In this document: positions 1-64,000 of the stretch, piece after piece
Numbering within the stretch: position 1 is the stretch's first letter
Layout: the number at the start of each line of letters is the position of its first letter
Assembly: GCF_003054265.1 (NCBI RefSeq)
Contig: NZ_QBKT01000006.1
Coordinates: 62,001-126,000 of the forward strand
DNA: 64,000 bases
Reading direction: 5' to 3'
Source of the DNA: Kordia periserrulae
Lineage (GTDB): Bacteria; Bacteroidota; Bacteroidia; Flavobacteriales; Flavobacteriaceae
Position numbers and translations under genes: made by a program
Notes under the pieces: generated by a model
Seen by the model: only the letters and a program-made list of their open reading frames with translations
What the model was told of the DNA's origin: nothing
The model's database searches: none

Positions 1-1225
1 TCCCCGTTTGCTCCAGTAGCTCTGTTTGCTAATTGAACATCGTTTGCATCAAGTGCACCGTCAGCATTAACGTCTTCGTATAATCTAACAACTACGTTTT
101 CAATTCTTCCTTCTGATGGGTTGATATCTCCACTTTCGTTGTCGTCATCAAACACCACTCCTGAGATGTTGTAGTCAATAACTTCTACTTCGTTGATTCC
201 GAAGTTTACGCCTGTTACGTCTGTAGTTGTTGAACTTGTATTTACTGAACCTGCAGTTGTTAATGTATACGTGAACGCAGGTGTGTTTCCTGGAACAGTT
301 ACTGCTACTACTGTATTTTCTACAGTTACGTTTGAGAAACTGTACGTTCCGTCTGCAGCTGTTGTTGCTGTTCCGATTACCGTATCACCAGCGTCTACTG
401 CACCGTCTGCATTGTTATCAGCATATAAAGTAACTGTGATAGATTCTAAATTATCCTCGCCAGCATCTTGCGCACCGCTTTCGTCGTTGTCATCATATAC
501 ATTTCCTGAAATTGCATAGTCAATTACTTGAACTTCGTTGATTCCGAAATCAACTCCTGTTACGTCTGTATTGATAGAATCGATAGCCTGTGTTCCAGCA
601 GTTGTTAATGTGTATGTAAAATCTCCAGTATTTGTTGGTACTGTTACCGCTACAATTGTATTTTGAACACATACATGTAAGAAACTGTATGTTCCATCGT
701 TTGCAGATGTAGTTGTTGAAATTACAGTGTCGCCTGAGTCTAACAATCCGTCAGCGTTGTTATCAGCATATAACGTAAGTGTTACATTTTCTAATCCTGC
801 TTCACCGCCATCTAAGGTTGCATTTTCGTTATTGTCATCGTATACAGTTCCGAAAACATCATAATTTATAGGAATTAATGCTTCATTAATTCCAAAATCA
901 ACAATTACATCGTTTGTAGAACCTGATATTGCTACTACTTCTGGAGTTGTTGATGTAAATGTAGTTGTTGGAGTATTATTTGGTACAGTCACAGCTACTA
1001 ATGTTTCAGCAACATCGATATTGTTAAATTCGTATGCTCCGTTTGCATCTGTAGTTTGTGAGTTGATTACAGTATCTCCAGAATCCAACATATTATCGTT
1101 GTTGTTGTCAGCATATAATGTTACTGTAATTCCTGATGTAGCAGTTTCTCCTGCATCAATGTTTCCATCTTCGTTGTTATCGTCGTATACGATACCTTTT
1201 ACTTTGTAAGATACAGGTGGCGTTA
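1..1225 (-). repeat. Tandem SdrD B-like coding repeats (115-116 codons each)
   Basis: Three full units and part of a fourth follow each other. The recurring segment on the plus strand, acttcgttgattccgaa, appears at 187 and 532, with a diverged form near 880, giving spacings of 345 and about 348 bp. Each unit encodes a start like (Y/I)xVxGxVYDDNNE and an end like DVxFGINE. Nucleotide similarity is high between the units nearest the window edge and lower in the N-terminal unit, as expected for array growth by recombination. Confidence 0.75.
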
Positions 1226-2531
1226 AGTCTACATAGTCAGACGCGTCTGTAATTTTACCAACATCGTGTGGATCTAATCCTGAGATTTCAATTAAAGAAC
1301 CTAATTGTAAGCTGTTGTACGTTCTTAATTGAGCTGGCGCTGTATATTTTTGTACAAAACTTTTTAATGTACATGTTGTGTGAGGACAACCGTTGTAGTA
1401 TGTTGTAGAACATTGTCTTTTGTTCTTCAATAATTGAAGATTGCTGTACTTATCTTTCGCCATTTGCGCATATACATCTTCATTGTTTGCCCAGTCATAT
1501 CTGTTGCTATTGAAGTTGTATGCTTGTACTTGATACGATGTAGCTGCATACATTTGTCCGTTGTCATCTACTACGATATCTCCTAGTTCTCCTTTGTATA
1601 AGAAGCTAGAGTATCCCCAGTTGTCATATACTGGTCTTCCATTAGCTACAGAAGTTGTTTGACCAGAAGTATCAGCTAATCCATTAAAGCTAATTTCCAA
1701 TAAGTAAATGTTATTGTTGTATGAGCTGTAGTAGTACGTAGTTTCTGTTTGGTACGTGTTTCCTCTTTGTGCTAAGTTGTCATCTGAGGTTCCCGAATCT
1801 GCTTGTGGTAAGTCTTCTTCAGGAATGTAATCACTTACATTATCGTTAATTTGGTTTGCTTCTTCTGCTTCAATAATTACGAAATCCGCAGGAGTTTCTC
1901 CATTTCCATCTCTTCCTCCATTGTCTACAACATCTTCTTCTGTAGAAACGCTAGTTCCTCTTGTACTAAACATTCCTGTAGATGTTGTCGTTGCTGCTCT
2001 TGGATTATTGTTTAATTCATCTTTAGGATTTTCATTTACTGAAGAAGTTCTTCTTCCATCTCTGTAGTAGTAGCAATATACAGGATATTCCATTGCGAAA
2101 TATAATTTCCCGTTGTAAAATGTTGCTCCACCAGAAGCTAAACCTCTAGAAGAGTACGCATGACCTGTTCCTGTGAAAAAGTGTCGCACCGACCCAAAGT
2201 TTTTATGTGTATTTGTGTACACATTGTAACCATAAATCGTCCAGTTGTAACTGGAAATGTGGTTTGAAACGTAAAAAATCCATCCTGTACTTGCGTCACT
2301 AGCGATAGAGTTAATTTCGTTTACATAAGGTGAAGTTGCCAATAACGTAGCGTGGTACGTATTCATGTCGAGTTTGTAGATTCTTTTTCCTGCCGAAATG
2401 ATAATTAAGTTACCATCTGTGGTCATCATTTCATTCTCGACTACATTTTCGCTGGTAGGCATTGAATTAGCGAAAACATTGGTTAATCCTAATAAGGCGA
2501 TTAGGACCAAAAGAGTAATTTTAGTCTTCAT
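1..2531 (-). CDS. Secreted SdrD B-like repeat surface protein, N-terminal part (cut by window edge)
   Basis: About 843 codons are open from an ATG at 2531 to the window edge, so the C-terminus is missing. The first 22 residues are a Sec signal peptide (MKTK, hydrophobic LLVLIALLGL core, ending near VFA-NS). Residues 25-430 are an Asn/Tyr/Ser-rich region that reads like a beta-propeller-type extracellular domain. From about residue 435 there are tandem units of 115-116 residues, each with acidic DDN-E-G-x-D-x-GE and ADNN-D-x-D-x-GD motifs typical of Ca-binding SdrD B-like domains. A cell-surface or secreted adhesin/matrix role is inferred from this architecture. In Bacteroidota such proteins often end in a type IX secretion sorting domain, which would lie outside the window. 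The next gene upstream is 235 bp away, so it is probably transcribed alone. Confidence 0.8.
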   Translation of the reverse strand, partial: MKTKITLLVLIALLGLTNVFANSMPTSENVVENEMMTTDGNLIIISAGKRIYKLDMNTYHATLLATSPYVNEINSIASDASTGWIFYVSNHISSYNWTIYGYNVYTNTHKNFGSVRHFFTGTGHAYSSRGLASGGATFYNGKLYFAMEYPVYCYYYRDGRRTSSVNENPKDELNNNPRAATTTSTGMFSTRGTSVSTEEDVVDNGGRDGNGETPADFVIIEAEEANQINDNVSDYIPEEDLPQADSGTSDDNLAQRGNTYQTETTYYYSSYNNNIYLLEISFNGLADTSGQTTSVANGRPVYDNWGYSSFLYKGELGDIVVDDNGQMYAATSYQVQAYNFNSNRYDWANNEDVYAQMAKDKYSNLQLLKNKRQCSTTYYNGCPHTTCTLKSFVQKYTAPAQLRTYNSLQLGSLIEISGLDPHDVGKITDASDYVDLTPPVSYKVKGIVYDDNNEDGNIDAGETATSGITVTLYADNNNDNMLDSGDTVINSQTTDANGAYEFNNIDVAETLVAVTVPNNTPTTTFTSTTPEVVAISGSTNDVIVDFGINEALIPINYDVFGTVYDDNNENATLDGGEAGLENVTLTLYADNNADGLLDSGDTVISTTTSANDGTYSFLHVCVQNTIVAVTVPTNTGDFTYTLTTAGTQAIDSINTDVTGVDFGINEVQVIDYAISGNVYDDNDESGAQDAGEDNLESITVTLYADNNADGAVDAGDTVIGTATTAADGTYSFSNVTVENTVVAVTVPGNTPAFTYTLTTAGSVNTSSTTTDVTGVNFGINEVEVIDYNISGVVFDDDNESGDINPSEGRIENVVVRLYEDVNADGALDANDVQLANRATGANG

Positions 2532-2766
2532 TGATTTGCTGTTTAGTTTACTATTATATGTGCCCGAAGCAGATAAAATAGATTTTGTTTACAATAAGTT
2601 TGGGGTGAGCGGCTTAATTCTCGAACACAAAAATATTTGGAATTATCCTAAAATGCTGAAAAGAGGTTTTCTTTTAGATAAAACGTCATTAAATTCGAGA
2701 AAAAGTATTTTTTAGGTGTATTTACTTACAATGAAGTAGGTTTTTACTTTATCTAATTTATGGTTT

Positions 2767-3696
2767 TTAAGCTTCTTTAAGATATATGTTGAAGAGAAAA
2801 CTAACAATCATTAGTATAAACAGTATACTATTTGCAATCCTTTTGTTTTCAATATTTTCGAGAAGATTTGCCATAAAAACAGCTAACGGAAATGCGAATA
2901 AAAACTCTGAATTTTGAATGCTATTTTTAGCTAATAACACGTAAAATGTTCCTATAAAAAATAGCATTTTGATTATTAAAAAAGAAAGCTTTTTTTGAGA
3001 AGAATAGCTTTTGTATTTTAATAAAAATAGTACAAAAATTATGCTAAAAAGAAATGCGATTACAAAATGTAGTGCAATACGTCTATAGTTTGTCGTTGAA
3101 TAATTAATTTGCACATCAAACTCCAATAGTGAATTTGTAGGAAGTGCTTGTTTCGTAAGGTAAACATATATACTGTAAAGCATCACAACGACTCCAAATC
3201 CTATAAATGGTACAAGCCAATTTTTATAATCACTTGAAACATAGAGTAGAATTCCTAAGTATACAATTGCCATATAAAGCACCATCCAAGCATCAAATAA
3301 AACAGCCAAACCGATGAAAAAAGAAGCATCAAATAGTTTCTGTTTTACACTTCGCAACGAGCCTAAACTAATAATTCGCCTCAAGGCAAAAAGAATCAAA
3401 AGCTGCATCAATACGATGTTTATATGCTGAAAAATAGAAGGGAAAAATCCGATAACCAGCGTGAATACAAATAGCGCATAATCGTTTTGTTCGGTTAAAT
3501 CGTTCTTCTTTACGACAAAATTCACCATAAACAAGGAAAATAACAGTAACAAAACCACTGGAAGTTCCGCTGTCAAAAACTCCAAACCAACAGCTTTATA
3601 CCCTGAAAATAAGTATATTACAAAATACACTAACAGCAATACTGCACAGAGAATAAAATTTATCGGTTTTGATTTTCCAAAAACGCTTGTTATCAT
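2767..3696 (-). CDS. DUF6427-like integral membrane protein
   Basis: 309 residues, almost entirely hydrophobic, with about nine predicted membrane helices (first at residues 12-32, last near 288-305). It begins MITSVFGKSKPINF, which fits the DUF6427 family of Flavobacteriia; the family has no established function. It is divergent from the 75-residue membrane protein at 3744, with only 47 bp between the start codons, so the two may share a control region. No catalytic motif is visible. The family name is from memory of the sequence type; the membrane topology is read from the sequence. Confidence 0.65.
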   Translation of the reverse strand: MITSVFGKSKPINFILCAVLLLVYFVIYLFSGYKAVGLEFLTAELPVVLLLLFSLFMVNFVVKKNDLTEQNDYALFVFTLVIGFFPSIFQHINIVLMQLLILFALRRIISLGSLRSVKQKLFDASFFIGLAVLFDAWMVLYMAIVYLGILLYVSSDYKNWLVPFIGFGVVVMLYSIYVYLTKQALPTNSLLEFDVQINYSTTNYRRIALHFVIAFLFSIIFVLFLLKYKSYSSQKKLSFLIIKMLFFIGTFYVLLAKNSIQNSEFLFAFPLAVFMANLLENIENKRIANSILFILMIVSFLFNIYLKEA

Positions 3697-3717
3697 TTAT
3701 AGGTTTTTATACTTTTG
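3687..3717 (+). promoter_or_regulatory. Putative Bacteroidota promoter for the 3744 gene
   Basis: TACTTTTG at 3710-3717 matches the TAnnTTTG -7 consensus, and a TTG at 3687-3689 lies 20 bp upstream as a -33 element. Transcription would start near 3722, about 20 nt before the ATG at 3744. Confidence 0.45.
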
Positions 3718-3743
3718 TACTGTAAATATAATACGATTTATCG

Positions 3744-3971
3744 ATGAAAAGTTTTTTTGAAGGAATTGCATACTTGTTTGAAGAAATATTATTTCTTCCA
3801 TTTGAAGCATTGCGTAAGCTAGAACTAGAAAGTTGGACACTTGCCAATACTTTAAACTGGATTTTTATGTTGGTTTGTGCAGCAGCAATTGTATACTGGG
3901 TATTACAATTGAAAAAATTCAACGACAACGGCGAAGAAAATAAAGATGTAACAGCGCATTCGTACTTATAA
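3744..3971 (+). CDS. DUF6341-like small membrane protein
   Basis: 75 residues: an amphipathic N-terminal half (MKSFFEGIAYLFEEILFLPF) and one clear membrane helix at about residues 38-55 (WIFMLVCAAAIVYWVLQL), then a charged tail. This matches the short DUF6341 family found next to DUF6427 proteins and purD in flavobacteria. The function is unknown; some database entries mislabel it as uracil phosphoribosyltransferase, and no such domain is present here. Its TAA stop (3969-3971) interlocks with the purD stop (3966-3968) on the other strand, so the two genes are convergent with a 6-bp overlap. Confidence 0.7.
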   Translation: MKSFFEGIAYLFEEILFLPFEALRKLELESWTLANTLNWIFMLVCAAAIVYWVLQLKKFNDNGEENKDVTAHSYL

Positions 3972-5237
3972 GTCGAAGCCAATATCTTTTCTATAATACA
4001 TCTTATCAAAATGTAGTTTTGCTATACTTTGGTAAGATTTTTTTATGGCATCTTCATACGTATCTGCATACGAGGTAATGGCAATAACTCTTCCGCCATT
4101 GGTCACCACTTTTTCACCGTCCAATTTGGTACCTGCGTGAAATACAATAGCATCTTCAATGGTTTGAATGCCCGTAATTTCTTTTCCTTTTTCGTACGCT
4201 TCTGGATAACCGCCCGAAACTACCATGATAGTCGTTGCTGCTTCTTTTTTGATTTTTACATCAATCGTATTTAGAGACTGCGTTCCTACAGCTTCCAAAA
4301 TGTCTACCAAATCATTTTCCAAACGCGGAATGACAACTTCCGTTTCCGGATCGCCCATTCGTACGTTGTATTCTATCACAAACGGATCGTTTCCAACTTT
4401 TATCAATCCGATAAAAACAAATCCTTTATACGGTAAGCTATCTTTCTGAAAACCATCAATTGTAGGTTTGATAATGCGCGATTCAATTTTTTCCATGAAT
4501 TCTGCGTCTGCAAACGGTACTGGAGAAACAGCGCCCATGCCACCTGTATTCAAGCCTGTATCGCCTTCACCAATACGTTTGTAATCTTTCGCTGTGGGAA
4601 GTGTTACATAATTTTTTCCGTCCGTAACGACAAAACAACTCAATTCAATTCCGTCTAAAAATTCTTCTATCACTACTTTGGTACTCGCGTTTCCAAATTT
4701 GGCATCGACTAACATTTCACGTAAGGAATCTTGTGCTTCTTGCAAATCGTTGATAATCAACACACCTTTTCCAGCCGCCAAACCATCTGCTTTGAGTACA
4801 TACGGCGGTTGTAAGGTTGTTAAGAATTCGCAACCAGCTTCTACAGTTTCTTTGGTAAAACTTTCATACGCTGCGGTCGGAATGTTGTGACGCATCATGA
4901 ATTTCTTTGCAAATTCTTTGCTTCCTTCCAATTCGGCAGCTTCTTTTTGCGGACCAATCACGTGAATTCCTTTTAAAACATCATCATTCAAAAAATAATC
5001 GTGAATTCCGTTGACGAGCGGATCTTCGGGTCCTACCACAACCATGTCAATATTGTTTTCCACAGAAAATTTTCCAATCGCATCAAAATCATTAACGCTC
5101 ATCGCCACATTTTCAGCAATGCCAGCAGTTCCGGCATTTCCTGGTGCTACAAATAGTTTTGTAACACGCGGACTTTGCGCAATTTTCCAAGTAAGTGTAT
5201 GTTCTCTTCCTCCTGAGCCTAATACAAGAATGTTCAT
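3966..5237 (-). CDS. purD: Phosphoribosylamine-glycine ligase (GARS)
   Basis: 423 residues, the usual length. It catalyses ATP-dependent joining of phosphoribosylamine and glycine to GAR, step 2 of cytoplasmic de novo purine synthesis. Seen: N-terminal domain MNILVLGSGGREHTL with PGNAG near 32-36, an ATP-grasp domain from about residue 100 to 290 with KADGLAAGKGV, and the metal-binding EYNVRMGDPETE near 290-300. The start codon overlaps the stop of the upstream glycosyltransferase (ATGA, 4 bp), so purD is the last gene of a polysaccharide operon rather than part of a pur cluster. Confidence 0.97.
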   Translation of the reverse strand: MNILVLGSGGREHTLTWKIAQSPRVTKLFVAPGNAGTAGIAENVAMSVNDFDAIGKFSVENNIDMVVVGPEDPLVNGIHDYFLNDDVLKGIHVIGPQKEAAELEGSKEFAKKFMMRHNIPTAAYESFTKETVEAGCEFLTTLQPPYVLKADGLAAGKGVLIINDLQEAQDSLREMLVDAKFGNASTKVVIEEFLDGIELSCFVVTDGKNYVTLPTAKDYKRIGEGDTGLNTGGMGAVSPVPFADAEFMEKIESRIIKPTIDGFQKDSLPYKGFVFIGLIKVGNDPFVIEYNVRMGDPETEVVIPRLENDLVDILEAVGTQSLNTIDVKIKKEAATTIMVVSGGYPEAYEKGKEITGIQTIEDAIVFHAGTKLDGEKVVTNGGRVIAITSYADTYEDAIKKSYQSIAKLHFDKMYYRKDIGFDL

Positions 5238-6004
5238 AGTGGTACGGTTTGTCGTGGTTTTATAAAGAAATGTTCTAGTAAAAATCGAATCAAATACACG
5301 ATTGATTTTAAAACGCCAAAGTTAAGCGCCTTTCTGTAAATAGTGTAATTGTATTGTAATAAATTTAGTTTATTAGACGAAATGGAGTTTTCGCGCACGC
5401 GATATATGGCAAGCGGCACTTCCAAACTGTATGCAAAATCTACTTTTTGAACCAATGTAAGCCATAATGCCCAATCTTGTCGTTTGCGAATGTTGGGCAT
5501 GTACACTTTTCCCAATGTTTGAGCATTGTAAATTCCTGTCAAATTTCCAATATAGTTGCTTTTGAGCATTTTGGAGAAATTCACTTTGGGCAAGGCTTTC
5601 ACCATTTTTTGAAGCGAATTTCCCTGTTCGTCCATCAATTCGTAACTGGAAAAACTCACCGCAATATCATTTTTTTGCATGAATGCGATTTGTGTTGCGA
5701 GCTTTTCAGGCTTCCACAAATCGTCTGCGTCCAAAAAGGCTATATACTGTCCAGAAGCTTTCTCAATCGCTGTATTTCGTGCGATGGCGGCTCCGGAGTT
5801 GGTTTGTAGTACCTGTACTTTGATACGTTCGTCTTTTGCGGCGTATTTGTGTAAAATTTCTACCGTGTTGTCTGAAGAAGCATCATCCACAATAATCATT
5901 TCCCAATTAGCATACCTTTGCGCACGAACCGAATCAATGGTGTCCGAAATAAAATCTTCAGAATTATAGGTTGGTGTAATGACAGAAACAAGCGGCTGAT
6001 GCAT
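5234..6004 (-). CDS. Family 2 glycosyltransferase
   Basis: 256 residues with a GT-A fold of the GT2 type: VSVITPTYNSEDFI at 7-20, the nucleotide-binding VDDASSD at 39-45, and the metal-binding DADD at 92-95 (FLDADDLW). There is no signal peptide, so it acts on the cytoplasmic side, adding a sugar to a lipid-linked intermediate. Donor and acceptor cannot be read from the sequence. It lies 2 bp after the WcaJ-like initiating transferase and overlaps purD by 4 bp, so all three are probably co-transcribed. Confidence 0.9.
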   Translation of the reverse strand: MHQPLVSVITPTYNSEDFISDTIDSVRAQRYANWEMIIVDDASSDNTVEILHKYAAKDERIKVQVLQTNSGAAIARNTAIEKASGQYIAFLDADDLWKPEKLATQIAFMQKNDIAVSFSSYELMDEQGNSLQKMVKALPKVNFSKMLKSNYIGNLTGIYNAQTLGKVYMPNIRKRQDWALWLTLVQKVDFAYSLEVPLAIYRVRENSISSNKLNLLQYNYTIYRKALNFGVLKSIVYLIRFLLEHFFIKPRQTVPL

Positions 6005-6006
6005 GA

Positions 6007-7413
6007 TTAGTAGGCATTTTTTTCTCCTCGAACGATGTTTAAAATTGTTTCAAAGATAATTTTTATGTCTAAAAAAAGCGACCAGTTTTCAATGTAAAAT
6101 ATATCGTATTTAATTCGGTTGATGATGTCTTCGTCGTTTTTAATTTCGCCGCGATAGCCTTTTACTTGTGCCAATCCGGAAATCCCAGGTTTTACGCTGT
6201 GGCGGAATACGAAGTTGTATTTGTCAATTTTTTTGGCATATTCTTTCGTGTACGGAATCATGTGTGGTCTTGGTCCTATGACCGACATATCGCCTTTGAG
6301 CACATTAAAAAACTGTGGCAATTCGTCAATACTTGTTTTTCGAATAAAGCGTCCAATGCGCGTTACGCGTGAATCTTGCTGGGTTACATGATCGTAATCA
6401 GCATCACTGTTTTTCGCAAGCGAACGAAACTTGTAACAAGTAAATTCTTTGTAATTGATACCGTTGCGAATGTGTTTATAAAAAACAGGGCCTTTCGATT
6501 CTAATTTTATCAAAATTGCCATTAACGGCACCAACCATGAAAGTAAAAAAATGATGATAAACAACGAGAAAACAATGTCAAAAGCACGTTTGATAAAGCG
6601 ATTTAAGTTGTTGTTCAGTGCAACTTCTTGAATAGATAATACGGGCAAATAGTTATAATAATCCGTTTTGAGTCGCTTTGTGATGAGTTTTTTCGTGTTG
6701 GGAATAAACTTGATGTTTATCATGTTCATGCTGGCGTATTTCACATAGTCATTCACATGTTTTTCTGAAAGCTCATCGATGGCACAGTAAATTTCATCAA
6801 TTCCTTTTTCTTTTTCAATAAAATCAAAACTATCTTCAATGGTTCCAGTAATCATTTCATTGTCTTTATTGCTAAAAATACCCAACAATTTGTATCCGAG
6901 TTCTTTGTTGTTCCGAAACAAACGCTCTAGTTCTTGCGCGCCCGCACTGAATCCGATGATGATAACACGACGAATGTTTCCGTCTAACACAGCACGGTAT
7001 TTTTTTAAACCATAATACCCAATGATTTTTACCAAACCGATAATGCCAAAACTCAACATCAAGTATTTAAACGTCACAAAAGCGGAAACATCAATACTTC
7101 TAAAAATTCCGATAAACGCATATACAATCAGCGTGTACGCCAATAATTGTTTGATGAGAAGCGATAATATTTGCGGAATAGATGTAAAACGATATACATT
7201 GTAAAATTTGAGAAAAAATGCAGATAACGGCCAAAAAATAGTCGTGTAAATGATAAATAGTAAATGTTTGTTATTCCAAAAACTCGATTCAAAAAAGTAT
7301 AAATCTTGATCGTTGAAGTTGAAAAAGAAAAAGACAAGAATATTAATGACGCACAAGTCGAACACCAAAAAAAATGGTCGCAAAAGCCATGAATATCTTC
7401 CTCTTACGTGCAT
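6007..7413 (-). CDS. WcaJ-like undecaprenyl-phosphate sugar-1-phosphate transferase (polyPGT)
   Basis: 468 residues. Four N-terminal membrane helices (about 11-31, 50-70, 83-104, 115-135) are followed by a CoA-binding-like Rossmann region (about 145-265), a fifth helix (280-302), and the C-terminal bacterial sugar transferase domain. The catalytic Asp-Glu pair is D363-E364 (SIDELPQFFN), followed by KGDMSVIGPRP. Enzymes of this type move hexose-1-phosphate from UDP-sugar to undecaprenyl phosphate and so start repeat-unit assembly. The sugar, probably glucose or a related hexose, cannot be fixed from sequence. A second, smaller initiating enzyme of another class is at 13612. Confidence 0.9.
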   Translation of the reverse strand: MHVRGRYSWLLRPFFLVFDLCVINILVFFFFNFNDQDLYFFESSFWNNKHLLFIIYTTIFWPLSAFFLKFYNVYRFTSIPQILSLLIKQLLAYTLIVYAFIGIFRSIDVSAFVTFKYLMLSFGIIGLVKIIGYYGLKKYRAVLDGNIRRVIIIGFSAGAQELERLFRNNKELGYKLLGIFSNKDNEMITGTIEDSFDFIEKEKGIDEIYCAIDELSEKHVNDYVKYASMNMINIKFIPNTKKLITKRLKTDYYNYLPVLSIQEVALNNNLNRFIKRAFDIVFSLFIIIFLLSWLVPLMAILIKLESKGPVFYKHIRNGINYKEFTCYKFRSLAKNSDADYDHVTQQDSRVTRIGRFIRKTSIDELPQFFNVLKGDMSVIGPRPHMIPYTKEYAKKIDKYNFVFRHSVKPGISGLAQVKGYRGEIKNDEDIINRIKYDIFYIENWSLFLDIKIIFETILNIVRGEKNAY

Positions 7414-7416
7414 CTG

Positions 7417-8403
7417 TTACCTTCGTGTATAGGTTGAAAAATCTTTGTGTTCTTTTTTAAATAACTCGCTTTGTGGTAATGATTTAAAATATTCGTAGGT
7501 CAATCGCATTCCTTCACTACGATCTACGGTAGGTTCCCAACCTAAGATTTCTTTGGCTTTACGGATGTCTGGCTTTCGCTGTAGCGGATCGTCTACAGGC
7601 AATTCTTTGTAAATTACTTTTTGCGTAGTTCCTGTAAGCTTGATGATTTCTTCAGCAAATTCGCCAATTGTGATTTCGTGCGGATTTCCAATGTTAATCG
7701 GTTCTACATAATCACTCATCAACAAACGGTAAATGCCTTCTATTTGGTCAGTAATATAACAAAATGAACGCGTTTGTGTTCCGTCGCCGAAAACGGTTAA
7801 ATCTTCGCCACGCAACGCCTGACCGATAAACGCAGGAATGACACGACCGTCATTCAATCGCATACGCGGTCCGTAGGTATTGAATATGCGCACAATGCGT
7901 GTTTCCAATCCGTGAAAACGGTGATATGCCATCGTAATAGATTCCTGAAAACGTTTCGCTTCGTCATATACACCGCGTGGTCCAATGGTATTTACGTTTC
8001 CATAATATTCTTCGTGTTGCGGATGCACTAACGGATCGCCATAGACTTCAGAAGTAGACGCAATCAAAATTCGTGCTTTTTTCTCTTTCGCCAATCCTAA
8101 TAAGTTATGTGTTCCGAGCGAACCTACTTTTAAGGTTTGAATTGGAATTTTGAGATAATCTATCGGACTTGCGGGTGAAGCAAAGTGTAAAATATAGTCT
8201 AGTTTTCCAGGCACGTGTACAAATTTGGTAACATCGTGATGGTAAAACTCAAAGTGTTTTAAGTGAAATAAATGCTCAATATTACGCATATCTCCTGTAA
8301 TGAGATTGTCCATTCCAATAACGTGAAAACCTTCGTCAATAAAGCGATCGCACAAGTGTGAACCTAAAAATCCTGCGGCTCCCGTAATTAGAATTCGTTG
8401 CAT
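7417..8403 (-). CDS. UDP-glucuronate decarboxylase (UDP-xylose synthase type)
   Basis: 328-residue extended SDR. The NAD motif GAAGFLGS is at 8-15; HFASPASP at 73-80 and the TSEVYGDP segment near 117-124 are typical of UDP-xylose synthases; the catalytic pair is Y146 and K150 (YDEAK). The enzyme converts UDP-glucuronate to UDP-xylose or a 4-keto intermediate. The gene lies 20 bp downstream of ugd, which makes its substrate. A plain epimerase is the alternative, but ASPASP and the [10 protein letters not shown] segment favour decarboxylation. Confidence 0.88.
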
Positions 8404-8423
8404 AACATAGGTTGGTTTAGGGT

Positions 8424-9734
8424 TTATAAAACGTTTTTACGACCGATAGAGAAATAGGTAAATCCTTCTTTTTCCATTTCGGCAATATCATATAAATTTC
8501 TACCGTCAAATATGATTGGTGCTTTTAAATTTTCGCGTAATTTTTGGAAATTTGGCGTTCTAAAAATACTCCATTCAGTACAAATAATGAGCGCGTCTGT
8601 ATTTTCAATAGCATCGTACATACTGTCTGCATAGGTGATTTTGTCTCCTAATTTTCTTTGTACATTGTCCATCGCTTCTGGGTCAAATGCTTTTAATGTA
8701 GCGCCGCGCGAAAGCAATTCGTCAATAATATACAACGATGGTGCTTCGCGAATATCGTCTGTTTCTGGCTTAAATGCCAATCCCCAAATAGCAATGGTTT
8801 TTCCTGATAAGTCTTCACCTAAGTGACTCACCACTTTCGGAATTAACGCTGTTTTTTGCTTGTTATTTACGTTGATAACCGCATCTAAAATTTGGAAGTT
8901 GTACAGATTGTCTTTTCCCGATTTGTGCAAAGCTTTTACATCTTTTGGAAAACACGAACCGCCGTAGCCAATGCCTGGAAATAAGAAACGTTTTCCAATA
9001 CGAGAATCGGTTCCCATACCAATACGTACTTTATCAACGTCTGCGCCTACTTTTTCACAGAAGTTCGCAATCTCATTCATAAAGGTGATTTTGGTGGCTA
9101 AGAAAGAGTTTGCTGCATATTTGGTTAACTCTGCCGATTTTTCGTCCATGATGATAATCGGATTCCCTGAACGCACAAAAGGCTTGTACAAACGCTCCAT
9201 AAGTTGCGTTGCTTTTTCGGAGCTCGAACCAATGACAATACGTTCTGGCTTTAGGAAATCATCTACCGCAAAACCTTCTCGTAAAAACTCAGGGTTTGAA
9301 ACCACGTCAAAATCAACTGTAGCATGTTTTGCAACGACTGCTGTTACTTTTTCCGCCGTTCCTACAGGAACTGTACTTTTATCGACAATCACTTTGTAAT
9401 CGGTCATCAGTTTCCCAATATTTTCTGCAACGCCTAGTACATACGATAAATCGGCAGAACCGTCTTCATCTTCTGGTGTAGGCAAGGCTAAAAATATAAT
9501 TTGACCGTGCGTCAAGCCTTCTTCAAGTTCGGTAGTAAATTTTAAACGACCTGCGTTTATGTTTCTTTCAAAAAGTATATCTAAATGAGGTTCGTAGATA
9601 GGAACTTCACCGTTTTGCATTTTTGCGACTTTGTTTTTGTCAATATCGACACAAAGTACATCATTTCCTGTTTCAGCCAGACACGTTCCTGTGACTAGTC
9701 CTACATATCCTGTTCCAACAACAGTTATTTTCAT
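8424..9734 (-). CDS. ugd: UDP-glucose 6-dehydrogenase
   Basis: 436 residues, full length. The NAD motif GTGYVG is at 7-12, the conserved DKSTVPVGT at 118-126, and the catalytic cysteine is C261 in [10 protein letters not shown]. It oxidises UDP-glucose to UDP-glucuronate with 2 NAD+. The next gene encodes the UDP-glucuronate decarboxylase, so the pair supplies glucuronate and xylose-type donors. Two other nucleotide-sugar dehydrogenases in the window (40604, 42981) belong to the HexNAc branch; this one carries the UDP-glucose-type signature. Confidence 0.95.
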
Positions 9735-9773
9735 CTATTAATTTTTAGCGCTTTTTTTATTACTATTGCTTCC

Positions 9774-11813
9774 TTACGAAACTTTTTTGTCTCTTAAATT
9801 GACTGTTTTTGCTTCTTTTTTTGAATTCTTCTCACTTTTGTCTAATTCTTCATAGGAAGAGTTCATACTTTTATATTCAGGAACCAATGCTTTCATTCGT
9901 TTTACAACTTCTACTTTGTCAAATTGAGAAGCCGAAGTAATCAATTCAGCAATATTGCTGTTCGTTTTTTCGTAATCGTACATTTCCGCACGTGCAATCA
10001 TGATTTTTTCGTTGTACGTTGGCAATGTGGTCGATTTGTCGTTGAGTAATTCTTCGTATAGTTTTTCACCTGGACGCAACCCGATAATTTTAATTTCAAT
10101 GTCTTTATTTGGGATGAATCCTGCCAGTTTGATGATTTTTTTCGCCAAATCAATAATTTTTACGGCTTCTCCCATGTCAAAAATGTAGATTTCGCCACCA
10201 TTTCCCATCGCGCCAGCTTCTAGTACTAATTGACACGCTTCTGGAATGGTCATGAAATAACGGATAATATCTGGATGCGTAATGGTCAATGGACCACCTT
10301 CCGCAATTTGTCGCTTGAACAACGGCACTACCGAACCATTAGAACCCAGTACATTTCCAAAACGTGTCGTCACATAATTCGTAACATAACGATTGTCATG
10401 TTGAAAGGCTTCTTGCATTGCTTGCACGTAAATTTCAGCAATACGTTTGGAAGCGCCCATTACATTGCTTGGGTTTACCGCTTTGTCCGTAGAAACCAAC
10501 ACAAACTTGTCTGTTTTGAACTTGAGTGCTGTGTCTGCCACATTTTTGGTGCCCATCACATTGGTAAAAATCGCTTGTGACGGATTGTCTTCCATGAGCG
10601 GTACGTGTTTGTATGCTGCGGCGTGATAGACTACTTGTGGCTTATAAAGTTCGAAGATGTTTTCTAGCTTTTCTTTGTCGCGAACGTCTGCAATGACTGC
10701 TTCAAAGTTCAACTCTGGGAAATTCGATTTGATTTCCATTTGAATTTGATACAACGGCGTTTCTGCCTGATCCACAATGATGAGTTTTTGCGGTTTGTAG
10801 TTGGCTACTTGTCGCGCAATTTCACTTCCGATAGAGCCTGCGCCGCCTGTAACTAAAATTCGACGGTCAAAGAGTTCTTTCGCGATTAGCTTATTATTTA
10901 AAACAATTGGTTCGCGTTCGAGTAAGTCTTCAATTTGTACGTTTTGAATTTGCTGCGCCACGTTGACATTTTCCTTGTCTTCCATGTCGGACACAATTGG
11001 CGCTCTAAAGACTTTGATATTGTGTTCCAAACACTCATCTACGATTTTGATACGTTCTTCTTGTGTAATGGATTTGTCTGCCAATATAATCGCATTCGCA
11101 CCATGCGCACGAAGAATGACTGAGAGTTTTCTTTTGAGATGTATAATCGGCAATCCTAAGATTTCCTTGCTTTGGTTTTTTCCTTTTTTATCAATAAAAC
11201 CAATAAGTTTGTAACGAATAGGACGTTCTACTTTGAGTGCGTTTGAGATGGCAATGGCGTTGGAATCAATTCCGTAAATCATCACGCTAATTTGGTCTTC
11301 TTTAGTTGCATAATCAAAATACGCTTCAAAGACTTGCTTTACCAATACTCGAAATAGCAATAACGACGAGAAGGAAATGGCAAAATAGATGAATAATTTA
11401 GGAATTAAGAAGAGATTGCTTTCTCTAAAGATTAAATGCGAATAGTTGACAATCAATAATGTGATTAATGTTGCCAACGATGCTAAGAAAAATTTAATCG
11501 CATCAATAAATGTGGAGTGACGAATTAATCCTGCGTATGTTCTAAAGAAAATGAAGAACAGTAAGTTGGTGATTAAAATCAGTCCTGCGCTTGGAGAGAA
11601 TATTGGCTGCGTTGATAAGTTGATATCGCTAATGTTGATATTATTGATGATCAAACTCGTTAAAATCAACGCGACAAAACAAATGAACATGTCAAAGCAT
11701 AAGATAAGCCATCTTGGCAAATATCCTATATTCTTAAAATCAATGCGTTTTTTGCTCGATTTAAAGACTTGTTTGAGTGCTTCTTGTATGCGTCTAGAAT
11801 TCAGTGGCTTCAT
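9774..11813 (-). CDS. WbpM/PglF-like UDP-HexNAc 4,6-dehydratase, membrane form
   Basis: 679 residues. Four N-terminal membrane helices (about 33-55, 74-92, 107-125, 136-155) precede a first Rossmann domain (about 172-290) and a second, catalytic SDR domain with TGGAGSIGSE at 322-331. As in other long dehydratases, the usual Tyr of YxxxK is Met (M452-K456, NVMGASKR). The family converts UDP-GlcNAc to UDP-4-keto-6-deoxy-HexNAc. The next genes upstream encode a PLP aminotransferase, an acetyltransferase and a PglC-like transferase, which together give a bacillosamine-type pathway. A generic CapD-like role in another deoxysugar is possible. Confidence 0.88.
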   Translation of the reverse strand: MKPLNSRRIQEALKQVFKSSKKRIDFKNIGYLPRWLILCFDMFICFVALILTSLIINNINISDINLSTQPIFSPSAGLILITNLLFFIFFRTYAGLIRHSTFIDAIKFFLASLATLITLLIVNYSHLIFRESNLFLIPKLFIYFAISFSSLLLFRVLVKQVFEAYFDYATKEDQISVMIYGIDSNAIAISNALKVERPIRYKLIGFIDKKGKNQSKEILGLPIIHLKRKLSVILRAHGANAIILADKSITQEERIKIVDECLEHNIKVFRAPIVSDMEDKENVNVAQQIQNVQIEDLLEREPIVLNNKLIAKELFDRRILVTGGAGSIGSEIARQVANYKPQKLIIVDQAETPLYQIQMEIKSNFPELNFEAVIADVRDKEKLENIFELYKPQVVYHAAAYKHVPLMEDNPSQAIFTNVMGTKNVADTALKFKTDKFVLVSTDKAVNPSNVMGASKRIAEIYVQAMQEAFQHDNRYVTNYVTTRFGNVLGSNGSVVPLFKRQIAEGGPLTITHPDIIRYFMTIPEACQLVLEAGAMGNGGEIYIFDMGEAVKIIDLAKKIIKLAGFIPNKDIEIKIIGLRPGEKLYEELLNDKSTTLPTYNEKIMIARAEMYDYEKTNSNIAELITSASQFDKVEVVKRMKALVPEYKSMNSSYEELDKSEKNSKKEAKTVNLRDKKVS

Positions 11814-11870
11814 CTTCTCAAAAAAACAGATTCTTTATTTGATGACACAAATTACTTAATTTATTTCTTT

Positions 11871-13004
11871 CTACCCTAGAAAAGCGGCTATAACTTGTGC
11901 AATACGCTCTTTTTCTTGTGTGGTTAGGTTGGAACCTGATGGCAAACAGAGTCCATTTTCGAATAACGTTTCGCACACATTGCTGCCGTAATATGGATAT
12001 TTTTCAAAAATTGGCTGTAAGTGCATTGGTTTCCAGAGCGGTCTGGATTCTATGTTGTCTTCCCAAAGTGCTAAGCGTAGGTCTTCTCGTGTGAATCCAG
12101 CTTCTTTTGGATCTATAGTGATACAGCTCAACCAATGGTTTGAGAAATAGTCGTCGTTTGGTTCTTCAAAGACAGTAACACCTGCAACATTTTTGAAAAC
12201 GTCTTTGTAGAAGGCTTGCATGCTTCTGCGAAGCGAAATGTGTTTGCTCAGCACTTCCATTTGTCCTCTTCCAATTCCTGCTACAATATTGCTCATTCGG
12301 TAGTTGTAGCCAATTTCAGAATGTTGGTAATGTGGCGCGTCGTCTCTTGCTTGTGTGGCTAAGAAAACCGCTTTCTTTTTGGCTTCTTCGTCATTACACA
12401 CAATAGCGCCACCACCTGAAGTGGTGATGATTTTGTTTCCATTGAACGATAACGCAGCGTATTCGCCAAACGTTCCGCAGTTTTTTCCTTTGTAGGTAGA
12501 ACCTAAAGCTTCAGCAGCATCTTCAATCAGTGCAATTTCGTACTTGGTAGCAATTGCTGAGATTTCTTCCATTTTTGCTGGCATTCCGTACAAATGCACA
12601 GGAATGATGGCTTTTGGTTTTTTTCCCTTAGCAATGCTGTCTTTGATGGCAACTTCCAAGTGTTTTGGACACATGTTCCACGTTTCTGGCTCACTATCTA
12701 CAAATATGGGTGTTGCTCCTTGATAAAGAATTGGATTGGCAGATGCAGAAAACGTCATGCTTTGGCAAATGACCTCATCGCCAGCAGTTACGCCTGCGAG
12801 AATCAATCCTAAGTGAATTGCCGCAGTTCCAGAAGCCAACGCTGCTACTTCCTTTTGCGTGTTGAGAAATGCTTTTAAATCACCTTCAAAACCTGTTACA
12901 TTTGGTCCTAGTGGAGCAATCCAGTTGGTATCAAATGCTTCTTGAATGTATGATAATTCGTTTCCGCCCATGTGCGGAGAGGATAGCCAAATTCTTGAGT
13001 TCAT
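11871..13004 (-). CDS. PLP-dependent sugar aminotransferase (DegT/DnrJ/EryC1/StrS; PglE-like)
   Basis: 377 residues. Sugar aminotransferase motifs are SGTAAIHLGL near 58-67, the PLP-contacting D162 in EDAAEALGS, and the Schiff-base lysine K191 in SFNGNKIITT. It would place an amino group on C4 of a UDP-4-keto sugar using glutamate. Its position between a PglD-like acetyltransferase (3 bp away) and the PglF-like dehydratase argues for UDP-4-amino-4,6-dideoxy-GlcNAc as product. The exact stereochemistry cannot be read from the sequence. Confidence 0.9.
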   Translation of the reverse strand: MNSRIWLSSPHMGGNELSYIQEAFDTNWIAPLGPNVTGFEGDLKAFLNTQKEVAALASGTAAIHLGLILAGVTAGDEVICQSMTFSASANPILYQGATPIFVDSEPETWNMCPKHLEVAIKDSIAKGKKPKAIIPVHLYGMPAKMEEISAIATKYEIALIEDAAEALGSTYKGKNCGTFGEYAALSFNGNKIITTSGGGAIVCNDEEAKKKAVFLATQARDDAPHYQHSEIGYNYRMSNIVAGIGRGQMEVLSKHISLRRSMQAFYKDVFKNVAGVTVFEEPNDDYFSNHWLSCITIDPKEAGFTREDLRLALWEDNIESRPLWKPMHLQPIFEKYPYYGSNVCETLFENGLCLPSGSNLTTQEKERIAQVIAAFLG

Positions 13005-13007
13005 AGT

Positions 13008-13619
13008 TTATTCGTTGTTGTACTTTTTTATTTTTCCTGGATTTCCTACGACTACGGCAAAGTCGGGAACATCTTTTATAATGACAGCACCTGCGCCAAT
13101 GGTTGCCCATTTTCCAATGTTGATATTTGGAATGACAATGGCACCAGCGCCAATGTGAGCGCCTTCTTCTATGTGTACATTTCCTGTAATGGTGGCATTG
13201 GGAGAAATGTGTACATAATCGCCAATAACACAGTCGTGCTCTATAACGGCTGCTGTATTGATGATGGCATGTTTTCCGATAGTCGTATCAGCATTAATAT
13301 TAACTCCATTCATCACAACTGTACCTTTTCCAATAGTTGCGGTTGGAGAAATGATGGCAGCTTGGTGAATGAGTGTGGTGAATTCGTTTTTTATTTTTTT
13401 ACTGATGACTTTTCGAACTCTGTTGTTTCCAATGCTGATGACAAATTTATGTTCAGGATAGTTTGCCATTTTTTCAGACGTCACAATAGGAACTTCATGC
13501 AGAAATTCACTTTTTGGATTGTCGTCAATAAAAGCTTCTACCACCGTATTGGTGCTTGTTGCCACATCTTTGACTACTTTTCCATGACCGCTGGCACCAA
13601 ATAGACAAATTTTACTCAT
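13008..13619 (-). CDS. PglD/NeuD-like sugar O/N-acetyltransferase
   Basis: 203 residues. The N-terminal Rossmann part has GASGHGKV at 8-15. From about residue 85 there is a left-handed beta-helix of hexapeptide repeats (ATIGKGT, TTIGKHA, CVIGDYV). H128 in the EHDC segment sits where PglD has its catalytic base (H125 in Campylobacter). It would acetylate the 4-amino group to give UDP-diNAc-bacillosamine or an isomer, using acetyl-CoA. The gene overlaps the upstream PglC-like gene by 8 bp and ends 3 bp before the aminotransferase. Confidence 0.88.
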
Positions 13620-14217
13620 TTCCTGTAAATTTTACGGTAGTTGCCTGATTTTCTGTGTTGATATCTTCCGAGCGAACTACTTTTATAATGGTTTTGAATA
13701 TGATTTTTAGATCGAGTAGAAAGCTTAGGTTTTCTACATACCATACATCGTATTCAAATTTCTTTTTCCAACTGATGGCGTTTCTTCCATTGACTTGCGC
13801 CCAACCTGTAATACCAGGTTTTACATGGTGTCGCTTTTTTTGCGTTTCGTTGTATAAAGGTAAATATTCTGGCAATAATGGTCTTGGTCCTATTAAACTC
13901 ATGTCGCCTTTGAGTACATTCAACAATTGTGGAATTTCGTCTAAGGAAGTTTTTCTCACAAACACGCCTACTTTTGTCAAACGATCAGCATCAGGAAGCA
14001 ATTCACCATCTGCACCTTTTTTATCGTTCATGGTTTTGAATTTGATGACTTGGAAGATTTTTTCATCTTTTCCAGGTCGCTTTTGGAAGAAAAACGGTTT
14101 TCCTTGATTGTTAATCATCAATAAAATGAGCACAATAAAAAATATCGGACTTAGTAGAATAAATCCTATGAGTGCTAGTATGAAGTCAATGACTCTTTTT
14201 AAAAAGTGACGATACAT
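13612..14217 (-). CDS. PglC-like monotopic phosphoglycosyl transferase
   Basis: 201 residues, the size of the small monotopic class. One N-terminal re-entrant/membrane helix (about 11-33) is followed by FFFQKRPGK at 42-50 and the catalytic pair D93-E94 in [11 protein letters not shown], the same numbering as in Campylobacter Pgl[12 protein letters not shown] and [14 protein letters not shown] follow. It transfers a sugar-1-phosphate, here probably diNAc-bacillosamine phosphate, to undecaprenyl phosphate at the inner membrane. It is the second initiating enzyme of the window, distinct from the WcaJ-like one at 6007. The C-terminus has about 20 polar residues of unclear role. Confidence 0.9.
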
Positions 14218-15461
14218 TATGTTAGAATTCCTTGAATTTTGTTTGTGTATTCTTTGGCTAATTGATCTCTGTCAAAATGTGCTTTGGCGTATGCATAACC
14301 ACTTTCGCCCATTTGATTGATTTCCGCTGTACTTTTATTGGCTAGTTCTTTAGCGCCTTTCACAATAGCGTCAATGTTTTCTGGTTCTACATATACACCA
14401 CATGCTGCATCGTTGACTAATTGGCGCGACACGCCATCAATAGCAAGTAAAATTGGTCGTTTGCACGACATGTAATCAAACGTTTTGTTGGAGTATATGG
14501 TTTTGAAGGTATCTACTTTTTTTAGTACAGAAGCGCCTGCGTCCGATGCTAAGATGTATTTAAAGACTTCTTGTTTGGAAACAGGATCTCTGAATATCAC
14601 GTTTGATAAGTTGCGTTTTTTAGCTTCTTCTATCAATGCTTCTTTGCGCATTCCTGCGCCAATTAATTGAAATACAATGTTGGTATCCGTTAATTTTTCG
14701 GCAGCTTCTACCAATTGAATTAAATGATTGGCAACACCGTGCGCGCCCACATACGTAATGACAAATTTATCGTGCAATCCAAGTTCTTTTTTGAACGCTT
14801 CTGCATCAAATTCTTCCTGTACTTTTTCCGCCAAGGAGAAATCAGCCGCATTTGGAATGAAGATGACTTTTTCGGCAGGTACTTTTTTGTCTTGAATAAG
14901 TTTGTCGCGAAACGCTGGCGTTAATACGTTGATGAGTTTTGCTCTTTTGTAGATGAATTTTTCAAACCAATAGGCAAATTTGATAATCATTCCGTTTTTT
15001 AGCACGCCTGTGTCAATGGCAGATTCTGGCCAGAGATCGCGAATTTCAAAGACAAATGGTGTTCGTTTGAATTTAGACAATAGATACGCCGTAATTCCCA
15101 CAAATAGTGGTGGCGAGGTTACTACAATGACATCATATTTTCCTTTGGCTTTGAACAATCCTGCATAAATACTCGAAAATACAAACGAGAAGTATGCCCA
15201 CAAGCGTCCTAAGAAGCTTACGTTGTAACTTTCAGAAACGTGACTTCGAATGACGTCTACATTATCGTAGAATTGCAAGTCTTTATAAGTGAATTTTCCT
15301 TTATATTGAGCTGCTTTTTTTCCTGTAGCATAATGCACCATTCCCGCAAGTACTGTAACTTCATGACCTTGTTTTGCCCATACTTGTGTCATTTCGTTAA
15401 AGCGCGAACCGCCACCATCGCCTTTTTCTAAGAAATATTGATGAATTAGTAATATTCTCAT
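14217..15461 (-). CDS. Family 4 glycosyltransferase (WbuB-like)
   Basis: 414 residues with a GT-B fold. The N-terminal acceptor domain has [10 protein letters not shown] and the glycine-rich GDGGGSR at 15-21; the C-terminal half has the GT4 donor site, with ITYVGAHG near 235 and [15 protein letters not shown] near 327-341. It overlaps the PglC-like gene by 1 bp (14217), which suggests that it adds the second sugar to that lipid-linked first sugar. Many WbuB-type enzymes use N-acetyl-fucosamine-like donors, but the substrate is not determined here. Confidence 0.85.
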
Positions 15462-17342
15462 CTATTGTTTGATACGTATTGTAGTGTTAAACACATTCTT
15501 TTCGCTTGCAAATGTAAGCCTTATTGCCTTTTCTTTGACACCATAATACCCAGAAAACCACTTTTCTTCGATTACTGGTTGAATTTCGTTACCATCCTCA
15601 TCAGTGGTAGTGATGTTAATGGCGTCTGCATAGTCAGGATGCAAATGCCAATATTGGTATATGGTTTTGTTGCCTTTGTTGTGAATGGTGTCGGTAACTT
15701 CCCAACTATTTTGTCCGACAGGTTTGCTTACTTTTCGCGTGTGTTGTATGTTTTTGCCCAATTGTTTGAAAGCTTCAATAGTTCCTTCAAATACGAATGT
15801 ATCGTTTTCTTTTTGAAGCGTTGCTTTGGCTTTTTTCACCCAATAAAACCAAATAAATCGTCCGCCTTTGAGCATTTGATTGGCTTTGGCAATACTTACG
15901 GTGTTGTGTCCTTCTGTTCCGTTGAAATAGTTGAGTTCGTCGGTAGAAGTATTGTATTTGTAGGATCCGCTGTCACGTAGATAGTTGATACCATTTGCCC
16001 AAATATCTACATGTAAGTTATCCGATTGAAAAGGTCGGTCTTTGTAAGCACCACAACGAATAAAGGTTTTGGTATTTCCATCTTGCGAAATGTAATAGCC
16101 ACTTTTTTCAAATTGATTGATTTCTGGAATGACCAATCGCGATTGTTTTTCAGGATTGATGCCGTACCAAAACACGCTATTGGAGTCGTAATAGACATAA
16201 TTATTCAACACAGCGCGTAAATCGTCTAGTTGTGAGCGATAGATTCTGTAATCGTCATTGGTCAATTTAAAGAATAATGCGCCGTCGTTTGAACCGTAAT
16301 TTGGTAGTTTTCCTGTAATCGGATCTGAGCAAGCGTCTAAGAAATCGAGTGATTTTTGTGCGCGGTCGTAGACTACTTGACTGAATTTTTCATCGTTGCA
16401 TTTTGCCAGTTGAATTCCCCAAGTAAGCAATTGAATGACAACTCGGTGATAGTTCATGGAAAATTGCAAAAACGTACCATCTTCATAAATTTGATAGGCG
16501 ATTTCCTGCTCAAACCATTTTTTACCTTTTGTACTCCATGAAGCAACATTTGGCATAAACGGAAATAGTTTCGCCGAAAGATACAACATCAAGGTTTCGG
16601 TAATTGCGTGATTATTTCGCACCGTGATTCGCGAAAAGTGAATGTTGTGATATACGTGGTGAATTTGCCAGTAAATACTGTGCATTATTTTTTGAAATAA
16701 CGCTTCTGTCAAATTGGTTGAATCTTTGTAATAATACAGTGCAAACGTCCAATTGAGAACGCGCAAACTAATTTCCTGACTGCATTTGTAATTGGGTCCT
16801 TGGTTGATAGGGTTTTTTTCGATGAAGTCTTCTATCTCGCCAAAGACAAATTCCGATTGGTCATCTTCAAAATGATAATCATAGCGAATGACATCATATA
16901 GAAATGAAAAACGTGCTTTTTCCCAAACGTACTTGATATCGCCTGCTTCTTTAGATAAATCAGCTACTTCCGACCAGTGTTTTTGTATGTTGTAACGATA
17001 TCCTGTTGCCGGATTGACTAGCCAATTGTAGTCTTTTCCGAGTTTTATTTTGGTTTTGTTGAAGAAGGTAAAAACACCTTTTTGAATTTCTTTATAGGTT
17101 TCTTTTAGCTCTTCATTAGGTTGTTTTGGTAGATTCGGAATGCTTTTCCCGTAGAAGAAAAATGGTGGCAAGTTGTTTTTCCAATCTTCTAATGAGCTGT
17201 ATTTTTTTGCTTTAGGATTGGTAGGAAATGCTTTTTTCTGCCAACCCAATTTCGTTTTTATCGTATAAAAGATTCTAAAAAAAAGATAGCGCAATCCCAT
17301 GTTTGAGATAAGATTGGCTATCCTTTTTATTTTTTGAATCAT
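15462..17342 (-). CDS. Heparinase II/III-family protein (first copy)
   Basis: 626 residues. An all-alpha toroid-like N-terminal domain (about 70-390) is followed by the beta-rich heparinase II/III domain. Visible motifs are RNNH at 242-245, Y298-H299 (MNYHR), NYGSNDG at 348-354, DNLH with H444, and EGHNTV with H479, which fit the Asn/His/Tyr chemistry of uronic-acid polysaccharide lyases. There is no clear signal peptide; the N-terminus is basic and amphipathic, so the protein is probably cytoplasmic or membrane-associated. It directly abuts the GT4 gene (0 bp) and follows the fusion oxidoreductase, so it belongs to a biosynthetic operon. Lyase, transglycosylase or quality-control roles are possible. 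Confidence 0.82.
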   Translation of the reverse strand: MIQKIKRIANLISNMGLRYLFFRIFYTIKTKLGWQKKAFPTNPKAKKYSSLEDWKNNLPPFFFYGKSIPNLPKQPNEELKETYKEIQKGVFTFFNKTKIKLGKDYNWLVNPATGYRYNIQKHWSEVADLSKEAGDIKYVWEKARFSFLYDVIRYDYHFEDDQSEFVFGEIEDFIEKNPINQGPNYKCSQEISLRVLNWTFALYYYKDSTNLTEALFQKIMHSIYWQIHHVYHNIHFSRITVRNNHAITETLMLYLSAKLFPFMPNVASWSTKGKKWFEQEIAYQIYEDGTFLQFSMNYHRVVIQLLTWGIQLAKCNDEKFSQVVYDRAQKSLDFLDACSDPITGKLPNYGSNDGALFFKLTNDDYRIYRSQLDDLRAVLNNYVYYDSNSVFWYGINPEKQSRLVIPEINQFEKSGYYISQDGNTKTFIRCGAYKDRPFQSDNLHVDIWANGINYLRDSGSYKYNTSTDELNYFNGTEGHNTVSIAKANQMLKGGRFIWFYWVKKAKATLQKENDTFVFEGTIEAFKQLGKNIQHTRKVSKPVGQNSWEVTDTIHNKGNKTIYQYWHLHPDYADAINITTTDEDGNEIQPVIEEKWFSGYYGVKEKAIRLTFASEKNVFNTTIRIKQ

Positions 17343-17375
17343 GATGGTAGTGTTTTGTTTTTTTACATCGTGAGA

Positions 17376-19490
17376 TTATTCAATTTCAATCCACTTTCCT
17401 TCTTTTAAGCTTTGAATGGCTGCAAAACTTGCTTTGGTAACGTTGATTAATTCATCATACGGAATTAACGCAATGTCGCCTTCTTTTATTTTGTTAACAA
17501 TTGAGCCAAATTGTGCTTTGTGACCTTTGTCTAGCTTTGTTTTTAGTTTTTTGAATCCTTTCGTACCATAACCAGACGTTTTGATAAAGTTGTCCATGAT
17601 GAGTGTTTTCTCTTGCGAAAAGACTTCTAAGCGTTCTTTTGCGTACGATTTTGAACCGTTTGCAAAGTAATTGACAACTCCTGTTGAACCATTTTCTAGT
17701 TTGACTAAGATAGAAGCGTTATCAGTATTTTCTGCTGGATTTTCACCCAACGCATTCATACAAACCGCTTTGATTTTGCTTCCCGAAAGGAACACAATTA
17801 AATCCAAATAGTGACACGCTTCTCCAATGATTCTTCCACCACCAACTGCCATATCGTGCACCCAAACTTCTGGCGGAATGGCTCCGGCATTCATTGTTGC
17901 GATGATGTTCATTGGTGCATCGCCTACTAAAGATTTTATTTTTTGTGTATGCGGCGAAAAACGACGGTTGAACCCAATCATGAGTGTTCCGTTACTTTTT
18001 TGGTAGCTTGCTTGAATGGCTTCCAGTTCTTCGTGATTCAACGCTAATGGTTTTTCAACAAACACGTGTTTTCCTTTGTCTAGCGCTTTGGTAACCATAT
18101 CGGCGTGCAAGTTGTGACGCGTGGTAATCATTACCAAGTCTACTTCTGTATCGTTTAAGACTAAATCGTAATCGGTCGTACTTTGTGCAATGTTGTGTTT
18201 TCTTGCCAAAGCCGTTCCATTAACACCACCCGAAGATACAATGTGTTTTATTTGGGCATCTGAGCCTTTTAGCGCTGGCAATAAGGTCATTTTTGTGAAG
18301 TTTCCAGCACCAACCAACCCAATAATTCCTTTGGTAGGTTGTAGCTCTTTTTTGTTGACTACAATGGTGTTTTCTAGTTTGGAATCTTCACTGTATTTTA
18401 TGATGGATGCAATGGATTTTGAGTTTCCAATGTCTCCGTATATTTTGTCGTATTCATCCAGCGGAACTACTTCTGAAATTAAGCTTTTTACTTCAAGTTT
18501 TCCTGCTGATATGAGTTGCAATACCGTTTCAAAGTTTCGCTTTTCTGTCCAGCGTACAAATGGTAATGGATAATCGATTCCTTTGAATTCGTAATCATCA
18601 TCGTAGCGTCCTGGTCCGTACGAACATGATACTTGAAAGGTGAGTTCTTTTTCGTAGAATTCTGCTCTTGAAATGTTTAATCCGATAACCCCAACTAAGG
18701 TGATTCGTCCGCGTTTTCTGCTCATTTGAGCCGCTTGTGAAATGATATCATTGGTTTTAGCAGAAGCGGTGATGATGACACCATCGGCTCCGACATTGTT
18801 CGTATTTTCTAAAACAAATTTTACAGGATCATTTCCATGACGCGGATTGAAGGCAATGATTCCTTTTTGCTTTGCGATTTCGATTTTTTTATCGTCTAAG
18901 TCGTAACCGATTACTTTACAACCGTTTGCAACTAACATTTCAGCCGTTAGTAATCCGATGAGTCCTAAACCAATCACCACAATCGTTTCGCCCATGGTAG
19001 GATTTACCAAGCGAATCCCTTGCAATCCGATAGAGCCAATCACCGTAAACGCAGCTTCTTCGTCTGAGATATTGTCGGGAATGTGTGCTACTAAATTTTG
19101 TGGTACAGAAACAAATTCGGCGTGTTGTCCGTTGGATGCTACTCTATCACCTACTTTAAAATCGGTGACACCTTTTCCAACTGCGACTACTTTTCCAACA
19201 TTACAATAGCCTAGCGGAAGTGGTTGCTCTAGTTTGTTAAAAACAGTTTCAATAGTTGGCATTAAGCCTTCTGTTTTTATTTTGTCGAGCACCATTTTTA
19301 CTTTGTCTGGTTGTTGTCTTGCTTTTTGGATTAAAGAGGCTTTTCCAAATTCTACTAACATACGCTCCGTTCCTAGCGATACTAAACTTCTTGTCGTTTG
19401 GATGAGAACTTGTCCACCTTTTACTCGTGGCGAAGGCAATTCTGCTAATTCGGTAACTCCAGTTTTAAAAGACTGTAATATTTGTTTCAT
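17376..19490 (-). CDS. Bi-domain oxidoreductase: medium-chain dehydrogenase fused to Gfo/Idh/MocA (copy A)
   Basis: 704 residues. Residues 1-350 form an MDR/alcohol-dehydrogenase-like domain with VGDRVAS near 115 and the cofactor motif VIGLGLIGLL near 171-180. Residues about 385-704 form a Gfo/Idh/MocA domain with GLVGAGNFTK and EKPLAL (the conserved EKP). Such fusions occur in bacterial exopolysaccharide loci together with heparinase-family proteins; the reaction is not established, and sugar or uronic-acid oxidation/epimerisation is an inference. A diverged full-length paralogue lies at 34798-36915. A promoter-like box sits 30 bp upstream of the ATG at 19490. Confidence 0.85.
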   Translation of the reverse strand: MKQILQSFKTGVTELAELPSPRVKGGQVLIQTTRSLVSLGTERMLVEFGKASLIQKARQQPDKVKMVLDKIKTEGLMPTIETVFNKLEQPLPLGYCNVGKVVAVGKGVTDFKVGDRVASNGQHAEFVSVPQNLVAHIPDNISDEEAAFTVIGSIGLQGIRLVNPTMGETIVVIGLGLIGLLTAEMLVANGCKVIGYDLDDKKIEIAKQKGIIAFNPRHGNDPVKFVLENTNNVGADGVIITASAKTNDIISQAAQMSRKRGRITLVGVIGLNISRAEFYEKELTFQVSCSYGPGRYDDDYEFKGIDYPLPFVRWTEKRNFETVLQLISAGKLEVKSLISEVVPLDEYDKIYGDIGNSKSIASIIKYSEDSKLENTIVVNKKELQPTKGIIGLVGAGNFTKMTLLPALKGSDAQIKHIVSSGGVNGTALARKHNIAQSTTDYDLVLNDTEVDLVMITTRHNLHADMVTKALDKGKHVFVEKPLALNHEELEAIQASYQKSNGTLMIGFNRRFSPHTQKIKSLVGDAPMNIIATMNAGAIPPEVWVHDMAVGGGRIIGEACHYLDLIVFLSGSKIKAVCMNALGENPAENTDNASILVKLENGSTGVVNYFANGSKSYAKERLEVFSQEKTLIMDNFIKTSGYGTKGFKKLKTKLDKGHKAQFGSIVNKIKEGDIALIPYDELINVTKASFAAIQSLKEGKWIEIE

Positions 19491-19518
19491 CGATTCTTCT
19501 GATTTTACAAAATTTGTG

Positions 19519-19550
19519 CAAACTTACTTTATAATTTGACACTAACCCAA
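19519..19550 (-). promoter_or_regulatory. Putative promoter for the 19490-to-purD operon
   Basis: On the minus strand TAAGTTTG (19526 to 19519) matches TAnnTTTG, with TTG (19550-19548) 21 bp further upstream. It lies in the 72-bp gap between the second polymerase gene and the fusion oxidoreductase and could drive the long operon down to purD. Confidence 0.45.
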
Positions 19551-19562
19551 CAAATTTAGCAA

Positions 19563-20753
19563 TTATGCGGTTTGCGGCGTATTATTTGGTAACATAATAT
19601 ATTTTACGGCAATGTATAGTAGAATTGCTGCAAGAACATTTAAAATTAATCCTCCTGAAAGTAAGCTTGTTATGAATACTATGATGATAAGATTTCGCTT
19701 TAAAGAGTTGCTACCATTTAAGTAACTGGATACGATGTATAAGTAGTATATGATTCCTGCAAAGCCCATGAAAATGTATAAGTCTATGAATTCAAATTCT
19801 ACTTTGAATGTATTGAAGTCAATGCCGCCAAATATGTAGTTGAGAAATGACCAATTTTCATCAATATAGTCCATGGCTTTCACTAAAAGTTGATCTCTGT
19901 ATGAAAATAATGTAGATACCAATCCGCTTTCTTCATAAATATTTTTCCAAAAAGGAGATTTGCTAAGTACTAGTTGTATAAAGGAGTCTTTTACAAAAAG
20001 AAATATGACAAAGAGTACCGGCAGCGCAATTCGGATTATTTTTTTGAATCGATTATAGTGAATTAAGTGCATGATGCCTAGCAATAACAGGAATAGTATT
20101 ATTTTCTTTTGTCCTAGACAGAGCGAACATGTTATGAAAAAAAGAAGTTTATAGAACGATGTTTTGTTTTTTTCTGATATCCAAAAGTAGTAGTTTACAA
20201 TAATAGCAATGATGTACATATAGCTAGCTTCTCCAGGCTTGGAGAAAAAACCTGAAACACCAAATCGGGTTGTATACTCGTACGAGCGGAATGTTTCTAC
20301 ATGAAAAAAGTATCCTACTAGTAAGGCTATGGTATTTAGATAAAGGAAAATTTCGAAGTAGCGATATATTTTTTTGTAAGTGTGTTCTTTTAATAACAGG
20401 GTTTTAACAAAAAGGATGAATATTAAAAGGTATAGGTATCTATTAAAAAAGTAGATGTTTCCTATAGAGATGTGCATTTTAAAATCATACGGTGTTTCCT
20501 TCAGTAAAAATTGACTTATAATGAACGACAGTGCGAAAAAAATGATGAACCACAATGTTTTCAATGGCTTTTTAAAATACACTACAATCATTACAATCAT
20601 AAATGCCTCAAAAATTAATTTGACCATTCCTGAGTATCTGTAAAAAGAGTTGGGCGTTAGTTTAAAAGCTATACTCGTGATGAAATCACTTATAAAGAAT
20701 CCCATCAAAAAAACAATAATGATGCTGTCTATGTTTTTTTTTATGAAATTCAT
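19563..20753 (-). CDS. Wzy-like polytopic membrane protein (no B-copy counterpart)
   Basis: 396 residues with about ten membrane helices and few conserved charged loops. Size, topology and position in a glycan locus suggest an O-antigen/capsule polymerase-like protein; Wzy sequences are too diverse to confirm this by eye. A periplasmic loop near residues 155-175 (FRSYEYTTRFGVSGFFSKPG) contains the R/G-rich pattern often seen in polymerases. The gene overlaps the preceding polymerase gene by 4 bp (ATGA), so translation is probably coupled. It is the last gene of cassette A. Confidence 0.65.
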   Translation of the reverse strand: MNFIKKNIDSIIIVFLMGFFISDFITSIAFKLTPNSFYRYSGMVKLIFEAFMIVMIVVYFKKPLKTLWFIIFFALSFIISQFLLKETPYDFKMHISIGNIYFFNRYLYLLIFILFVKTLLLKEHTYKKIYRYFEIFLYLNTIALLVGYFFHVETFRSYEYTTRFGVSGFFSKPGEASYMYIIAIIVNYYFWISEKNKTSFYKLLFFITCSLCLGQKKIILFLLLLGIMHLIHYNRFKKIIRIALPVLFVIFLFVKDSFIQLVLSKSPFWKNIYEESGLVSTLFSYRDQLLVKAMDYIDENWSFLNYIFGGIDFNTFKVEFEFIDLYIFMGFAGIIYYLYIVSSYLNGSNSLKRNLIIIVFITSLLSGGLILNVLAAILLYIAVKYIMLPNNTPQTA

Positions 20754-22105
20754 GGGCGTAATTTAATTCTGAAATTTTTTTGTAAAAACACCCAAGTTAT
20801 CACAAAGAAGAAAAATCCGTATCCCAGTAATGACCTTGCCAAACTTGCTTGCGATAAATAGTACGCAAATATGAAACAGAAAATAATAAAAATGATATTG
20901 ATATTATTTTTTTCAAGTCTATTCAAAAATGCATCGAGTCCGCTTATAAAGAAGCCTAAAATAATATTTCCTATAAAGAAACCATAATAGCCAAATGCTC
21001 CATAAAAATCAATGATACTGTTAATAGCTAGCGAGCCTTCTTTTTCATTTCTTGAAAAGTAATTGAATAAGACTTTACTATCGGGATATAACTCATAGTT
21101 GAATATTTTACTAAACATTCCTATGTTGGTAATGGTATAGTGATCTTCTACCGAAGGGAAGTAATGTACGTAGCAAAATGCTGGTATGGATAAACGACCA
21201 AATACACGTGTTAGCACGACTTCAGTTAGCGTACTGACTCCTTCAAAAACACTGTTAAATCTGTACGTTGTTGCCGAGTAGTAAAGTAATAATAGCAACG
21301 AGAATAATGATAACCCAATCAATATAGCACGACGGCGAAGTTTTCTTTTTTCTTGAGGTGTTCGCACACGTTTTTTCTTGATGGTGATATACTTTTTAAA
21401 CACGAATGCTGAGAGAAATAAAGACAGTAAAAATAGTATTAATGGCCGTTTTTGAAATAAAAGCAATATTAAGATAAAAGATACTGTAAATAGTCCGATG
21501 AAAAGCATTCTAGCTGAAAGTGTTTTCTTTTTCATCATCAAATACAGTGACACCATGGTTAAAAACGGCAATAGATTATAAGTTATGACAACATATAAGT
21601 AATTGGACGTAATTCCCCTTCGCGATTCTAATAAAGCAACAGGTTGCCGTCCTATAAGTCCGTCAAATAAACCTGAAATTAATACATTCCGCTTTATAAT
21701 TAAATAAACTAATAAAAAGAGAAAAATACAGAGCAACATAAAGTAAAAGTTTACTTTACTGAGGTTGTTTTTTATTGGGTTTTTTATGCGAAAATGGTTG
21801 ATACATTCTACACGTCTATACATCAGCACCAAACCAAATACATACGAATAGAGTACTAACAATAATCCTCCTACGGCGAGCATTTGTGTCCTAAAGACAT
21901 CTTGGTTGGTAATCAATTCCAATTTAAAGGTCCAAAATGTTCTTCCTGCATACATTCGCATAAAAGGAAACATTAAAATTCCGATAATAGAAAAAATACA
22001 AGTTGCTATGAAGAAAATACCAAAAATATTCCATTTAAAAATCATCTTTCTAAATAGAATGATATGAAACAGCAAGACAAAAATAAGTATGTATGAAGCC
22101 GTCAT
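20750..22105 (-). CDS. Oligosaccharide repeat-unit polymerase-like protein (cassette A)
   Basis: 451 residues with about 11 membrane helices. Conserved loops include GLIGRQPVALLESRRG near 158-173, LLLFQKRPLILF near 213-224, and NSIIDFYGAFGYYGFF near 367-382. It would join undecaprenyl-linked repeat units at the periplasmic face in the Wzx/Wzy route. A clear paralogue (440 residues) is at 33409-34731: both start M-x-x-SYILI-VLLFHIILFRKMIF and end IKLRP. The start codon follows the ligase stop with no gap. Confidence 0.8.
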   Translation of the reverse strand: MTASYILIFVLLFHIILFRKMIFKWNIFGIFFIATCIFSIIGILMFPFMRMYAGRTFWTFKLELITNQDVFRTQMLAVGGLLLVLYSYVFGLVLMYRRVECINHFRIKNPIKNNLSKVNFYFMLLCIFLFLLVYLIIKRNVLISGLFDGLIGRQPVALLESRRGITSNYLYVVITYNLLPFLTMVSLYLMMKKKTLSARMLFIGLFTVSFILILLLFQKRPLILFLLSLFLSAFVFKKYITIKKKRVRTPQEKRKLRRRAILIGLSLFSLLLLLYYSATTYRFNSVFEGVSTLTEVVLTRVFGRLSIPAFCYVHYFPSVEDHYTITNIGMFSKIFNYELYPDSKVLFNYFSRNEKEGSLAINSIIDFYGAFGYYGFFIGNIILGFFISGLDAFLNRLEKNNINIIFIIFCFIFAYYLSQASLARSLLGYGFFFFVITWVFLQKNFRIKLRP

Positions 22106-23341
22106 TTATTCTTTTTGGTATTGATAGTATAGTAAATAATTAAATGTCGCAAAGAATGTAATTCCCCACTGCCTGCTTAAAATATTTTCGGTAAAGCAAC
22201 AAACCATGATGATTATGGTGAAGCAAAAATAAATATAATTATTTGTTTTGATGGCATGTGTCAGCGAATACCCAAAAACGATTAAAAAAAGTCCTAAACC
22301 GACGATCCCAAATCGCATGAGGTAATCCAAATATTGGTTATGAACATTGCTTCGTATTTGAATATTGTTTTTTCCGAATTCTGCATGCAATGCTTTTTTT
22401 ACGTCTCCAGTTCCTGTACCAAAAAGCCAATTTTCTTTTATTATAGGCATAGCAGCGCTCCACATACGAGCTCTAGTATCTACTTCTGAACCGTCGCCTT
22501 CTTGCAATGCCATTATTCTGTCTGTAATTCGGCTAACGGTTAAATTTAGATGCTGTGTTGCAAACCAGCCAGCCGCTCCCATTAAAAAGATAGAAAAGGC
22601 TAATAGTGTATATAGTTTTCTTTTGATGAGAAAGTACATCAAAGAGCATACAATGAGTATTATATTTAAAATAATTGCTGTTTTAGCAACCATTTGCAAT
22701 AGAAATAGCGACTGAAACGCAATGAGTAGCAATAATAAGATGATGGTGTAATATTTTTTTGCGCGACGTATATAATCGAGGATAATTATATGAGCAAACA
22801 TGATATACATACCAAAGTACGCATTGTGCATTTCAAGAAGTTTTGTCAACTCTGCGCCTGTATATCTGTACGAAAAAAACAGTTCTACATCAAGTGGAAA
22901 AATATCGCTTTTGTAAAAGAAGCGATAGAGCGTGTGCAGTTCAAAGGTGACTATAAAGCAAAAAACCGCAAACACATAAAACTTTAAGAGCAGTCCAAGA
23001 CGTTTTACTTTGTATACCGAATAAAACAATGGAAATAGTACAAACGTAATTTGTCGTGTAATTGCATTAAAACCTTTGGAGTAGTTGTCGGTATACAGCA
23101 TTCCCACAATATTCAATCCGTACAAAGCTATTAATAGCCAAAAATATGGCGTTGTTGTAAAGCGTTGTTTTTTATGTTCACTTCTAAAAAAAATGATTCC
23201 TTGAATCATCATCAAGGAAAAGATGAAAATAGGATTAATTTTATCTAGCGTAAACGTAGCTACTACTCCCAAAAGAAGCATAAAAACAACGTCAATATTG
23301 TTTTTTTCAAGGAATTGCGTAGCGTATGTTTTCAATTGCAT
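22106..23341 (-). CDS. O-antigen ligase/polymerase family protein (Wzy_C type)
   Basis: 411 residues with 11-12 membrane helices and one large periplasmic loop (about 262-336). That loop carries the marks of the Wzy_C family: R291 in TRARMW, FGTGTGDV near 307-314, and NVHNQYLDYL with H334. Such proteins either polymerise repeat units or ligate the finished glycan to a lipid or protein acceptor. It sits without gaps between the cassette A glycosyltransferase and polymerase genes. The plus-strand cassette B has no equivalent, making this the main gene-content difference between the two copies. Confidence 0.85.
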   Translation of the reverse strand: MQLKTYATQFLEKNNIDVVFMLLLGVVATFTLDKINPIFIFSLMMIQGIIFFRSEHKKQRFTTTPYFWLLIALYGLNIVGMLYTDNYSKGFNAITRQITFVLFPLFYSVYKVKRLGLLLKFYVFAVFCFIVTFELHTLYRFFYKSDIFPLDVELFFSYRYTGAELTKLLEMHNAYFGMYIMFAHIIILDYIRRAKKYYTIILLLLLIAFQSLFLLQMVAKTAIILNIILIVCSLMYFLIKRKLYTLLAFSIFLMGAAGWFATQHLNLTVSRITDRIMALQEGDGSEVDTRARMWSAAMPIIKENWLFGTGTGDVKKALHAEFGKNNIQIRSNVHNQYLDYLMRFGIVGLGLFLIVFGYSLTHAIKTNNYIYFCFTIIIMVCCFTENILSRQWGITFFATFNYLLYYQYQKE

Positions 23342-24460
23342 CTAGTTGGCTAAAAAAATTTCTAATTCTTCATAGTCTTGATCGCCAAAATACGTATTTT
23401 GAGATAAGGAAGAAAAATTATTTTGCAAACGGTCACTATTTGAAGATAAGTAGCTTACCGCATCTTGTATAGCATTTGGCTCTTTGTAATTTATAGAAAT
23501 TCCAATGCCTAAATCCATCACAATTTCTTCCAAATACGTTTCTTTGCTACAAATTAACGGCACTTTGTAATACATGCATTCGTAAAGTTTATTTGGCAAT
23601 GCTAATCGATTATTTAGCGACACTTGATCAATATCGTACACTAAGTAAATGATGTCTATCGAATTGTAAATACGTTGTGCATCGGTAAATGTATTATACG
23701 GTCCGAAATAGGTAATATTGGTATGCTTGGCAGCGTATTCTTCCACAATGTGCTGATAGTGCCCTTTACCGTGAATGTGAATATCTACTTCAGGATGATC
23801 TTTGTAAGTTTCGAATAGTTTTACATATTCGTCTTTACGCAACAACAGTCCAACAATTCCTATGACGGTTTTGCCACCTTGCTTTTTTTGAATGTTTGGA
23901 TCATTTTTTTGTTCTACTGAAAGTAGTTTGTTTTCTAACACAAATACTTCTTTCTTAAAGAATTTTTCAAAATGATAGGTATAATATTTTTTAGAAGTAA
24001 CAATGAGTTTATCAATGTACTTTTTGTAAAGATATTTTTCGAGCGCGCGCATGCGTTTGCTCACAAAACTATCGCTGAATACAAATTCTCGCAAATCTGA
24101 AATTTCAATAGTCAATTTTGGCTTATGCTTTCTACGTCCAAATTTAAAGTTTGCCATTAAGTACAGAATAATGACATCAATATTATTGACCAAAGCGACA
24201 TCAAATTTTGCCTTTTTTATGATTTTTCTAATTTTTTTAATCGCTTTTATATATACCCAAATACGTTTGAACGGTTGTGAAGCATTGGGTACGCCGCCTA
24301 AATTATGAATGGTTACATTTTTTTCGATAGAATCGTTTAGGTTTGCCAGCGTTTCTCTGTGAAAAAAGACAAGACTTACCTCATGTTTTCTCGCCAAGAA
24401 ATTAATCTGTTTTACAAAACGTGGATTTGGCTGATGCGATATAAAAAATAGTATGTTCAT
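23342..24460 (-). CDS. GT4-like glycosyltransferase (cassette A)
   Basis: 372 residues with a GT-B fold: N-terminal MNILFFISHQPNPRFVKQ, central IGIVGLLLRKDEY near 200-212, and the donor-site segment RLALPNKLYECMYYKVPLIC near 285-304, whose glutamate is the conserved GT4 E. The donor sugar is unknown. It lies between the flippase (15 bp) and the ligase-family gene (0 bp). The paralogue at 32266-33408 shares long identical stretches, such as LIVTSKKYY and HIHGKGHYQHIVE. Confidence 0.85.
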   Translation of the reverse strand: MNILFFISHQPNPRFVKQINFLARKHEVSLVFFHRETLANLNDSIEKNVTIHNLGGVPNASQPFKRIWVYIKAIKKIRKIIKKAKFDVALVNNIDVIILYLMANFKFGRRKHKPKLTIEISDLREFVFSDSFVSKRMRALEKYLYKKYIDKLIVTSKKYYTYHFEKFFKKEVFVLENKLLSVEQKNDPNIQKKQGGKTVIGIVGLLLRKDEYVKLFETYKDHPEVDIHIHGKGHYQHIVEEYAAKHTNITYFGPYNTFTDAQRIYNSIDIIYLVYDIDQVSLNNRLALPNKLYECMYYKVPLICSKETYLEEIVMDLGIGISINYKEPNAIQDAVSYLSSNSDRLQNNFSSLSQNTYFGDQDYEELEIFLAN

Positions 24461-24475
24461 AACGTGTATTCGCTG

Positions 24476-25981
24476 TTATTTTCCTCTTTTTAATAAGACA
24501 TTGATGGTTTCGCTAAGGAATTTTACTTTGCTAAAAAATAAAACACCTGCGTATATAATAGTACTTCCAATGACACAAATAATACATGCAATCACATTTG
24601 GATAGAATGCATTGACGTAATAGTTGATTGCAAACAGAATTATTCCCACAATAATCAAAACTTCCATTCGGTAATATGTATAACTGTTAAAGTCTTTCCG
24701 ACACCAAATTATGGTGGTAATTCCCAAAGCTGCAAATCCAATCATGAGTGAAAACGACAGGGCAAATAAGTTTCCGTAACTATCGCGCAAAGCATAAAAT
24801 AGAATGACGTGACAGGCAATTGCAATTAAAATACTATACAAGTTAAACGGTTTGAAAAATTTAATTTCAATAATTCCTTTTAATCCGTGAAATATAGAAT
24901 ACGGAATAAGTCCGAACGCCAAAATCTTAAAAGCATAAATTACATTTTCAATACGTTCTGCGTCAGAAATCCAATATTCAATAAGTACGTTGAGCCAATT
25001 GTACAATATAATAACCAACAAAAATGTAGAGTATACAATGGTTCCTGTCATTAAATTAGTGGCTATTTTTTGTCGCTCGGCAGAATTGTTATTTCCAACA
25101 ATTACTGATGATAATTTCGAAATTGGTTGCAATACAATCAGTACAATTCTTGCTAAAGTCAATGCTAATAAAAAGGCGGTAATGTCTTCTTTTCCATCAA
25201 CAATCATAAAAGCACTTACGGTAAGTAAAAACATGTCTGAAAATGTGATAGCCGAGCGTGGCAAACCGTAACGAATAAACTCTTTTCCGTAAGCTTTTAT
25301 TTTTTCGAAAGACGGATAATTATACAGTTTTTGTTGCATAATGATATAGCCCATTAACAAAAGCTGTACAATACTCATAACACTCAACGCTATATACAAA
25401 AAGTTTGTCAATACAACTTTGGTCACGACACCATTGATAATTTCACCAGCCGTTGTCGTCGTTGCCATGTATTTAATGACCAAAAGCAAAATTAAACTTG
25501 CATTCAGCATGTTGATTACGTTGTAAAAAAATACTTTTCGTTGTACCAAAAAATACGGTTGCACTAAATAACTCAAGTGAATAATGGCTATGTACCAAAC
25601 GGTTAGTAAAAAGTACGGTTTAAAATTGTTTGTACCTTCTACCTCGTCGTATACTAATTGTCCTAAAGTGGAACCAAAACCGAAATATAAAATCGCCAAT
25701 ACAATGCAACTACATATCCAAATAGTGAACGAAATGGCAAAATAGGTTCGTATTTTGTCTTTGTCATCTTTATTGATACTTGCATATCGAATTAACGCTT
25801 GTGAAGTTCCTAACTGACTCAAATTGGTAAATGTAGGCACGACGCGTCGCATAACTAAAAACACACTCAATGCCAATGCCGAAAGTAAATACTCAGCTTC
25901 TTTGATAAGCCAAAAATTCAGTAATACATTGAAAACTGCAAAACCTGTACTATAAAATAAGTCTTTACCGAGTTTGTTCAT
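24476..25981 (-). CDS. Wzx-type polysaccharide flippase (cassette A)
   Basis: 501 residues with 12-14 membrane helices, in the MATE/oligosaccharide-flippase (RfbX-like) superfamily. It would move undecaprenyl-linked repeat units across the inner membrane. The ATG at 25981 is chosen rather than the in-frame TTG at 25987, because the paralogue at 30764 starts with the same MNKL and the TTG adds only two residues. Shared early blocks are NFWLIKEAEY, PTF-N--QLGTSQAL-R and GLPRA-ITFSDMFLLTV. It is the first gene of cassette A, with a promoter-like box about 35-42 bp upstream. Confidence 0.88.
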   Translation of the reverse strand: MNKLGKDLFYSTGFAVFNVLLNFWLIKEAEYLLSALALSVFLVMRRVVPTFTNLSQLGTSQALIRYASINKDDKDKIRTYFAISFTIWICSCIVLAILYFGFGSTLGQLVYDEVEGTNNFKPYFLLTVWYIAIIHLSYLVQPYFLVQRKVFFYNVINMLNASLILLLVIKYMATTTTAGEIINGVVTKVVLTNFLYIALSVMSIVQLLLMGYIIMQQKLYNYPSFEKIKAYGKEFIRYGLPRSAITFSDMFLLTVSAFMIVDGKEDITAFLLALTLARIVLIVLQPISKLSSVIVGNNNSAERQKIATNLMTGTIVYSTFLLVIILYNWLNVLIEYWISDAERIENVIYAFKILAFGLIPYSIFHGLKGIIEIKFFKPFNLYSILIAIACHVILFYALRDSYGNLFALSFSLMIGFAALGITTIIWCRKDFNSYTYYRMEVLIIVGIILFAINYYVNAFYPNVIACIICVIGSTIIYAGVLFFSKVKFLSETINVLLKRGK

Positions 25982-26015
25982 TACCAACGGAGATTAATTA
26001 GGTGTTTTCCAACTG

Positions 26016-26045
26016 CAAAACTAATTTATTAAAACAAAACCACAA
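26016..26045 (-). promoter_or_regulatory. Putative promoter for cassette A
   Basis: Minus-strand TAGTTTTG (26023 to 26016) fits TAnnTTTG, and TTG (26045-26043) lies 19 bp upstream. The -33 element falls inside one arm of the terminator hairpin of the preceding transcript. Confidence 0.45.
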
Positions 26046-26073
26046 TTATTAAGTGGATTAATAATTGTGGTTT
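26037..26073 (-). terminator. Rho-independent terminator of the 28913-26102 transcript
   Basis: A perfect 14-bp inverted repeat (26037-26050 with 26060-26073) around a 9-nt loop is followed on the minus strand by a T-rich run (TTTTGTTTTAAT). It lies 29 bp after the stop of the lipoprotein gene. Confidence 0.8.
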
Positions 26074-26101
26074 GTCTGTTTAGTTTGAGGATTTCCTCTA
26101 A

Positions 26102-26962
26102 TTATTCTGGAAATTCCTCGTATTCTATATAAATTCTTCTTGAGATAGAACCATTTCCTGGATGTATCTCAATTGGGTAATCATGTTCATTATATATAAT
26201 TGTATATTCACCTAAAAGGACATTATTTGCATTCCTAAATTCAATAATATTATTGTTAAAAGATTGTATTTCGTCCAAACTAGAAAAGATTTCTAAATCA
26301 ACATACGTATCATTTGGCGTAAGGGCATTAGGTAACTTTAAAAATAGATTTACACGTGGATCTATATATTTAAAAGGATGGTTTTTATCGTCATAAATAT
26401 ATTTTGTCGAATAATTAACGTTTGTCGAAATATACTCTTTTTCTAGAAGATTGCCATTAGCATCATAAGTATATTGTTTTTCATGTGTTTCATTCCACAA
26501 TGAAGTATTGTAATCTGTAAACCATAAACTGTTTACGCTTGACGTCAGTTGTGTTTGATTATTGTATGTATAATCTCTTGTATTTTCATACGAACTATTC
26601 CATGAAAAAGGAAGTATTAAGTTTCTTGTTGCTATACCATTTTCAAAAATAAACCCTAAATCGTCATTGAAATTTCTCAAAACAGAAATCAGATTGTTTG
26701 AGCTATCATAATTGAATTCGTAAACTTCTTGAGGATTTGTGTTATCAACATCAAATTCTTCTATTTTGGTAACTCTATTGCCTTCATATTCATAAACCCA
26801 ATACGAATCCATTTTTGAAATTTTTGAAGGTCTTAAAATAGTGTTTACTGGTTCTTGTACAGGTGTTTCTGTGTTTTGTTCTTCTTGTGCTACAATATCA
26901 TCATTTGACGAACATGATACTATAAAAGCAAAGAGAAAACATAATGCAATAAGTTTTTTCAT
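26102..26962 (-). CDS. Lipoprotein with YD-like repeats
   Basis: 286 residues. A lipoprotein signal peptide ends at C17 (FAFIVSC), followed by SSNDD; acidic residues just after the Cys resemble the surface-export signal of Bacteroidota lipoproteins. The mature part has six or more short units of the type Y-x-Y-D/E-x-x-N-x-L/V (YEYEGNRVTKIEEF, YTYDANGNLLEKEY, YIYDDKNHPFKYI), like the YD repeats of Rhs proteins, so a small beta-wrap is likely. The gene is 10 bp after the second heparinase-family gene and is followed by a strong terminator. The function is unknown; it may bind the glycan made here. Confidence 0.75.
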   Translation of the reverse strand: MKKLIALCFLFAFIVSCSSNDDIVAQEEQNTETPVQEPVNTILRPSKISKMDSYWVYEYEGNRVTKIEEFDVDNTNPQEVYEFNYDSSNNLISVLRNFNDDLGFIFENGIATRNLILPFSWNSSYENTRDYTYNNQTQLTSSVNSLWFTDYNTSLWNETHEKQYTYDANGNLLEKEYISTNVNYSTKYIYDDKNHPFKYIDPRVNLFLKLPNALTPNDTYVDLEIFSSLDEIQSFNNNIIEFRNANNVLLGEYTIIYNEHDYPIEIHPGNGSISRRIYIEYEEFPE

Positions 26963-26972
26963 CTATAAATTT

Positions 26973-28913
26973 TTAATTATTTTCTTTTTCAATGGTAAAT
27001 TGTAGGGAACTTTTTCCCTTTATTTCAGTTTCCAAAACCACTTTTTTAGCTGTAATTTTAGAGCCATAATTATAACTTAACGTGTAATTTTCAATACGAA
27101 TGGTTGTAGCATTGTCAACCGTTATTTTTGAGGAGGCTTTGCTATTTCTTATAAATATAATATTCTCATGAATTTCTAACGCAATTTTCTCGCTAAAATG
27201 TAAGTTTCTCGTGATTTTGCATGTAGATTTACAATCAATCACATCTGTACAAATCATTTTGAAATCATTTTTATCTATTTGAAAAGTACGTTGGTGCATT
27301 ACCGCATCTTCCAATCGCTGGTAGCCTGAATGTTTTCCGGAAATGATTACTTTTTCTTCGGAATGTTCAACAGAAACCTCAAAAGGGTGTGCTACATCAC
27401 TAATTCCCCAATTGCCAACCATTGGCGCAATTTCTTCATCATCTACCTGTAAACCATTGTGATAAGCGGTAGATTTCATTTTGGTTTTGAGAGCCAAATC
27501 GCCAGTGTAGGTGTAGCAACCTGCATCAACAATAATGTTTTCATTATCCAACATCAACTCAAAACTAAACAAATCGTTGTGTCCGTGTCCGCCGCGACCA
27601 TTCATTCCTACTTCGCCAACATCGGTAATAAAATAGTTTTGCGCATCTTTTACCGTAACAAATCCGCCATCTTTATAATGATATGACGCAAAATCATCTT
27701 GTGAAATTGAACTTACATTTTCCATAGCTTTTGTTCCGAAAATTTCATACGCTGAATGGTATTTTTCGTTGCTAATATTTAAGGTTTCATCTTGAAAAAA
27801 CAGACTTGCCAATTGCAACATGTTTGCATGATTGTTCAAGGGTACTTGATCGTTTTGAAATACGGAAGCACTGTCGTTATCGCCAATAATCGGCGTTAAA
27901 GAATCGGGTTTTGTAACATCACGCGTGAATTTGCAGGAGTTTTTTAGCACTTTCAGTGTGTTTTCTTGAATTTTCAATCCTGCACGCTGCATCACCAAGA
28001 AAGAAATAAGGTAAAACTCTACAACCAATCGGTGATACGGAATGGATTTTTCAAAATTGACACCATCTGGTATAAATTGTAAATGGAATTCCTTCTCTGT
28101 GCGTTTTACCGCATAGGAATACCACGATTTTGCTTCCGAATAGAACTCTTTAAAAACACTTCCTAGCAATAATAACGCAGTTAAGTTAGCCGAATAATGA
28201 TTTCCACGAACATCAGTATATTCTACATTTCGCCACAAAAAGATACCGTGAAGCAATAAAATTTCATTCAACAAATTCACAACCTCATCGGTATGATTGG
28301 CTTCTAGTAAAATTTCTCGCAACTGAATTAAATTAATCGTTCGCACCGAAACTTCCATCGGATACCAATTCACCGCAAAAGCAATAGGATTGTTGACTTT
28401 CCAGTCTGTCAATATTGCATGAATGTAGGCTAATTGTGCTTCGTTATTCTCCAATTGATATGCACGCGCCACCGGAATTAAGAAGCTTAAACGCGATAAC
28501 TCCCACGGAAATTTTACGTCATATTCTTTGGTTTTGTCTTTATGATAAAACGAATACCCTTTGAAGTAGTTGTTTTTCCATTCGTGATGTACACGCCAAT
28601 CAGTATGCCATGAAATGGGTTGTGTAAATTGATAGTCAACATCAAAAATTGCAATGTTTCCCTTCATAATGCAATTCGCAGCTGCAATGGTTTGTTGCTG
28701 TAATTTTTGAGGAATATCAGATGATTTAAAATCTGTTGCGTACAACAGACTTTTTGCTTTCCAAGTTGCTTTTGGTTTGTGAATGGTTTGATGAATTTTT
28801 GGTTCAATTTTTTGCCAAAACTTAGTCTTAGCGTACATTTTCAATTTTACCAATTGCACGAAACGATACCAAACCACAGGAAGCGGTTTTGAAAGAATGG
28901 TTTTTATATTCAT
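26973..28913 (-). CDS. Heparinase II/III-family protein (second, different subtype)
   Basis: 646 residues. The alpha-toroid N-terminal domain has RGNH at 236-239, Y293-H294 (IPYHR) and GDND at 344-347. The C-terminal heparinase II/III domain has GHGHND with H443 and H445 and STAYHNGL with H485. These positions fit an uronic-acid polysaccharide lyase fold. No Sec signal peptide is visible (MNIKTILSKPLPVVWYRF). It is clearly a different subtype from the protein at 15462; only the general fold and His/Asn spacing are shared. A promoter-like box precedes it, and it is co-transcribed with the YD-repeat lipoprotein. Confidence 0.82.
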   Translation of the reverse strand: MNIKTILSKPLPVVWYRFVQLVKLKMYAKTKFWQKIEPKIHQTIHKPKATWKAKSLLYATDFKSSDIPQKLQQQTIAAANCIMKGNIAIFDVDYQFTQPISWHTDWRVHHEWKNNYFKGYSFYHKDKTKEYDVKFPWELSRLSFLIPVARAYQLENNEAQLAYIHAILTDWKVNNPIAFAVNWYPMEVSVRTINLIQLREILLEANHTDEVVNLLNEILLLHGIFLWRNVEYTDVRGNHYSANLTALLLLGSVFKEFYSEAKSWYSYAVKRTEKEFHLQFIPDGVNFEKSIPYHRLVVEFYLISFLVMQRAGLKIQENTLKVLKNSCKFTRDVTKPDSLTPIIGDNDSASVFQNDQVPLNNHANMLQLASLFFQDETLNISNEKYHSAYEIFGTKAMENVSSISQDDFASYHYKDGGFVTVKDAQNYFITDVGEVGMNGRGGHGHNDLFSFELMLDNENIIVDAGCYTYTGDLALKTKMKSTAYHNGLQVDDEEIAPMVGNWGISDVAHPFEVSVEHSEEKVIISGKHSGYQRLEDAVMHQRTFQIDKNDFKMICTDVIDCKSTCKITRNLHFSEKIALEIHENIIFIRNSKASSKITVDNATTIRIENYTLSYNYGSKITAKKVVLETEIKGKSSLQFTIEKENN

Positions 28914-28949
28914 AACAAAATAACTGTCAGGCCTTCTAAAAATTTACTG

Positions 28950-28957
28950 CAAATGTA
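28950..28957 (-). promoter_or_regulatory. Putative -7 element before the second heparinase gene
   Basis: Minus-strand TACATTTG (28957 to 28950) fits TAnnTTTG, giving a 5' leader of about 30 nt. The -33 region has only CTG at 19 bp, so the promoter is moderate at best. Confidence 0.35.
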
Positions 28958-29023
28958 TTGTTTTGATTCTTTATAGCAGCCGTTATGATTGGAAAAAGAC
29001 TCTTGGAATTAGACGTTGATTTT

Positions 29024-30526
29024 TTAACTAGACGAATTCGGAGTGTTGTGCAACCATTCCTTGTCTTCGTCTTGTTCCAATTCCCACACATTATTGTAGC
29101 ATTTAAAATCTTTCGGCGCTGTAGCACGATCTAAATAATCGGGTAGTTTTCTTGGATTTAATATTAGCATTTTAGACACTTGTAAATCGACATGTTCTTT
29201 ATCTGGTCCGTTGTAAATGAGCAATCTTCCAAAACGACAATTGATGTTGATGAAGTAGCTTTTTTTGTGAATACAAATTTCGCCATGTGTCAAATCGACG
29301 CCCGTTAAATGTGTATTGGCACAATCGTTTAACAAAATGCCTGGCTTGACTCTTTCGGGAGGAAGATTTGGGTTTTTTCGATTAACAGAACCAAGTCCAG
29401 AAGCAAAAAATCCGCCGATGATATGCAACCCCGAAGATTGCGTTGCCGAAACAGTTTCTCCATGAACACTCGCTCCCGCAAACCAACAATTGATAAGTGT
29501 TGTATCTCTAATTCGCCAGCGCAATCCTTTGGTTTTTTGATTGCTTTCTAAAAAGAGGGCTCTTTTTGCTCGTGCATTGAGTGTGAAAACTATATTTTCA
29601 GCCGTCCATTTTGCCACAGCAGGACAATCCAAACGGTTGCCTTTTGTATCGGTATGCGAAGTTTCTTCAGACAGTAAAGACACAATATTAGCGTCGTACG
29701 CATTCACAAAATTAGGATTGTTTTCTTCTTCTTTCGGAATGAATAATTCGGGAACGTCAATTGTTAAGTTTTTTAATCCGCCACCGGCATTGTTACTACC
29801 ATTGGCTACATATCTAAAAAAGGCTCCTTTTTCGCTGCTTTGCGGTAAAATACTTTTTTTCGAATCCTTAGGCGATGTAAAATTGAAATCGTTGTATCGG
29901 TGAAAAATAAGCAAACGTGTTCCATGTGCAGACGTTCCCATATTTCCTTCGCCTTCAAAGACTACTCCGTAGCGAATTGTACTGATGAACGTATGAAAAT
30001 AATAACGCCCAGAAGGTATAAAAATCGTTTTTCCAGGTCGTGTGTAGGCTCTGTTATTAAAAGTATGAATTGATGGAACAAATTTCGGTGGATATACATA
30101 AGCGCCTTTTGCATCTCTTTGTCGGATAGCCACCTCAAATTGCGCATATTTTAGGGCTGCATTTATGGCTGGAGACGCATCTGAGCCACTTGGGCGCGCT
30201 CCAAACCAACGCAAGTTGAGTTTTCCTCTGTCCCATTGACGCGTCCAACGTCCTGTTGGATTTGTTTTTGATTTGCACACCATTCCGTCATAATTGGCAT
30301 TGTATCCAATTTTTAGCATGTCTTCAAAAGAAGCATACGGACTTTTCGGATTGCGCGTATTTGGTGCAATATCTTGGTAAAAAGGTTCGAGTGAAGATTT
30401 CGCATCAAAGATAAAAAAACCGCCGCCGCCATCTTCGTCATTCAGATAGCCTTGTACATATACCATTTCTTTATGTGTGGGTGAAGGATAATTGTATAAT
30501 TCTTCTAAACTTTCTACAACGTTCAT
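29024..30526 (-). CDS. Pectate-lyase-like right-handed beta-helix protein
   Basis: 500 residues. After an N-terminal cap comes LNLRWFGARPSGSDASPAINAALKYA (about 104-129, a typical start of the pectate-lyase superfamily beta-helix), then GKTIFIPSGRYYF near 163-175 and repeated beta rungs to about residue 470. Proteins of this type are polysaccharide lyases, hydrolases or phage-type glycan-binding proteins. No signal peptide is visible. Catalytic residues cannot be assigned by eye. It is divergent from the plus-strand flippase at 30764, and 110 bp with a promoter-like box separate it from the downstream heparinase gene. Confidence 0.75.
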   Translation of the reverse strand: MNVVESLEELYNYPSPTHKEMVYVQGYLNDEDGGGGFFIFDAKSSLEPFYQDIAPNTRNPKSPYASFEDMLKIGYNANYDGMVCKSKTNPTGRWTRQWDRGKLNLRWFGARPSGSDASPAINAALKYAQFEVAIRQRDAKGAYVYPPKFVPSIHTFNNRAYTRPGKTIFIPSGRYYFHTFISTIRYGVVFEGEGNMGTSAHGTRLLIFHRYNDFNFTSPKDSKKSILPQSSEKGAFFRYVANGSNNAGGGLKNLTIDVPELFIPKEEENNPNFVNAYDANIVSLLSEETSHTDTKGNRLDCPAVAKWTAENIVFTLNARAKRALFLESNQKTKGLRWRIRDTTLINCWFAGASVHGETVSATQSSGLHIIGGFFASGLGSVNRKNPNLPPERVKPGILLNDCANTHLTGVDLTHGEICIHKKSYFININCRFGRLLIYNGPDKEHVDLQVSKMLILNPRKLPDYLDRATAPKDFKCYNNVWELEQDEDKEWLHNTPNSSS

Positions 30527-30763
30527 TGATGTGCATTTTAGATTTTCTAAAATACTATAAATATTTGAGAGGAAAGAAAAGGTGTGTTTTGAGTCATATG
30601 CAGATTAAAAATGTGTTTGTTTTATTTAGGATTGACAAGGTGGTTTTCTTTGTTGTTCGCTTCTCTTTAAGACCTTAGGAATTTATTGTTTTGAATTGCG
30701 TTAAAAGAGTCCTATATTTATTTTTTATATAGAATATTTCAGAAAGTACGGAGAAAACAAGTT

Positions 30764-32218
30764 ATGAATAAACTTAGTAAAGATGTTGTTGTTAGTATTG
30801 TTTTTTCCTTTTTGAATATTCTATTTAATTTTTGGCTAATTAAAGAAGCTGAGTATACACTTTCCGTAGTTCACTTGGGCATTTTGATGTATATACGACG
30901 TATTGCTCCTACGTTTTCTAATATTCTACAATTAGGCACTTCTCAAGCGCTTGTACGATTTACAAGTATTGAAAAAGACGATATCCAGAAAGTAAAAATT
31001 TACTATACAATTTCTACTTTCGTATGGGTTTTGGTTTCTGTGTTATTGGTCATTTTATTTTGGCTGTTTCATGATTTTTTGAGTTTGTTGTTTTTTCCAG
31101 ATAGCGAAAATAGCGTGGCGTATTTGAAGATTACATTTATCTACATTAGTATTTTACACCTTAGCCATTTTACGCTTCCTTACTTTTTGAATTTGAGAAA
31201 AGTAATTACCTATAATATGATTGTATTGTTGATAGCCAGTTTAAGTATCTTGATTTCTTTTAAGTTTCTTGGTTCTTCCGCGGATGTTTTAACAGTGCTT
31301 ACCTATTCTTTAGTGATTCTTTTTACCGTGTTGATATTAACATTTATGTACGTTTGTTTTAAGATAAAACTCTATATTTTACCTAGTTTGTATGCTATAA
31401 AAAAAGAAGGCAAGCGTTTTATTATGTATGGATTACCAAGAGCATTTATTACGTTTTCAGATATGTTTTTACTTACTGTTGGCGCTATGTTGATACAAGG
31501 CGAAGAAGAAATTGTAGCCTCCTTTTTAATAGGAATTGTATTGTCAAGAACAATATTGATTGTGTTACAACCTATTTCCTTACTTTCAGCCGTTATTTCG
31601 GGACATCACAATACAGAAGAGGCTCATAAAAAAGTTTTGAATTTGATAGTTGGCGGAACTATTTACACAACAACAATTACTACTATACTTTTTTATAATT
31701 GGATTGATATTTTACTTCCTTTTTGGTTGAAGAATGAAGACACCATCGAAACTGTTATGTATGTTTTTAAAATACTAGCTATTGGGATTATTCCCTATAC
31801 TATATTTCAGTCCTTAAAAGGGATTATTGATATTAAGTATTTTAAACCATTAAATTTATATTCTTTATTCATTGCTGTAGCAGGCCATATTGTATTCTTT
31901 TATATTTTGAATATTTGGTGCAACACATTACAATCGCTTTCTATATCGTTATCAATAAGTTTTATTATTTTGGGGATTTTTGCATTGTATTGGAATCGAA
32001 AATATTTATACTCTCAAAGCTACTTTAATCTTTTTTACTTATTAATATTTAATCTTTTTGTATTTGTGATAAATTTCAAAATACATGATGTATATCCTTC
32101 ATGGATAGGTTTTTTAATAAGTGTTACGGTATCAATTATTTTGTTTTTAATATTTTGTCTAACTATAAAAAGTCCCTTTTTGAAAGAAGCTTTGCATGTT
32201 TTTAATAAACGGCATTAA
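30764..32218 (+). CDS. Wzx-type polysaccharide flippase (cassette B)
   Basis: 484 residues with 12-14 membrane helices, in the same flippase family as the gene at 24476 and aligning with it end to end (MNKLSKDVV versus MNKLGKDLF, then shared NFWLIKEAEY, QLGTSQAL, FKILA-G-IPY-IF--LKGII). A GGAG ribosome-binding-type site lies about 9 nt before the ATG. It would flip a second, related undecaprenyl-linked repeat unit. It is the first gene of cassette B, transcribed away from the beta-helix gene across a 237-bp intergenic region in which no TAnnTTTG box was found for either gene. Confidence 0.88.
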   Translation: MNKLSKDVVVSIVFSFLNILFNFWLIKEAEYTLSVVHLGILMYIRRIAPTFSNILQLGTSQALVRFTSIEKDDIQKVKIYYTISTFVWVLVSVLLVILFWLFHDFLSLLFFPDSENSVAYLKITFIYISILHLSHFTLPYFLNLRKVITYNMIVLLIASLSILISFKFLGSSADVLTVLTYSLVILFTVLILTFMYVCFKIKLYILPSLYAIKKEGKRFIMYGLPRAFITFSDMFLLTVGAMLIQGEEEIVASFLIGIVLSRTILIVLQPISLLSAVISGHHNTEEAHKKVLNLIVGGTIYTTTITTILFYNWIDILLPFWLKNEDTIETVMYVFKILAIGIIPYTIFQSLKGIIDIKYFKPLNLYSLFIAVAGHIVFFYILNIWCNTLQSLSISLSISFIILGIFALYWNRKYLYSQSYFNLFYLLIFNLFVFVINFKIHDVYPSWIGFLISVTVSIILFLIFCLTIKSPFLKEALHVFNKRH

Positions 32219-32265
32219 CATACATTTTAAAAAATACTTATAAAAGCTAAAGTCAGCTTTACTAA

Positions 32266-33408
32266 ATGAAGCATATTTTATTTTTTTTATCACATCAGCC
32301 AGACCCACGTTTTGTTCAGCAAATTAACCACTTGGCGAAAAACCACACGGTAACTTTGGTTTGTTTTCACAGAGAAACCTTAGCTTCTTTTGACAAGGCT
32401 ATTTCCAAAAACGTTGTGCTGCATCATTTAGGCACTCTTCCCAATGCATCTCAAGCTCTTAAGCGTATTTGGATTTATATAAAAACTTCTCGAAAAATTC
32501 GAAAAATTCTCTCTAATACCACTTTTGATATCATCATCGTAAACAACATTGATATTGTTATCTTGTATCTTTTGGCAAACTTTGGATTTTTTCGTCGAAA
32601 AAAAGAAAAAACACTTGCGATAGAAATTTCTGATTTACGTGAATTTGTCTTTGGCAAGCGTTTTACAAGTACTTGTATGCGAGCATTGGAGCGATTTATC
32701 TATACTAGCTATATTGACAAGTTAATTGTAACCTCCAAGAAATACTATTCGTATCATTTTGAAAAATTCTTTAAGAAAGATGTCTTTGTGTTAGAAAACA
32801 AACTACTTTCTACATCTCAAAAGTTTGATGCTACACTTACAAGAGCAAAAAACGAAAAAACGGTTATAGGAATTGTTGGGTTATTGCTTCGAAAAGAAGA
32901 ATATATACAGCTTTTTGAAACCTATAAAAATCATCCTGATGTTGAAATTCACATTCATGGAAAAGGACATTATCAGCATATTGTAGAAGACTATGCTGCT
33001 AAGTATCAAAACATTATTTATTTTGGAGCTTATAATGTATTCTCTGACGCACAAAAAATTTATTATTCTATTGACATCATGTATTTGGTATATGATAGCA
33101 ATCAGGTTTCATTGAACAACCGATTGGCATTACCCAACAAACTGTATGAGTGCATGTACTATAAAGTTCCTATCATCTGTAGTCATAATACATACTTGGC
33201 AGAAATTGTGACAGATTTGGGTATTGGAACTTTCATTGATTATAAAGAAGAAAATGCTATAGAAAATGCCGTCAATCACATTACACAAAATAACGATATG
33301 TTGGTACAGAACTTATCCAAATTAGATAAAGATTCCTATTTTGGCGACAATAGCTACAACGCATTCGAGTTATTTTTAACAGAGGAAAAATCATCTAAAA
33401 AAGAATAA
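32266..33408 (+). CDS. GT4-like glycosyltransferase (cassette B)
   Basis: 380 residues, a GT-B-fold paralogue of the protein at 23342. Shared blocks include SHQP-PRFV-QIN-LA, EISDLREFVF, VFVLENKLLS, IGIVGLLLRK-EY and RLALPNKLYECMYYKVP. Differences cluster in the N-terminal acceptor half and at the C-terminus, where this copy has an extra tail ending SSKKE. A similar acceptor and the same or a related donor are inferred. The stop codon is immediately followed by the polymerase ATG (0 bp). Confidence 0.86.
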   Translation: MKHILFFLSHQPDPRFVQQINHLAKNHTVTLVCFHRETLASFDKAISKNVVLHHLGTLPNASQALKRIWIYIKTSRKIRKILSNTTFDIIIVNNIDIVILYLLANFGFFRRKKEKTLAIEISDLREFVFGKRFTSTCMRALERFIYTSYIDKLIVTSKKYYSYHFEKFFKKDVFVLENKLLSTSQKFDATLTRAKNEKTVIGIVGLLLRKEEYIQLFETYKNHPDVEIHIHGKGHYQHIVEDYAAKYQNIIYFGAYNVFSDAQKIYYSIDIMYLVYDSNQVSLNNRLALPNKLYECMYYKVPIICSHNTYLAEIVTDLGIGTFIDYKEENAIENAVNHITQNNDMLVQNLSKLDKDSYFGDNSYNAFELFLTEEKSSKKE

Positions 33409-34731
33409 ATGGCAACTTCATATATCTTAATATGTGTCCTTCTTTTTCATATAATCCTCTTTAGGAAGATGATTTTTAATTGGAATATTTTTGGCGTATT
33501 CTTTCTATCAACATGTATCTTTTCTATTGCTGGAATTTTAATGTTTCCGTTGATGCGGTCGTACGCAAATGAAACATTTATCACTTTTAAGTTATACCTC
33601 ATCACAGAACAAGATATATTTCTAACACAACTTTTAGCGGTAGGAGGATTGCTTATTGCCTTATACGCATACGTTATAGGTATGATAGTTATGTACAAAC
33701 GTGTGGAATGTATCAATCATTTTAGAATAAGAGAACCTATTAAAAATAACCTCAATAAAGTAAACTTTTATTTCGTTTTAATTTGTATTTCCGTGTTTCT
33801 TCTAGGGTATATTTTTTTAAAGCGAGATGTATTTATTTCAGGAATTTTTGATGGTCTTATAGGGCGTCAACCGATTGCATTATTAGAATCTCGGTACGGA
33901 ATTATGTCTAATTATCTTTATGTAATTATTCTATACAATTTACTCCCTTTTTTTACCGTAGTTGCCTTGTATTTAATGATGAAAGAAAAAACCTTGTCTA
34001 GTAAATTGGTATTTTCTGGATTGTTTATTACATCGTTCACGCTCATTTTATTATTGTTTCAAAAGCGTCCGTTAATTATCTTTTTATTGGCACTATTTCT
34101 TGCATTATTTGTTTTTCAAAAGTTTTTGAAACGTAAAAAAGTTAGAAGAAGGTTTATCATTATTGGCTCTTCATTGTTTGTTTTATTATTGATTTTGTAT
34201 TATTCTGCTACTACCTATGAGTTTACAAGTATATTTGAAGGCGTTTCTAAGTTAACTGAGGTTGTACTGACAAGAATTTTTGGTCGATTATCCTTACCCG
34301 CTTTCTGTTATGTACATTATTTCCCTGCGGTAGAAGACCACTATGGAGTTACTAACATCGGAAAATTAAGTACCATCTTTCGTTATGAAATATTTTTGGA
34401 CTCTAAAGTTGTGTATGCTCATTTTACAAAAACAAAACTAGACGGTTCAATGGCAATCAATAGTATTATTGATTTTTATGCTGCTTTTGGGTATTATGGT
34501 TTTTTTATCGGAAATATTTTTATGGGACTCCTTATTAGTGTTTTTGATGCCTTTTTAAATAGACTTGAAAAAAATGGTATCAACCTTATTTTTATCGTTT
34601 TCTGTTTTGTTTTTGGCTATTATTTATCGCAAGCAAGTTTGGCAAGATCGTTAATGGGTTACGGACTATTTTTCTTTATGTTGGCATGGATGTTTTTACA
34701 AAAAGGATTTAAGATAAAATTGCGCCCGTAA
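33409..34731 (+). CDS. Oligosaccharide repeat-unit polymerase-like protein (cassette B)
   Basis: 440 residues with about 11 membrane helices, a paralogue of the protein at 20750. GLIGRQPIALLESRYG, LLLFQKRPLIIF, EVVLTR-FGRLS-PAFCYVHYFP and NSIIDFYAAFGYYGFF are all shared. Copy B is 11 residues shorter, mostly in a basic cytoplasmic loop near residues 240-250. No ligase-family gene accompanies it. It is the last gene of cassette B and converges with the fusion oxidoreductase at 34798, with a hairpin terminator between them. Confidence 0.82.
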   Translation: MATSYILICVLLFHIILFRKMIFNWNIFGVFFLSTCIFSIAGILMFPLMRSYANETFITFKLYLITEQDIFLTQLLAVGGLLIALYAYVIGMIVMYKRVECINHFRIREPIKNNLNKVNFYFVLICISVFLLGYIFLKRDVFISGIFDGLIGRQPIALLESRYGIMSNYLYVIILYNLLPFFTVVALYLMMKEKTLSSKLVFSGLFITSFTLILLLFQKRPLIIFLLALFLALFVFQKFLKRKKVRRRFIIIGSSLFVLLLILYYSATTYEFTSIFEGVSKLTEVVLTRIFGRLSLPAFCYVHYFPAVEDHYGVTNIGKLSTIFRYEIFLDSKVVYAHFTKTKLDGSMAINSIIDFYAAFGYYGFFIGNIFMGLLISVFDAFLNRLEKNGINLIFIVFCFVFGYYLSQASLARSLMGYGLFFFMLAWMFLQKGFKIKLRP

Positions 34732-34744
34732 TCATATCAATAAA

Positions 34745-34775
34745 AAACGCATCAACCTAAAAGATTGATGCGTTT
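34745..34775 (-). terminator. Rho-independent terminator between convergent operons
   Basis: An 11-bp perfect inverted repeat (34745-34755 with 34765-34775) has a 9-nt loop. The T-run (TTTTTTATTG) follows on the minus strand, so it mainly ends the long operon running from 45225 down to 34798; on the plus strand it is followed by A residues and would be weak. Confidence 0.75.
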
Positions 34776-34797
34776 AAAAAAAATATAAAGCCTTTTC

Positions 34798-36915
34798 TTA
34801 ATTATCTTGAATTAAAAATGTTGCTCTGGTAGTTTGTACCATGTCTTCAAAGTCAATGGCAAATTTGTTGTTTTGAATCGCATCAAACATGTGAATTAAT
34901 TCTTCATACTGACCTTTTTCAGGTGTTTTAGAAGCCAATTCCTTTACTTTAACGCCATATCCTGTCAATTTGGTAAAATCGTCCATGATAATTGTTTTCG
35001 CGTCGTAATGCACTTCTAAATTCTCTTTTTGGTAGCCTTTGTTTCCAACGGCAAAGTATTGTAAACTTCCTACCGAACCATCTTCATATTTTAATAAGAT
35101 AGAAACATTATCATCGCTACGAATTTGGTCGTTATTCGGACTTAGTTTTTCGACACTTACCGATTGTATTTTAGATTCCGTTAAAAAAGTGATTAAGTCA
35201 ATAAAATGACAAACTTCTCCAACAACTCTTCCGCCATGCTCATGCAAAGCATCTGTAGCCGGACGGAAACCTGCATTGATACGATAGCTTACAAATAACG
35301 GGTTTTCACGTGTTGACGTGTGCTTTTTTATTTCTTGTGCATACTTGCTAAAACGTCTGTTAAAACCTGTCAACAATAAGGGTTTGTTTTGGATGCTATC
35401 ATCATTGTAGAAATCAACAATTTTGTCTAAATCTTCTGGAGTTGTTGCCAACGGTTTTTCTACAAATACGTGTTTTCCAGCTTGTAATGAACGTAACGTT
35501 AATGGACCGTGGTCTTTGTGCTGTGTTGTAATGAATACTACATCTACTTCTGGATCTTGTAATACATCTTCGATTTCAGAAGTTGTGTATTTTGCATTAA
35601 AATGTGTGGCTACCGTTTTTCCTTTATGACCTGTTCTGTTTACTACTGCATAGAGCGAGTATTTATCCTTCATTTTCTCCATGTTTGGCAAATGCATTGC
35701 CGTAGCAAAACTTCCTGCACCAACTAAAGCTACATTGAGTTTTCCTTTTTTCGTATAGCTCGAATTTACCTCCACTTTAGAGCTTGGTGTTGCATTGACA
35801 TCATTGTCATACGAAAGCAATACAATGATTGGTTTTTCCGGACCTTGTAACGATGCGTATGCTTCTTCTGCCTGTTCTATTGGATAGGTTTTGTTAATGA
35901 GCGGTTCAAGATTCACTTTTCCTTCGTGAATCATTTTTAAATATTCTGTCATATTACGATTTTCCGTCCAACGTACATACGCGTATGGGTAATCGTGTCC
36001 TTTGTCTTCGTATTCTCTGTCGTAACGTCCTGGACCATACGAAGTAGATATTTTAAAGTCTAATTCTTTTTGATAGATATCGGCACGTTTGATTTCCATT
36101 CCAGAAACACCTACTAAAATAACGCGACCTTTCTTTTTGCATGCTTTAAACGCTTCTGATAACGGTTCGCTACTCGCAGTTGCCGCAGTAAATATAACAG
36201 CATCTGTTCCGTAACCGCCTGTAAAATCGGTTGTTTTCTTTACTAAATTCTCTTTTGAAGGATTTAAAACAACATCCGCTCCTAGTTCTTTTGCTATTTT
36301 TAAACGGTCATCATTAATATCACTAACAATGGTACGAACACCTGAGTTTTTTAAGAATTGAACCGTTAATAGTCCTAAAATTCCAGCACCAATTACTACG
36401 CAATATTCACCTAGGCGTAAGTCTGCACGACGTACACCTTGCAACGCAATTCCTCCTAGTGTTACGGTAGAAGCTAATTTTAAATCCAAGCCTTCTGGGA
36501 CTTTCATTACTAAGTTTTCAGGCACTACTACATATTCTGCATGATTGGCAATTCCGGCACCAGCAGCGGCAACTTTGTCACCAACTTGTATATTTTGAAC
36601 ACCTTCACCAACGGCAATGACAATTCCTGAGTTGGAATATCCTGTTGGTGTTCCGTATTTTACTTTTTGCTGTACTTTAGAGAAAGCTCGTGCAATTCCT
36701 TGCGATTTAGCAAGGTCGATTACTTTTTTTAAGTTTTCAGGTTGTTTAATGGCTCTCATCAATAGATTTTCTCCACTATTTCCAACACTTTTAAGTTCTG
36801 TACCTGCTGAGATACAGCTATATGATACCGCGATTAATACTTCTCCCGCTGATAATATTGGTGATGGCACTTCTTCTGCCATTACCTTTCCCTTTTTTAT
36901 AATTGCTTGTAACAT
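34798..36915 (-). CDS. Bi-domain oxidoreductase: medium-chain dehydrogenase fused to Gfo/Idh/MocA (copy B)
   Basis: 705 residues, the same architecture and nearly the same length as the protein at 17376. The MDR domain has GYSNSGIVIAVGEGV near 90-104 and the cofactor motif VIGAGILGLL near 172-181; the Gfo/Idh/MocA domain has LVGAGSFATAMHLP and EKPLATTPED. Shared segments between copies include SYGPGRYD-(D/E)YE-KG-DYP and FNRRFS. Its start overlaps the upstream SGNH gene stop by 1 bp (TAATG), so it closes the acetylation and amino-uronic-acid operon. The reaction is unknown. Confidence 0.85.
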   Translation of the reverse strand: MLQAIIKKGKVMAEEVPSPILSAGEVLIAVSYSCISAGTELKSVGNSGENLLMRAIKQPENLKKVIDLAKSQGIARAFSKVQQKVKYGTPTGYSNSGIVIAVGEGVQNIQVGDKVAAAGAGIANHAEYVVVPENLVMKVPEGLDLKLASTVTLGGIALQGVRRADLRLGEYCVVIGAGILGLLTVQFLKNSGVRTIVSDINDDRLKIAKELGADVVLNPSKENLVKKTTDFTGGYGTDAVIFTAATASSEPLSEAFKACKKKGRVILVGVSGMEIKRADIYQKELDFKISTSYGPGRYDREYEDKGHDYPYAYVRWTENRNMTEYLKMIHEGKVNLEPLINKTYPIEQAEEAYASLQGPEKPIIVLLSYDNDVNATPSSKVEVNSSYTKKGKLNVALVGAGSFATAMHLPNMEKMKDKYSLYAVVNRTGHKGKTVATHFNAKYTTSEIEDVLQDPEVDVVFITTQHKDHGPLTLRSLQAGKHVFVEKPLATTPEDLDKIVDFYNDDSIQNKPLLLTGFNRRFSKYAQEIKKHTSTRENPLFVSYRINAGFRPATDALHEHGGRVVGEVCHFIDLITFLTESKIQSVSVEKLSPNNDQIRSDDNVSILLKYEDGSVGSLQYFAVGNKGYQKENLEVHYDAKTIIMDDFTKLTGYGVKVKELASKTPEKGQYEELIHMFDAIQNNKFAIDFEDMVQTTRATFLIQDN

Positions 36916-38570
36916 TATAGGTTTAATTCTTTTATGATATATTTTGCTAATTTTTCGTGCGCATCCGCATTGAAGTGCAATACGTCTATTTTGTCTCGTA
37001 CACTTCCTTTGGTATATATTCCGAAGTTGTCTTTAGTTAATATATATGAAGCGTCTACGAATGCCACATTTTTTTGCTCACAATATTTTTTTACCGTTTC
37101 AACTAGGTTGTTGTATTGTGCTTTTTGTGGATATGCTGTTTTTTCGTTGTGATGCCAGAATGGTGTAAATAGTAATACGTTTTGTTCTTTGGTGGCTAAC
37201 CCTGCTATATGATCAACCACAGCGAACATGTTTTGCTCAATGCGCTTCCACTCTGCCGTAGTGTACGTGTAAGTTACATTTTGACGCTCTTTTAGTTCTT
37301 CTTCAAAATCGGAGTTAGGTAATACATTATCTCCCAAAACCCCATCGTATAAAGGCTTTGCTATGATTTGATCAAACCACACTGTTCCCGTTCCTCCGTA
37401 AAATAAGACATGTGGTTTTATAGATTTTACTTTTTTGTCAAAACGAACACGTGTTGTTACTTTTTCCCAATCGTGTGTCCCTTTGTTGAAAGTCAATCCT
37501 TTGTAATGCCATTTGCTGGTACCATCTTCAAAGATTACTTGAAAGTCTATACAATACAGTTTTGTACTACTAGAAACGTTTTCAGCTTTACTCCAACCTT
37601 CAAATTCAAATGTATCTGTTGGCGTATCTAAAATAATGTCATTACCAAGCCATTTTGCATTTTGCGGATCTTTGTTGACAATTTTGATAGATTTTTTACC
37701 CGATTGTGCTGTTTCAGAAACCCAACCCGAAAGATTGTCTAAGTCTTGATTTACAGTAAACCAATACAAAGGTAAGTTTGTTTTAAAAACCTCTTCTGTT
37801 GCTTCTGTACCATCTTTTATACCTTTGAGTACTTTCGTTGTTTTGTCGCTTAGCCATGTTTTAATAGCAGCTCTTTTGCTGTAAATGTCAATATTGTCTT
37901 CTACGATTTTATCAACTGTTTCAGTTATTTGCGAATTTATATTCAGTGGAAATACCTCATCGCTTCCTGTATTGGTTGCTTCTTTTGTTACTACTTCATC
38001 AGTTTTTTCTAAAGAAGCGTAGGTTTTTCCTTGAATCGCTTTGATTGACGGTCTTAGTTTATCGGACAAGCAATCCCAAGGTGTTACCGATACCAAAACG
38101 CGCTCTGGATTGATAATTTCAGTTCCTTTGGTCGTCATGATCAACTTTTCTTTGGTCGTCATTCCACCTAAAGAAAGATTGTAAGTACTGTACCCTTTGC
38201 TGTTGTATCTTTCTATTTTTCTAGAGACTAGGCTTTGATACGCATCTTGAATTTCTTCACCTTGTACCACGCGCATTTGAGAAGAGCCAACGATGAGAAG
38301 TTTTTTATTGTCTGTATATTTTAGATTATTGAGTACTTTATCTATATCTTTTCCACTTGTAGGATCAAATGTGAGGTCGTTTGTTGCTATGAGTGAATCT
38401 ACCAAAGCATAAGTTGAACTCGCCATTTTTTTGACACCTTCATTGAATTCTAAGTACGATTGCGCTTTTGGATCGCTCATAAAGGCCTTTTTGACCATAA
38501 AAGATAAGCCTAGAAAAAGTGCTACTGCAATGACTAATTGAATGATAAATAAACGATGTTCTTTTTTCAT
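36915..38570 (-). CDS. SGNH/GDSL-like hydrolase or acetyltransferase partner of MBOAT
   Basis: 551 residues with one N-terminal membrane anchor (about 8-26), the rest periplasmic. An SGNH-like catalytic start is seen at GSSQ (95-98, LLIVGSSQMR), and the terminal DxxH is D529-VL-H532 followed by FNADAHEKLA. Between them, about residues 265-400 look like an inserted beta-sandwich carbohydrate-binding module (KKSIKIVNK, FEFEGWSKAE, WFDQIIAKPL). By analogy with AlgJ/AlgX, it would transfer acetyl groups delivered by the MBOAT protein to the glycan. It lies 5 bp after the MBOAT gene. Confidence 0.75.
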   Translation of the reverse strand: MKKEHRLFIIQLVIAVALFLGLSFMVKKAFMSDPKAQSYLEFNEGVKKMASSTYALVDSLIATNDLTFDPTSGKDIDKVLNNLKYTDNKKLLIVGSSQMRVVQGEEIQDAYQSLVSRKIERYNSKGYSTYNLSLGGMTTKEKLIMTTKGTEIINPERVLVSVTPWDCLSDKLRPSIKAIQGKTYASLEKTDEVVTKEATNTGSDEVFPLNINSQITETVDKIVEDNIDIYSKRAAIKTWLSDKTTKVLKGIKDGTEATEEVFKTNLPLYWFTVNQDLDNLSGWVSETAQSGKKSIKIVNKDPQNAKWLGNDIILDTPTDTFEFEGWSKAENVSSSTKLYCIDFQVIFEDGTSKWHYKGLTFNKGTHDWEKVTTRVRFDKKVKSIKPHVLFYGGTGTVWFDQIIAKPLYDGVLGDNVLPNSDFEEELKERQNVTYTYTTAEWKRIEQNMFAVVDHIAGLATKEQNVLLFTPFWHHNEKTAYPQKAQYNNLVETVKKYCEQKNVAFVDASYILTKDNFGIYTKGSVRDKIDVLHFNADAHEKLAKYIIKELNL

Positions 38571-38575
38571 AGCCT

Positions 38576-40015
38576 TTAAAATTGAAAATAAATAAATGCT
38601 TGATTATCATCACTTCCAAATAAAATCACCATGAATATTGCCAATCCGAAGAGCGCTCCTTGTAGGTACGGATTTTTAAACATGTGATGTTGTTTTTCTT
38701 CCACTTCTTGGTAATATTTGGTTCCAAAGAAATGCCCGACAACCGTAATTGCTAACAATGCCACAAAAGCAATTGGAATTCTGTAATCGACAGATTCTTG
38801 GAAGGTAAACATGTTTTGCAATACTTGTGCGGCATCGCCAAATGTTTGTGCTCTAAAAAATACCCAAGTTACCATTACAAATATCATGGTTACCACCCAC
38901 GCTCCAACAGTGTACGCAGATTGTCCAATTTTTGAAAATTTGAAATTGTCTGAGTATTTGGTTTTGTATAGTTTGTGGACAATTAATGCTGAGCCATGCA
39001 ATCCGCCCCAAACGACAAAGTTCCAACTGGCACCGTGCCACAAACCACCAAGAAGCATGGTGAGCATTAAGTTTCTGTAATAAAATATTTTTTTAGATAC
39101 TCTACTTCCTCCTAATGGAATAAATAGGTAATCTCGTAACCAAGATGATAGACTGATATGCCATTTTCTCCAAAAAACGGTAATATCGGTTGCGTTATAT
39201 GGCATGTTGAAGTTTTCCATCAGGCGAAAGCCTAGTAACGCTGCCACACCAATTGCCATATCGGAATATCCAGAAAAGTCACAATAAATTTGAACACTGT
39301 ATGCTGTAACACCAATCCAAGAAGAAAGCGTTCCGAATTGATCTGGATTTGCAAATAACGGATCTGAAAATTGTGCAATATTGTCGGCAATGACCACTTT
39401 TTTAACCAATCCTAAAAGGAAGTAATTTGCCGCTAGTTGAAAGTTAATGTCTTTAAAATACTGGTTTACTTTTAGTTGTGGGATAAAGTCAATAGCTCTT
39501 ACAATAGGTCCCGCTACTAATTGCGGAAAGAAGGTTACGTATAATGAAAACTCAAAGAAGTCTTTGGAGGGCTTCATTTTTCCATAATAAATATCTATAG
39601 TATAACACATAGATTGGAAAGTGTAAAACGAAATTCCTACAGGTAGTATAACATCTACAAAGAAGTTAGAGCCTGTAATATCGTTTACAGTTCCTAGAAA
39701 GAAGTTTACATATTTAAAATAGGCTAAAAACCCTAAATTAGTTATCAAACTTATAACTAGATAGAATCGCTTTTGTTTTTGGGAGACACTGTTGTGTATT
39801 TTTTTTCCCGCAATATAATCGACTACCGTTGAAAATAGTATTAATAGAATGAATACTGGATTCCACGACATATAGAAATAATAAGACGCTAAAAGCAAGA
39901 ATATGATTCTCGCTTTTAGTCTTTTGTCTTCATTTTTTATGCTGCCTAGTACAAACCAATATACTAAAAATACAATAGTAAAGAATACTAGAAAAAGAGA
40001 TGTTGAAAATATCAT
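38576..40015 (-). CDS. MBOAT-family O-acyltransferase (AlgI-like)
   Basis: 479 residues with about 11 membrane helices. Family motifs are FPQLVAGPIVR near 163-173, QIYCDFSGYSDMAIG near 242-256, FWRKWHISLSSWLRDY with H286, and the catalytic-type H327 in GGLWHGASWNFV. It would move acetyl groups from acetyl-CoA across the inner membrane for O-acetylation of the exported polysaccharide, together with the downstream SGNH protein. The gene follows a small lipoprotein gene by 20 bp. Confidence 0.93.
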   Translation of the reverse strand: MIFSTSLFLVFFTIVFLVYWFVLGSIKNEDKRLKARIIFLLLASYYFYMSWNPVFILLILFSTVVDYIAGKKIHNSVSQKQKRFYLVISLITNLGFLAYFKYVNFFLGTVNDITGSNFFVDVILPVGISFYTFQSMCYTIDIYYGKMKPSKDFFEFSLYVTFFPQLVAGPIVRAIDFIPQLKVNQYFKDINFQLAANYFLLGLVKKVVIADNIAQFSDPLFANPDQFGTLSSWIGVTAYSVQIYCDFSGYSDMAIGVAALLGFRLMENFNMPYNATDITVFWRKWHISLSSWLRDYLFIPLGGSRVSKKIFYYRNLMLTMLLGGLWHGASWNFVVWGGLHGSALIVHKLYKTKYSDNFKFSKIGQSAYTVGAWVVTMIFVMVTWVFFRAQTFGDAAQVLQNMFTFQESVDYRIPIAFVALLAITVVGHFFGTKYYQEVEEKQHHMFKNPYLQGALFGLAIFMVILFGSDDNQAFIYFQF

Positions 40016-40035
40016 CTAGCTATGTATTGATAAAA

Positions 40036-40596
40036 TTACTTAGACAATTTAACTTCTCTAACCGTTAGCATTTTTTTGTTAATAACGCCTTGGTCATTGT
40101 AGAAGTAGAATTTTACTTGCGTAAAATCTTTTGGTTCTATTTCGAAATCATGTGCAATTACTACACCACCGTCTAAGCTGAATAGCTCACAAACCGCTGG
40201 TATTTGCTTTGATTTTCTTTTCACATAAATTTCCTCTTTAAATTTTGAAGGATCTTTTGCATAGAAAACCGCTGAAATTTTTAATGCCTCTACTTTGGCA
40301 TAATCAGTGCCTGATTCTAAACCGTAAATAAGTTGGTATTTATCTCCTCCTTTACTTTCCAACGCAATAAAATCAACTTTAATATCGTCCGCAAACTCAT
40401 AACCATTGTTAAAAATATAGTTCAATTGTTGCGGAACGTCCGCTAATTTTGGATATGTTGGTGTTGTTTCCTTTGGTGTTTCTACATCTGTTTTTGTATT
40501 ATTTTTTGATGGGTCTGTTTTCTTTTTTTCCTCTGACCCACAAGCCATTAAAAAAAGACCTAAAACTAATACGAATGCTTTTTTCATAATTTTCAT
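40036..40596 (-). CDS. Small lipoprotein in the O-acetylation operon
   Basis: 186 residues from the chosen ATG at 40596. The longer frame from 40620 would overlap wecC by 17 bp and put eight polar residues before the signal peptide; the chosen start has an A-rich leader and a proper lipoprotein signal (MKIMKKAFVLVLGLFLMAC, C19). After a Lys/Thr-rich linker, about residues 50-186 form a compact beta-rich domain without recognised motif. It is likely anchored in the periplasm or outer membrane, and might assist glycan O-acetylation given its place between wecC and the MBOAT gene. Confidence 0.7.
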   Translation of the reverse strand: MKIMKKAFVLVLGLFLMACGSEEKKKTDPSKNNTKTDVETPKETTPTYPKLADVPQQLNYIFNNGYEFADDIKVDFIALESKGGDKYQLIYGLESGTDYAKVEALKISAVFYAKDPSKFKEEIYVKRKSKQIPAVCELFSLDGGVVIAHDFEIEPKDFTQVKFYFYNDQGVINKKMLTVREVKLSK

Positions 40597-40603
40597 TTTA
40601 TGT

Positions 40604-41809
40604 TTATTTGAATATTCCACAAAAATCTAACGTTTGTTTTACCTTTTCAGTATTTGCAAACTCTCTATGCGCCACCAAATATACAATAATATCTGCTTGT
40701 GCTATAGCATCTTCCATATCGTAGATGGTATAATTTTCGTGTTTTTTTATGTTTGGTTCAACTGCCAATACCTGAAAACCGTCAATAGAAAGCTTGTCAA
40801 CTACTTGCAATGCTGGCGATTCTCTTAAATCGTCAATATTTGGTTTAAATGCCAATCCCATACACGCAATTTTTGCATCGCGTCCATTGTCAATTTTGAA
40901 TTGTAAGGCTGTATTTTTTACCTTTTCAATTGCCCATTCTGTTTTGTAATTGTTGATTTCTCGTGCAGAACGAATGATTTTTGCTTGCGCTGGAAATTCA
41001 GAAACAATAAACCAAGGATCTACCGCAATACAGTGTCCACCAACGCCCGTTCCAGGTTGTAAAATATTTACACGTGGATGTTTGTTGGCTAAATTGATCA
41101 ATTCCCATACATTAATGCCTGCTTCGTCACAAATCATTGATAATTCATTGGCAAAGGCAATTTGTACGTCTCTTGATGAGTTTTCTACCAACTTACACAT
41201 TTCTGCGGTTTTAGAGTTGGTTTTGTGCAAAGTTCCTTTTACAAAATGTCTATAAAATTCTACTGCTTTCTCCGTCGATTCTGGATTGATACCACCAATA
41301 GCTCTATCGTTGTGTTCCAATTCGTAAATAACGTTTCCTGGTAAAACTCGCTCAGGACAATACGCCATGTATATTTTACCTTTCAACTCAGGACGCTCCG
41401 TTTCAATGACTTTTTGCATTTTTTCAGTAGTTCCTACAGGACTTGTCGATTCTACAATCACCAACGCGCCTTCTTTCAAGGTTGGCAACAACGCTCTTGT
41501 TGCTGCTTCAACATACGAAATATCTGGTTCGTAGTCGCCTTTAAAAGGTGTCGGAACCGCAATTAAATACACATCTGCTTCTACAGGTTTTGTGCTTGCT
41601 GTTAAAAATCCTTCTTTTACTACATAATGTACCAATCCATCTAAGTCTGGCTCCACAATGTGGATTTCTCCTTTGTTAATCGTATCTACTACATGTTGAT
41701 GAATATCAACGCCTGTTACATTTATTTCTTTACTTGCTATTAACGCTGCTGTAGGAAGTCCAATGTATCCTAAACCTACCATTACAACGCTTGGTTTGTT
41801 CGTTCCCAT
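40604..41809 (-). CDS. wecC: UDP-N-acetyl-D-mannosaminuronate dehydrogenase
   Basis: 401 residues. NAD motif GLGYIG at 12-17, ESTSPVGTTE near 120-129, PERVLPGN at 152-159, and catalytic cysteine C260 in GVGGHCIAVDPWF, the WecC-type signature. It oxidises UDP-ManNAc to UDP-ManNAcA with NAD+. The gene is 9 bp after wecB, which provides the substrate, so the pair forms a complete UDP-ManNAcA branch. Confidence 0.92.
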   Translation of the reverse strand: MGTNKPSVVMVGLGYIGLPTAALIASKEINVTGVDIHQHVVDTINKGEIHIVEPDLDGLVHYVVKEGFLTASTKPVEADVYLIAVPTPFKGDYEPDISYVEAATRALLPTLKEGALVIVESTSPVGTTEKMQKVIETERPELKGKIYMAYCPERVLPGNVIYELEHNDRAIGGINPESTEKAVEFYRHFVKGTLHKTNSKTAEMCKLVENSSRDVQIAFANELSMICDEAGINVWELINLANKHPRVNILQPGTGVGGHCIAVDPWFIVSEFPAQAKIIRSAREINNYKTEWAIEKVKNTALQFKIDNGRDAKIACMGLAFKPNIDDLRESPALQVVDKLSIDGFQVLAVEPNIKKHENYTIYDMEDAIAQADIIVYLVAHREFANTEKVKQTLDFCGIFK

Positions 41810-41818
41810 GATGTTTTT

Positions 41819-42946
41819 TTAGTGTAATTTTGACATGTATGTTACAATCTTATCACAAGCTGTTCCATCTCCATACGGATTGTGCAATTTGCTCATTTTG
41901 TGATATGCTGATTCGTCTGTTAATAATTTATTTGCTTCGCTGATAATTTTCTCCGTATCGGTTCCTACCAATAAAACCGTTCCTGCGTCAACTGCTTCTG
42001 GACGTTCGGTAGTATCGCGCATTACCAATACTGGCTTTCCTAAACTTGGTGCTTCTTCCTGTACGCCGCCACTATCTGTAATGATGATGTGCGATTTGTC
42101 CATTAACCATACAAATGCAGGATAGGACAACGGATTAATCAATTTTACATTGTCAATATCAGCTAATAATTCGTAAACTGGCTTTTGTACGTTTGGATTT
42201 AAGTGTACAGGATAAATGATTTGTGTGTCTGGATGATCGGTGGCAATTTGCTTTAATGCAGTACAAATATTGATAAATCCTTGTCCGTGATTTTCTCTAC
42301 GATGTCCCGTTACCAAAATCAAACGTTTGGAAGTGTCCAACACTTCTTTTACGTCTTCGATTTCTTGGTCTTGGAAACCGTCTGATTTTACTTTGGCTGC
42401 ACTAAAATGCAAGGCATCAATGACCGTATTTCCAGTAATCAATATGTTTTCATCTGCTACATTTTCGTTGCGCAGATTGTTTTTTGAAGTTTCTGTTGGA
42501 GAAAAGTGATAATCACAAATACTTCCTGTCACACAACGATTGATTTCTTCTGGAAAAGGAGAACGCTTATTGAACGTTCGCAATCCTGCTTCTACGTGAC
42601 ATACTTTTGCGCCCGAGTAAAACGCTGCAATACTCGTTGCCATTGTCGTAGTCGTATCGCCATGAACATATACGTAATCTGGTTGAAAATCTTCCAACAC
42701 AGGTTTTAAGTTTGTAATAATATCCGCCGTTAAACCATATAAATTCTGATTTGGCTTCATTAAGTCCAAGTCATAATCTGGCGTAATTTCAAAGAATGAA
42801 AGTACCTGATCCAGCATTTCTCTATGCTGTGCCGTGATACAAACTTTTGTTTCAAAAGTGTCTTGGTGTTTTAAAAATTCTTTTACCAGTGGTGCCATTT
42901 TGATAGCTTCTGGTCGTGTACCAAATACAATTAGGTTTTTTTTCAT
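41819..42946 (-). CDS. wecB: UDP-N-acetylglucosamine 2-epimerase, non-hydrolysing
   Basis: 375 residues, full length. Typical residues are GTRPEAIKMAPL at 9-20, D97 in HGDTTT, E119 in CHVEAGLRT, E133/E134 in PEEINR, and H215 in TGHRREN. It interconverts UDP-GlcNAc and UDP-ManNAc in the cytoplasm. It is followed by wecC and preceded, 34 bp upstream, by the TviB-like dehydrogenase, all in one operon from 45225. Confidence 0.95.
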   Translation of the reverse strand: MKKNLIVFGTRPEAIKMAPLVKEFLKHQDTFETKVCITAQHREMLDQVLSFFEITPDYDLDLMKPNQNLYGLTADIITNLKPVLEDFQPDYVYVHGDTTTTMATSIAAFYSGAKVCHVEAGLRTFNKRSPFPEEINRCVTGSICDYHFSPTETSKNNLRNENVADENILITGNTVIDALHFSAAKVKSDGFQDQEIEDVKEVLDTSKRLILVTGHRRENHGQGFINICTALKQIATDHPDTQIIYPVHLNPNVQKPVYELLADIDNVKLINPLSYPAFVWLMDKSHIIITDSGGVQEEAPSLGKPVLVMRDTTERPEAVDAGTVLLVGTDTEKIISEANKLLTDESAYHKMSKLHNPYGDGTACDKIVTYMSKLH

Positions 42947-42980
42947 CAGTTTGTTTTTGTTCTTTTATTTAGTATTACGG

Positions 42981-44240
42981 CTATAATCTTTCGGTTACTA
43001 TTTGTTTTGGGAAGAAATTTTTCGCGTCAAAAATAATACATCCTGCTTTAAAAAAGGGAGTTACGTCAATTTTATTGAAACTTTTGTGCGCAACTGCCAA
43101 AATAATCGCCCTAGTGTCATTTGAAATAGACGAAACCAAGTCAATATTGTATTCCTTTTTTACTTCAGAAGCATTGACATTATCGTCAAATACTTCTACT
43201 TCAATTCCATATTCTTCCAACTCGTGTACAATGTCAATAACGCGCGTGTTTCTGATATCGGGACAGTTTTCTTTAAACGTAATTCCCAATATAGTCACTT
43301 TTGCGCCTTTGATGAGTTTTTCTTGTTTAATCATGAGCTTTACCACGCGTTCTGCGATATATTTACCCATGTTATCGTTTATTTTTCTTCCTGCTAAAAT
43401 AACTTGCGGAAGGTAGCCTACACTTTTGGCTTTGTGTGTTAAATAATACGGATCTACACCAATGCAATGTCCGCCCACCAAACCTGGTGTAAACGGTAGA
43501 AAATTCCACTTTGTTCCTGCCGCTTCCAACACTTCGTGCGTGTCAATGCCTAGTTTTCCAAAAATCAATGCCAACTCGTTGACAAACGCAATGTTGATAT
43601 CGCGTTGAGAGTTTTCAATCACTTTGGCAGCTTCCGCAACTTTGATAGACGATGCTTTGTACGTACCAACTGTGACAATGCTTTTGTATAAAGTATCAAT
43701 CGTTTCAGCAATTTCTGGCGTGCTTCCCGAAGTCACTTTCACAATATTGTTCACTCTGTGTTTTTTGTCGCCTGGATTGATTCTTTCGGGAGAATACCCA
43801 CAAAAGAAATCTGTATTAAACTTCAATCCGCTTTGCGCTTCTAAAATTGGTACGCAAACTTCTTCGGTACACCCTGGAAACACGGTAGATTCATAAATGA
43901 CAATATCTCCTTTTTTTAACACGGAACCGACTAAGGTTGAAGCCGCTTCAATTGGTGTTAAATCTGGAAATTTATGTTCCGTAATTGGTGTTGGTACCGT
44001 TACAATGTAGATGTTTGCTTGCGCGATGTCTTCCGCTTTATAGGTGTATTGCAAGCTTGAAGCTTCTCGCAATTCCGCTTCGCTGACTTCTAGCGTATGA
44101 TCTTTTCCTTGTTGCAATTCGTCAACACGTGCAGCATTGATGTCAAATCCGATGACTTGATAGCCTTTTTTGCTGAATTCGACAGCCAATGGCAATCCAA
44201 CATATCCTAAACCTATTATGGAAAGTATTTTATTTGTCAT
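42981..44240 (-). CDS. TviB/WbpO-like UDP-HexNAc 6-dehydrogenase
   Basis: 419 residues. NAD motif GLGYVG at 10-15, ESTVFPGCTEEVC at 117-129, SPERINPGDK near 150-159, and catalytic cysteine C259 in LVGGHCIGVDPYY. FPGCTEEV and PERINPGD place it with VipA/TviB/WbpO enzymes that oxidise UDP-GlcNAc or UDP-GalNAc to the uronic acid. The start overlaps the upstream TviC-like epimerase by 11 bp, as expected for a TviB/TviC pair making a UDP-GalNAcA-type donor. Confidence 0.9.
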   Translation of the reverse strand: MTNKILSIIGLGYVGLPLAVEFSKKGYQVIGFDINAARVDELQQGKDHTLEVSEAELREASSLQYTYKAEDIAQANIYIVTVPTPITEHKFPDLTPIEAASTLVGSVLKKGDIVIYESTVFPGCTEEVCVPILEAQSGLKFNTDFFCGYSPERINPGDKKHRVNNIVKVTSGSTPEIAETIDTLYKSIVTVGTYKASSIKVAEAAKVIENSQRDINIAFVNELALIFGKLGIDTHEVLEAAGTKWNFLPFTPGLVGGHCIGVDPYYLTHKAKSVGYLPQVILAGRKINDNMGKYIAERVVKLMIKQEKLIKGAKVTILGITFKENCPDIRNTRVIDIVHELEEYGIEVEVFDDNVNASEVKKEYNIDLVSSISNDTRAIILAVAHKSFNKIDVTPFFKAGCIIFDAKNFFPKQIVTERL

Positions 44241-45225
44241 TGGTTGCTGCTTGCTGTTTAAAAAAATCGTACGTAATGGCTAAACCATCGCGTACGCTAT
44301 ATTTCGGATGGTATCCTAATATTTTTTTAGCTTTTGAAATATCGGCTAGTGAATCACGTACATCACCTATTCTACTTTCGCCATGTTGTGCTTCTACAGT
44401 ACTTTTTGTGATGCTTTTAATATTTTTCCACAAATCGTTCACACTGATACGATCGCCAACCGCTACATTAATTACTTCATGCTGTGTAATTTCTGCAAAT
44501 AGCGCTTTCATATTTGCCTGTACTACATTTTCGACAAAAGTAAAATCTCTCGTTTGATTTCCATCACCATTGATTGTTACGTTTGTGTTATGTATTCCTG
44601 CGTTGAAAAATAGTGGAATTACGGCTGCATACGCACCTTTTACGTTTTGTTTTGGTCCAAAAACATTGAAATAACGCAATCCGACGGTATGAAAGTCAAA
44701 ATGTGTTGAGAAATTGTCTGCGTACAGTTCGTTTACATATTTCGTAATAGCATACGGAGATAAGGGTTTTCCAATGATTTCCTCCTGTTTTGGCAATGCT
44801 TTGCTATCTCCATATGTACTGGAAGACGCTGCATACACCATGCGTTGTACGCCAGCATCACGCGAAGCTAATAACATGTTTAAGAATCCCGAAATGTTCA
44901 CTTCATTCGTAGCAATTGGATCATTGAATGAGCGCGGAACAGAACCCAACGCCGCTTGGTGTAATACAAAGTCCATTCCCGCGACAGCGTTTTTACAAGT
45001 TCCCAAATCGCGAATATCACCTTGCATGAATTCAAAATTTGGATGCGATTCAAATTCGGCAATATTGTGTTTAAAACCTGTTGCCAAGTTGTCCAATACA
45101 CGTACTTTTTTGGCGTTATGTTTGAGTAAATATGCTACCAAATTAGCACCAATAAATCCGGCACCGCCCGTGATTAAAAAACTGTACGTATGTAGGTGTG
45201 TTGGGTAATATGCTTCTTGATACAT
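44230..45225 (-). CDS. TviC/WbpP-like UDP-HexNAc(A) 4-epimerase
   Basis: 331-residue extended SDR. NAD motif GGAGFIG at 20-26, substrate-specificity segment ALGSVPRS at 92-99, ASSSTYGDS at 133-141, and the catalytic pair Y158/K162 (YAITK). GSVPRS and STYGDS are typical of WbpP/TviC-type epimerases that act on N-acetylated UDP-hexoses. It is the first gene of the operon running to 34798; a promoter-like box ends 18 bp before its ATG. Confidence 0.9.
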   Translation of the reverse strand: MYQEAYYPTHLHTYSFLITGGAGFIGANLVAYLLKHNAKKVRVLDNLATGFKHNIAEFESHPNFEFMQGDIRDLGTCKNAVAGMDFVLHQAALGSVPRSFNDPIATNEVNISGFLNMLLASRDAGVQRMVYAASSSTYGDSKALPKQEEIIGKPLSPYAITKYVNELYADNFSTHFDFHTVGLRYFNVFGPKQNVKGAYAAVIPLFFNAGIHNTNVTINGDGNQTRDFTFVENVVQANMKALFAEITQHEVINVAVGDRISVNDLWKNIKSITKSTVEAQHGESRIGDVRDSLADISKAKKILGYHPKYSVRDGLAITYDFFKQQAATNDK

Positions 45226-45242
45226 GTTGCTATTATTCGCTG

Positions 45243-45250
45243 CAAAACTA
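45243..45250 (-). promoter_or_regulatory. Putative -7 element of the tviC-to-34798 operon
   Basis: Minus-strand TAGTTTTG (45250 to 45243) matches TAnnTTTG, with an imperfect TTTC about 19 bp upstream. The leader to the ATG at 45225 would be only about 10-12 nt. Confidence 0.4.
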
Positions 45251-45296
45251 GCTATAAATTTTAATACTAGGAAATAATTGACTTTTCTGGGGAAAT

Positions 45297-45325
45297 ACCC
45301 TTTTTGGAAAGGGTTTTTTCCCTTT
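45297..45325. other. Overlapping hairpin-forming repeats downstream of cysQ
   Basis: Three arms alternate: ACCCTTT (45297-45303), AAAGGGT (45308-45314) and CCCTTT (45320-45325). The middle arm can pair with either neighbour (4-nt or 6-nt loop). The T-run that would make a terminator follows on the plus strand, whereas the genes here are on the minus strand, so its role as a cysQ terminator is doubtful. Confidence 0.4.
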
Positions 45326-45330
45326 TTATT

Positions 45331-46131
45331 TTATCCTACTTTTCGAACAAGAAACCACGGATTTAGTAGATTTTCTTTGTTGTATTTTAGTGGTTTTTGC
45401 GTTTCTAAGTTGTAGACTTCCAATCCGACTGCGTTGCAAATGGCATGTCCAGCCGCGGTGTCCCACTCCATTGTTGGCGCATATCGCGGATAGTACGAGG
45501 CTTGTCCTTCTGCCATTAAACAAAATTTTAACGAGCTTCCCGCCATGATAAGATTGACTTCTTTGCCTTCTGTTTCCAACGAATCAATTAAGTCCAACAC
45601 TTTTTGATTGGTATACGAATGACTAGAGGTGAGTGTAATTTCATCATCGCTTTCTTCCGCGGCAAATATTTGTGTAGCGTTTGGAAGCATGTCACGCGTT
45701 AAAGTATGTTCATCTAGCTGTAACTTGAATGCTTTTTTTTCTGCCGTAATGGCATAATACAACGTTTTTACTGCTGGAATGTAAATGACGCCTAACAACG
45801 CTTTTCCGTCTTCAACCAACGCAATATTTACCGTAAATTCCCCATTTCGTTTGATGAATTCTTTCGTGCCGTCTAGCGGATCGACAATCCAGCATTGTTG
45901 CCAGTTTTTGCGAATTTCATACGCCGCGTGTTCGCCTTCTTCACTTAGTACAGGAATATTGGTAGATGCCAAGGCTTTTTCAATATAAGCATTCGCGGTT
46001 TTATCAGCAATCGTAACAGGCGAATCGTCTGCTTTTTTTTCGACAGCTACAATTTGATTTTCGTAAATATCCATAATAATTCCGCCTGCATGAACAGCAG
46101 TTTCTATGGCGGTATGTAGATATTCGTTCAT
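45331..46131 (-). CDS. cysQ: 3'(2'),5'-bisphosphate nucleotidase
   Basis: 266 residues from the ATG at 46131; the frame continues one TTG codon further upstream, which is less likely. Inositol-monophosphatase fold with the metal site SEEGEH (E65 region) and DPLDGT at 84-89 (D84, D87), and a C-terminal EWDTAAGHAI. It hydrolyses PAP to AMP, recycling the by-product of sulfotransferases and PAPS reduction. It follows rfbD by 4 bp in the rfb operon. No sulfotransferase or PAPS-synthesis gene is visible in the window. Confidence 0.9.
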   Translation of the reverse strand: MNEYLHTAIETAVHAGGIIMDIYENQIVAVEKKADDSPVTIADKTANAYIEKALASTNIPVLSEEGEHAAYEIRKNWQQCWIVDPLDGTKEFIKRNGEFTVNIALVEDGKALLGVIYIPAVKTLYYAITAEKKAFKLQLDEHTLTRDMLPNATQIFAAEESDDEITLTSSHSYTNQKVLDLIDSLETEGKEVNLIMAGSSLKFCLMAEGQASYYPRYAPTMEWDTAAGHAICNAVGLEVYNLETQKPLKYNKENLLNPWFLVRKVG

Positions 46132-46135
46132 CAAA

Positions 46136-46990
46136 TTATTGGTGATTTTTCATGAGATTTCGCAAACTTTCTTGCCAAGAAATCGTTTCAATAATGTTTC
46201 TCACTTTGGTTTTGTCTAGCACACTGTTTTTTGGGCGTGCTGCTTTGGTTTTATAAGTATCCACAGGTTTTAACGAAGGTTGGTCGGCTTCCGCCAGATG
46301 AAGATTTTGAATGATTTCTTTCGTAAAATCATACCAAGTGGCTTCTCCATCGTTACTAAAGTGATAGATGCCGTAATCCGTATTGTTTGTCTGGATGATT
46401 TTTACAATTAATGCTGCCAAATCGTTCGCGTTGGTTGGCGTTCCTGTTTGTTCGGTGGTAATGGTCAAATTTGCCTTTTCTTTGGCTTTTTGCACCATGG
46501 TTTTGTAGAAATTCTTCCCAAATTCTGCATACAACCACGACGTTCGAATGATAAAATACGCATCAAATACTTCTTGAATGTATGTTTCTCCTTTCAATTT
46601 AGACGCGCCATACACGCTGATTGGATTTGTGGCATCGGTTTCTACATAAGGCGATGTTTTTTCACCGTCAAATACATAATCGGTTGAAATATGGATGAGT
46701 GTTGTATTATGTTTTTTACAGGCTTCCGCCAGATGTTTTGCTGCTTCCGCGTTGACTAAAAATGCTTTGTCTTCTTCATCTTCTGCGAGTTCTACATTGG
46801 TATACGCAGCGCAATTTACACAATAATCAAAATGCTGATTTTCAAAGAATTCTTGTACTTTTTTCGTATCCGTAATGTCCAATTCATTAATCGACGCAAA
46901 GTGAAAGGCAATATCCGTATGTTGGGTTTGTATTTTTTGAATACATTGTCCTAATTGTCCATTTGCACCTGTGACCAAAACCGTTTTCAT
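46136..46990 (-). CDS. rfbD: dTDP-4-dehydrorhamnose reductase
   Basis: 284 residues. NAD(P) motif GANGQLGQ at 8-15, ISTDYVFDG at 101-109, and the catalytic pair Y127/K131 (YGASK). It performs the last step to dTDP-L-rhamnose. It overlaps rfbC by 4 bp (ATGA-type) in the order rfbB, rfbA, rfbC, rfbD. Confidence 0.94.
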   Translation of the reverse strand: MKTVLVTGANGQLGQCIQKIQTQHTDIAFHFASINELDITDTKKVQEFFENQHFDYCVNCAAYTNVELAEDEEDKAFLVNAEAAKHLAEACKKHNTTLIHISTDYVFDGEKTSPYVETDATNPISVYGASKLKGETYIQEVFDAYFIIRTSWLYAEFGKNFYKTMVQKAKEKANLTITTEQTGTPTNANDLAALIVKIIQTNNTDYGIYHFSNDGEATWYDFTKEIIQNLHLAEADQPSLKPVDTYKTKAARPKNSVLDKTKVRNIIETISWQESLRNLMKNHQ

Positions 46991-47520
46991 AGCGAGAGCA
47001 TTTTCAGGTTTGGCAATAGTTTGTCTTTGTCAGATAGCATGATTTCATCATCATCAAGCATCCAATCTATCGCAATGTCTGGATCGTTGTAAATGATGCC
47101 TGATTCTGCTTCTTTGTGGTAAAAATTATCACATTTGTACGCAAAAATGGTATTGTCTTCCAACACGGCAAAACCATGCGCAAATCCTCTTGGCACAAAA
47201 AGCTGCTTGTTGTTTTCTGCGTTAAGAATGATGGAAAAGTGTTGTCCAAAAGTTTCAGAATCTGGACGAATATCAACCGCAACGTCTAATACTTCTCCAC
47301 GAATGACACGTACCAGTTTTGCTTGTGCGTGTTCGCCTTTTTGAAAGTGCAATCCGCGCAATACGCCTTTTTGAGAAATGGATTGATTGTCTTGAACAAA
47401 ATGAACTTTTGCTGGAAATTTTTGCTCGTTATAACTTTCCATAAAACTTCCTCTAGCATCCCCAAATACTTGAGGTTCTAGGACAAAACAGCCTGCTAAT
47501 GGTGTGTTTGTTATTTTCAA
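46987..47520 (-). CDS. rfbC: dTDP-4-dehydrorhamnose 3,5-epimerase (TTG start)
   Basis: 177 residues, the normal RmlC length. Cupin fold with LRGLHFQ (H58, the catalytic base), KLVRVIRGEVLDVAVDIR near 68-85, and VPRGFAHGF near 109-117. It converts dTDP-4-keto-6-deoxyglucose to the L-lyxo form. The start codon is TTG at 47520: no ATG or GTG fits, and AAGG lies just upstream in the 7-bp gap after rfbA. The protein starts where RmlC proteins normally start. Confidence 0.93.
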   Translation of the reverse strand: MKITNTPLAGCFVLEPQVFGDARGSFMESYNEQKFPAKVHFVQDNQSISQKGVLRGLHFQKGEHAQAKLVRVIRGEVLDVAVDIRPDSETFGQHFSIILNAENNKQLFVPRGFAHGFAVLEDNTIFAYKCDNFYHKEAESGIIYNDPDIAIDWMLDDDEIMLSDKDKLLPNLKMLSL

Positions 47521-47527
47521 GACCTTA

Positions 47528-48385
47528 TTATTGTATTTCTAATAGATGTTTTCCGTAACCGCTTTTTAGCAATGGCTCCGCAAGGGCATCTAGTTGTTTT
47601 TTGTTGATGAATCCCATTCGATAGGCAGCTTCTTCAATGGCTCCAATTTTGAGTCCTTGACGTTCTTCAATGACTTGCACAAATTGCGAAGCTTGCATGA
47701 GCGAATTGAACGTTCCTGTATCTAACCAAGCGGTTCCTCTATCGAGAATACTTACGCTTAGTTTTCCTTTTTCCAAGTACACACGATTGACATCCGTGAT
47801 TTCAAGTTCGCCTCTTCCACTTGGCTGGATGTTTTTGGCAATGTTCACGACTTCATTATCATAGAAATAAATCCCTGGAACTGCATAGTTTGATTTTGGC
47901 GTTTCGGGCTTTTCTTCAATAGAAATTGCATTGCCGTTTTTGTCAAATTCTACTACTCCATAACGCTCTGGATCGTGAACGTGATAGGCATAAATGATAC
48001 CGCCATCAGGGTCGTTATTGGCTTGTAATAAGTCGGACAATCCTGAACCGTAAAATATGTTATCACCCAAAATAAGCGCCACTTTATCATCGCCAATAAA
48101 TTCTTCACCAATGATGAATGCTTCTGCTAATCCATTCGGTGCTTCTTGTACTTCGTACTGAAATTCGCAACCGAATTGCGTGCCATCGCCTAAGAGTTTT
48201 TGGAATAATGGTAAATCTTGCGGTGTGGAAATAATCAATATTTCACGAATTCCCGCGCTAATGAGAGTTGAAACAGGATAGTAAATCATCGGTTTGTCAT
48301 ATACAGGCATAAGTTGCTTGCTTACTGCGAGTGTAAGTGGATGCAATCGTGTGCCTGAACCGCCGGCTAATACTATTCCTTTCAT
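47528..48385 (-). CDS. rfbA: Glucose-1-phosphate thymidylyltransferase
   Basis: 285 residues. Nucleotidyltransferase motif [11 protein letters not shown] at 8-18, [20 protein letters not shown] near 24-43, and GDNIFYG near 109-115. It makes dTDP-glucose from dTTP and glucose-1-phosphate, the first step of the dTDP-rhamnose pathway, and is usually feedback-inhibited by the end product. It is 7 bp after rfbB and 7 bp before rfbC. Confidence 0.96.
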
Positions 48386-48392
48386 GTTTGTT

Positions 48393-49412
48393 TTATTGTT
48401 TTTGATATTTTTTCAAATACCATTCAATCGTTTTTAAAATACCCGATTCAAAGGTTTCTTCCGCTTTCCAGCCGAGTTCGTTTTCTATTTTACTAGCGTC
48501 AATGGCATAGCGAAAATCGTGTCCTGGTCGGTCTTTTACAAAAGTTATTTGTGCTTTGTATGAGGTTTCTTTTGGACGCAATTCGTCTAGCAGTTCACAG
48601 ATAGTGTTTGCAATGTACACATTGGTACGTTCGTTTCGTCCGCCAATATTGTAGGTTTCGCCCGCTGTTCCTGTTTGATACACTAGGTGAATTCCTTTGC
48701 AATGGTCTAACACGTATAACCAATCGCGAATGTTTTTTCCATCTCCATAGATTGGAATGTTTTCACCTGTAATTGCTTTTCGAATGATGGTTGGAATCAA
48801 CTTTTCATCGTGCTGTTTTGGTCCGTAATTGTTAGAACAGTTGGTTGTTACAACGTTCATTCCGTAGGTGTGAAAGTAACTGCGCACAATAAAATCAGAC
48901 GACGCTTTGGACGCGCTATACGGACTATTCGGTGCATACGAGGTTGCTTCTGTGAACAATCCGGTTTCTCCCAACGTTCCGTACACCTCATCGGTTGAAA
49001 TGTGGTGAAAACGACAGTTTTCATAGCCTTTTTTCACCTGATTAGGTCCGTTCATCCAATGTTTTTTAGCAACATCTAGCAAATTGAATGTTCCAAAGAT
49101 ATTGGTTTGGATAAACGCATCCGGATTTGTAATGGAATTGTCTACATGCGATTCGGCAGCAAAGTGAATAACGGCTTTAAAATCATACGTTTCAAACAGT
49201 TGTTCAATCAAGTTTCTATCACAAATATCACCTTGCACAAAGCTATAGTTTTTGTGCTGTTGTACTTCTTCTAAATTTGCTAAATCTCCTGCATAGGTTA
49301 GCTTATCAATATTCACAACGGTCGTACCTTGGTGTTGTTCCAAGAAATACGGAATATAGTTTGCACCTATAAATCCTGCTCCTCCCGTTATGAGTACGGC
49401 GTTTTTAGGCAT
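48393..49412 (-). CDS. rfbB: dTDP-glucose 4,6-dehydratase
   Basis: 339-residue extended SDR. NAD motif GGAGFIG at 10-16, the catalytic TDE at 140-142 (STDEVYG) and Y165/K169 (YSASK). The TDE signature separates 4,6-dehydratases from epimerases. It produces dTDP-4-keto-6-deoxyglucose. It overlaps the Wzz-like gene by 8 bp. Confidence 0.96.
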
Positions 49413-50484
49413 TTAGTTGTTTATTTTCTGCGTATGTGTTTAGGTATTTGTTTAATTCTCTGAGTAGAATAAAAATTAGCAAGAGTGCAATTGTTACCAA
49501 TGGAATTTTGTATAAATACTTATCGTGAAAATCTCTTAATTCAATTCCTTCAGAAAATGTACTTAATACATTTACTGTATTTCTATTTAATTCTTTTTCT
49601 CTTTCTATCTCAGCCAATCTGCCTAGAATTTCTTTATCTAACGTAAATAATTCTATTTCGTTTGTTTTGATACCTGTTGAACTCATTTGAATTTGTGTTT
49701 GTGCCTGACTTGTCTTTTTGGCTTCACTTCGAATGGCTTCGTTATACACACCACGTAAAGTATCAATTTTTTCTAAACGTTTTTTCAACGCTTCTTCCTC
49801 TTGTTCAAGAGTTTTGTATAATACTTTCTTTTTCGTTTTAACATAGTCATTTTCTAAATCGAGAGAAATGATTTTATCTCCTAATTTATTGAAAACATTT
49901 TTCTCTAAAGCGGCTACACCAATGCGATGCGTAGCAGCAGATGATGGACTGATGTTGTTTTTGAATTTATCAAACGTTATTTTATCAGCTACGTTAACAC
50001 TATCTGTTTCTTTCATGAAAGCATTATACAACCTCAACGATTGTACTTCTGTAATGATAGGATCAATATTTACCGTTAATAGCTGATTTGCTTGACTTGG
50101 AGTAATCTCGAAAATTTCAGAAAGTCGTAAACTATCTGATTCTTGTATTAAACTATTGTAGTATTGAACGTTAGAGTATAACTGTTGTTCACTTTCATAA
50201 TTCAATTTTACAGTCATATTTGCTCCATATACTTTGGGTTGTCTTGAGTCAACAAACCAACCAATAGTAATACTTAGTATTCCTATGATAACAAACTTTA
50301 ACACATGTTCTCTAAATACAATTAGAGTTCGTATCAATAAATCAAGTAAGATTAGTAAAGAGTTGCGAAGAAACGCGAAAAAACGACTAAATCCGCGTCC
50401 AATCATTCTAAATAACTCGCCTAAATCTATTTCGGTAGATTTTTCTGGTTTGCTATTTTCTGTATTTTGAATATTTTCACTCAT
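49405..50484 (-). CDS. Wzz-like chain-length/polysaccharide export protein
   Basis: 359 residues. A hydrophobic segment (about 42-55) and a first membrane helix (about 60-78) precede a periplasmic part with Wzz-type YGANMTVKLNY near 86-96 and a long coiled coil (about 215-300). A second membrane helix lies near 327-345 (IPLVTIALLLIFILL). No Wzc-type kinase domain follows. By topology it would set glycan chain length with the Wzy-type polymerases. It leads into rfbB by overlap and starts 10 bp after the DUF6909 gene. Confidence 0.75.
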   Translation of the reverse strand: MSENIQNTENSKPEKSTEIDLGELFRMIGRGFSRFFAFLRNSLLILLDLLIRTLIVFREHVLKFVIIGILSITIGWFVDSRQPKVYGANMTVKLNYESEQQLYSNVQYYNSLIQESDSLRLSEIFEITPSQANQLLTVNIDPIITEVQSLRLYNAFMKETDSVNVADKITFDKFKNNISPSSAATHRIGVAALEKNVFNKLGDKIISLDLENDYVKTKKKVLYKTLEQEEEALKKRLEKIDTLRGVYNEAIRSEAKKTSQAQTQIQMSSTGIKTNEIELFTLDKEILGRLAEIEREKELNRNTVNVLSTFSEGIELRDFHDKYLYKIPLVTIALLLIFILLRELNKYLNTYAENKQLNA

Positions 50485-50494
50485 ATTCGTATTA

Positions 50495-52189
50495 TTAGTT
50501 GTTAAATAGTTGTTCTAATATTTTTCTTGTAATTAAATACGTTGGTTTTACGCCTGTTGTTCCCAATCCGCCCGAAGCCAATGTACTTCCTGTTTCTAAC
50601 GGATTATCAGAAGCATAATAGGCATAACGCACTTTTACATTTTCCGTGATACTTCTACGTATTTTAGATGCCGATTGAATGGCTTTTTGATAGTGCGCAC
50701 CTTCCATTTCGAGTCCAATGACATTCCAAGTAGAATCGTAAAAGAATTTTAGAATGTCTTTGTTTTGCAACGAAGTTCCCAAAACGGTAATCATAGAGCC
50801 TTCAAAGACTTGCAATCCGTGACCTTCCAAATCTTCTTTGGTCAATTCGTTTTCAAAAGGATAGTTGTCCGCAGTACCTTCAAATATATGTGCCGACGGA
50901 ATCATGATATCTCCTTTTCCTCCTTCCAAAATTCCTGCTTTTCCCATAATAGAAATAGACGCTACGTTCAAGTATTCTTTTTGGGTTTGGTCGTCGCTTG
51001 TATAGGGTTTTAAAAACTCATCTATAGTTTCATAGGCTTGCTCTCCAAAGGCATAATCCATCACAAACAACACAGGTTTTTCAGCGTCACTTTCCGCACA
51101 ACAGGTGTACGAGGTTTTGCTAAAATCTATTTTGGCTGTATCAAAAATTTGCACGTCAATATTGGTTCCCGATTCGTCTTTTATGTACATCATTCCCTTC
51201 TTCAACGCTTCTTTTTCTACTTTATTTCGAAGCGGACTGTTTTCAGAAGTACTCAACGCTTCAAATATATCAAATTCGTCTGTAGTGTTGAGTTGTTTTT
51301 GCAACAATTTTGGTGCAAATATAGAGTTCATCACACTGTGCATGTTGGCACTGATGATGTGAATAGGTCTGTGTAATAATTGATGGTCTTTGAGGACTTT
51401 TTTAATATTATTTGCCCAAACTTCTCCGTGAATATGATGTCCCAAACGCTCGCGCAACACAGGACTAAACGTAATAGTTCTTTTTTCACCTGTAGTCACT
51501 TCCTTGATAGCCAATTTTCCAAGCCAGTAGATAATATTTAAAAAACGCTCCGGATTTTCTTTGGTCGAAAATGTTTTGTGCGCGTCTAAAATTTCTTCAA
51601 ACGTTCTGCCTAAAATATTTGCGGTATGCGTGATGGCAACTTCGCGTTCTGCTTGTGTTAGCTTTTTCTTTTTATCAACGGCTTGTGCCAATTTTACCCA
51701 ATCGCGCGTAGTTTCTCCGTCTTCACTAATCAAAACACGTTCGCTAATTTTGTGCGATTCGATGAATAAAAACGTCAAATGCGTTAAAATATCGTAGATT
51801 TCCGAACGCCCGCGCGTGATTTCAATATTCATCTGCTCAGCGTCAATTCGGTAACAATTTCTACGTCTTTTTGGTGGAATGATAACTTTAAAGTGTGAAT
51901 TTTTGAAACCTTCGTCAGAAGTTAAATTGATAAAACGGCATTCTTCAATGCCAACTGGCAAACGGTCAATTACGTACAATAAACCATTAATTTCCGCCTT
52001 TTTATCAGCAACAGAGCCGTAGATTTCGGGACGTAACAATAGCAACGATTCACGCAATGTTTCTCCAGAAACGCCCATCGGTTTGTAAAATCCGCGATTG
52101 AATAAATGGCGCATGGTGATATACAAACGTTCAATGGCTCCTGATGATTCTTGGGCTCTTGTTCTTTCGTGTACTTTGATGTTACTCAT
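50495..52189 (-). CDS. DUF6909-like protein with a phosphorylase-like C-terminal segment
   Basis: 564 residues from the ATG at 52189. The frame extends to a TTG at 52216, but the nine extra residues (YFCAEKLY) look non-coding and the ATG gives the natural start MSNIKVHERTRAQES. The N-terminal half is alpha-rich and charged. The C-terminal part (about 365-560) contains GKAGILEGGKGDIMIPSA, EGSMITVLGTSL and GLEMEGAHYQKAI; the last resembles the MEGA motif of nucleoside phosphorylases. The family name is a recollection and the function is unknown. The short gaps on both sides (42 bp from the GH3 gene, 10 bp to the Wzz-like gene) suggest co-transcription. Confidence 0.65.
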   Translation of the reverse strand: MSNIKVHERTRAQESSGAIERLYITMRHLFNRGFYKPMGVSGETLRESLLLLRPEIYGSVADKKAEINGLLYVIDRLPVGIEECRFINLTSDEGFKNSHFKVIIPPKRRRNCYRIDAEQMNIEITRGRSEIYDILTHLTFLFIESHKISERVLISEDGETTRDWVKLAQAVDKKKKLTQAEREVAITHTANILGRTFEEILDAHKTFSTKENPERFLNIIYWLGKLAIKEVTTGEKRTITFSPVLRERLGHHIHGEVWANNIKKVLKDHQLLHRPIHIISANMHSVMNSIFAPKLLQKQLNTTDEFDIFEALSTSENSPLRNKVEKEALKKGMMYIKDESGTNIDVQIFDTAKIDFSKTSYTCCAESDAEKPVLFVMDYAFGEQAYETIDEFLKPYTSDDQTQKEYLNVASISIMGKAGILEGGKGDIMIPSAHIFEGTADNYPFENELTKEDLEGHGLQVFEGSMITVLGTSLQNKDILKFFYDSTWNVIGLEMEGAHYQKAIQSASKIRRSITENVKVRYAYYASDNPLETGSTLASGGLGTTGVKPTYLITRKILEQLFNN

Positions 52190-52231
52190 ATAAAGTTTTT
52201 CCGCACAAAAATACAAGTTAATTTGATATTT

Positions 52232-53731
52232 CTAAGCTTTTTTGTGTTTCGTTAGCAATTCCGCTATTTTTCTATCGTTTGACAATCTAGGAATTTTATT
52301 TTGTCCACCCAATTTTCCAATGGATTTCATATAGTTTTGAAAGCCGTCTTTTTCAATTTTTGTGATGCGTAAACGCTGCAATATTTTCCCATCAATGAGG
52401 TCAAAATAGTAACTGTTTTGCTGTTGTAAAGAGACATCAATTATTTCTGCAAATTTTTCTAGGTCTGAGGGCTCTTTTTCAAATTCGATAAACCATTCAT
52501 GATACGGCAATCCTTTTTCAGGATTTATTTGTGGCGCCACCGTAAATTCATTAATGCTTGCGCCCGATTGTTGCAAGGCGTCGTGCAAGGCTTGTTCTAC
52601 TTCCTTTCCAATCACATGTTCGCCAAACGCCGAAATAAAATGCTTGATTCTACCCGAAACAATGACTTTATACGGTTTTGTAGAAGTAAACTCGATGGTG
52701 TCTCCAATATTGTACGCCCAAAGTCCCGCATTGGACGAAATAATCATGACATAATTCACGCCAATTTCTACGTCTTTTATGGTGATTCGTGTTGGATTTT
52801 CATCAAAAAACTCTTCTGCTTTGATAAATTCATAGAAAATTCCAGCGTTTAGCTGCAACAGCATTCCTTTGTCATCTTGTTTGTCTTGAAAGGCAAAGAA
52901 TCCTTCGCTAGCAGGATATAATTCAATGCTGTCTACTTTTCTACCAATGAGATTTTCAAATTTGTTACAATAGGGTTCAAAATTGACACCACCATAAATA
53001 AAGAGCTTGAAATGCGGAAAAACTTCGCCTACTTTTTTGCCCGTTCGCGCTTCTATACGCTCAAAATACATTTGTACCCACGACGGAATTCCGCTAATAA
53101 TCGCCATTTTTTCGTGCAGCGTTTCATTAACAATGGCTTCTACTTTGGTTTCCCAATCTTCAATGCAATTGGTTTCCCAACTTGGCATTCTGTTTTTTTG
53201 CAAATATCCAGGTACATAATGCGCTACGATTCCTGAAAGTCGTCCGAGTTTTACGCCGTTTTTTTCTTGTAATTCGGGACTTCCTTGTAGAAAAATCATT
53301 TTTCCATCTACAAAATCGGTGTTTCCCGTTTCTGCAATGTAGAGTAAAATTGCGTTTCGAGCAGCTTCTACATGTGTCGGCATGGATTCTTTAGTGATAG
53401 GAATGTATTTGGCACCCGAAGTTGTGCCTGAAGTTTTGGCAAAGTATAACGGTTGTCCTTTCCAGAGAATGTCTTTTTCGCCTGCTACAACCTTATCTAC
53501 ATAAGGACGCAAGGCTTCATAATCGCGAATAGGAACGCGCTTTGCAAAATCGGCATGTGAGTGAATGTTTCCAAAATCATGATCCTTTCCAAAAGCAGTA
53601 TGTGCGGCGTCTTTGATGAGTTTTTGAAAGACTTTTTCCTGCGTTTGCACAGGGTTGTTTGCCCATTTTGACACTTTTCGTTGAATGTACTTTGCAAAAG
53701 GTTTCGCTAAAAGAGCTTTGATTGATTTCAT
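52232..53731 (-). CDS. GH3-family acyl-adenylating enzyme
   Basis: 499 residues. It fits the GH3 auxin-responsive family of the acyl-adenylate superfamily: ATP-binding FAKTSGTTSGAKYIP near 103-117, YPASEGFFAFQ near 268-278, YNIGDTIEFTS near 340-350, and the C-terminal HEWFIEFE region. Plant members join amino acids to jasmonate or auxin; bacterial substrates are mostly unknown. It is 37 bp downstream of the M23 peptidase gene and 42 bp upstream of DUF6909. There is no pathway context in the window to name a substrate. Confidence 0.88.
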   Translation of the reverse strand: MKSIKALLAKPFAKYIQRKVSKWANNPVQTQEKVFQKLIKDAAHTAFGKDHDFGNIHSHADFAKRVPIRDYEALRPYVDKVVAGEKDILWKGQPLYFAKTSGTTSGAKYIPITKESMPTHVEAARNAILLYIAETGNTDFVDGKMIFLQGSPELQEKNGVKLGRLSGIVAHYVPGYLQKNRMPSWETNCIEDWETKVEAIVNETLHEKMAIISGIPSWVQMYFERIEARTGKKVGEVFPHFKLFIYGGVNFEPYCNKFENLIGRKVDSIELYPASEGFFAFQDKQDDKGMLLQLNAGIFYEFIKAEEFFDENPTRITIKDVEIGVNYVMIISSNAGLWAYNIGDTIEFTSTKPYKVIVSGRIKHFISAFGEHVIGKEVEQALHDALQQSGASINEFTVAPQINPEKGLPYHEWFIEFEKEPSDLEKFAEIIDVSLQQQNSYYFDLIDGKILQRLRITKIEKDGFQNYMKSIGKLGGQNKIPRLSNDRKIAELLTKHKKA

Positions 53732-53768
53732 GTGTGTATGCGTTCTTGCGTAAATCAGCTATCCGTTG

Positions 53769-54641
53769 TTATAGGGTAAAATCGATAAACGATTCTGGGT
53801 CAATAGAATATCCTTCGCTCCACAGTTCGAAGTGCAAATGCGGTCCTGTGGTCAATTCTCCTGTATTTCCAACACGTGCAATCACTTCGCCTGCAGTCAC
53901 CAAATCGCCTTGTTGTTTGGTGAGTGATGCATTGTGTTTGTACACTGATATTAAATTGTTAGGATGTTCTATAATGATGACATATCCTGTAGCGGCTGTC
54001 CATTCGGAAAAAATGACCATTCCGTCTGCTGTTGCTTTTACAGGTGTATCTTTGGGTACCACTACATCTACGGCAAAGTGTTTTTCTTTCGAATTGTATT
54101 TTTGTGTAATGTCTCCCTTTACAGGAGGAAACAGTTTAAAGTTGACTTTGGCAGTAGCGGTTTCAAACAGATTGTATTTGTCTTCTTGCGCAACTTCTTC
54201 ACGCAGTAATGAATCTTGTTTGCTAGGCGCTAAGTTTACATCTTCAGGATCAATTTCAAACGATTTGTACAGTGAATCTTTATTGATGTTCTCGCTTTTT
54301 ATTTCTCCCGTAAGGACATTTCGAATAGAATGCAAATACACAGAGTCGCGACGCACGACTTGTTGTAGCGAGTCAATTTTTTCATTCAAGTTTATCGCCT
54401 TTTGCTTTAATGCCGTTGACGAATAGCCTGGAATGTATTCTCGCAAGGACGTAAACGCAATTAAAAACGTCGTTAATACAATGAGCAATATTGCTGAAAA
54501 AGCAACCAATACAAACACATTTAATCGTGTGAGTTTAAAAGAAATACGCTCTTCAAACGTATCTTCATTTAAAATCACTAGGCGATACTTATGCAAAAGT
54601 TTCTTTTTGAGTCGCTGCCTTTTTTGTTTATCTTTTGCCAT
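53769..54641 (-). CDS. M23-family (LytM) cell-wall peptidase
   Basis: 290 residues. Basic cytoplasmic N-terminus, one membrane helix (about 42-63), a periplasmic coiled-coil stretch (about 75-110), and a complete LytM domain at about 175-275: H188 and D192 (HFAVD), H236 and H268/H270 (GPHLHFELW). All zinc and catalytic residues are present, so it should be an active peptidoglycan endopeptidase. A TAAGTTTG box on the minus strand (54654-54647) lies only 5 bp from the ATG, which would give a nearly leaderless mRNA if used. Confidence 0.92.
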   Translation of the reverse strand: MAKDKQKRQRLKKKLLHKYRLVILNEDTFEERISFKLTRLNVFVLVAFSAILLIVLTTFLIAFTSLREYIPGYSSTALKQKAINLNEKIDSLQQVVRRDSVYLHSIRNVLTGEIKSENINKDSLYKSFEIDPEDVNLAPSKQDSLLREEVAQEDKYNLFETATAKVNFKLFPPVKGDITQKYNSKEKHFAVDVVVPKDTPVKATADGMVIFSEWTAATGYVIIIEHPNNLISVYKHNASLTKQQGDLVTAGEVIARVGNTGELTTGPHLHFELWSEGYSIDPESFIDFTL

Positions 54642-54731
54642 GGATACAAACTTAAAAATAAAAATAGTAGGTTTATAGTGTATGAAAGTGTTTTTTTTGT
54701 GCTTCTGTAGCGCTAGGTATCTATTTATTTT

Positions 54732-54739
54732 TACCTTTG
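54732..54739 (+). promoter_or_regulatory. Putative -7 element for tatA
   Basis: TACCTTTG matches TAnnTTTG exactly and lies 20 bp before the ATG at 54760. No clear -33 TTG is found at the right distance. Confidence 0.4.
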
Positions 54740-54759
54740 TAACTTAAATACGAATCATT

Positions 54760-54948
54760 ATGATGTCATTACATATGTTTTTAGCCATTCCAGGAGGAAC
54801 TTCAATTATCTTAATTGTGGTTGTTGTATTACTTTTATTTGGAGGAAGAAAGATTCCAGAATTAATGCGCGGCTTAGGTAGCGGAATTAAAGAGTTTAAA
54901 GATGCTACGAAAGGAGACGACGACACAAAGAAAGTAGAGAAAGAATAG
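54760..54948 (+). CDS. tatA: Twin-arginine translocase TatA/E subunit
   Basis: 62 residues. One membrane helix (about 13-27, [15 protein letters not shown]), the [14 protein letters not shown] hinge, an amphipathic helix to about residue 47, and a charged tail. This is the full TatA/E pattern, with the conserved Phe-Gly. It forms the pore-like part of the Sec-independent exporter for folded proteins. No tatC is nearby. It is divergent from the M23 gene and ends in its own terminator. Confidence 0.92.
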
Positions 54949-54973
54949 GTTTCTATTTGATATAAAAAATACT

Positions 54974-55000
54974 AAATCCACACTATTGTAGTGTGGATTT
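54974..55000 (+). terminator. Rho-independent terminator of tatA
   Basis: A perfect 12-bp stem (54974-54985 with 54989-55000) with a 3-nt loop is followed by TTTTGTTTG; it starts 25 bp after the tatA stop. Confidence 0.85.
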
Positions 55001-55077
55001 TTTTGTTTGTATTAAAATTTAATGAGTTTTCTTAAATAAGGTGTTCTGTTATTTAAAATTAATTAAAAAAAATTAAA

Positions 55078-55085
55078 TAACTTTG
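55078..55085 (+). promoter_or_regulatory. Putative -7 element for fic
   Basis: TAACTTTG matches TAnnTTTG in a very AT-rich stretch, 46 bp before the ATG at 55132. No good -33 element is seen. Confidence 0.35.
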
Positions 55086-55131
55086 TTTTTAATTAATTAG
55101 ATTTAGTAATTGTTTATAAATATTAACAATA

Positions 55132-56256
55132 ATGAAAGATTTTTTAGCTGGTCATTATATTAGTCAAGGTTCATATAAAAGTTTCATTCCTTCTAAAATA
55201 AATCGACAATGGAAATTAGAGAGTATTGAAGTGATTGATTTATTGAGTAAAGCTGATAGACAGCTAGGAAGATTGGACATGTATTCAGAATATATTCCAA
55301 ACATAGACTTATTTATAAGTATGCATGTTTTAAAAGAAGCTACTCAATCAAGTAAGATTGAAGGAACCAAAACCAATATAAAGGAAGTTTTACAGGAAAA
55401 AGAGATGATTGCAGAAGAAAAAAGAGATGACTGGGAGGAAGTTCAAAACTACATTTCGGCATTACATTCTGCTATAGAAGAATTGGAAAAAATTCCATTT
55501 TCATCAAGATTAATAAAGAATACTCACAAAATACTGTTAAAGGGAGTTAGAGGTAAGCATAAAATTCCAGGAGAATTTAGGACTAGTCAAAACTGGATAG
55601 GAGGAGCATCAATTGCTGATGCTATCTTTATTCCTCCAATACATACTGAAATACAAAGCTTAATGAGCGATTTGGAAAAATTTACACACAATGAAGAAAC
55701 AATTTTTCCAGATTTATTAAAAATCGCCTTAATCCATTATCAATTTGAAACTATTCATCCTTTTTTGGATGGTAATGGTAGGGTTGGACGATTAATGATC
55801 ACCTTATATTTAGTCGAAAAAAGAATTTTAAAAAAACCTATCCTTTATCTGTCAGATTTTTTTGAAAAAAACAGAAGTTTATATTATGATAACTTAATGA
55901 TTGTTAGAGAAAAAAGTGATATCAAACAATGGTTTAAATTTTTTTTAGTAGGTGTCATAGAGACGGCTAAAAATAGCATCGAAACTTTTGATAAAATACT
56001 CAAGCTTCAAAAAGAAGTAGATGAAAAACTTGAAAAGTTGGGAAGCAGGATGAATAATGGAAAATTAATTATAAATTATATGTATAAACAACCCATTATT
56101 AATGCTCAGAAAGTCCAAGAGGTAATTGGTTCATCCATGCCGACTGCTTACAAAATTCTATCAGAATTGGAATCCTTGAATATATTAAAAGAAATGACTG
56201 GAGCTAAAAGAGGAAAACAATATTGGTTTCCAAAGTACATTAGAATTTTCTCGTAA
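55132..56256 (+). CDS. Fic-family AMP-transferase-like protein, class II, with C-terminal winged helix
   Basis: 374 residues. The N-terminal domain carries the autoinhibitory motif S73-x-x-x-E77-G78 (TQSSKIEGT), typical of class II Fic proteins. The active-site loop is H209-PF-x-DGNGR-x-GR220 (HPFLDGNGRVGR), complete. The C-terminal part (about 305-374) is a winged-helix-like domain (VQEVIGSSMPTAYKILSEL). It probably AMPylates a protein target under self-inhibition. Coding and flanking sequence is more AT-rich than its neighbours, and it has its own promoter-like box, which suggests later acquisition. It converges with tex, with a 22-bp gap. Confidence 0.93.
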   Translation: MKDFLAGHYISQGSYKSFIPSKINRQWKLESIEVIDLLSKADRQLGRLDMYSEYIPNIDLFISMHVLKEATQSSKIEGTKTNIKEVLQEKEMIAEEKRDDWEEVQNYISALHSAIEELEKIPFSSRLIKNTHKILLKGVRGKHKIPGEFRTSQNWIGGASIADAIFIPPIHTEIQSLMSDLEKFTHNEETIFPDLLKIALIHYQFETIHPFLDGNGRVGRLMITLYLVEKRILKKPILYLSDFFEKNRSLYYDNLMIVREKSDIKQWFKFFLVGVIETAKNSIETFDKILKLQKEVDEKLEKLGSRMNNGKLIINYMYKQPIINAQKVQEVIGSSMPTAYKILSELESLNILKEMTGAKRGKQYWFPKYIRIFS

Positions 56257-56278
56257 TGTTGTTTTTATAAACCTCGAT

Positions 56279-58405
56279 TCAATCAATCATAGACAACTGA
56301 ATTCGCTTTCTAGCTTCATCAACCTCAACCACTGTTACCACAACATGTTGATGTAGTTTGACAACAGCATTGACATCGCTGATAAATTCGTTTGCCAACT
56401 TGGAAATGTGTACCAAACCACTTTCTTTGATGCCAATATCAACAAAACAACCAAAATTGGTAATGTTATTCACAATTCCAGGTAAGGACATGCCAACTTT
56501 GACATCTGCAATGGTTTTTACATTTGGATCAAATTCGAAGAGTTTGGCTGCTTTTCTTGGGTCAACGCCTGGTTTTTCGAGTTCTTTAACGATGTCGTTT
56601 AATGTGGGCAATCCTATGGTTTCTGTGCAATATTTCTCTAATTGAATATTGTTTAAAACCGCTTTGTTACCAATCAATTCCTCAACGGAAAGCTTCACGT
56701 CTTTTGCCATTTTTTCTACAATATGATAACTTTCTGGATGCACGGTAGAATTGTCCAACGGATGTTTGGCGTCGGTAATTCGCAAAAACGCCGCCGCTTG
56801 CTGAAACGCTTTGGGTCCTAAACGCGGAACCTCTTTTAAGCTATTTCGCGACTCAATTTTTCCATGTTCCGAGCGATAATTCACAATGTTTTCCGCCAAA
56901 TTCACACCAATTCCAGAAACGTAACTCAACAAGGCACTACTCGCCGTATTTACATTGACACCAACTGCGTTTACACAGCTCATGACGACAGTGTCCAATT
57001 CTTCTTTTAACTTGGTTTGATCCACATCGTGCTGGTATTGTCCCACGCCAATTGCTTTTGGATCAATTTTTACGAGTTCTGCTAACGGATCTTTCAATCG
57101 TCTTCCAATAGAAACGGCACCACGAACCGTAACATCATAATTCGGAAACTCGGCGCGTGCAATTTTAGAAGCCGAATACACAGACGCGCCAGCTTCATTC
57201 ACCACAAATACTTGCAAATCGCAATCAAATTGAATTTTCTTCACAAAGAATTCTGTTTCGCGTGAAGCAGTTCCGTTTCCAATCGCAATTGCCTGAATTT
57301 TATAGGCATTGACCAGCGAACGAATTTTTTTGCCAGCCTGAGCTGTTTCTCGCTGCGGCGGATGCGGATATATATTTTCATTATGTAATAAATCGCCTTG
57401 CTCGTCCAAACACACTACTTTACAACCCGAAACAAATCCTGGATCGATTGCCAACACACGTTTTTGACCTAACGGCGCGCCTAATAATAATTGTTTCAAA
57501 TTATCCGCAAATACCGAAATTGCCGTCGCATCAGCTTTGGCTTTGGCTTCGTTCATAACTTCATTGACAATCGCTGGCGACAATAAACGTTTGTATGCAT
57601 CTTCAATAGCGATAAAAATTTGGTCGGTACACGATGTCACGTCAGTTTTGATAATCATTCCGTCGATAATATGTAGTGCTTCTTCTGTATCGACTTCCAC
57701 TTTTAGTTTGATAACACCTTCGTTTTCGGCGCGAAGCATTGCCAACAATCGGTGCGAAGGCGTTCGATGAAGCGATTCGCTCCAGTCAAAATATTGTTTG
57801 TATTTCTGCGCTGTATCATCGTCTTTTTTTGCTTTGACTGCTTTGGTCGTTATTGTTGCTTTTCGTTGATAGAGGCGTCTTATTTTGTTCCGAACGTATT
57901 CGTTTTCGTTAATCCACTCCGCAATAATATAACGTGCACCTTCTAGCGCTTTTTCAATTGATGCTACCTCACCTTTTACAAAACGCTGCGCCGCATGTTC
58001 CACATCTTGGTGTTGTTGTTTCATGATGATTTTTGCCAGTGGTTCCAATCCGTTTTCTCTAGCAACAGACGCTTTGGTTTTGCGCTTCTTTTTAAAAGGC
58101 AAGTACAAATCTTCTAGCGCTGTCAAGGTTGTAGCTTTCGCGATTTTTTCCTGTAATTGTGGAGTTAAGGCATCTTGTTCTGCAATCGCTTTTAAGATGG
58201 CTTCGCGTCGTTTTTCAAGTTCTTCAAACGCCGTTTTCAGTTTTACGATTTGACCTATTTGCACTTCATCCAAATTTCCTGTCATTTCCTTACGATAGCG
58301 CGCTATGAAAGGAATGGTACAATCTTCGTTGAGCAATTCAATGGTTTTTAGAATGCTTCGTTCTGGCAGCGACAATTGGGATTGTATGTAGTGAAGTAAG
58401 GTCAT
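56279..58405 (-). CDS. tex: Tex-family RNA-binding transcription accessory protein
   Basis: 708 residues, the typical Tex length. Layout: N-terminal helical Tex domain with VQIGQIVKLKTAFEELEKRR near 45-64, the YqgF/RuvX-like nuclease fold (VLAIDPGFVSGCKVV near 318-332), a helix-hairpin-helix region (LLSYVSGIGVNLAENIV near 495-511), and a C-terminal S1 RNA-binding domain from about 635 (VGMSLPGIVNNITNFGCFVDIG). Tex binds RNA and affects transcription and stress or toxin expression in several bacteria. It appears monocistronic here. Confidence 0.95.
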   Translation of the reverse strand: MTLLHYIQSQLSLPERSILKTIELLNEDCTIPFIARYRKEMTGNLDEVQIGQIVKLKTAFEELEKRREAILKAIAEQDALTPQLQEKIAKATTLTALEDLYLPFKKKRKTKASVARENGLEPLAKIIMKQQHQDVEHAAQRFVKGEVASIEKALEGARYIIAEWINENEYVRNKIRRLYQRKATITTKAVKAKKDDDTAQKYKQYFDWSESLHRTPSHRLLAMLRAENEGVIKLKVEVDTEEALHIIDGMIIKTDVTSCTDQIFIAIEDAYKRLLSPAIVNEVMNEAKAKADATAISVFADNLKQLLLGAPLGQKRVLAIDPGFVSGCKVVCLDEQGDLLHNENIYPHPPQRETAQAGKKIRSLVNAYKIQAIAIGNGTASRETEFFVKKIQFDCDLQVFVVNEAGASVYSASKIARAEFPNYDVTVRGAVSIGRRLKDPLAELVKIDPKAIGVGQYQHDVDQTKLKEELDTVVMSCVNAVGVNVNTASSALLSYVSGIGVNLAENIVNYRSEHGKIESRNSLKEVPRLGPKAFQQAAAFLRITDAKHPLDNSTVHPESYHIVEKMAKDVKLSVEELIGNKAVLNNIQLEKYCTETIGLPTLNDIVKELEKPGVDPRKAAKLFEFDPNVKTIADVKVGMSLPGIVNNITNFGCFVDIGIKESGLVHISKLANEFISDVNAVVKLHQHVVVTVVEVDEARKRIQLSMID

Positions 58406-58464
58406 TTCTTTTATATTGAAAATTTAAAGAATTGAATGATTTTTTAAGACTTGCAATGTACTAA

Positions 58465-58496
58465 AAAAGCACCTAAGTGTTCCCTTAGATGCTTTT
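58465..58496 (-). terminator. Rho-independent terminator after the DUF4837 gene
   Basis: A 12-bp stem (58465-58476 with 58485-58496) with an 8-nt loop and one G-T wobble on the minus strand is followed there by a TTTTTT run. The 304-bp gene-free stretch 58406-58709 holds this hairpin and the inverted-repeat element at 58508-58687. Confidence 0.7.
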
Positions 58497-58507
58497 CATT
58501 TTTTAAC

Positions 58508-58687
58508 GTGAGTTTGATATAACTATTTTATTATGTGACTGATTACTAATAGATTATACTCAATGTCAAATCGAGCATTATCGTAGATACCGAGCTTAGC
58601 TCACGAGATTCCTTTGAAATTATCAATTCTTAGCTCTTCTCGACTGCACTCGATTTGACAATTAGTGATTTCTTAAGTCGAACTCAC
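58508..58687. repeat. Nested imperfect inverted-repeat element (MITE-like or palindromic intergenic repeat)
   Basis: The outer ends GTGAGTTTGA (58508-58517) and TCGAACTCAC (58678-58687) pair with one mismatch. An inner perfect 12-bp pair is TGTCAAATCGAG (58564-58575) and CTCGATTTGACA (58649-58660). Near the inner arms both halves also share a TACTAAT/CACTAAT-like segment. No reading frame lies inside. The TCTCGACTGC-ACTCGA core resembles short palindromic repeats that recur between genes in flavobacterial genomes; this is recalled, not tested. Confidence 0.5.
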
Positions 58688-58709
58688 ATTCTTTTAGTAT
58701 TATCAGCTG

Positions 58710-59696
58710 TTATTTTTGAATCTTCAACGATTTTAGAATCGCCTCTATTTCAAACATAAAATCGCGTTTGTCTTCTGATGGTGCAAAAGTAAATCCTTCC
58801 ACGACTACCAAACGATTATTGGCTTTGTCTTCTACTGCGTAATTGATAAACGGTCCTGCCATTTGATAGCCATAAATTTCCCACATTCCTTTGGTTTCAA
58901 AAGCAAATTTTCCATCGATTTCTGCTTCGTACAAATACGGCGCATAGGCTTTTTCCGTAATCATATACATCGTTTTAGGATCTTTTCCTGGCACATACGC
59001 TTCTCCGATAGAATCGCGCATTTGAATAATAGCATCAACCGTAGCATCGCCTTTTGGAATGCTTCCGTACGGCATGGTGTATGCTATGATATTCATGGTG
59101 CCATTTTTTACTTTTCGCTCGTACCAAACAAAGTTGTCTTCCTTTTTTACCATTTTGTAAACAGATGGAATGTTGAGCGATATTCCGAAAGTTTCTTCCA
59201 AGGTTTTGTCATTGCTCAATGCATTGTTGATGAATCGTTGCTTAGAAATTAATTCGTTATTTTTAAAGACTTCAATAGCACTTTCAGCATTTTCATTGAG
59301 TTGCTGAATGATTTCATCTTCCGAACCAGACACGTAAATAATTCTTTGCGGTTTGGCGAATACATTTTCGCGTACTTCGTATTGTTTCTTGTCGGACGAT
59401 TCAACTAGTAATACACTTCGGTAGTGTGTGATAATTCCTTGAAAAAGCTCTGGATTGATTTGTTTTAGAGAAAATAATGGTTCTTCCATTGGCAAACCAT
59501 CTGTTGGAGCTCCGTATATGTTGCGAATGCTGTCTCCAATTTTTCCTTTCCATTGATCCACATCCATAACTACAGCGAGCATGTTTACCTTTCCTGCTGA
59601 TAATGGTAAATATTGTGCTGCAACGTCTTTATTTTTTGGATCTTCGCATGAAGCAAATAGCGCCAAAACGAATAAAAATAGGTATAATTTTTTCAC
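58710..59696 (-). CDS. DUF4837-family lipoprotein (GTG start)
   Basis: 328 residues. The start is GTG at 59696 (no usable ATG before the signal peptide). The lipoprotein signal MKKLYLFLFVLALFASC ends at C17, followed by EDPKNKD. The mature part matches the DUF4837 family of Bacteroidota, with GKVNMLAVVMD near 35-45, a central mixed alpha/beta region, and a C-terminal VVVEGFTFAPSEDKRDFMFEIEAIL. The function is unknown. It lies 28 bp after the MltD-like transglycosylase gene in the same direction, so a cell-envelope role is plausible. Confidence 0.85.
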   Translation of the reverse strand: MKKLYLFLFVLALFASCEDPKNKDVAAQYLPLSAGKVNMLAVVMDVDQWKGKIGDSIRNIYGAPTDGLPMEEPLFSLKQINPELFQGIITHYRSVLLVESSDKKQYEVRENVFAKPQRIIYVSGSEDEIIQQLNENAESAIEVFKNNELISKQRFINNALSNDKTLEETFGISLNIPSVYKMVKKEDNFVWYERKVKNGTMNIIAYTMPYGSIPKGDATVDAIIQMRDSIGEAYVPGKDPKTMYMITEKAYAPYLYEAEIDGKFAFETKGMWEIYGYQMAGPFINYAVEDKANNRLVVVEGFTFAPSEDKRDFMFEIEAILKSLKIQK

Positions 59697-59724
59697 AAGA
59701 AATCTGTTTTTAGGTTTGTTATTA

Positions 59725-61362
59725 TTATTTAGAAACCTTGAGTTTCATGCCAGGTTTCAACTTATTCCCGCGAATATCGTTCCATTTTTGAATATTTTTC
59801 ACAGAAACTCCTGGAAATTTTTGTGCAATGCTCCATAAAGAGTCGCCAGACTTGACTGTATAGGTTTTTGCATTGTTTGTATTTTTTTCTTTTTGGGATG
59901 GTTTTTTGATGGCAAAACCTGGTTTTTTAGGATAAATCGTCAAGCGTTGTCCAATTCGCAAACGATTCGAGCGCAGACCATTCCAACGTTTAATATCGCT
60001 CACACGTACGCCAAATCGTCTGGCAATTTTTCCTAAATAATCTCCTTTTTGCACACGATAACGCGTCCGTTTGTCCATTTCAAAAAGTTGCGGCAATGGT
60101 TTTTCGCGCTTTGCCAATTCTTCTTTCGCTAAGGCGTAGATGGCTTCTTCGTTATTGACAAATTTACCCACTTCTTGTACAGGCAATCGCAAGGTATAAT
60201 CTCTTCCTTTTATGTGAGGAATGATGTCTAATTTGTACGCTGGATTGAAAAATTGGATGTCTTCTACTTTGACATTTAATACTTCCGAAATTTGGTCAAA
60301 CGTCAGTAATTGCTTTACGCGAATGGTATCGGTAGCAAAATGCGGTACTTCTATTTTATCCACTTGAAAACCGTGTTCTTCGGCATATTCAAAAATATAC
60401 ATGGTTGCTAGAAATGCTGGTAAGTATCCTGCGGTTTCGCGTGGTAAGTTGGGACGAATATTCCAATAGTTTTCATAACCGCCTGAACGTCTAATTGCTT
60501 TGGAAACATTTCCTGGTCCTGAGTTGTAGGCTGCTAATGCCAAATCCCAATCGCCAAATATTTTGTATAAACTCGCTAGATATTTACACGCAGCAACTGT
60601 TGATTTTTCAGGGTCTTGGCGATCATCAACATACGAACTCACATTTAAATCGTACATTTTTCCTGTTTGATACATAAATTGCCATAAGCCTGTAGCACCA
60701 ACGCGAGAACGTGCGCGTGGATTTAGTGCAGATTCTACAATTGCCAAGTATTTAACTTCTAGTGGAATGTTGTGATTTGCCAATTCTTGCTCAAACATTG
60801 GAAAGTAGTACTGACTGATTTTCATCAAGCGTTCCATAGATTTTTTGCGACGTTTTAAAAAACGGCGAATCACACTTTCTAACGATGGATTGTATTCAAT
60901 ATTGAACGGCGTTTTAGCGTTCAAGCGTGCCAAGCGAGCTTTCAGTGTGTCTGTTGGTAATTCTTGATAGACAACAGGTTCGTATTTGAGTTCGGAGATT
61001 TCTTTGTGAATGGTATCAAACAGTTCTTCTCCGCCCAATTCGCGCAGCCACAAACTGTCAATTTCTGCCGCCATTTGATTATCGAGCAACACATAACTTT
61101 CATTGACTTTTTGAAGTGGATTGTTTTCTGGCGCTGTTTTTAGACTGTCTAATTGTGGAAGTACCTCATCGGCAGAACGCTTGATTTCGTTTTGAGTATC
61201 GAGATAAATCGTATCAGTCATCACGGTTCTTTTTCCGTCAAGAATGACCGTGTCTTTTATGATTTTAAACCTTGGTTTTTCTATTGTTGGCTTTTTTTCA
61301 TCTTCTTGTGCCATTCCCACGAAAGTGAACAATAAAAAGAAAATACTAACTAAATATTTCAT
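59725..61362 (-). CDS. MltD-like membrane-bound lytic transglycosylase with two LysM domains
   Basis: 545 residues from the ATG at 61362, chosen over the ATG at 61392 because it gives a clean signal peptide (MKYLVSIFFLLFTFVGMAQ). An N-terminal linker of about 150 residues is followed by the SLT domain with the catalytic Glu (IVESALNPRARS, E210), GATGLWQFM, and AYNSGPGNVSKAI. Two C-terminal LysM domains follow (YRVQKGDYLGKIARRFGV and YTVKSGDSLWSIAQKFPGV). It cleaves peptidoglycan in the periplasm, and LysM binds the glycan strands. The lipid-modified Cys of E. coli MltD is not present. Confidence 0.93.
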   Translation of the reverse strand: MKYLVSIFFLLFTFVGMAQEDEKKPTIEKPRFKIIKDTVILDGKRTVMTDTIYLDTQNEIKRSADEVLPQLDSLKTAPENNPLQKVNESYVLLDNQMAAEIDSLWLRELGGEELFDTIHKEISELKYEPVVYQELPTDTLKARLARLNAKTPFNIEYNPSLESVIRRFLKRRKKSMERLMKISQYYFPMFEQELANHNIPLEVKYLAIVESALNPRARSRVGATGLWQFMYQTGKMYDLNVSSYVDDRQDPEKSTVAACKYLASLYKIFGDWDLALAAYNSGPGNVSKAIRRSGGYENYWNIRPNLPRETAGYLPAFLATMYIFEYAEEHGFQVDKIEVPHFATDTIRVKQLLTFDQISEVLNVKVEDIQFFNPAYKLDIIPHIKGRDYTLRLPVQEVGKFVNNEEAIYALAKEELAKREKPLPQLFEMDKRTRYRVQKGDYLGKIARRFGVRVSDIKRWNGLRSNRLRIGQRLTIYPKKPGFAIKKPSQKEKNTNNAKTYTVKSGDSLWSIAQKFPGVSVKNIQKWNDIRGNKLKPGMKLKVSK

Positions 61363-61471
61363 GTACAAACTATTAATTTGGTGCTTTTGCATGTTTTTCT
61401 ATATACAGAAACGAAATTGTTGCTAAATTCGTGTTTTTTTGTTGGATTTTGAAATTCCAGCATACGAAAAA

Positions 61472-61494
61472 AGTCCAACTACAGGAATTGGACT
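61472..61494 (-). terminator. Terminator of the lipoprotein cassette
   Basis: A 7-bp stem (61472-61478 with 61488-61494) is followed on the minus strand by TTTTTT. It starts 28 bp after the stop of the 61522 gene. The 27 nt at 61468-61494 match 63780-63806 at 25 positions. Confidence 0.65.
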
Positions 61495-61521
61495 GTGTTT
61501 ACTACAAATGTTGAAGATTAG

Positions 61522-61860
61522 TTATTGTAAAACTTGTTCAACAGTCAATTTTCCGGCAGTGGCTTTGTATGGCTTGAAAATAAATTTTTTTGAAAGCCCT
61601 CCATAGTAATCAGTAGGTATGGAAAAATCTACTTTTCCAGTAAAGTAGAAAGGCAAACCATTATCTCGAAATTCAAATAAAACGGAATCATTTACAGTCC
61701 CTTTTATGGTAACTCTATAAGTTGTATAAGAGCCTTCTTTCTTGGGATATATTATTTCAGTTATTTCTTTATCAAATGATTCAATATCAGTTACTTTTCT
61801 TACTCTAGAGCAAGAAACCAATACTATTAGCAACAGACATAAAATGAATAGTTTTTTCAT
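61522..61860 (-). CDS. Small lipoprotein, tandem paralogue 2
   Basis: 112 residues. Lipoprotein signal MKKLFILCLLLIVLVSC (C17), then a single small domain of mostly beta strands. It is a clear paralogue of the neighbour at 61877, sharing SFDKEI/TFDKEIS, YPKK-GSYTTY, DYYGG-S-K and YKATAGKLT-EQVLQ. The function is unknown. Its position directly after a lipoprotein with a DUF6973-like domain suggests a binding or protective partner, which is inference only. Confidence 0.75.
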   Translation of the reverse strand: MKKLFILCLLLIVLVSCSRVRKVTDIESFDKEITEIIYPKKEGSYTTYRVTIKGTVNDSVLFEFRDNGLPFYFTGKVDFSIPTDYYGGLSKKFIFKPYKATAGKLTVEQVLQ

Positions 61861-61876
61861 ATACGTTAAAGAGTCA

Positions 61877-62215
61877 TTATTGTAGAACTTGTTTAATTGT
61901 CAATTTTCCTGATGTGGCTTTGTAAGGATAAAAAGTTAATTTTTCTGAAATGCCTCCGTAATAATCCATTCTTTTGAATTCATTAATTTTTCCAAAATAA
62001 TAAAATGAAAATGAGTCGTCGAAATATTCTATTTTTATAGAATCATTTACTTCTCCTTGAATTTCTACATAATATGTTGTGTAAGAGCCATCTTTTTTGG
62101 GGTGAATGACACTTGAAATTTCTTTATCAAACGTTTCAATAACAGTTACTTTACTTACTTTGGAACATGAATAAATGCTAATTAAGATAAAGCATGTAAA
62201 AATTATTTTTTTCAT
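61877..62215 (-). CDS. Small lipoprotein, tandem paralogue 1
   Basis: 112 residues. Lipoprotein signal MKKIIFTCFILISIYSC (C17). Same length and same domain as the next gene (61522); the most conserved part is the C-terminus (KATSGKLTIKQVLQ) and the middle DKEIS---HPKKDGSYTTYYVEI. It starts 3 bp after the stop of the large lipoprotein gene at 62219, so the three genes are almost surely one transcript. No known domain is recognised. Confidence 0.75.
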   Translation of the reverse strand: MKKIIFTCFILISIYSCSKVSKVTVIETFDKEISSVIHPKKDGSYTTYYVEIQGEVNDSIKIEYFDDSFSFYYFGKINEFKRMDYYGGISEKLTFYPYKATSGKLTIKQVLQ

Positions 62216-62218
62216 TGT

Positions 62219-63715
62219 TTACTGATTTGTGGGTATCAATTGGGAAGCATTGGTAGCTCTACAATTAGAATTTAAGTTATTTAGATATTTTAAACTACCA
62301 TTGTTTAACGCATTGACAACTTCTTGTTCTATAACACTCATATCCAATTGCCCTAAATTGATACCTATATTATTATTGAATAAATCCATTTCTTTTTCTT
62401 TGTACTCATGGTAATAATCAAAGGATTGATTTTCATGCGCAGTGGTTAACTGATATGTTAAAGCTGCTCCTATACGATTGGTAGATAATGCATTCCACAA
62501 GGTATGTCGTAAAGCATCTCCTTTTCCATTGTATCTTTCACATGGTAAAGGAAATAATTCATCCGCTTTGTTTATAGCATTATATCCACTCCAAAGATAT
62601 TTGATTTGTGTTTTTTTAGACAACGAATCAAAAATACTTAATTCTTCTTCTGACATTTGTAGCCTATAATCTTGTTCAAAGATTAAAATTTCTTCATAAA
62701 ATTCATACGAAATCTCTGGTGAATCTTGGTGGACTTCCAAAAAATCTATAATAGTTTGTTGCGCATTTTCGTCACAATTGTTGTTTTGAAGAAAGTTTTG
62801 CATCGCTGAATACTCTCTAACGGTTAAACTTAACTGTTCAAAAATTGCGGAATCAATGGTAGTGTCATCATTTTGACCTAATTGACCAAAATTTATACAA
62901 TCGACTATAGGCTGCCAAATTGGCGTCGGGTCTTCTAATGGAATGCTTTGTGTTTCATCATTTGAGCCATCACTACCACTAGAACTGCCCGAAGTATCAC
63001 TATCATCTGAATCAGGATTATTGAGGGTTCCACTAGCATCACAACCTTCATATACCCATATATATTCATATTCACATCTCGTGGTTCCTGGCGGAAAGCA
63101 TGTCGTCACTGCTTGTTGACATTCACAGTTGTCTCCAACCTCATGTCCGCCTGCTCCTGGTCCCCAACATTTTGACTGATACGTACAAACAAGATTATCA
63201 ATAACTTCTACAAATTGAGGAACACAATCAGAAGCGTTTTTTGAGACTAAGCTTTCTCCTTGTATGAATTCTATTTCTAGGATACTCGTATCAAAAAAAA
63301 TTTCACCGTTAGTGTCTACTGTGTAATGATATTTCAACAAGTATTGTTCGTAAGCTCCATCATTGTATTCTTTATAGGAGTAATTTTCAACTATGCTCGG
63401 CAGCATACTATCTCTTGTCACATAAAAAGTATAGGTGGTAAAGTTTTGTTGTTGAATGATTTGAACCTTACTTTTATTTATGTAGAAATTGTTTTCAGAA
63501 ACTGTGTTTTTTTGTTTTGTATTTTCTATTGTAAGCTTTTCAATTTTTGCTAAGATATTAGAATGTGCTGCCTTGAAATGTTCGTAGCCAACAACAGAGA
63601 TTGCTAATTCTTTATGTTGAGTATCCACAATACCTTGTTCAGAACTTTCTTTTTCACAGTTCCAGAAAAGAAGTAATACCAAAAGAAATGTTACGTAAAA
63701 GTTTTTTGATTTCAT
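62219..63715 (-). CDS. Cys-rich lipoprotein with C-terminal DUF6973-like domain
   Basis: 498 residues. The signal peptide ends at C20 (LLLFWNC), followed by EKESSE; the residues before the Cys are atypical for a lipobox. Residues 160-226 hold eight cysteines in a compact region, then a Ser/Asp/Gly linker (234-256). The C-terminal part (about 285-480) has the DUF6973-type pattern D400-ALRH404-xxW, H427-E428 and MDLxNNxxG (443-451), which looks like a metal-dependent enzymatic site. A role as surface effector or scavenging enzyme is inferred. It begins after a good promoter and leads into two small lipoproteins. Confidence 0.72.
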   Translation of the reverse strand: MKSKNFYVTFLLVLLLFWNCEKESSEQGIVDTQHKELAISVVGYEHFKAAHSNILAKIEKLTIENTKQKNTVSENNFYINKSKVQIIQQQNFTTYTFYVTRDSMLPSIVENYSYKEYNDGAYEQYLLKYHYTVDTNGEIFFDTSILEIEFIQGESLVSKNASDCVPQFVEVIDNLVCTYQSKCWGPGAGGHEVGDNCECQQAVTTCFPPGTTRCEYEYIWVYEGCDASGTLNNPDSDDSDTSGSSSGSDGSNDETQSIPLEDPTPIWQPIVDCINFGQLGQNDDTTIDSAIFEQLSLTVREYSAMQNFLQNNNCDENAQQTIIDFLEVHQDSPEISYEFYEEILIFEQDYRLQMSEEELSIFDSLSKKTQIKYLWSGYNAINKADELFPLPCERYNGKGDALRHTLWNALSTNRIGAALTYQLTTAHENQSFDYYHEYKEKEMDLFNNNIGINLGQLDMSVIEQEVVNALNNGSLKYLNNLNSNCRATNASQLIPTNQ

Positions 63716-63734
63716 TTTTATTTTCTTACAAAAT

Positions 63735-63765
63735 CAAAAATATATACATTTTTTATAAATACAAA
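63735..63765 (-). promoter_or_regulatory. Promoter of the lipoprotein cassette
   Basis: Minus-strand TATTTTTG (63742 to 63735) matches TAnnTTTG, and TTTG (63765-63762) lies exactly 19 bp upstream as -33 element. The leader to the ATG at 63715 is about 12-15 nt. This is the best-formed promoter in the window. Confidence 0.55.
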
Positions 63766-63779
63766 ATTTCTTACAAATC

Positions 63780-63810
63780 AAAAAGTCCAATTACGGGAAT
63801 TGGACTTTTT
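63780..63810 (-). terminator. Rho-independent terminator of pgk
   Basis: A perfect 13-bp stem (63780-63792 with 63798-63810) with a 5-nt loop lies 26 bp after the pgk stop, with T residues after the stem on both strands. It repeats the hairpin at 61468-61494. Confidence 0.8.
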
Positions 63811-63836
63811 TGAACTATTGATATGTTGCTAGATTC

Positions 63837-64000
63837 TTACTCCAAAATCGCAGCGATTCCTGGCAATGTTTTTCCTTCTAAGCTTTCCAACATGGCGCCG
63901 CCGCCTGTACTTACGTAACTTACTTTTGATTCAAATCCGAATTGTTTTACCGCAGCTACCGAATCGCCACCGCCAACTAGTGAAAACGCTCCGTTTTTGG
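63837..64000 (-). CDS. pgk: Phosphoglycerate kinase, C-terminal end (cut by window edge)
   Basis: 54 codons are visible, ending in TAA at 63837-63839. The translation contains [33 protein letters not shown] and LPGIAAILE, the C-terminal nucleotide-binding signature (GGGDS and STGGGA) of phosphoglycerate kinase, the glycolytic enzyme that makes ATP from 1,3-bisphosphoglycerate. The rest of the gene lies beyond the window. Confidence 0.95.

Follow-up and report, generated by a model that had tools for sequence, protein, structure and literature searches.

Two antiparallel flippase-glycosyltransferase-polymerase sets in a Kordia polysaccharide locus

Why does one polysaccharide locus hold two sets of flippase, glycosyltransferase and polymerase genes on opposite strands, where did the second set come from, and what might the cell build with both? 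The window, by which we mean the whole 64,000-nt stretch of DNA analysed here, comes from Kordia (Flavobacteriaceae), a marine bacterium, and its gene content looks like that of a Wzx/Wzy-dependent polysaccharide region. Polyprenyl-phosphate sugar-1-P transferases (Bac_transf, PF02397) are encoded at 6007-7413 and 13612-14217, and a chain-length (Wzz/PCP) candidate at 49405-50484 matches PF02706 weakly (13.4 bits, E 0.098). No Poly_export (OPX/Wza) protein was found in or beside the locus, the genome's single PF02563 match lying on another contig, C4. This favors an O-antigen-type product, which the locus probably makes, over capsule- or EPS-type export.

Two sets of late-step genes

The genes and control regions concerned are, from left to right:

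17376-19490, minus: two-domain oxidoreductase 2, outer neighbor of the left set; orthologue in 8 of 10 other Kordia, 65% to G173
19563-20753, minus: putative second Wzy-like polytopic protein, after the left polymerase; syntenic in four relatives, 51-76%
20750-22105, minus: Wzy, oligosaccharide repeat-unit polymerase, ancestral copy; TIGR04370 47.0 bits, cut-off 40
22106-23341, minus: Wzy_C-domain (ligase/polymerase-like) membrane protein; PF04932, E 6.6e-20; syntenic in G005, G009, G003 and G173
23342-24460, minus: GT, GT4-like glycosyltransferase, ancestral copy; Glycos_transf_1, PF00534
24476-25981, minus: WzxA, the locus's ancestral flippase; syntenic genes of G009, G005 and G173 are 72-85% identical
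25965-26075, minus: WzxA upstream element; a perfect 16-bp hairpin, then promoter-like TTG-N19-TAGTTTTG, a leader and the gene's first 17 nt
26102-26962, minus: lipoprotein with a weak YD-repeat match, between the arms; TIGR01643 21.4 bits
26973-28913, minus: heparinase II/III-like protein, between the arms; PF07940, PF16889
29024-30526, minus: pectate-lyase-like protein, between the arms; PF12708 25.1 bits, under the cut-off of 27
30527-30763, no strand: divergent intergenic region, presumed from its sequence to be the start of the plus set
30764-32218, plus: WzxB, second flippase, of a different old lineage; 61% to G005 WzxB, 59% to G003 WzxB
32266-33408, plus: GT', second glycosyltransferase copy; 67% to the left copy; PF00534 37.1 bits
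33409-34731, plus: Wzy', second polymerase copy; 71% to the left copy
34745-34775, no strand: hairpin where the genes for Wzy' and oxidoreductase 1 converge; 14 pairs with a T-run, terminator-like on the minus strand
34798-36915, minus: two-domain dehydrogenase/Gfo-Idh oxidoreductase 1, bordering the inserted set on its right; 94% to G003, 91-92% to G173

The minus-strand flippase, glycosyltransferase and polymerase each have an intact plus-strand paralogue in the same order, and all six genes are full-length, uninterrupted frames. BLASTP of left against right thus bears out the first-pass annotation on this point, with protein identities of 222/500 (44%) for the flippases, 249/370 (67%) for the glycosyltransferases and 320/451 (71%) for the polymerases, and nucleotide identities of 55%, 69% and 71%. 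The left set is not contiguous, since the Wzy_C-domain protein (22106-23341) lies between GT and polymerase. This protein has no right-hand counterpart and no real similarity to the right GT, and its G005 orthologue matches no other window protein at E 1e-5. The polytopic protein at 19563-20753 likewise has no right-hand counterpart, nor any Pfam or NCBIfam match at E 0.001.

Assignments differ in strength between the arms. The left polymerase passes the TIGR04370 cut-off of 40, whereas Wzy' scores 35.7 bits yet is 71% identical to it. WzxB falls just under the PF01943 cut-off (27.6 against 28.2 bits) and WzxA matches no Pfam or NCBIfam family at E 0.001, so that their assignment as Wzx proteins draws on their mutual homology, length and context. 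The ORF call for WzxA opens at TTG 25987; the conserved start is the ATG at 25981. Searches by sequence gave no solved structure for WzxA or for the GT profile. An Rfam search at gathering scores and a PADLOC scan of five proteins returned no match.

Both sets show the marks of selection. Synonymous sites between the arms are saturated (pS 0.72-0.74), and dN/dS, which saturation of dS makes a rough estimate, is 0.065 for GT, 0.08 for Wzy and 0.17 for Wzx. By these sequence measures both sets appear to be under purifying selection and to be old, and both are therefore probably functional. The first-pass picture of a single locus holding two Wzx-GT-Wzy sets, diverged and apparently both functional, is supported.

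Relationships and origin of the plus-strand set

We compared 11 Kordia genomes, the window's own among them; the synteny relatives are three other Kordia (G003, G005 and G009) and an outgroup from another genus (G173). The minus set (WzxA, GT, the Wzy_C protein, Wzy and the Wzy-like protein) is the ancestral, inherited assembly line, because it is syntenic, flippase excepted, in all four. Heparinase II/III-like orthologues adjoin the left-type set in the same four genomes, orthologues of the lipoprotein occupy the same place in G005 (63%) and G009 (46%), and pectate-lyase-like orthologues occur in G005 (72%) and G003 (two, 47% and 53%). The stretches of G005 and G009 yielded no oxidoreductase 1, and those of G006 and G008 no orthologue of oxidoreductase 2. 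The two oxidoreductases are only 39% identical, and we rejected the idea that the second was copied along with the arms.

By comparison, the plus-strand trio was found as a unit only in this genome. One of the 11 genus genomes, this one, has two copies of GT, and the same holds for Wzy, whose count was taken from 40 genomes that include the same 11. The trio lies between the genes for oxidoreductase 1 and the pectate-lyase-like protein, and G003, where both of these occur without it, supports insertion at that point, as does the lack of the trio in G005 and G173. A DNA search of the G003 gap for remnants of the trio gave only 13-16 nt matches at E 0.76, and two tblastx matches there (26-30 residues, E 5e-4, right set alone, AT-rich) were taken as chance. 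A possible trace of the beginning of the Wzy-like gene, downstream of the Wzy' stop codon, was likewise set aside because the alignment was too weak. Transposon insertion is disfavored: Pfam or NCBIfam scans of 23 window proteins hit no phage or transposase family, and the window has no tRNA gene.

The flippases are far more diverged than the other pairs. Each is closer to orthologues elsewhere (72-85% for WzxA, 59-61% for WzxB) than to the other (44-45%), and the AU test rejects them as sisters (p=0.0005). WzxB orthologues occur in G005, in tandem with WzxA, and in G003, alone. Thus, to judge from their sequences, the flippases are old separate lineages and not a local duplication. GT too is closer to its four orthologues (91, 88, 80 and 74%) than to the right copy (67%). 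Wzy is 74-82% identical to three Kordia orthologues; the two nearest (81% and 82%) exceed the right copy (73% in this comparison), while G003 (74%) is no closer and G173 (64%) is further. The inverted duplication of a cassette proposed in the first-pass annotation therefore fails for the flippases and the left GT, and for the left polymerase by its two nearest orthologues. It is not contradicted in this way by the right-hand GT and polymerase: GT' is 68% identical to G003 and 67% to the left copy, with no clearly closer relative found, and Wzy' has the left copy as its nearest relative found (73%), ahead of other Kordia (68-71%) and G173 (60%). A long identical block, RLALPNKLYECMYYKVP, had been offered as a sign of closeness between the two GTs, but it is invariant in all six GT sequences aligned, one of them from another genus, and so says nothing about recent copying. 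LNNRLALPNKLYECMYYKVP is also identical in all six; we take it to be the donor-side motif of GT4 enzymes.

No donor outside Kordia emerged from the sampled family and order genomes. GT' was found in three genomes of a 397-genome family sample at E 1e-60 (this one, G009 and, at 62%, G173), and Wzy' only in this genome among 395 order genomes at E 1e-20; both sets are samples, and the known carriers G003 and G005 are absent from the family matches. Three genomes of G173's genus were searched, and G173 itself was the sole carrier. A scan of named genomes, which finds close relatives only, returned two Kordia. GT' and Wzy' may derive either from an old duplication or from a related locus.

Control regions and competing explanations

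The two sets seem to start from separate control regions. The WzxA upstream element is 93-98% identical in the three other genus genomes having it (4 of 11 with the window's), at one locus each. It precedes WzxA but is not present upstream of the window's plus-strand WzxB, which was counted in favor of regarding the plus trio as an added module. The divergent intergenic region has a weak promoter-like TTG-N19-TATATTTA at 30691-30720, and 30300-30900 holds no inverted repeats beyond one 14-nt, 93% pair. The gene for oxidoreductase 1 is followed by the terminator-like hairpin at 34745-34775 and, as we read the G003 sequence, by a hairpin-like sequence in that genome too.

Could the arms have arisen by inverted duplication, or still recombine? 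An inverted copy of the resident Wzx-GT-Wzy block, made in this lineage and since diverged and stripped of its Wzy_C gene, would explain the shared gene order, the position of the left copy as nearest relative of Wzy', and a 26-nt block in which only the window's own two GTs agree throughout (other Kordia match 20-22 of the 26 positions). A sister relation of the copies also survives the AU test for GT (0.06-0.10), Wzy (0.12-0.54) and the two joined (0.335). We nevertheless consider this origin unlikely. Besides the rejected flippase sister relation, exclusive third-position matches of the right copy show no excess toward the left copy (left, G005, G009 and G003: 19, 8, 16 and 19 for GT; 23, 12, 22 and 24 for Wzy), and exclusive amino-acid matches favor G003 (in the same order, 9, 0, 3 and 21 for GT; 9, 7, 4 and 15 for Wzy). 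In the best GT tree GT' groups with the G003 sequence (UFBoot 85). When the sister tree for GT is fully specified, KH and ELW exclude it but AU does not. Recent duplication or gene conversion between the arms was rejected on the same third-position counts, the 26-nt block excepted. As to strand-switch recombination, for which the first-pass annotation saw a route, the arms are indeed homologous and inverted, and their GT and polymerase DNA forms repeats (522, 594 and 726 nt) that are 71-72% identical. However, identity between the arms is about 71%, the longest perfect inverted matches are 29, 26 and 26 nt, no invertase-type inverted repeats flank promoters, and the center faces the same way in G003 and G005 as it does here. 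An inversion of the center that alters expression is thus highly improbable.

The plus set might also be a relic of serotype change, left by an earlier or an incoming cluster, redundant and without a distinct product. The center of the locus is replaced between species, with different centers in 7 of the 10 other Kordia (G010, the nearest relative, among them), and the plus set is incomplete relative to the left one. Such a relic would not be expected to keep three full-length intact frames, and saturated dS with low dN/dS argues that selection has long kept the set. We regard the relic explanation as rather doubtful.

What the two sets may build

We think it somewhat probable that the plus trio is an extra late-step module that would flip and polymerise a related repeat unit beside the inherited minus line. 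The trio would trace back to an assembly line of the same type in an older and diverged form, and both sets would draw on common sugar nucleotides, initiating genes and length-control genes. GT' would add the same or a closely similar donor sugar, the linkage or acceptor context differing; WzxB would flip the variant unit and Wzy' join variant units, giving two related repeat units per cell. Since each set appears to have its own control region, their relative dose could be set by transcription rather than by inversion. The natural inference is that the locus makes a pair of related glycans, or a single glycan in two variants. A fuller version, in which antiparallel, separately controlled lines share all precursors and build both units in each cell, is possible but tentative; the units might form separate chains or mix in one, with the balance struck through two control regions, one of them the hairpin-promoter element, which is strongly conserved and particular to loci of this type.

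Several observations weigh against an added module. The two glycans are read from genes; the plus set has neither a Wzy_C gene nor a second Wzy-like gene, and brings no sugar-pathway gene of its own; its promoter-like site is weak, and its polymerase scores below the TIGR04370 cut-off. GT' is equally diverged in its N- and C-terminal halves (67% each), so that the sequence gives no pointer to an acceptor change. In G003 and G005, WzxB is accompanied by an asparagine-synthase-like gene without a close relative here: the best match in this genome has E 5e-27 and 37% identity over residues 1-167, against a match at 74% over residues 1-614 for the G003 gene. The argument that two initiating transferases mean two glycans was dropped, as G005 and G009 have both with one GT-Wzy set.

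O- and K-antigen loci have conserved flanks and a variable center. The Kordia locus resembles them in the replacement of its center within common flanks, and differs in holding two Wzx-GT-Wzy sets together. The first-pass statement that no system of this form had been described was too strong. Two Wzx per species have been proposed for stewartan and amylovoran in Pantoea stewartii and Erwinia amylovora (Wang et al. 2012, cited in PMC6436433), to serve a pair of EPS that would differ only in a terminal side-branch residue. Here, too, one locus encodes two distinct Wzx-like proteins, and each presumably serves a product of this locus. Unlike the flippase doubling described there, Kordia also doubles GT and polymerase, in an antiparallel cassette within the main locus. 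PMC6436433 also reports that Wzx can be selective for a single terminal sugar, and describes Yersinia pseudotuberculosis O-antigen clusters with unrelated wzx1 or wzx2 on a common main chain. What distinguishes those clusters is their wzx and terminal-sugar genes, a pattern resembling the alternation of WzxA and WzxB across Kordia; each cluster has one of the two wzx, whereas this genome holds both types. Extra polymerases beside a resident one are reported for phage-encoded WzyPh1 of Acinetobacter baumannii (PMC9241936) and Wzy-beta of P. aeruginosa (PMC4815439). There the second polymerase changes how repeat units are linked, as Wzy' may do; those are phage-borne or phage-acquired, whereas Wzy' has its own flippase and GT beside it in the locus. 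The Kordia arrangement is an unusual combination of known parts.

Should the plus set prove to be a silent relic, the locus would illustrate ordinary serotype-locus turnover. If both sets work, it is a natural setting in which to test how selective flippases and polymerases are on a single precursor supply, with relatives that have a single GT-Wzy set as controls, and it would mean that surface-glycan loci can add a second late-step module rather than swap the first.

Gene order in the two sets

The three flippase, glycosyltransferase (GT) and polymerase (Wzy) pairs that the first-pass annotation described as a diverged inverted duplication are real. Between the left (minus-strand) and right (plus-strand) sets, protein identity is 44% for the flippases, 67% for the GTs and 71% for the polymerases, and the arms hold inverted DNA repeats of 522–726 nt at 71–72% identity. 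The interpretation itself survives in part. Duplication at this locus does not hold for the flippases, for which the AU test rejects a tree pairing the two as sisters (p = 0.0005), and the proposed route to inversion by strand switching is unsupported: perfect inverted matches reach at most 29 nt (the longest three being 29, 26 and 26 nt), and the locus centre is oriented as in two other Kordia genomes, G003 and G005 (K. aestuariivivens). Two genes belong to the left set only and are absent from the right: one for a Wzy_C protein, which separates the GT from the polymerase, and one for a Wzy-like protein, which follows the polymerase.

The order GT, Wzy_C, Wzy, Wzy-like, oxidoreductase 2 is kept in G005, G003 and G009 (K. 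algicida OT-1), with differing flippases. G173, a genome of another genus, has a simple order: oxidoreductase 1, heparinase-like, WzxA, GT, Wzy_C, Wzy, Wzy-like, oxidoreductase 2. By these gene orders, the left set is the ancestral one. An asparagine-synthase-like gene precedes the GT in G005 and G003, oxidoreductase 1 is missing from the G005 locus, and G009 has lipoprotein and heparinase-like genes on the other side of the set, followed by unrelated DNA. At the position that the plus set occupies in the window, G003 has a 347-bp gap without an insert, across which oxidoreductase 1 adjoins a pectate-lyase-like gene. Two copies of the GT occur in one of 11 genus genomes (G002 and G007, also Kordia, give just weak matches of 22–24%), and two copies of Wzy in one of 40 relatives searched, the same 11 included. 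Among named genomes, the right polymerase matched K. aestuariivivens and K. algicida OT-1.

The seven remaining Kordia genomes have centres of other kinds. In the nearest relative, G010, the centre (C9:117444–127994, against window 17376–40620) is unrelated or distant, and the proteins outside it are 91–99% identical to the window's, save two (74% and 43%). This pair of genomes represents a between-species replacement of the locus centre.

Flippase lineages and the WzxA upstream element

WzxA, the left flippase, is 72–85% identical to genes of G009, G005 and G173, and WzxB, the right one, is 61% identical to a G005 gene and 59% to a G003 gene; A-type and B-type flippases share 43–50%. Third-position G+C is lower in the B type (0.22–0.26) than in the A type (0.29–0.33). 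Across the 11 genus genomes, both types occur in two (the window's and G005), B only in G003, where it occupies the WzxA place, A only in G009, and neither in seven. No further B-type flippase was found in a sample of 395 family genomes at E 1e-30; the three that matched were the window's own, G009 and G173, the latter two A-type. In G005 (C43:217846–222825), WzxA and WzxB lie in tandem on the same strand, with an asparagine-synthase-like gene, a single GT and a single Wzy. K. aestuariivivens is a second, different two-flippase state within the genus.

One control region accompanies the left set:

25965–26075, minus strand: noncoding element upstream of WzxA, with a perfect 16-bp hairpin, a promoter-like TTG-N19-TAGTTTTG and a leader

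This element occurs at one locus per genome in the four of the 11 Kordia genomes that have this type of locus, the window's included, and in none of the other seven. The other three copies are 93–98% identical to the window's, better conserved than the adjoining coding DNA (57–83% for the left Wzx and GT against the same genomes). It always precedes the first wzx of a left-type set (4/4), regardless of wzx lineage; in G003 the gene it precedes is WzxB. It is not recognisable 5′ of the G173 gene and is absent 5′ of the window's WzxB, where there is only a weak promoter-like site. The promoter consensus is TTG-N17-23-TANNTTTG. Since the window holds 21 strict matches to it, the promoter argument rests on conservation and not on consensus match.

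Origin of the second GT and polymerase

Against the five other aligned GTs, the right GT shows 63–68% identity; the right polymerase shows 60–73% to the others aligned, with the left copy nearest. In the best GT tree the right copy joins G003 (UFBoot 85); left–right sisters reach AU 0.06–0.10, with the fully specified version excluded by KH and ELW. A basal position relative to the left/G005/G009 group is rejected for the right GT (AU 0.004). That basal placement is the best tree for Wzy, for which AU rejects no placement (left–right sisters 0.12–0.54), and with GT and Wzy joined, left–right sisters reach AU 0.335. The two trees thus differ from each other and are not decisive.

Neither gene has a left–right excess of third-position matches, and exclusive amino-acid matches of the right copies favour G003 (GT, left 9, G003 21; Wzy, left 9, G003 15); one 26-nt block is common to the two window GTs only. 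Together with the indecisive trees, these patterns mean that any duplication is old, or else that both genes were brought in from a related locus. Summed over segments, the right GT is altered at 41 of 245 positions at which the five other sequences all agree, and the right Wzy at 19 of 226; changes confined to the left copies number one in each gene, counted where the five sequences other than that left copy all agree.

Locus setting and likely product

The window, part of contig C6 in a genome of 4.73 Mb, carries from ~3 kb to 52 kb sugar-nucleotide genes, GTs, two Bac_transf initiating transferases, two two-domain oxidoreductases, heparinase-like proteins, an MBOAT acyltransferase and Wzx/Wzy-type proteins. 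The sole Poly_export protein found in the genome sits on another contig, which favours an O-antigen-type product over a Wza-exported capsule. A probable chain-length protein (49405–50484, minus strand), present in five of seven Kordia stretches, in one of them in part, is 50–74% identical between Kordia, against 86–98% for the genes either side; it varies as if going with the type of centre. Two small lipoprotein-like proteins, 57% identical to each other, are encoded in tandem at 61522–61860 and 61877–62215 (minus strand).

Low dN/dS between the arms (GT 0.065, Wzy 0.08, Wzx 0.17; rough ratios, as dS is saturated) points to purifying selection on both. All six GTs share an identical LNNRLALPNKLYECMYYKVP, which we take to be the GT4 donor-side motif, and this invariance suggests that the six use the same donor class. 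Flippase selectivity can reach a single terminal residue, and Pantoea and Erwinia have proposed two-Wzx systems (PMC6436433); an added polymerase is described as able to alter the linkage between repeat units (PMC9241936). Among the matches listed for open-licence PMC articles (titles and abstract starts), none described a single locus with a second Wzx-GT-Wzy set in antiparallel orientation, and a term search of the main text of a Kordia comparative-genomics paper (PMC7477175) returned no exopolysaccharide, capsul-, lipopolysaccharide or O-antigen.

From purifying selection, the shared LNNRLALPNKLYECMYYKVP, known flippase selectivity and the linkage change that an added polymerase can bring, we infer that the plus set would draw on shared precursors to assemble a putative second repeat unit, related to the first. 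Counting against a second repeat unit, the window's genome has no close relative of the asparagine-synthase-like gene that accompanies WzxB in G003 and G005, and the plus set has no sugar-pathway gene of its own. The locus as a whole is a variable Wzx/Wzy locus carrying a second, older late-step module.
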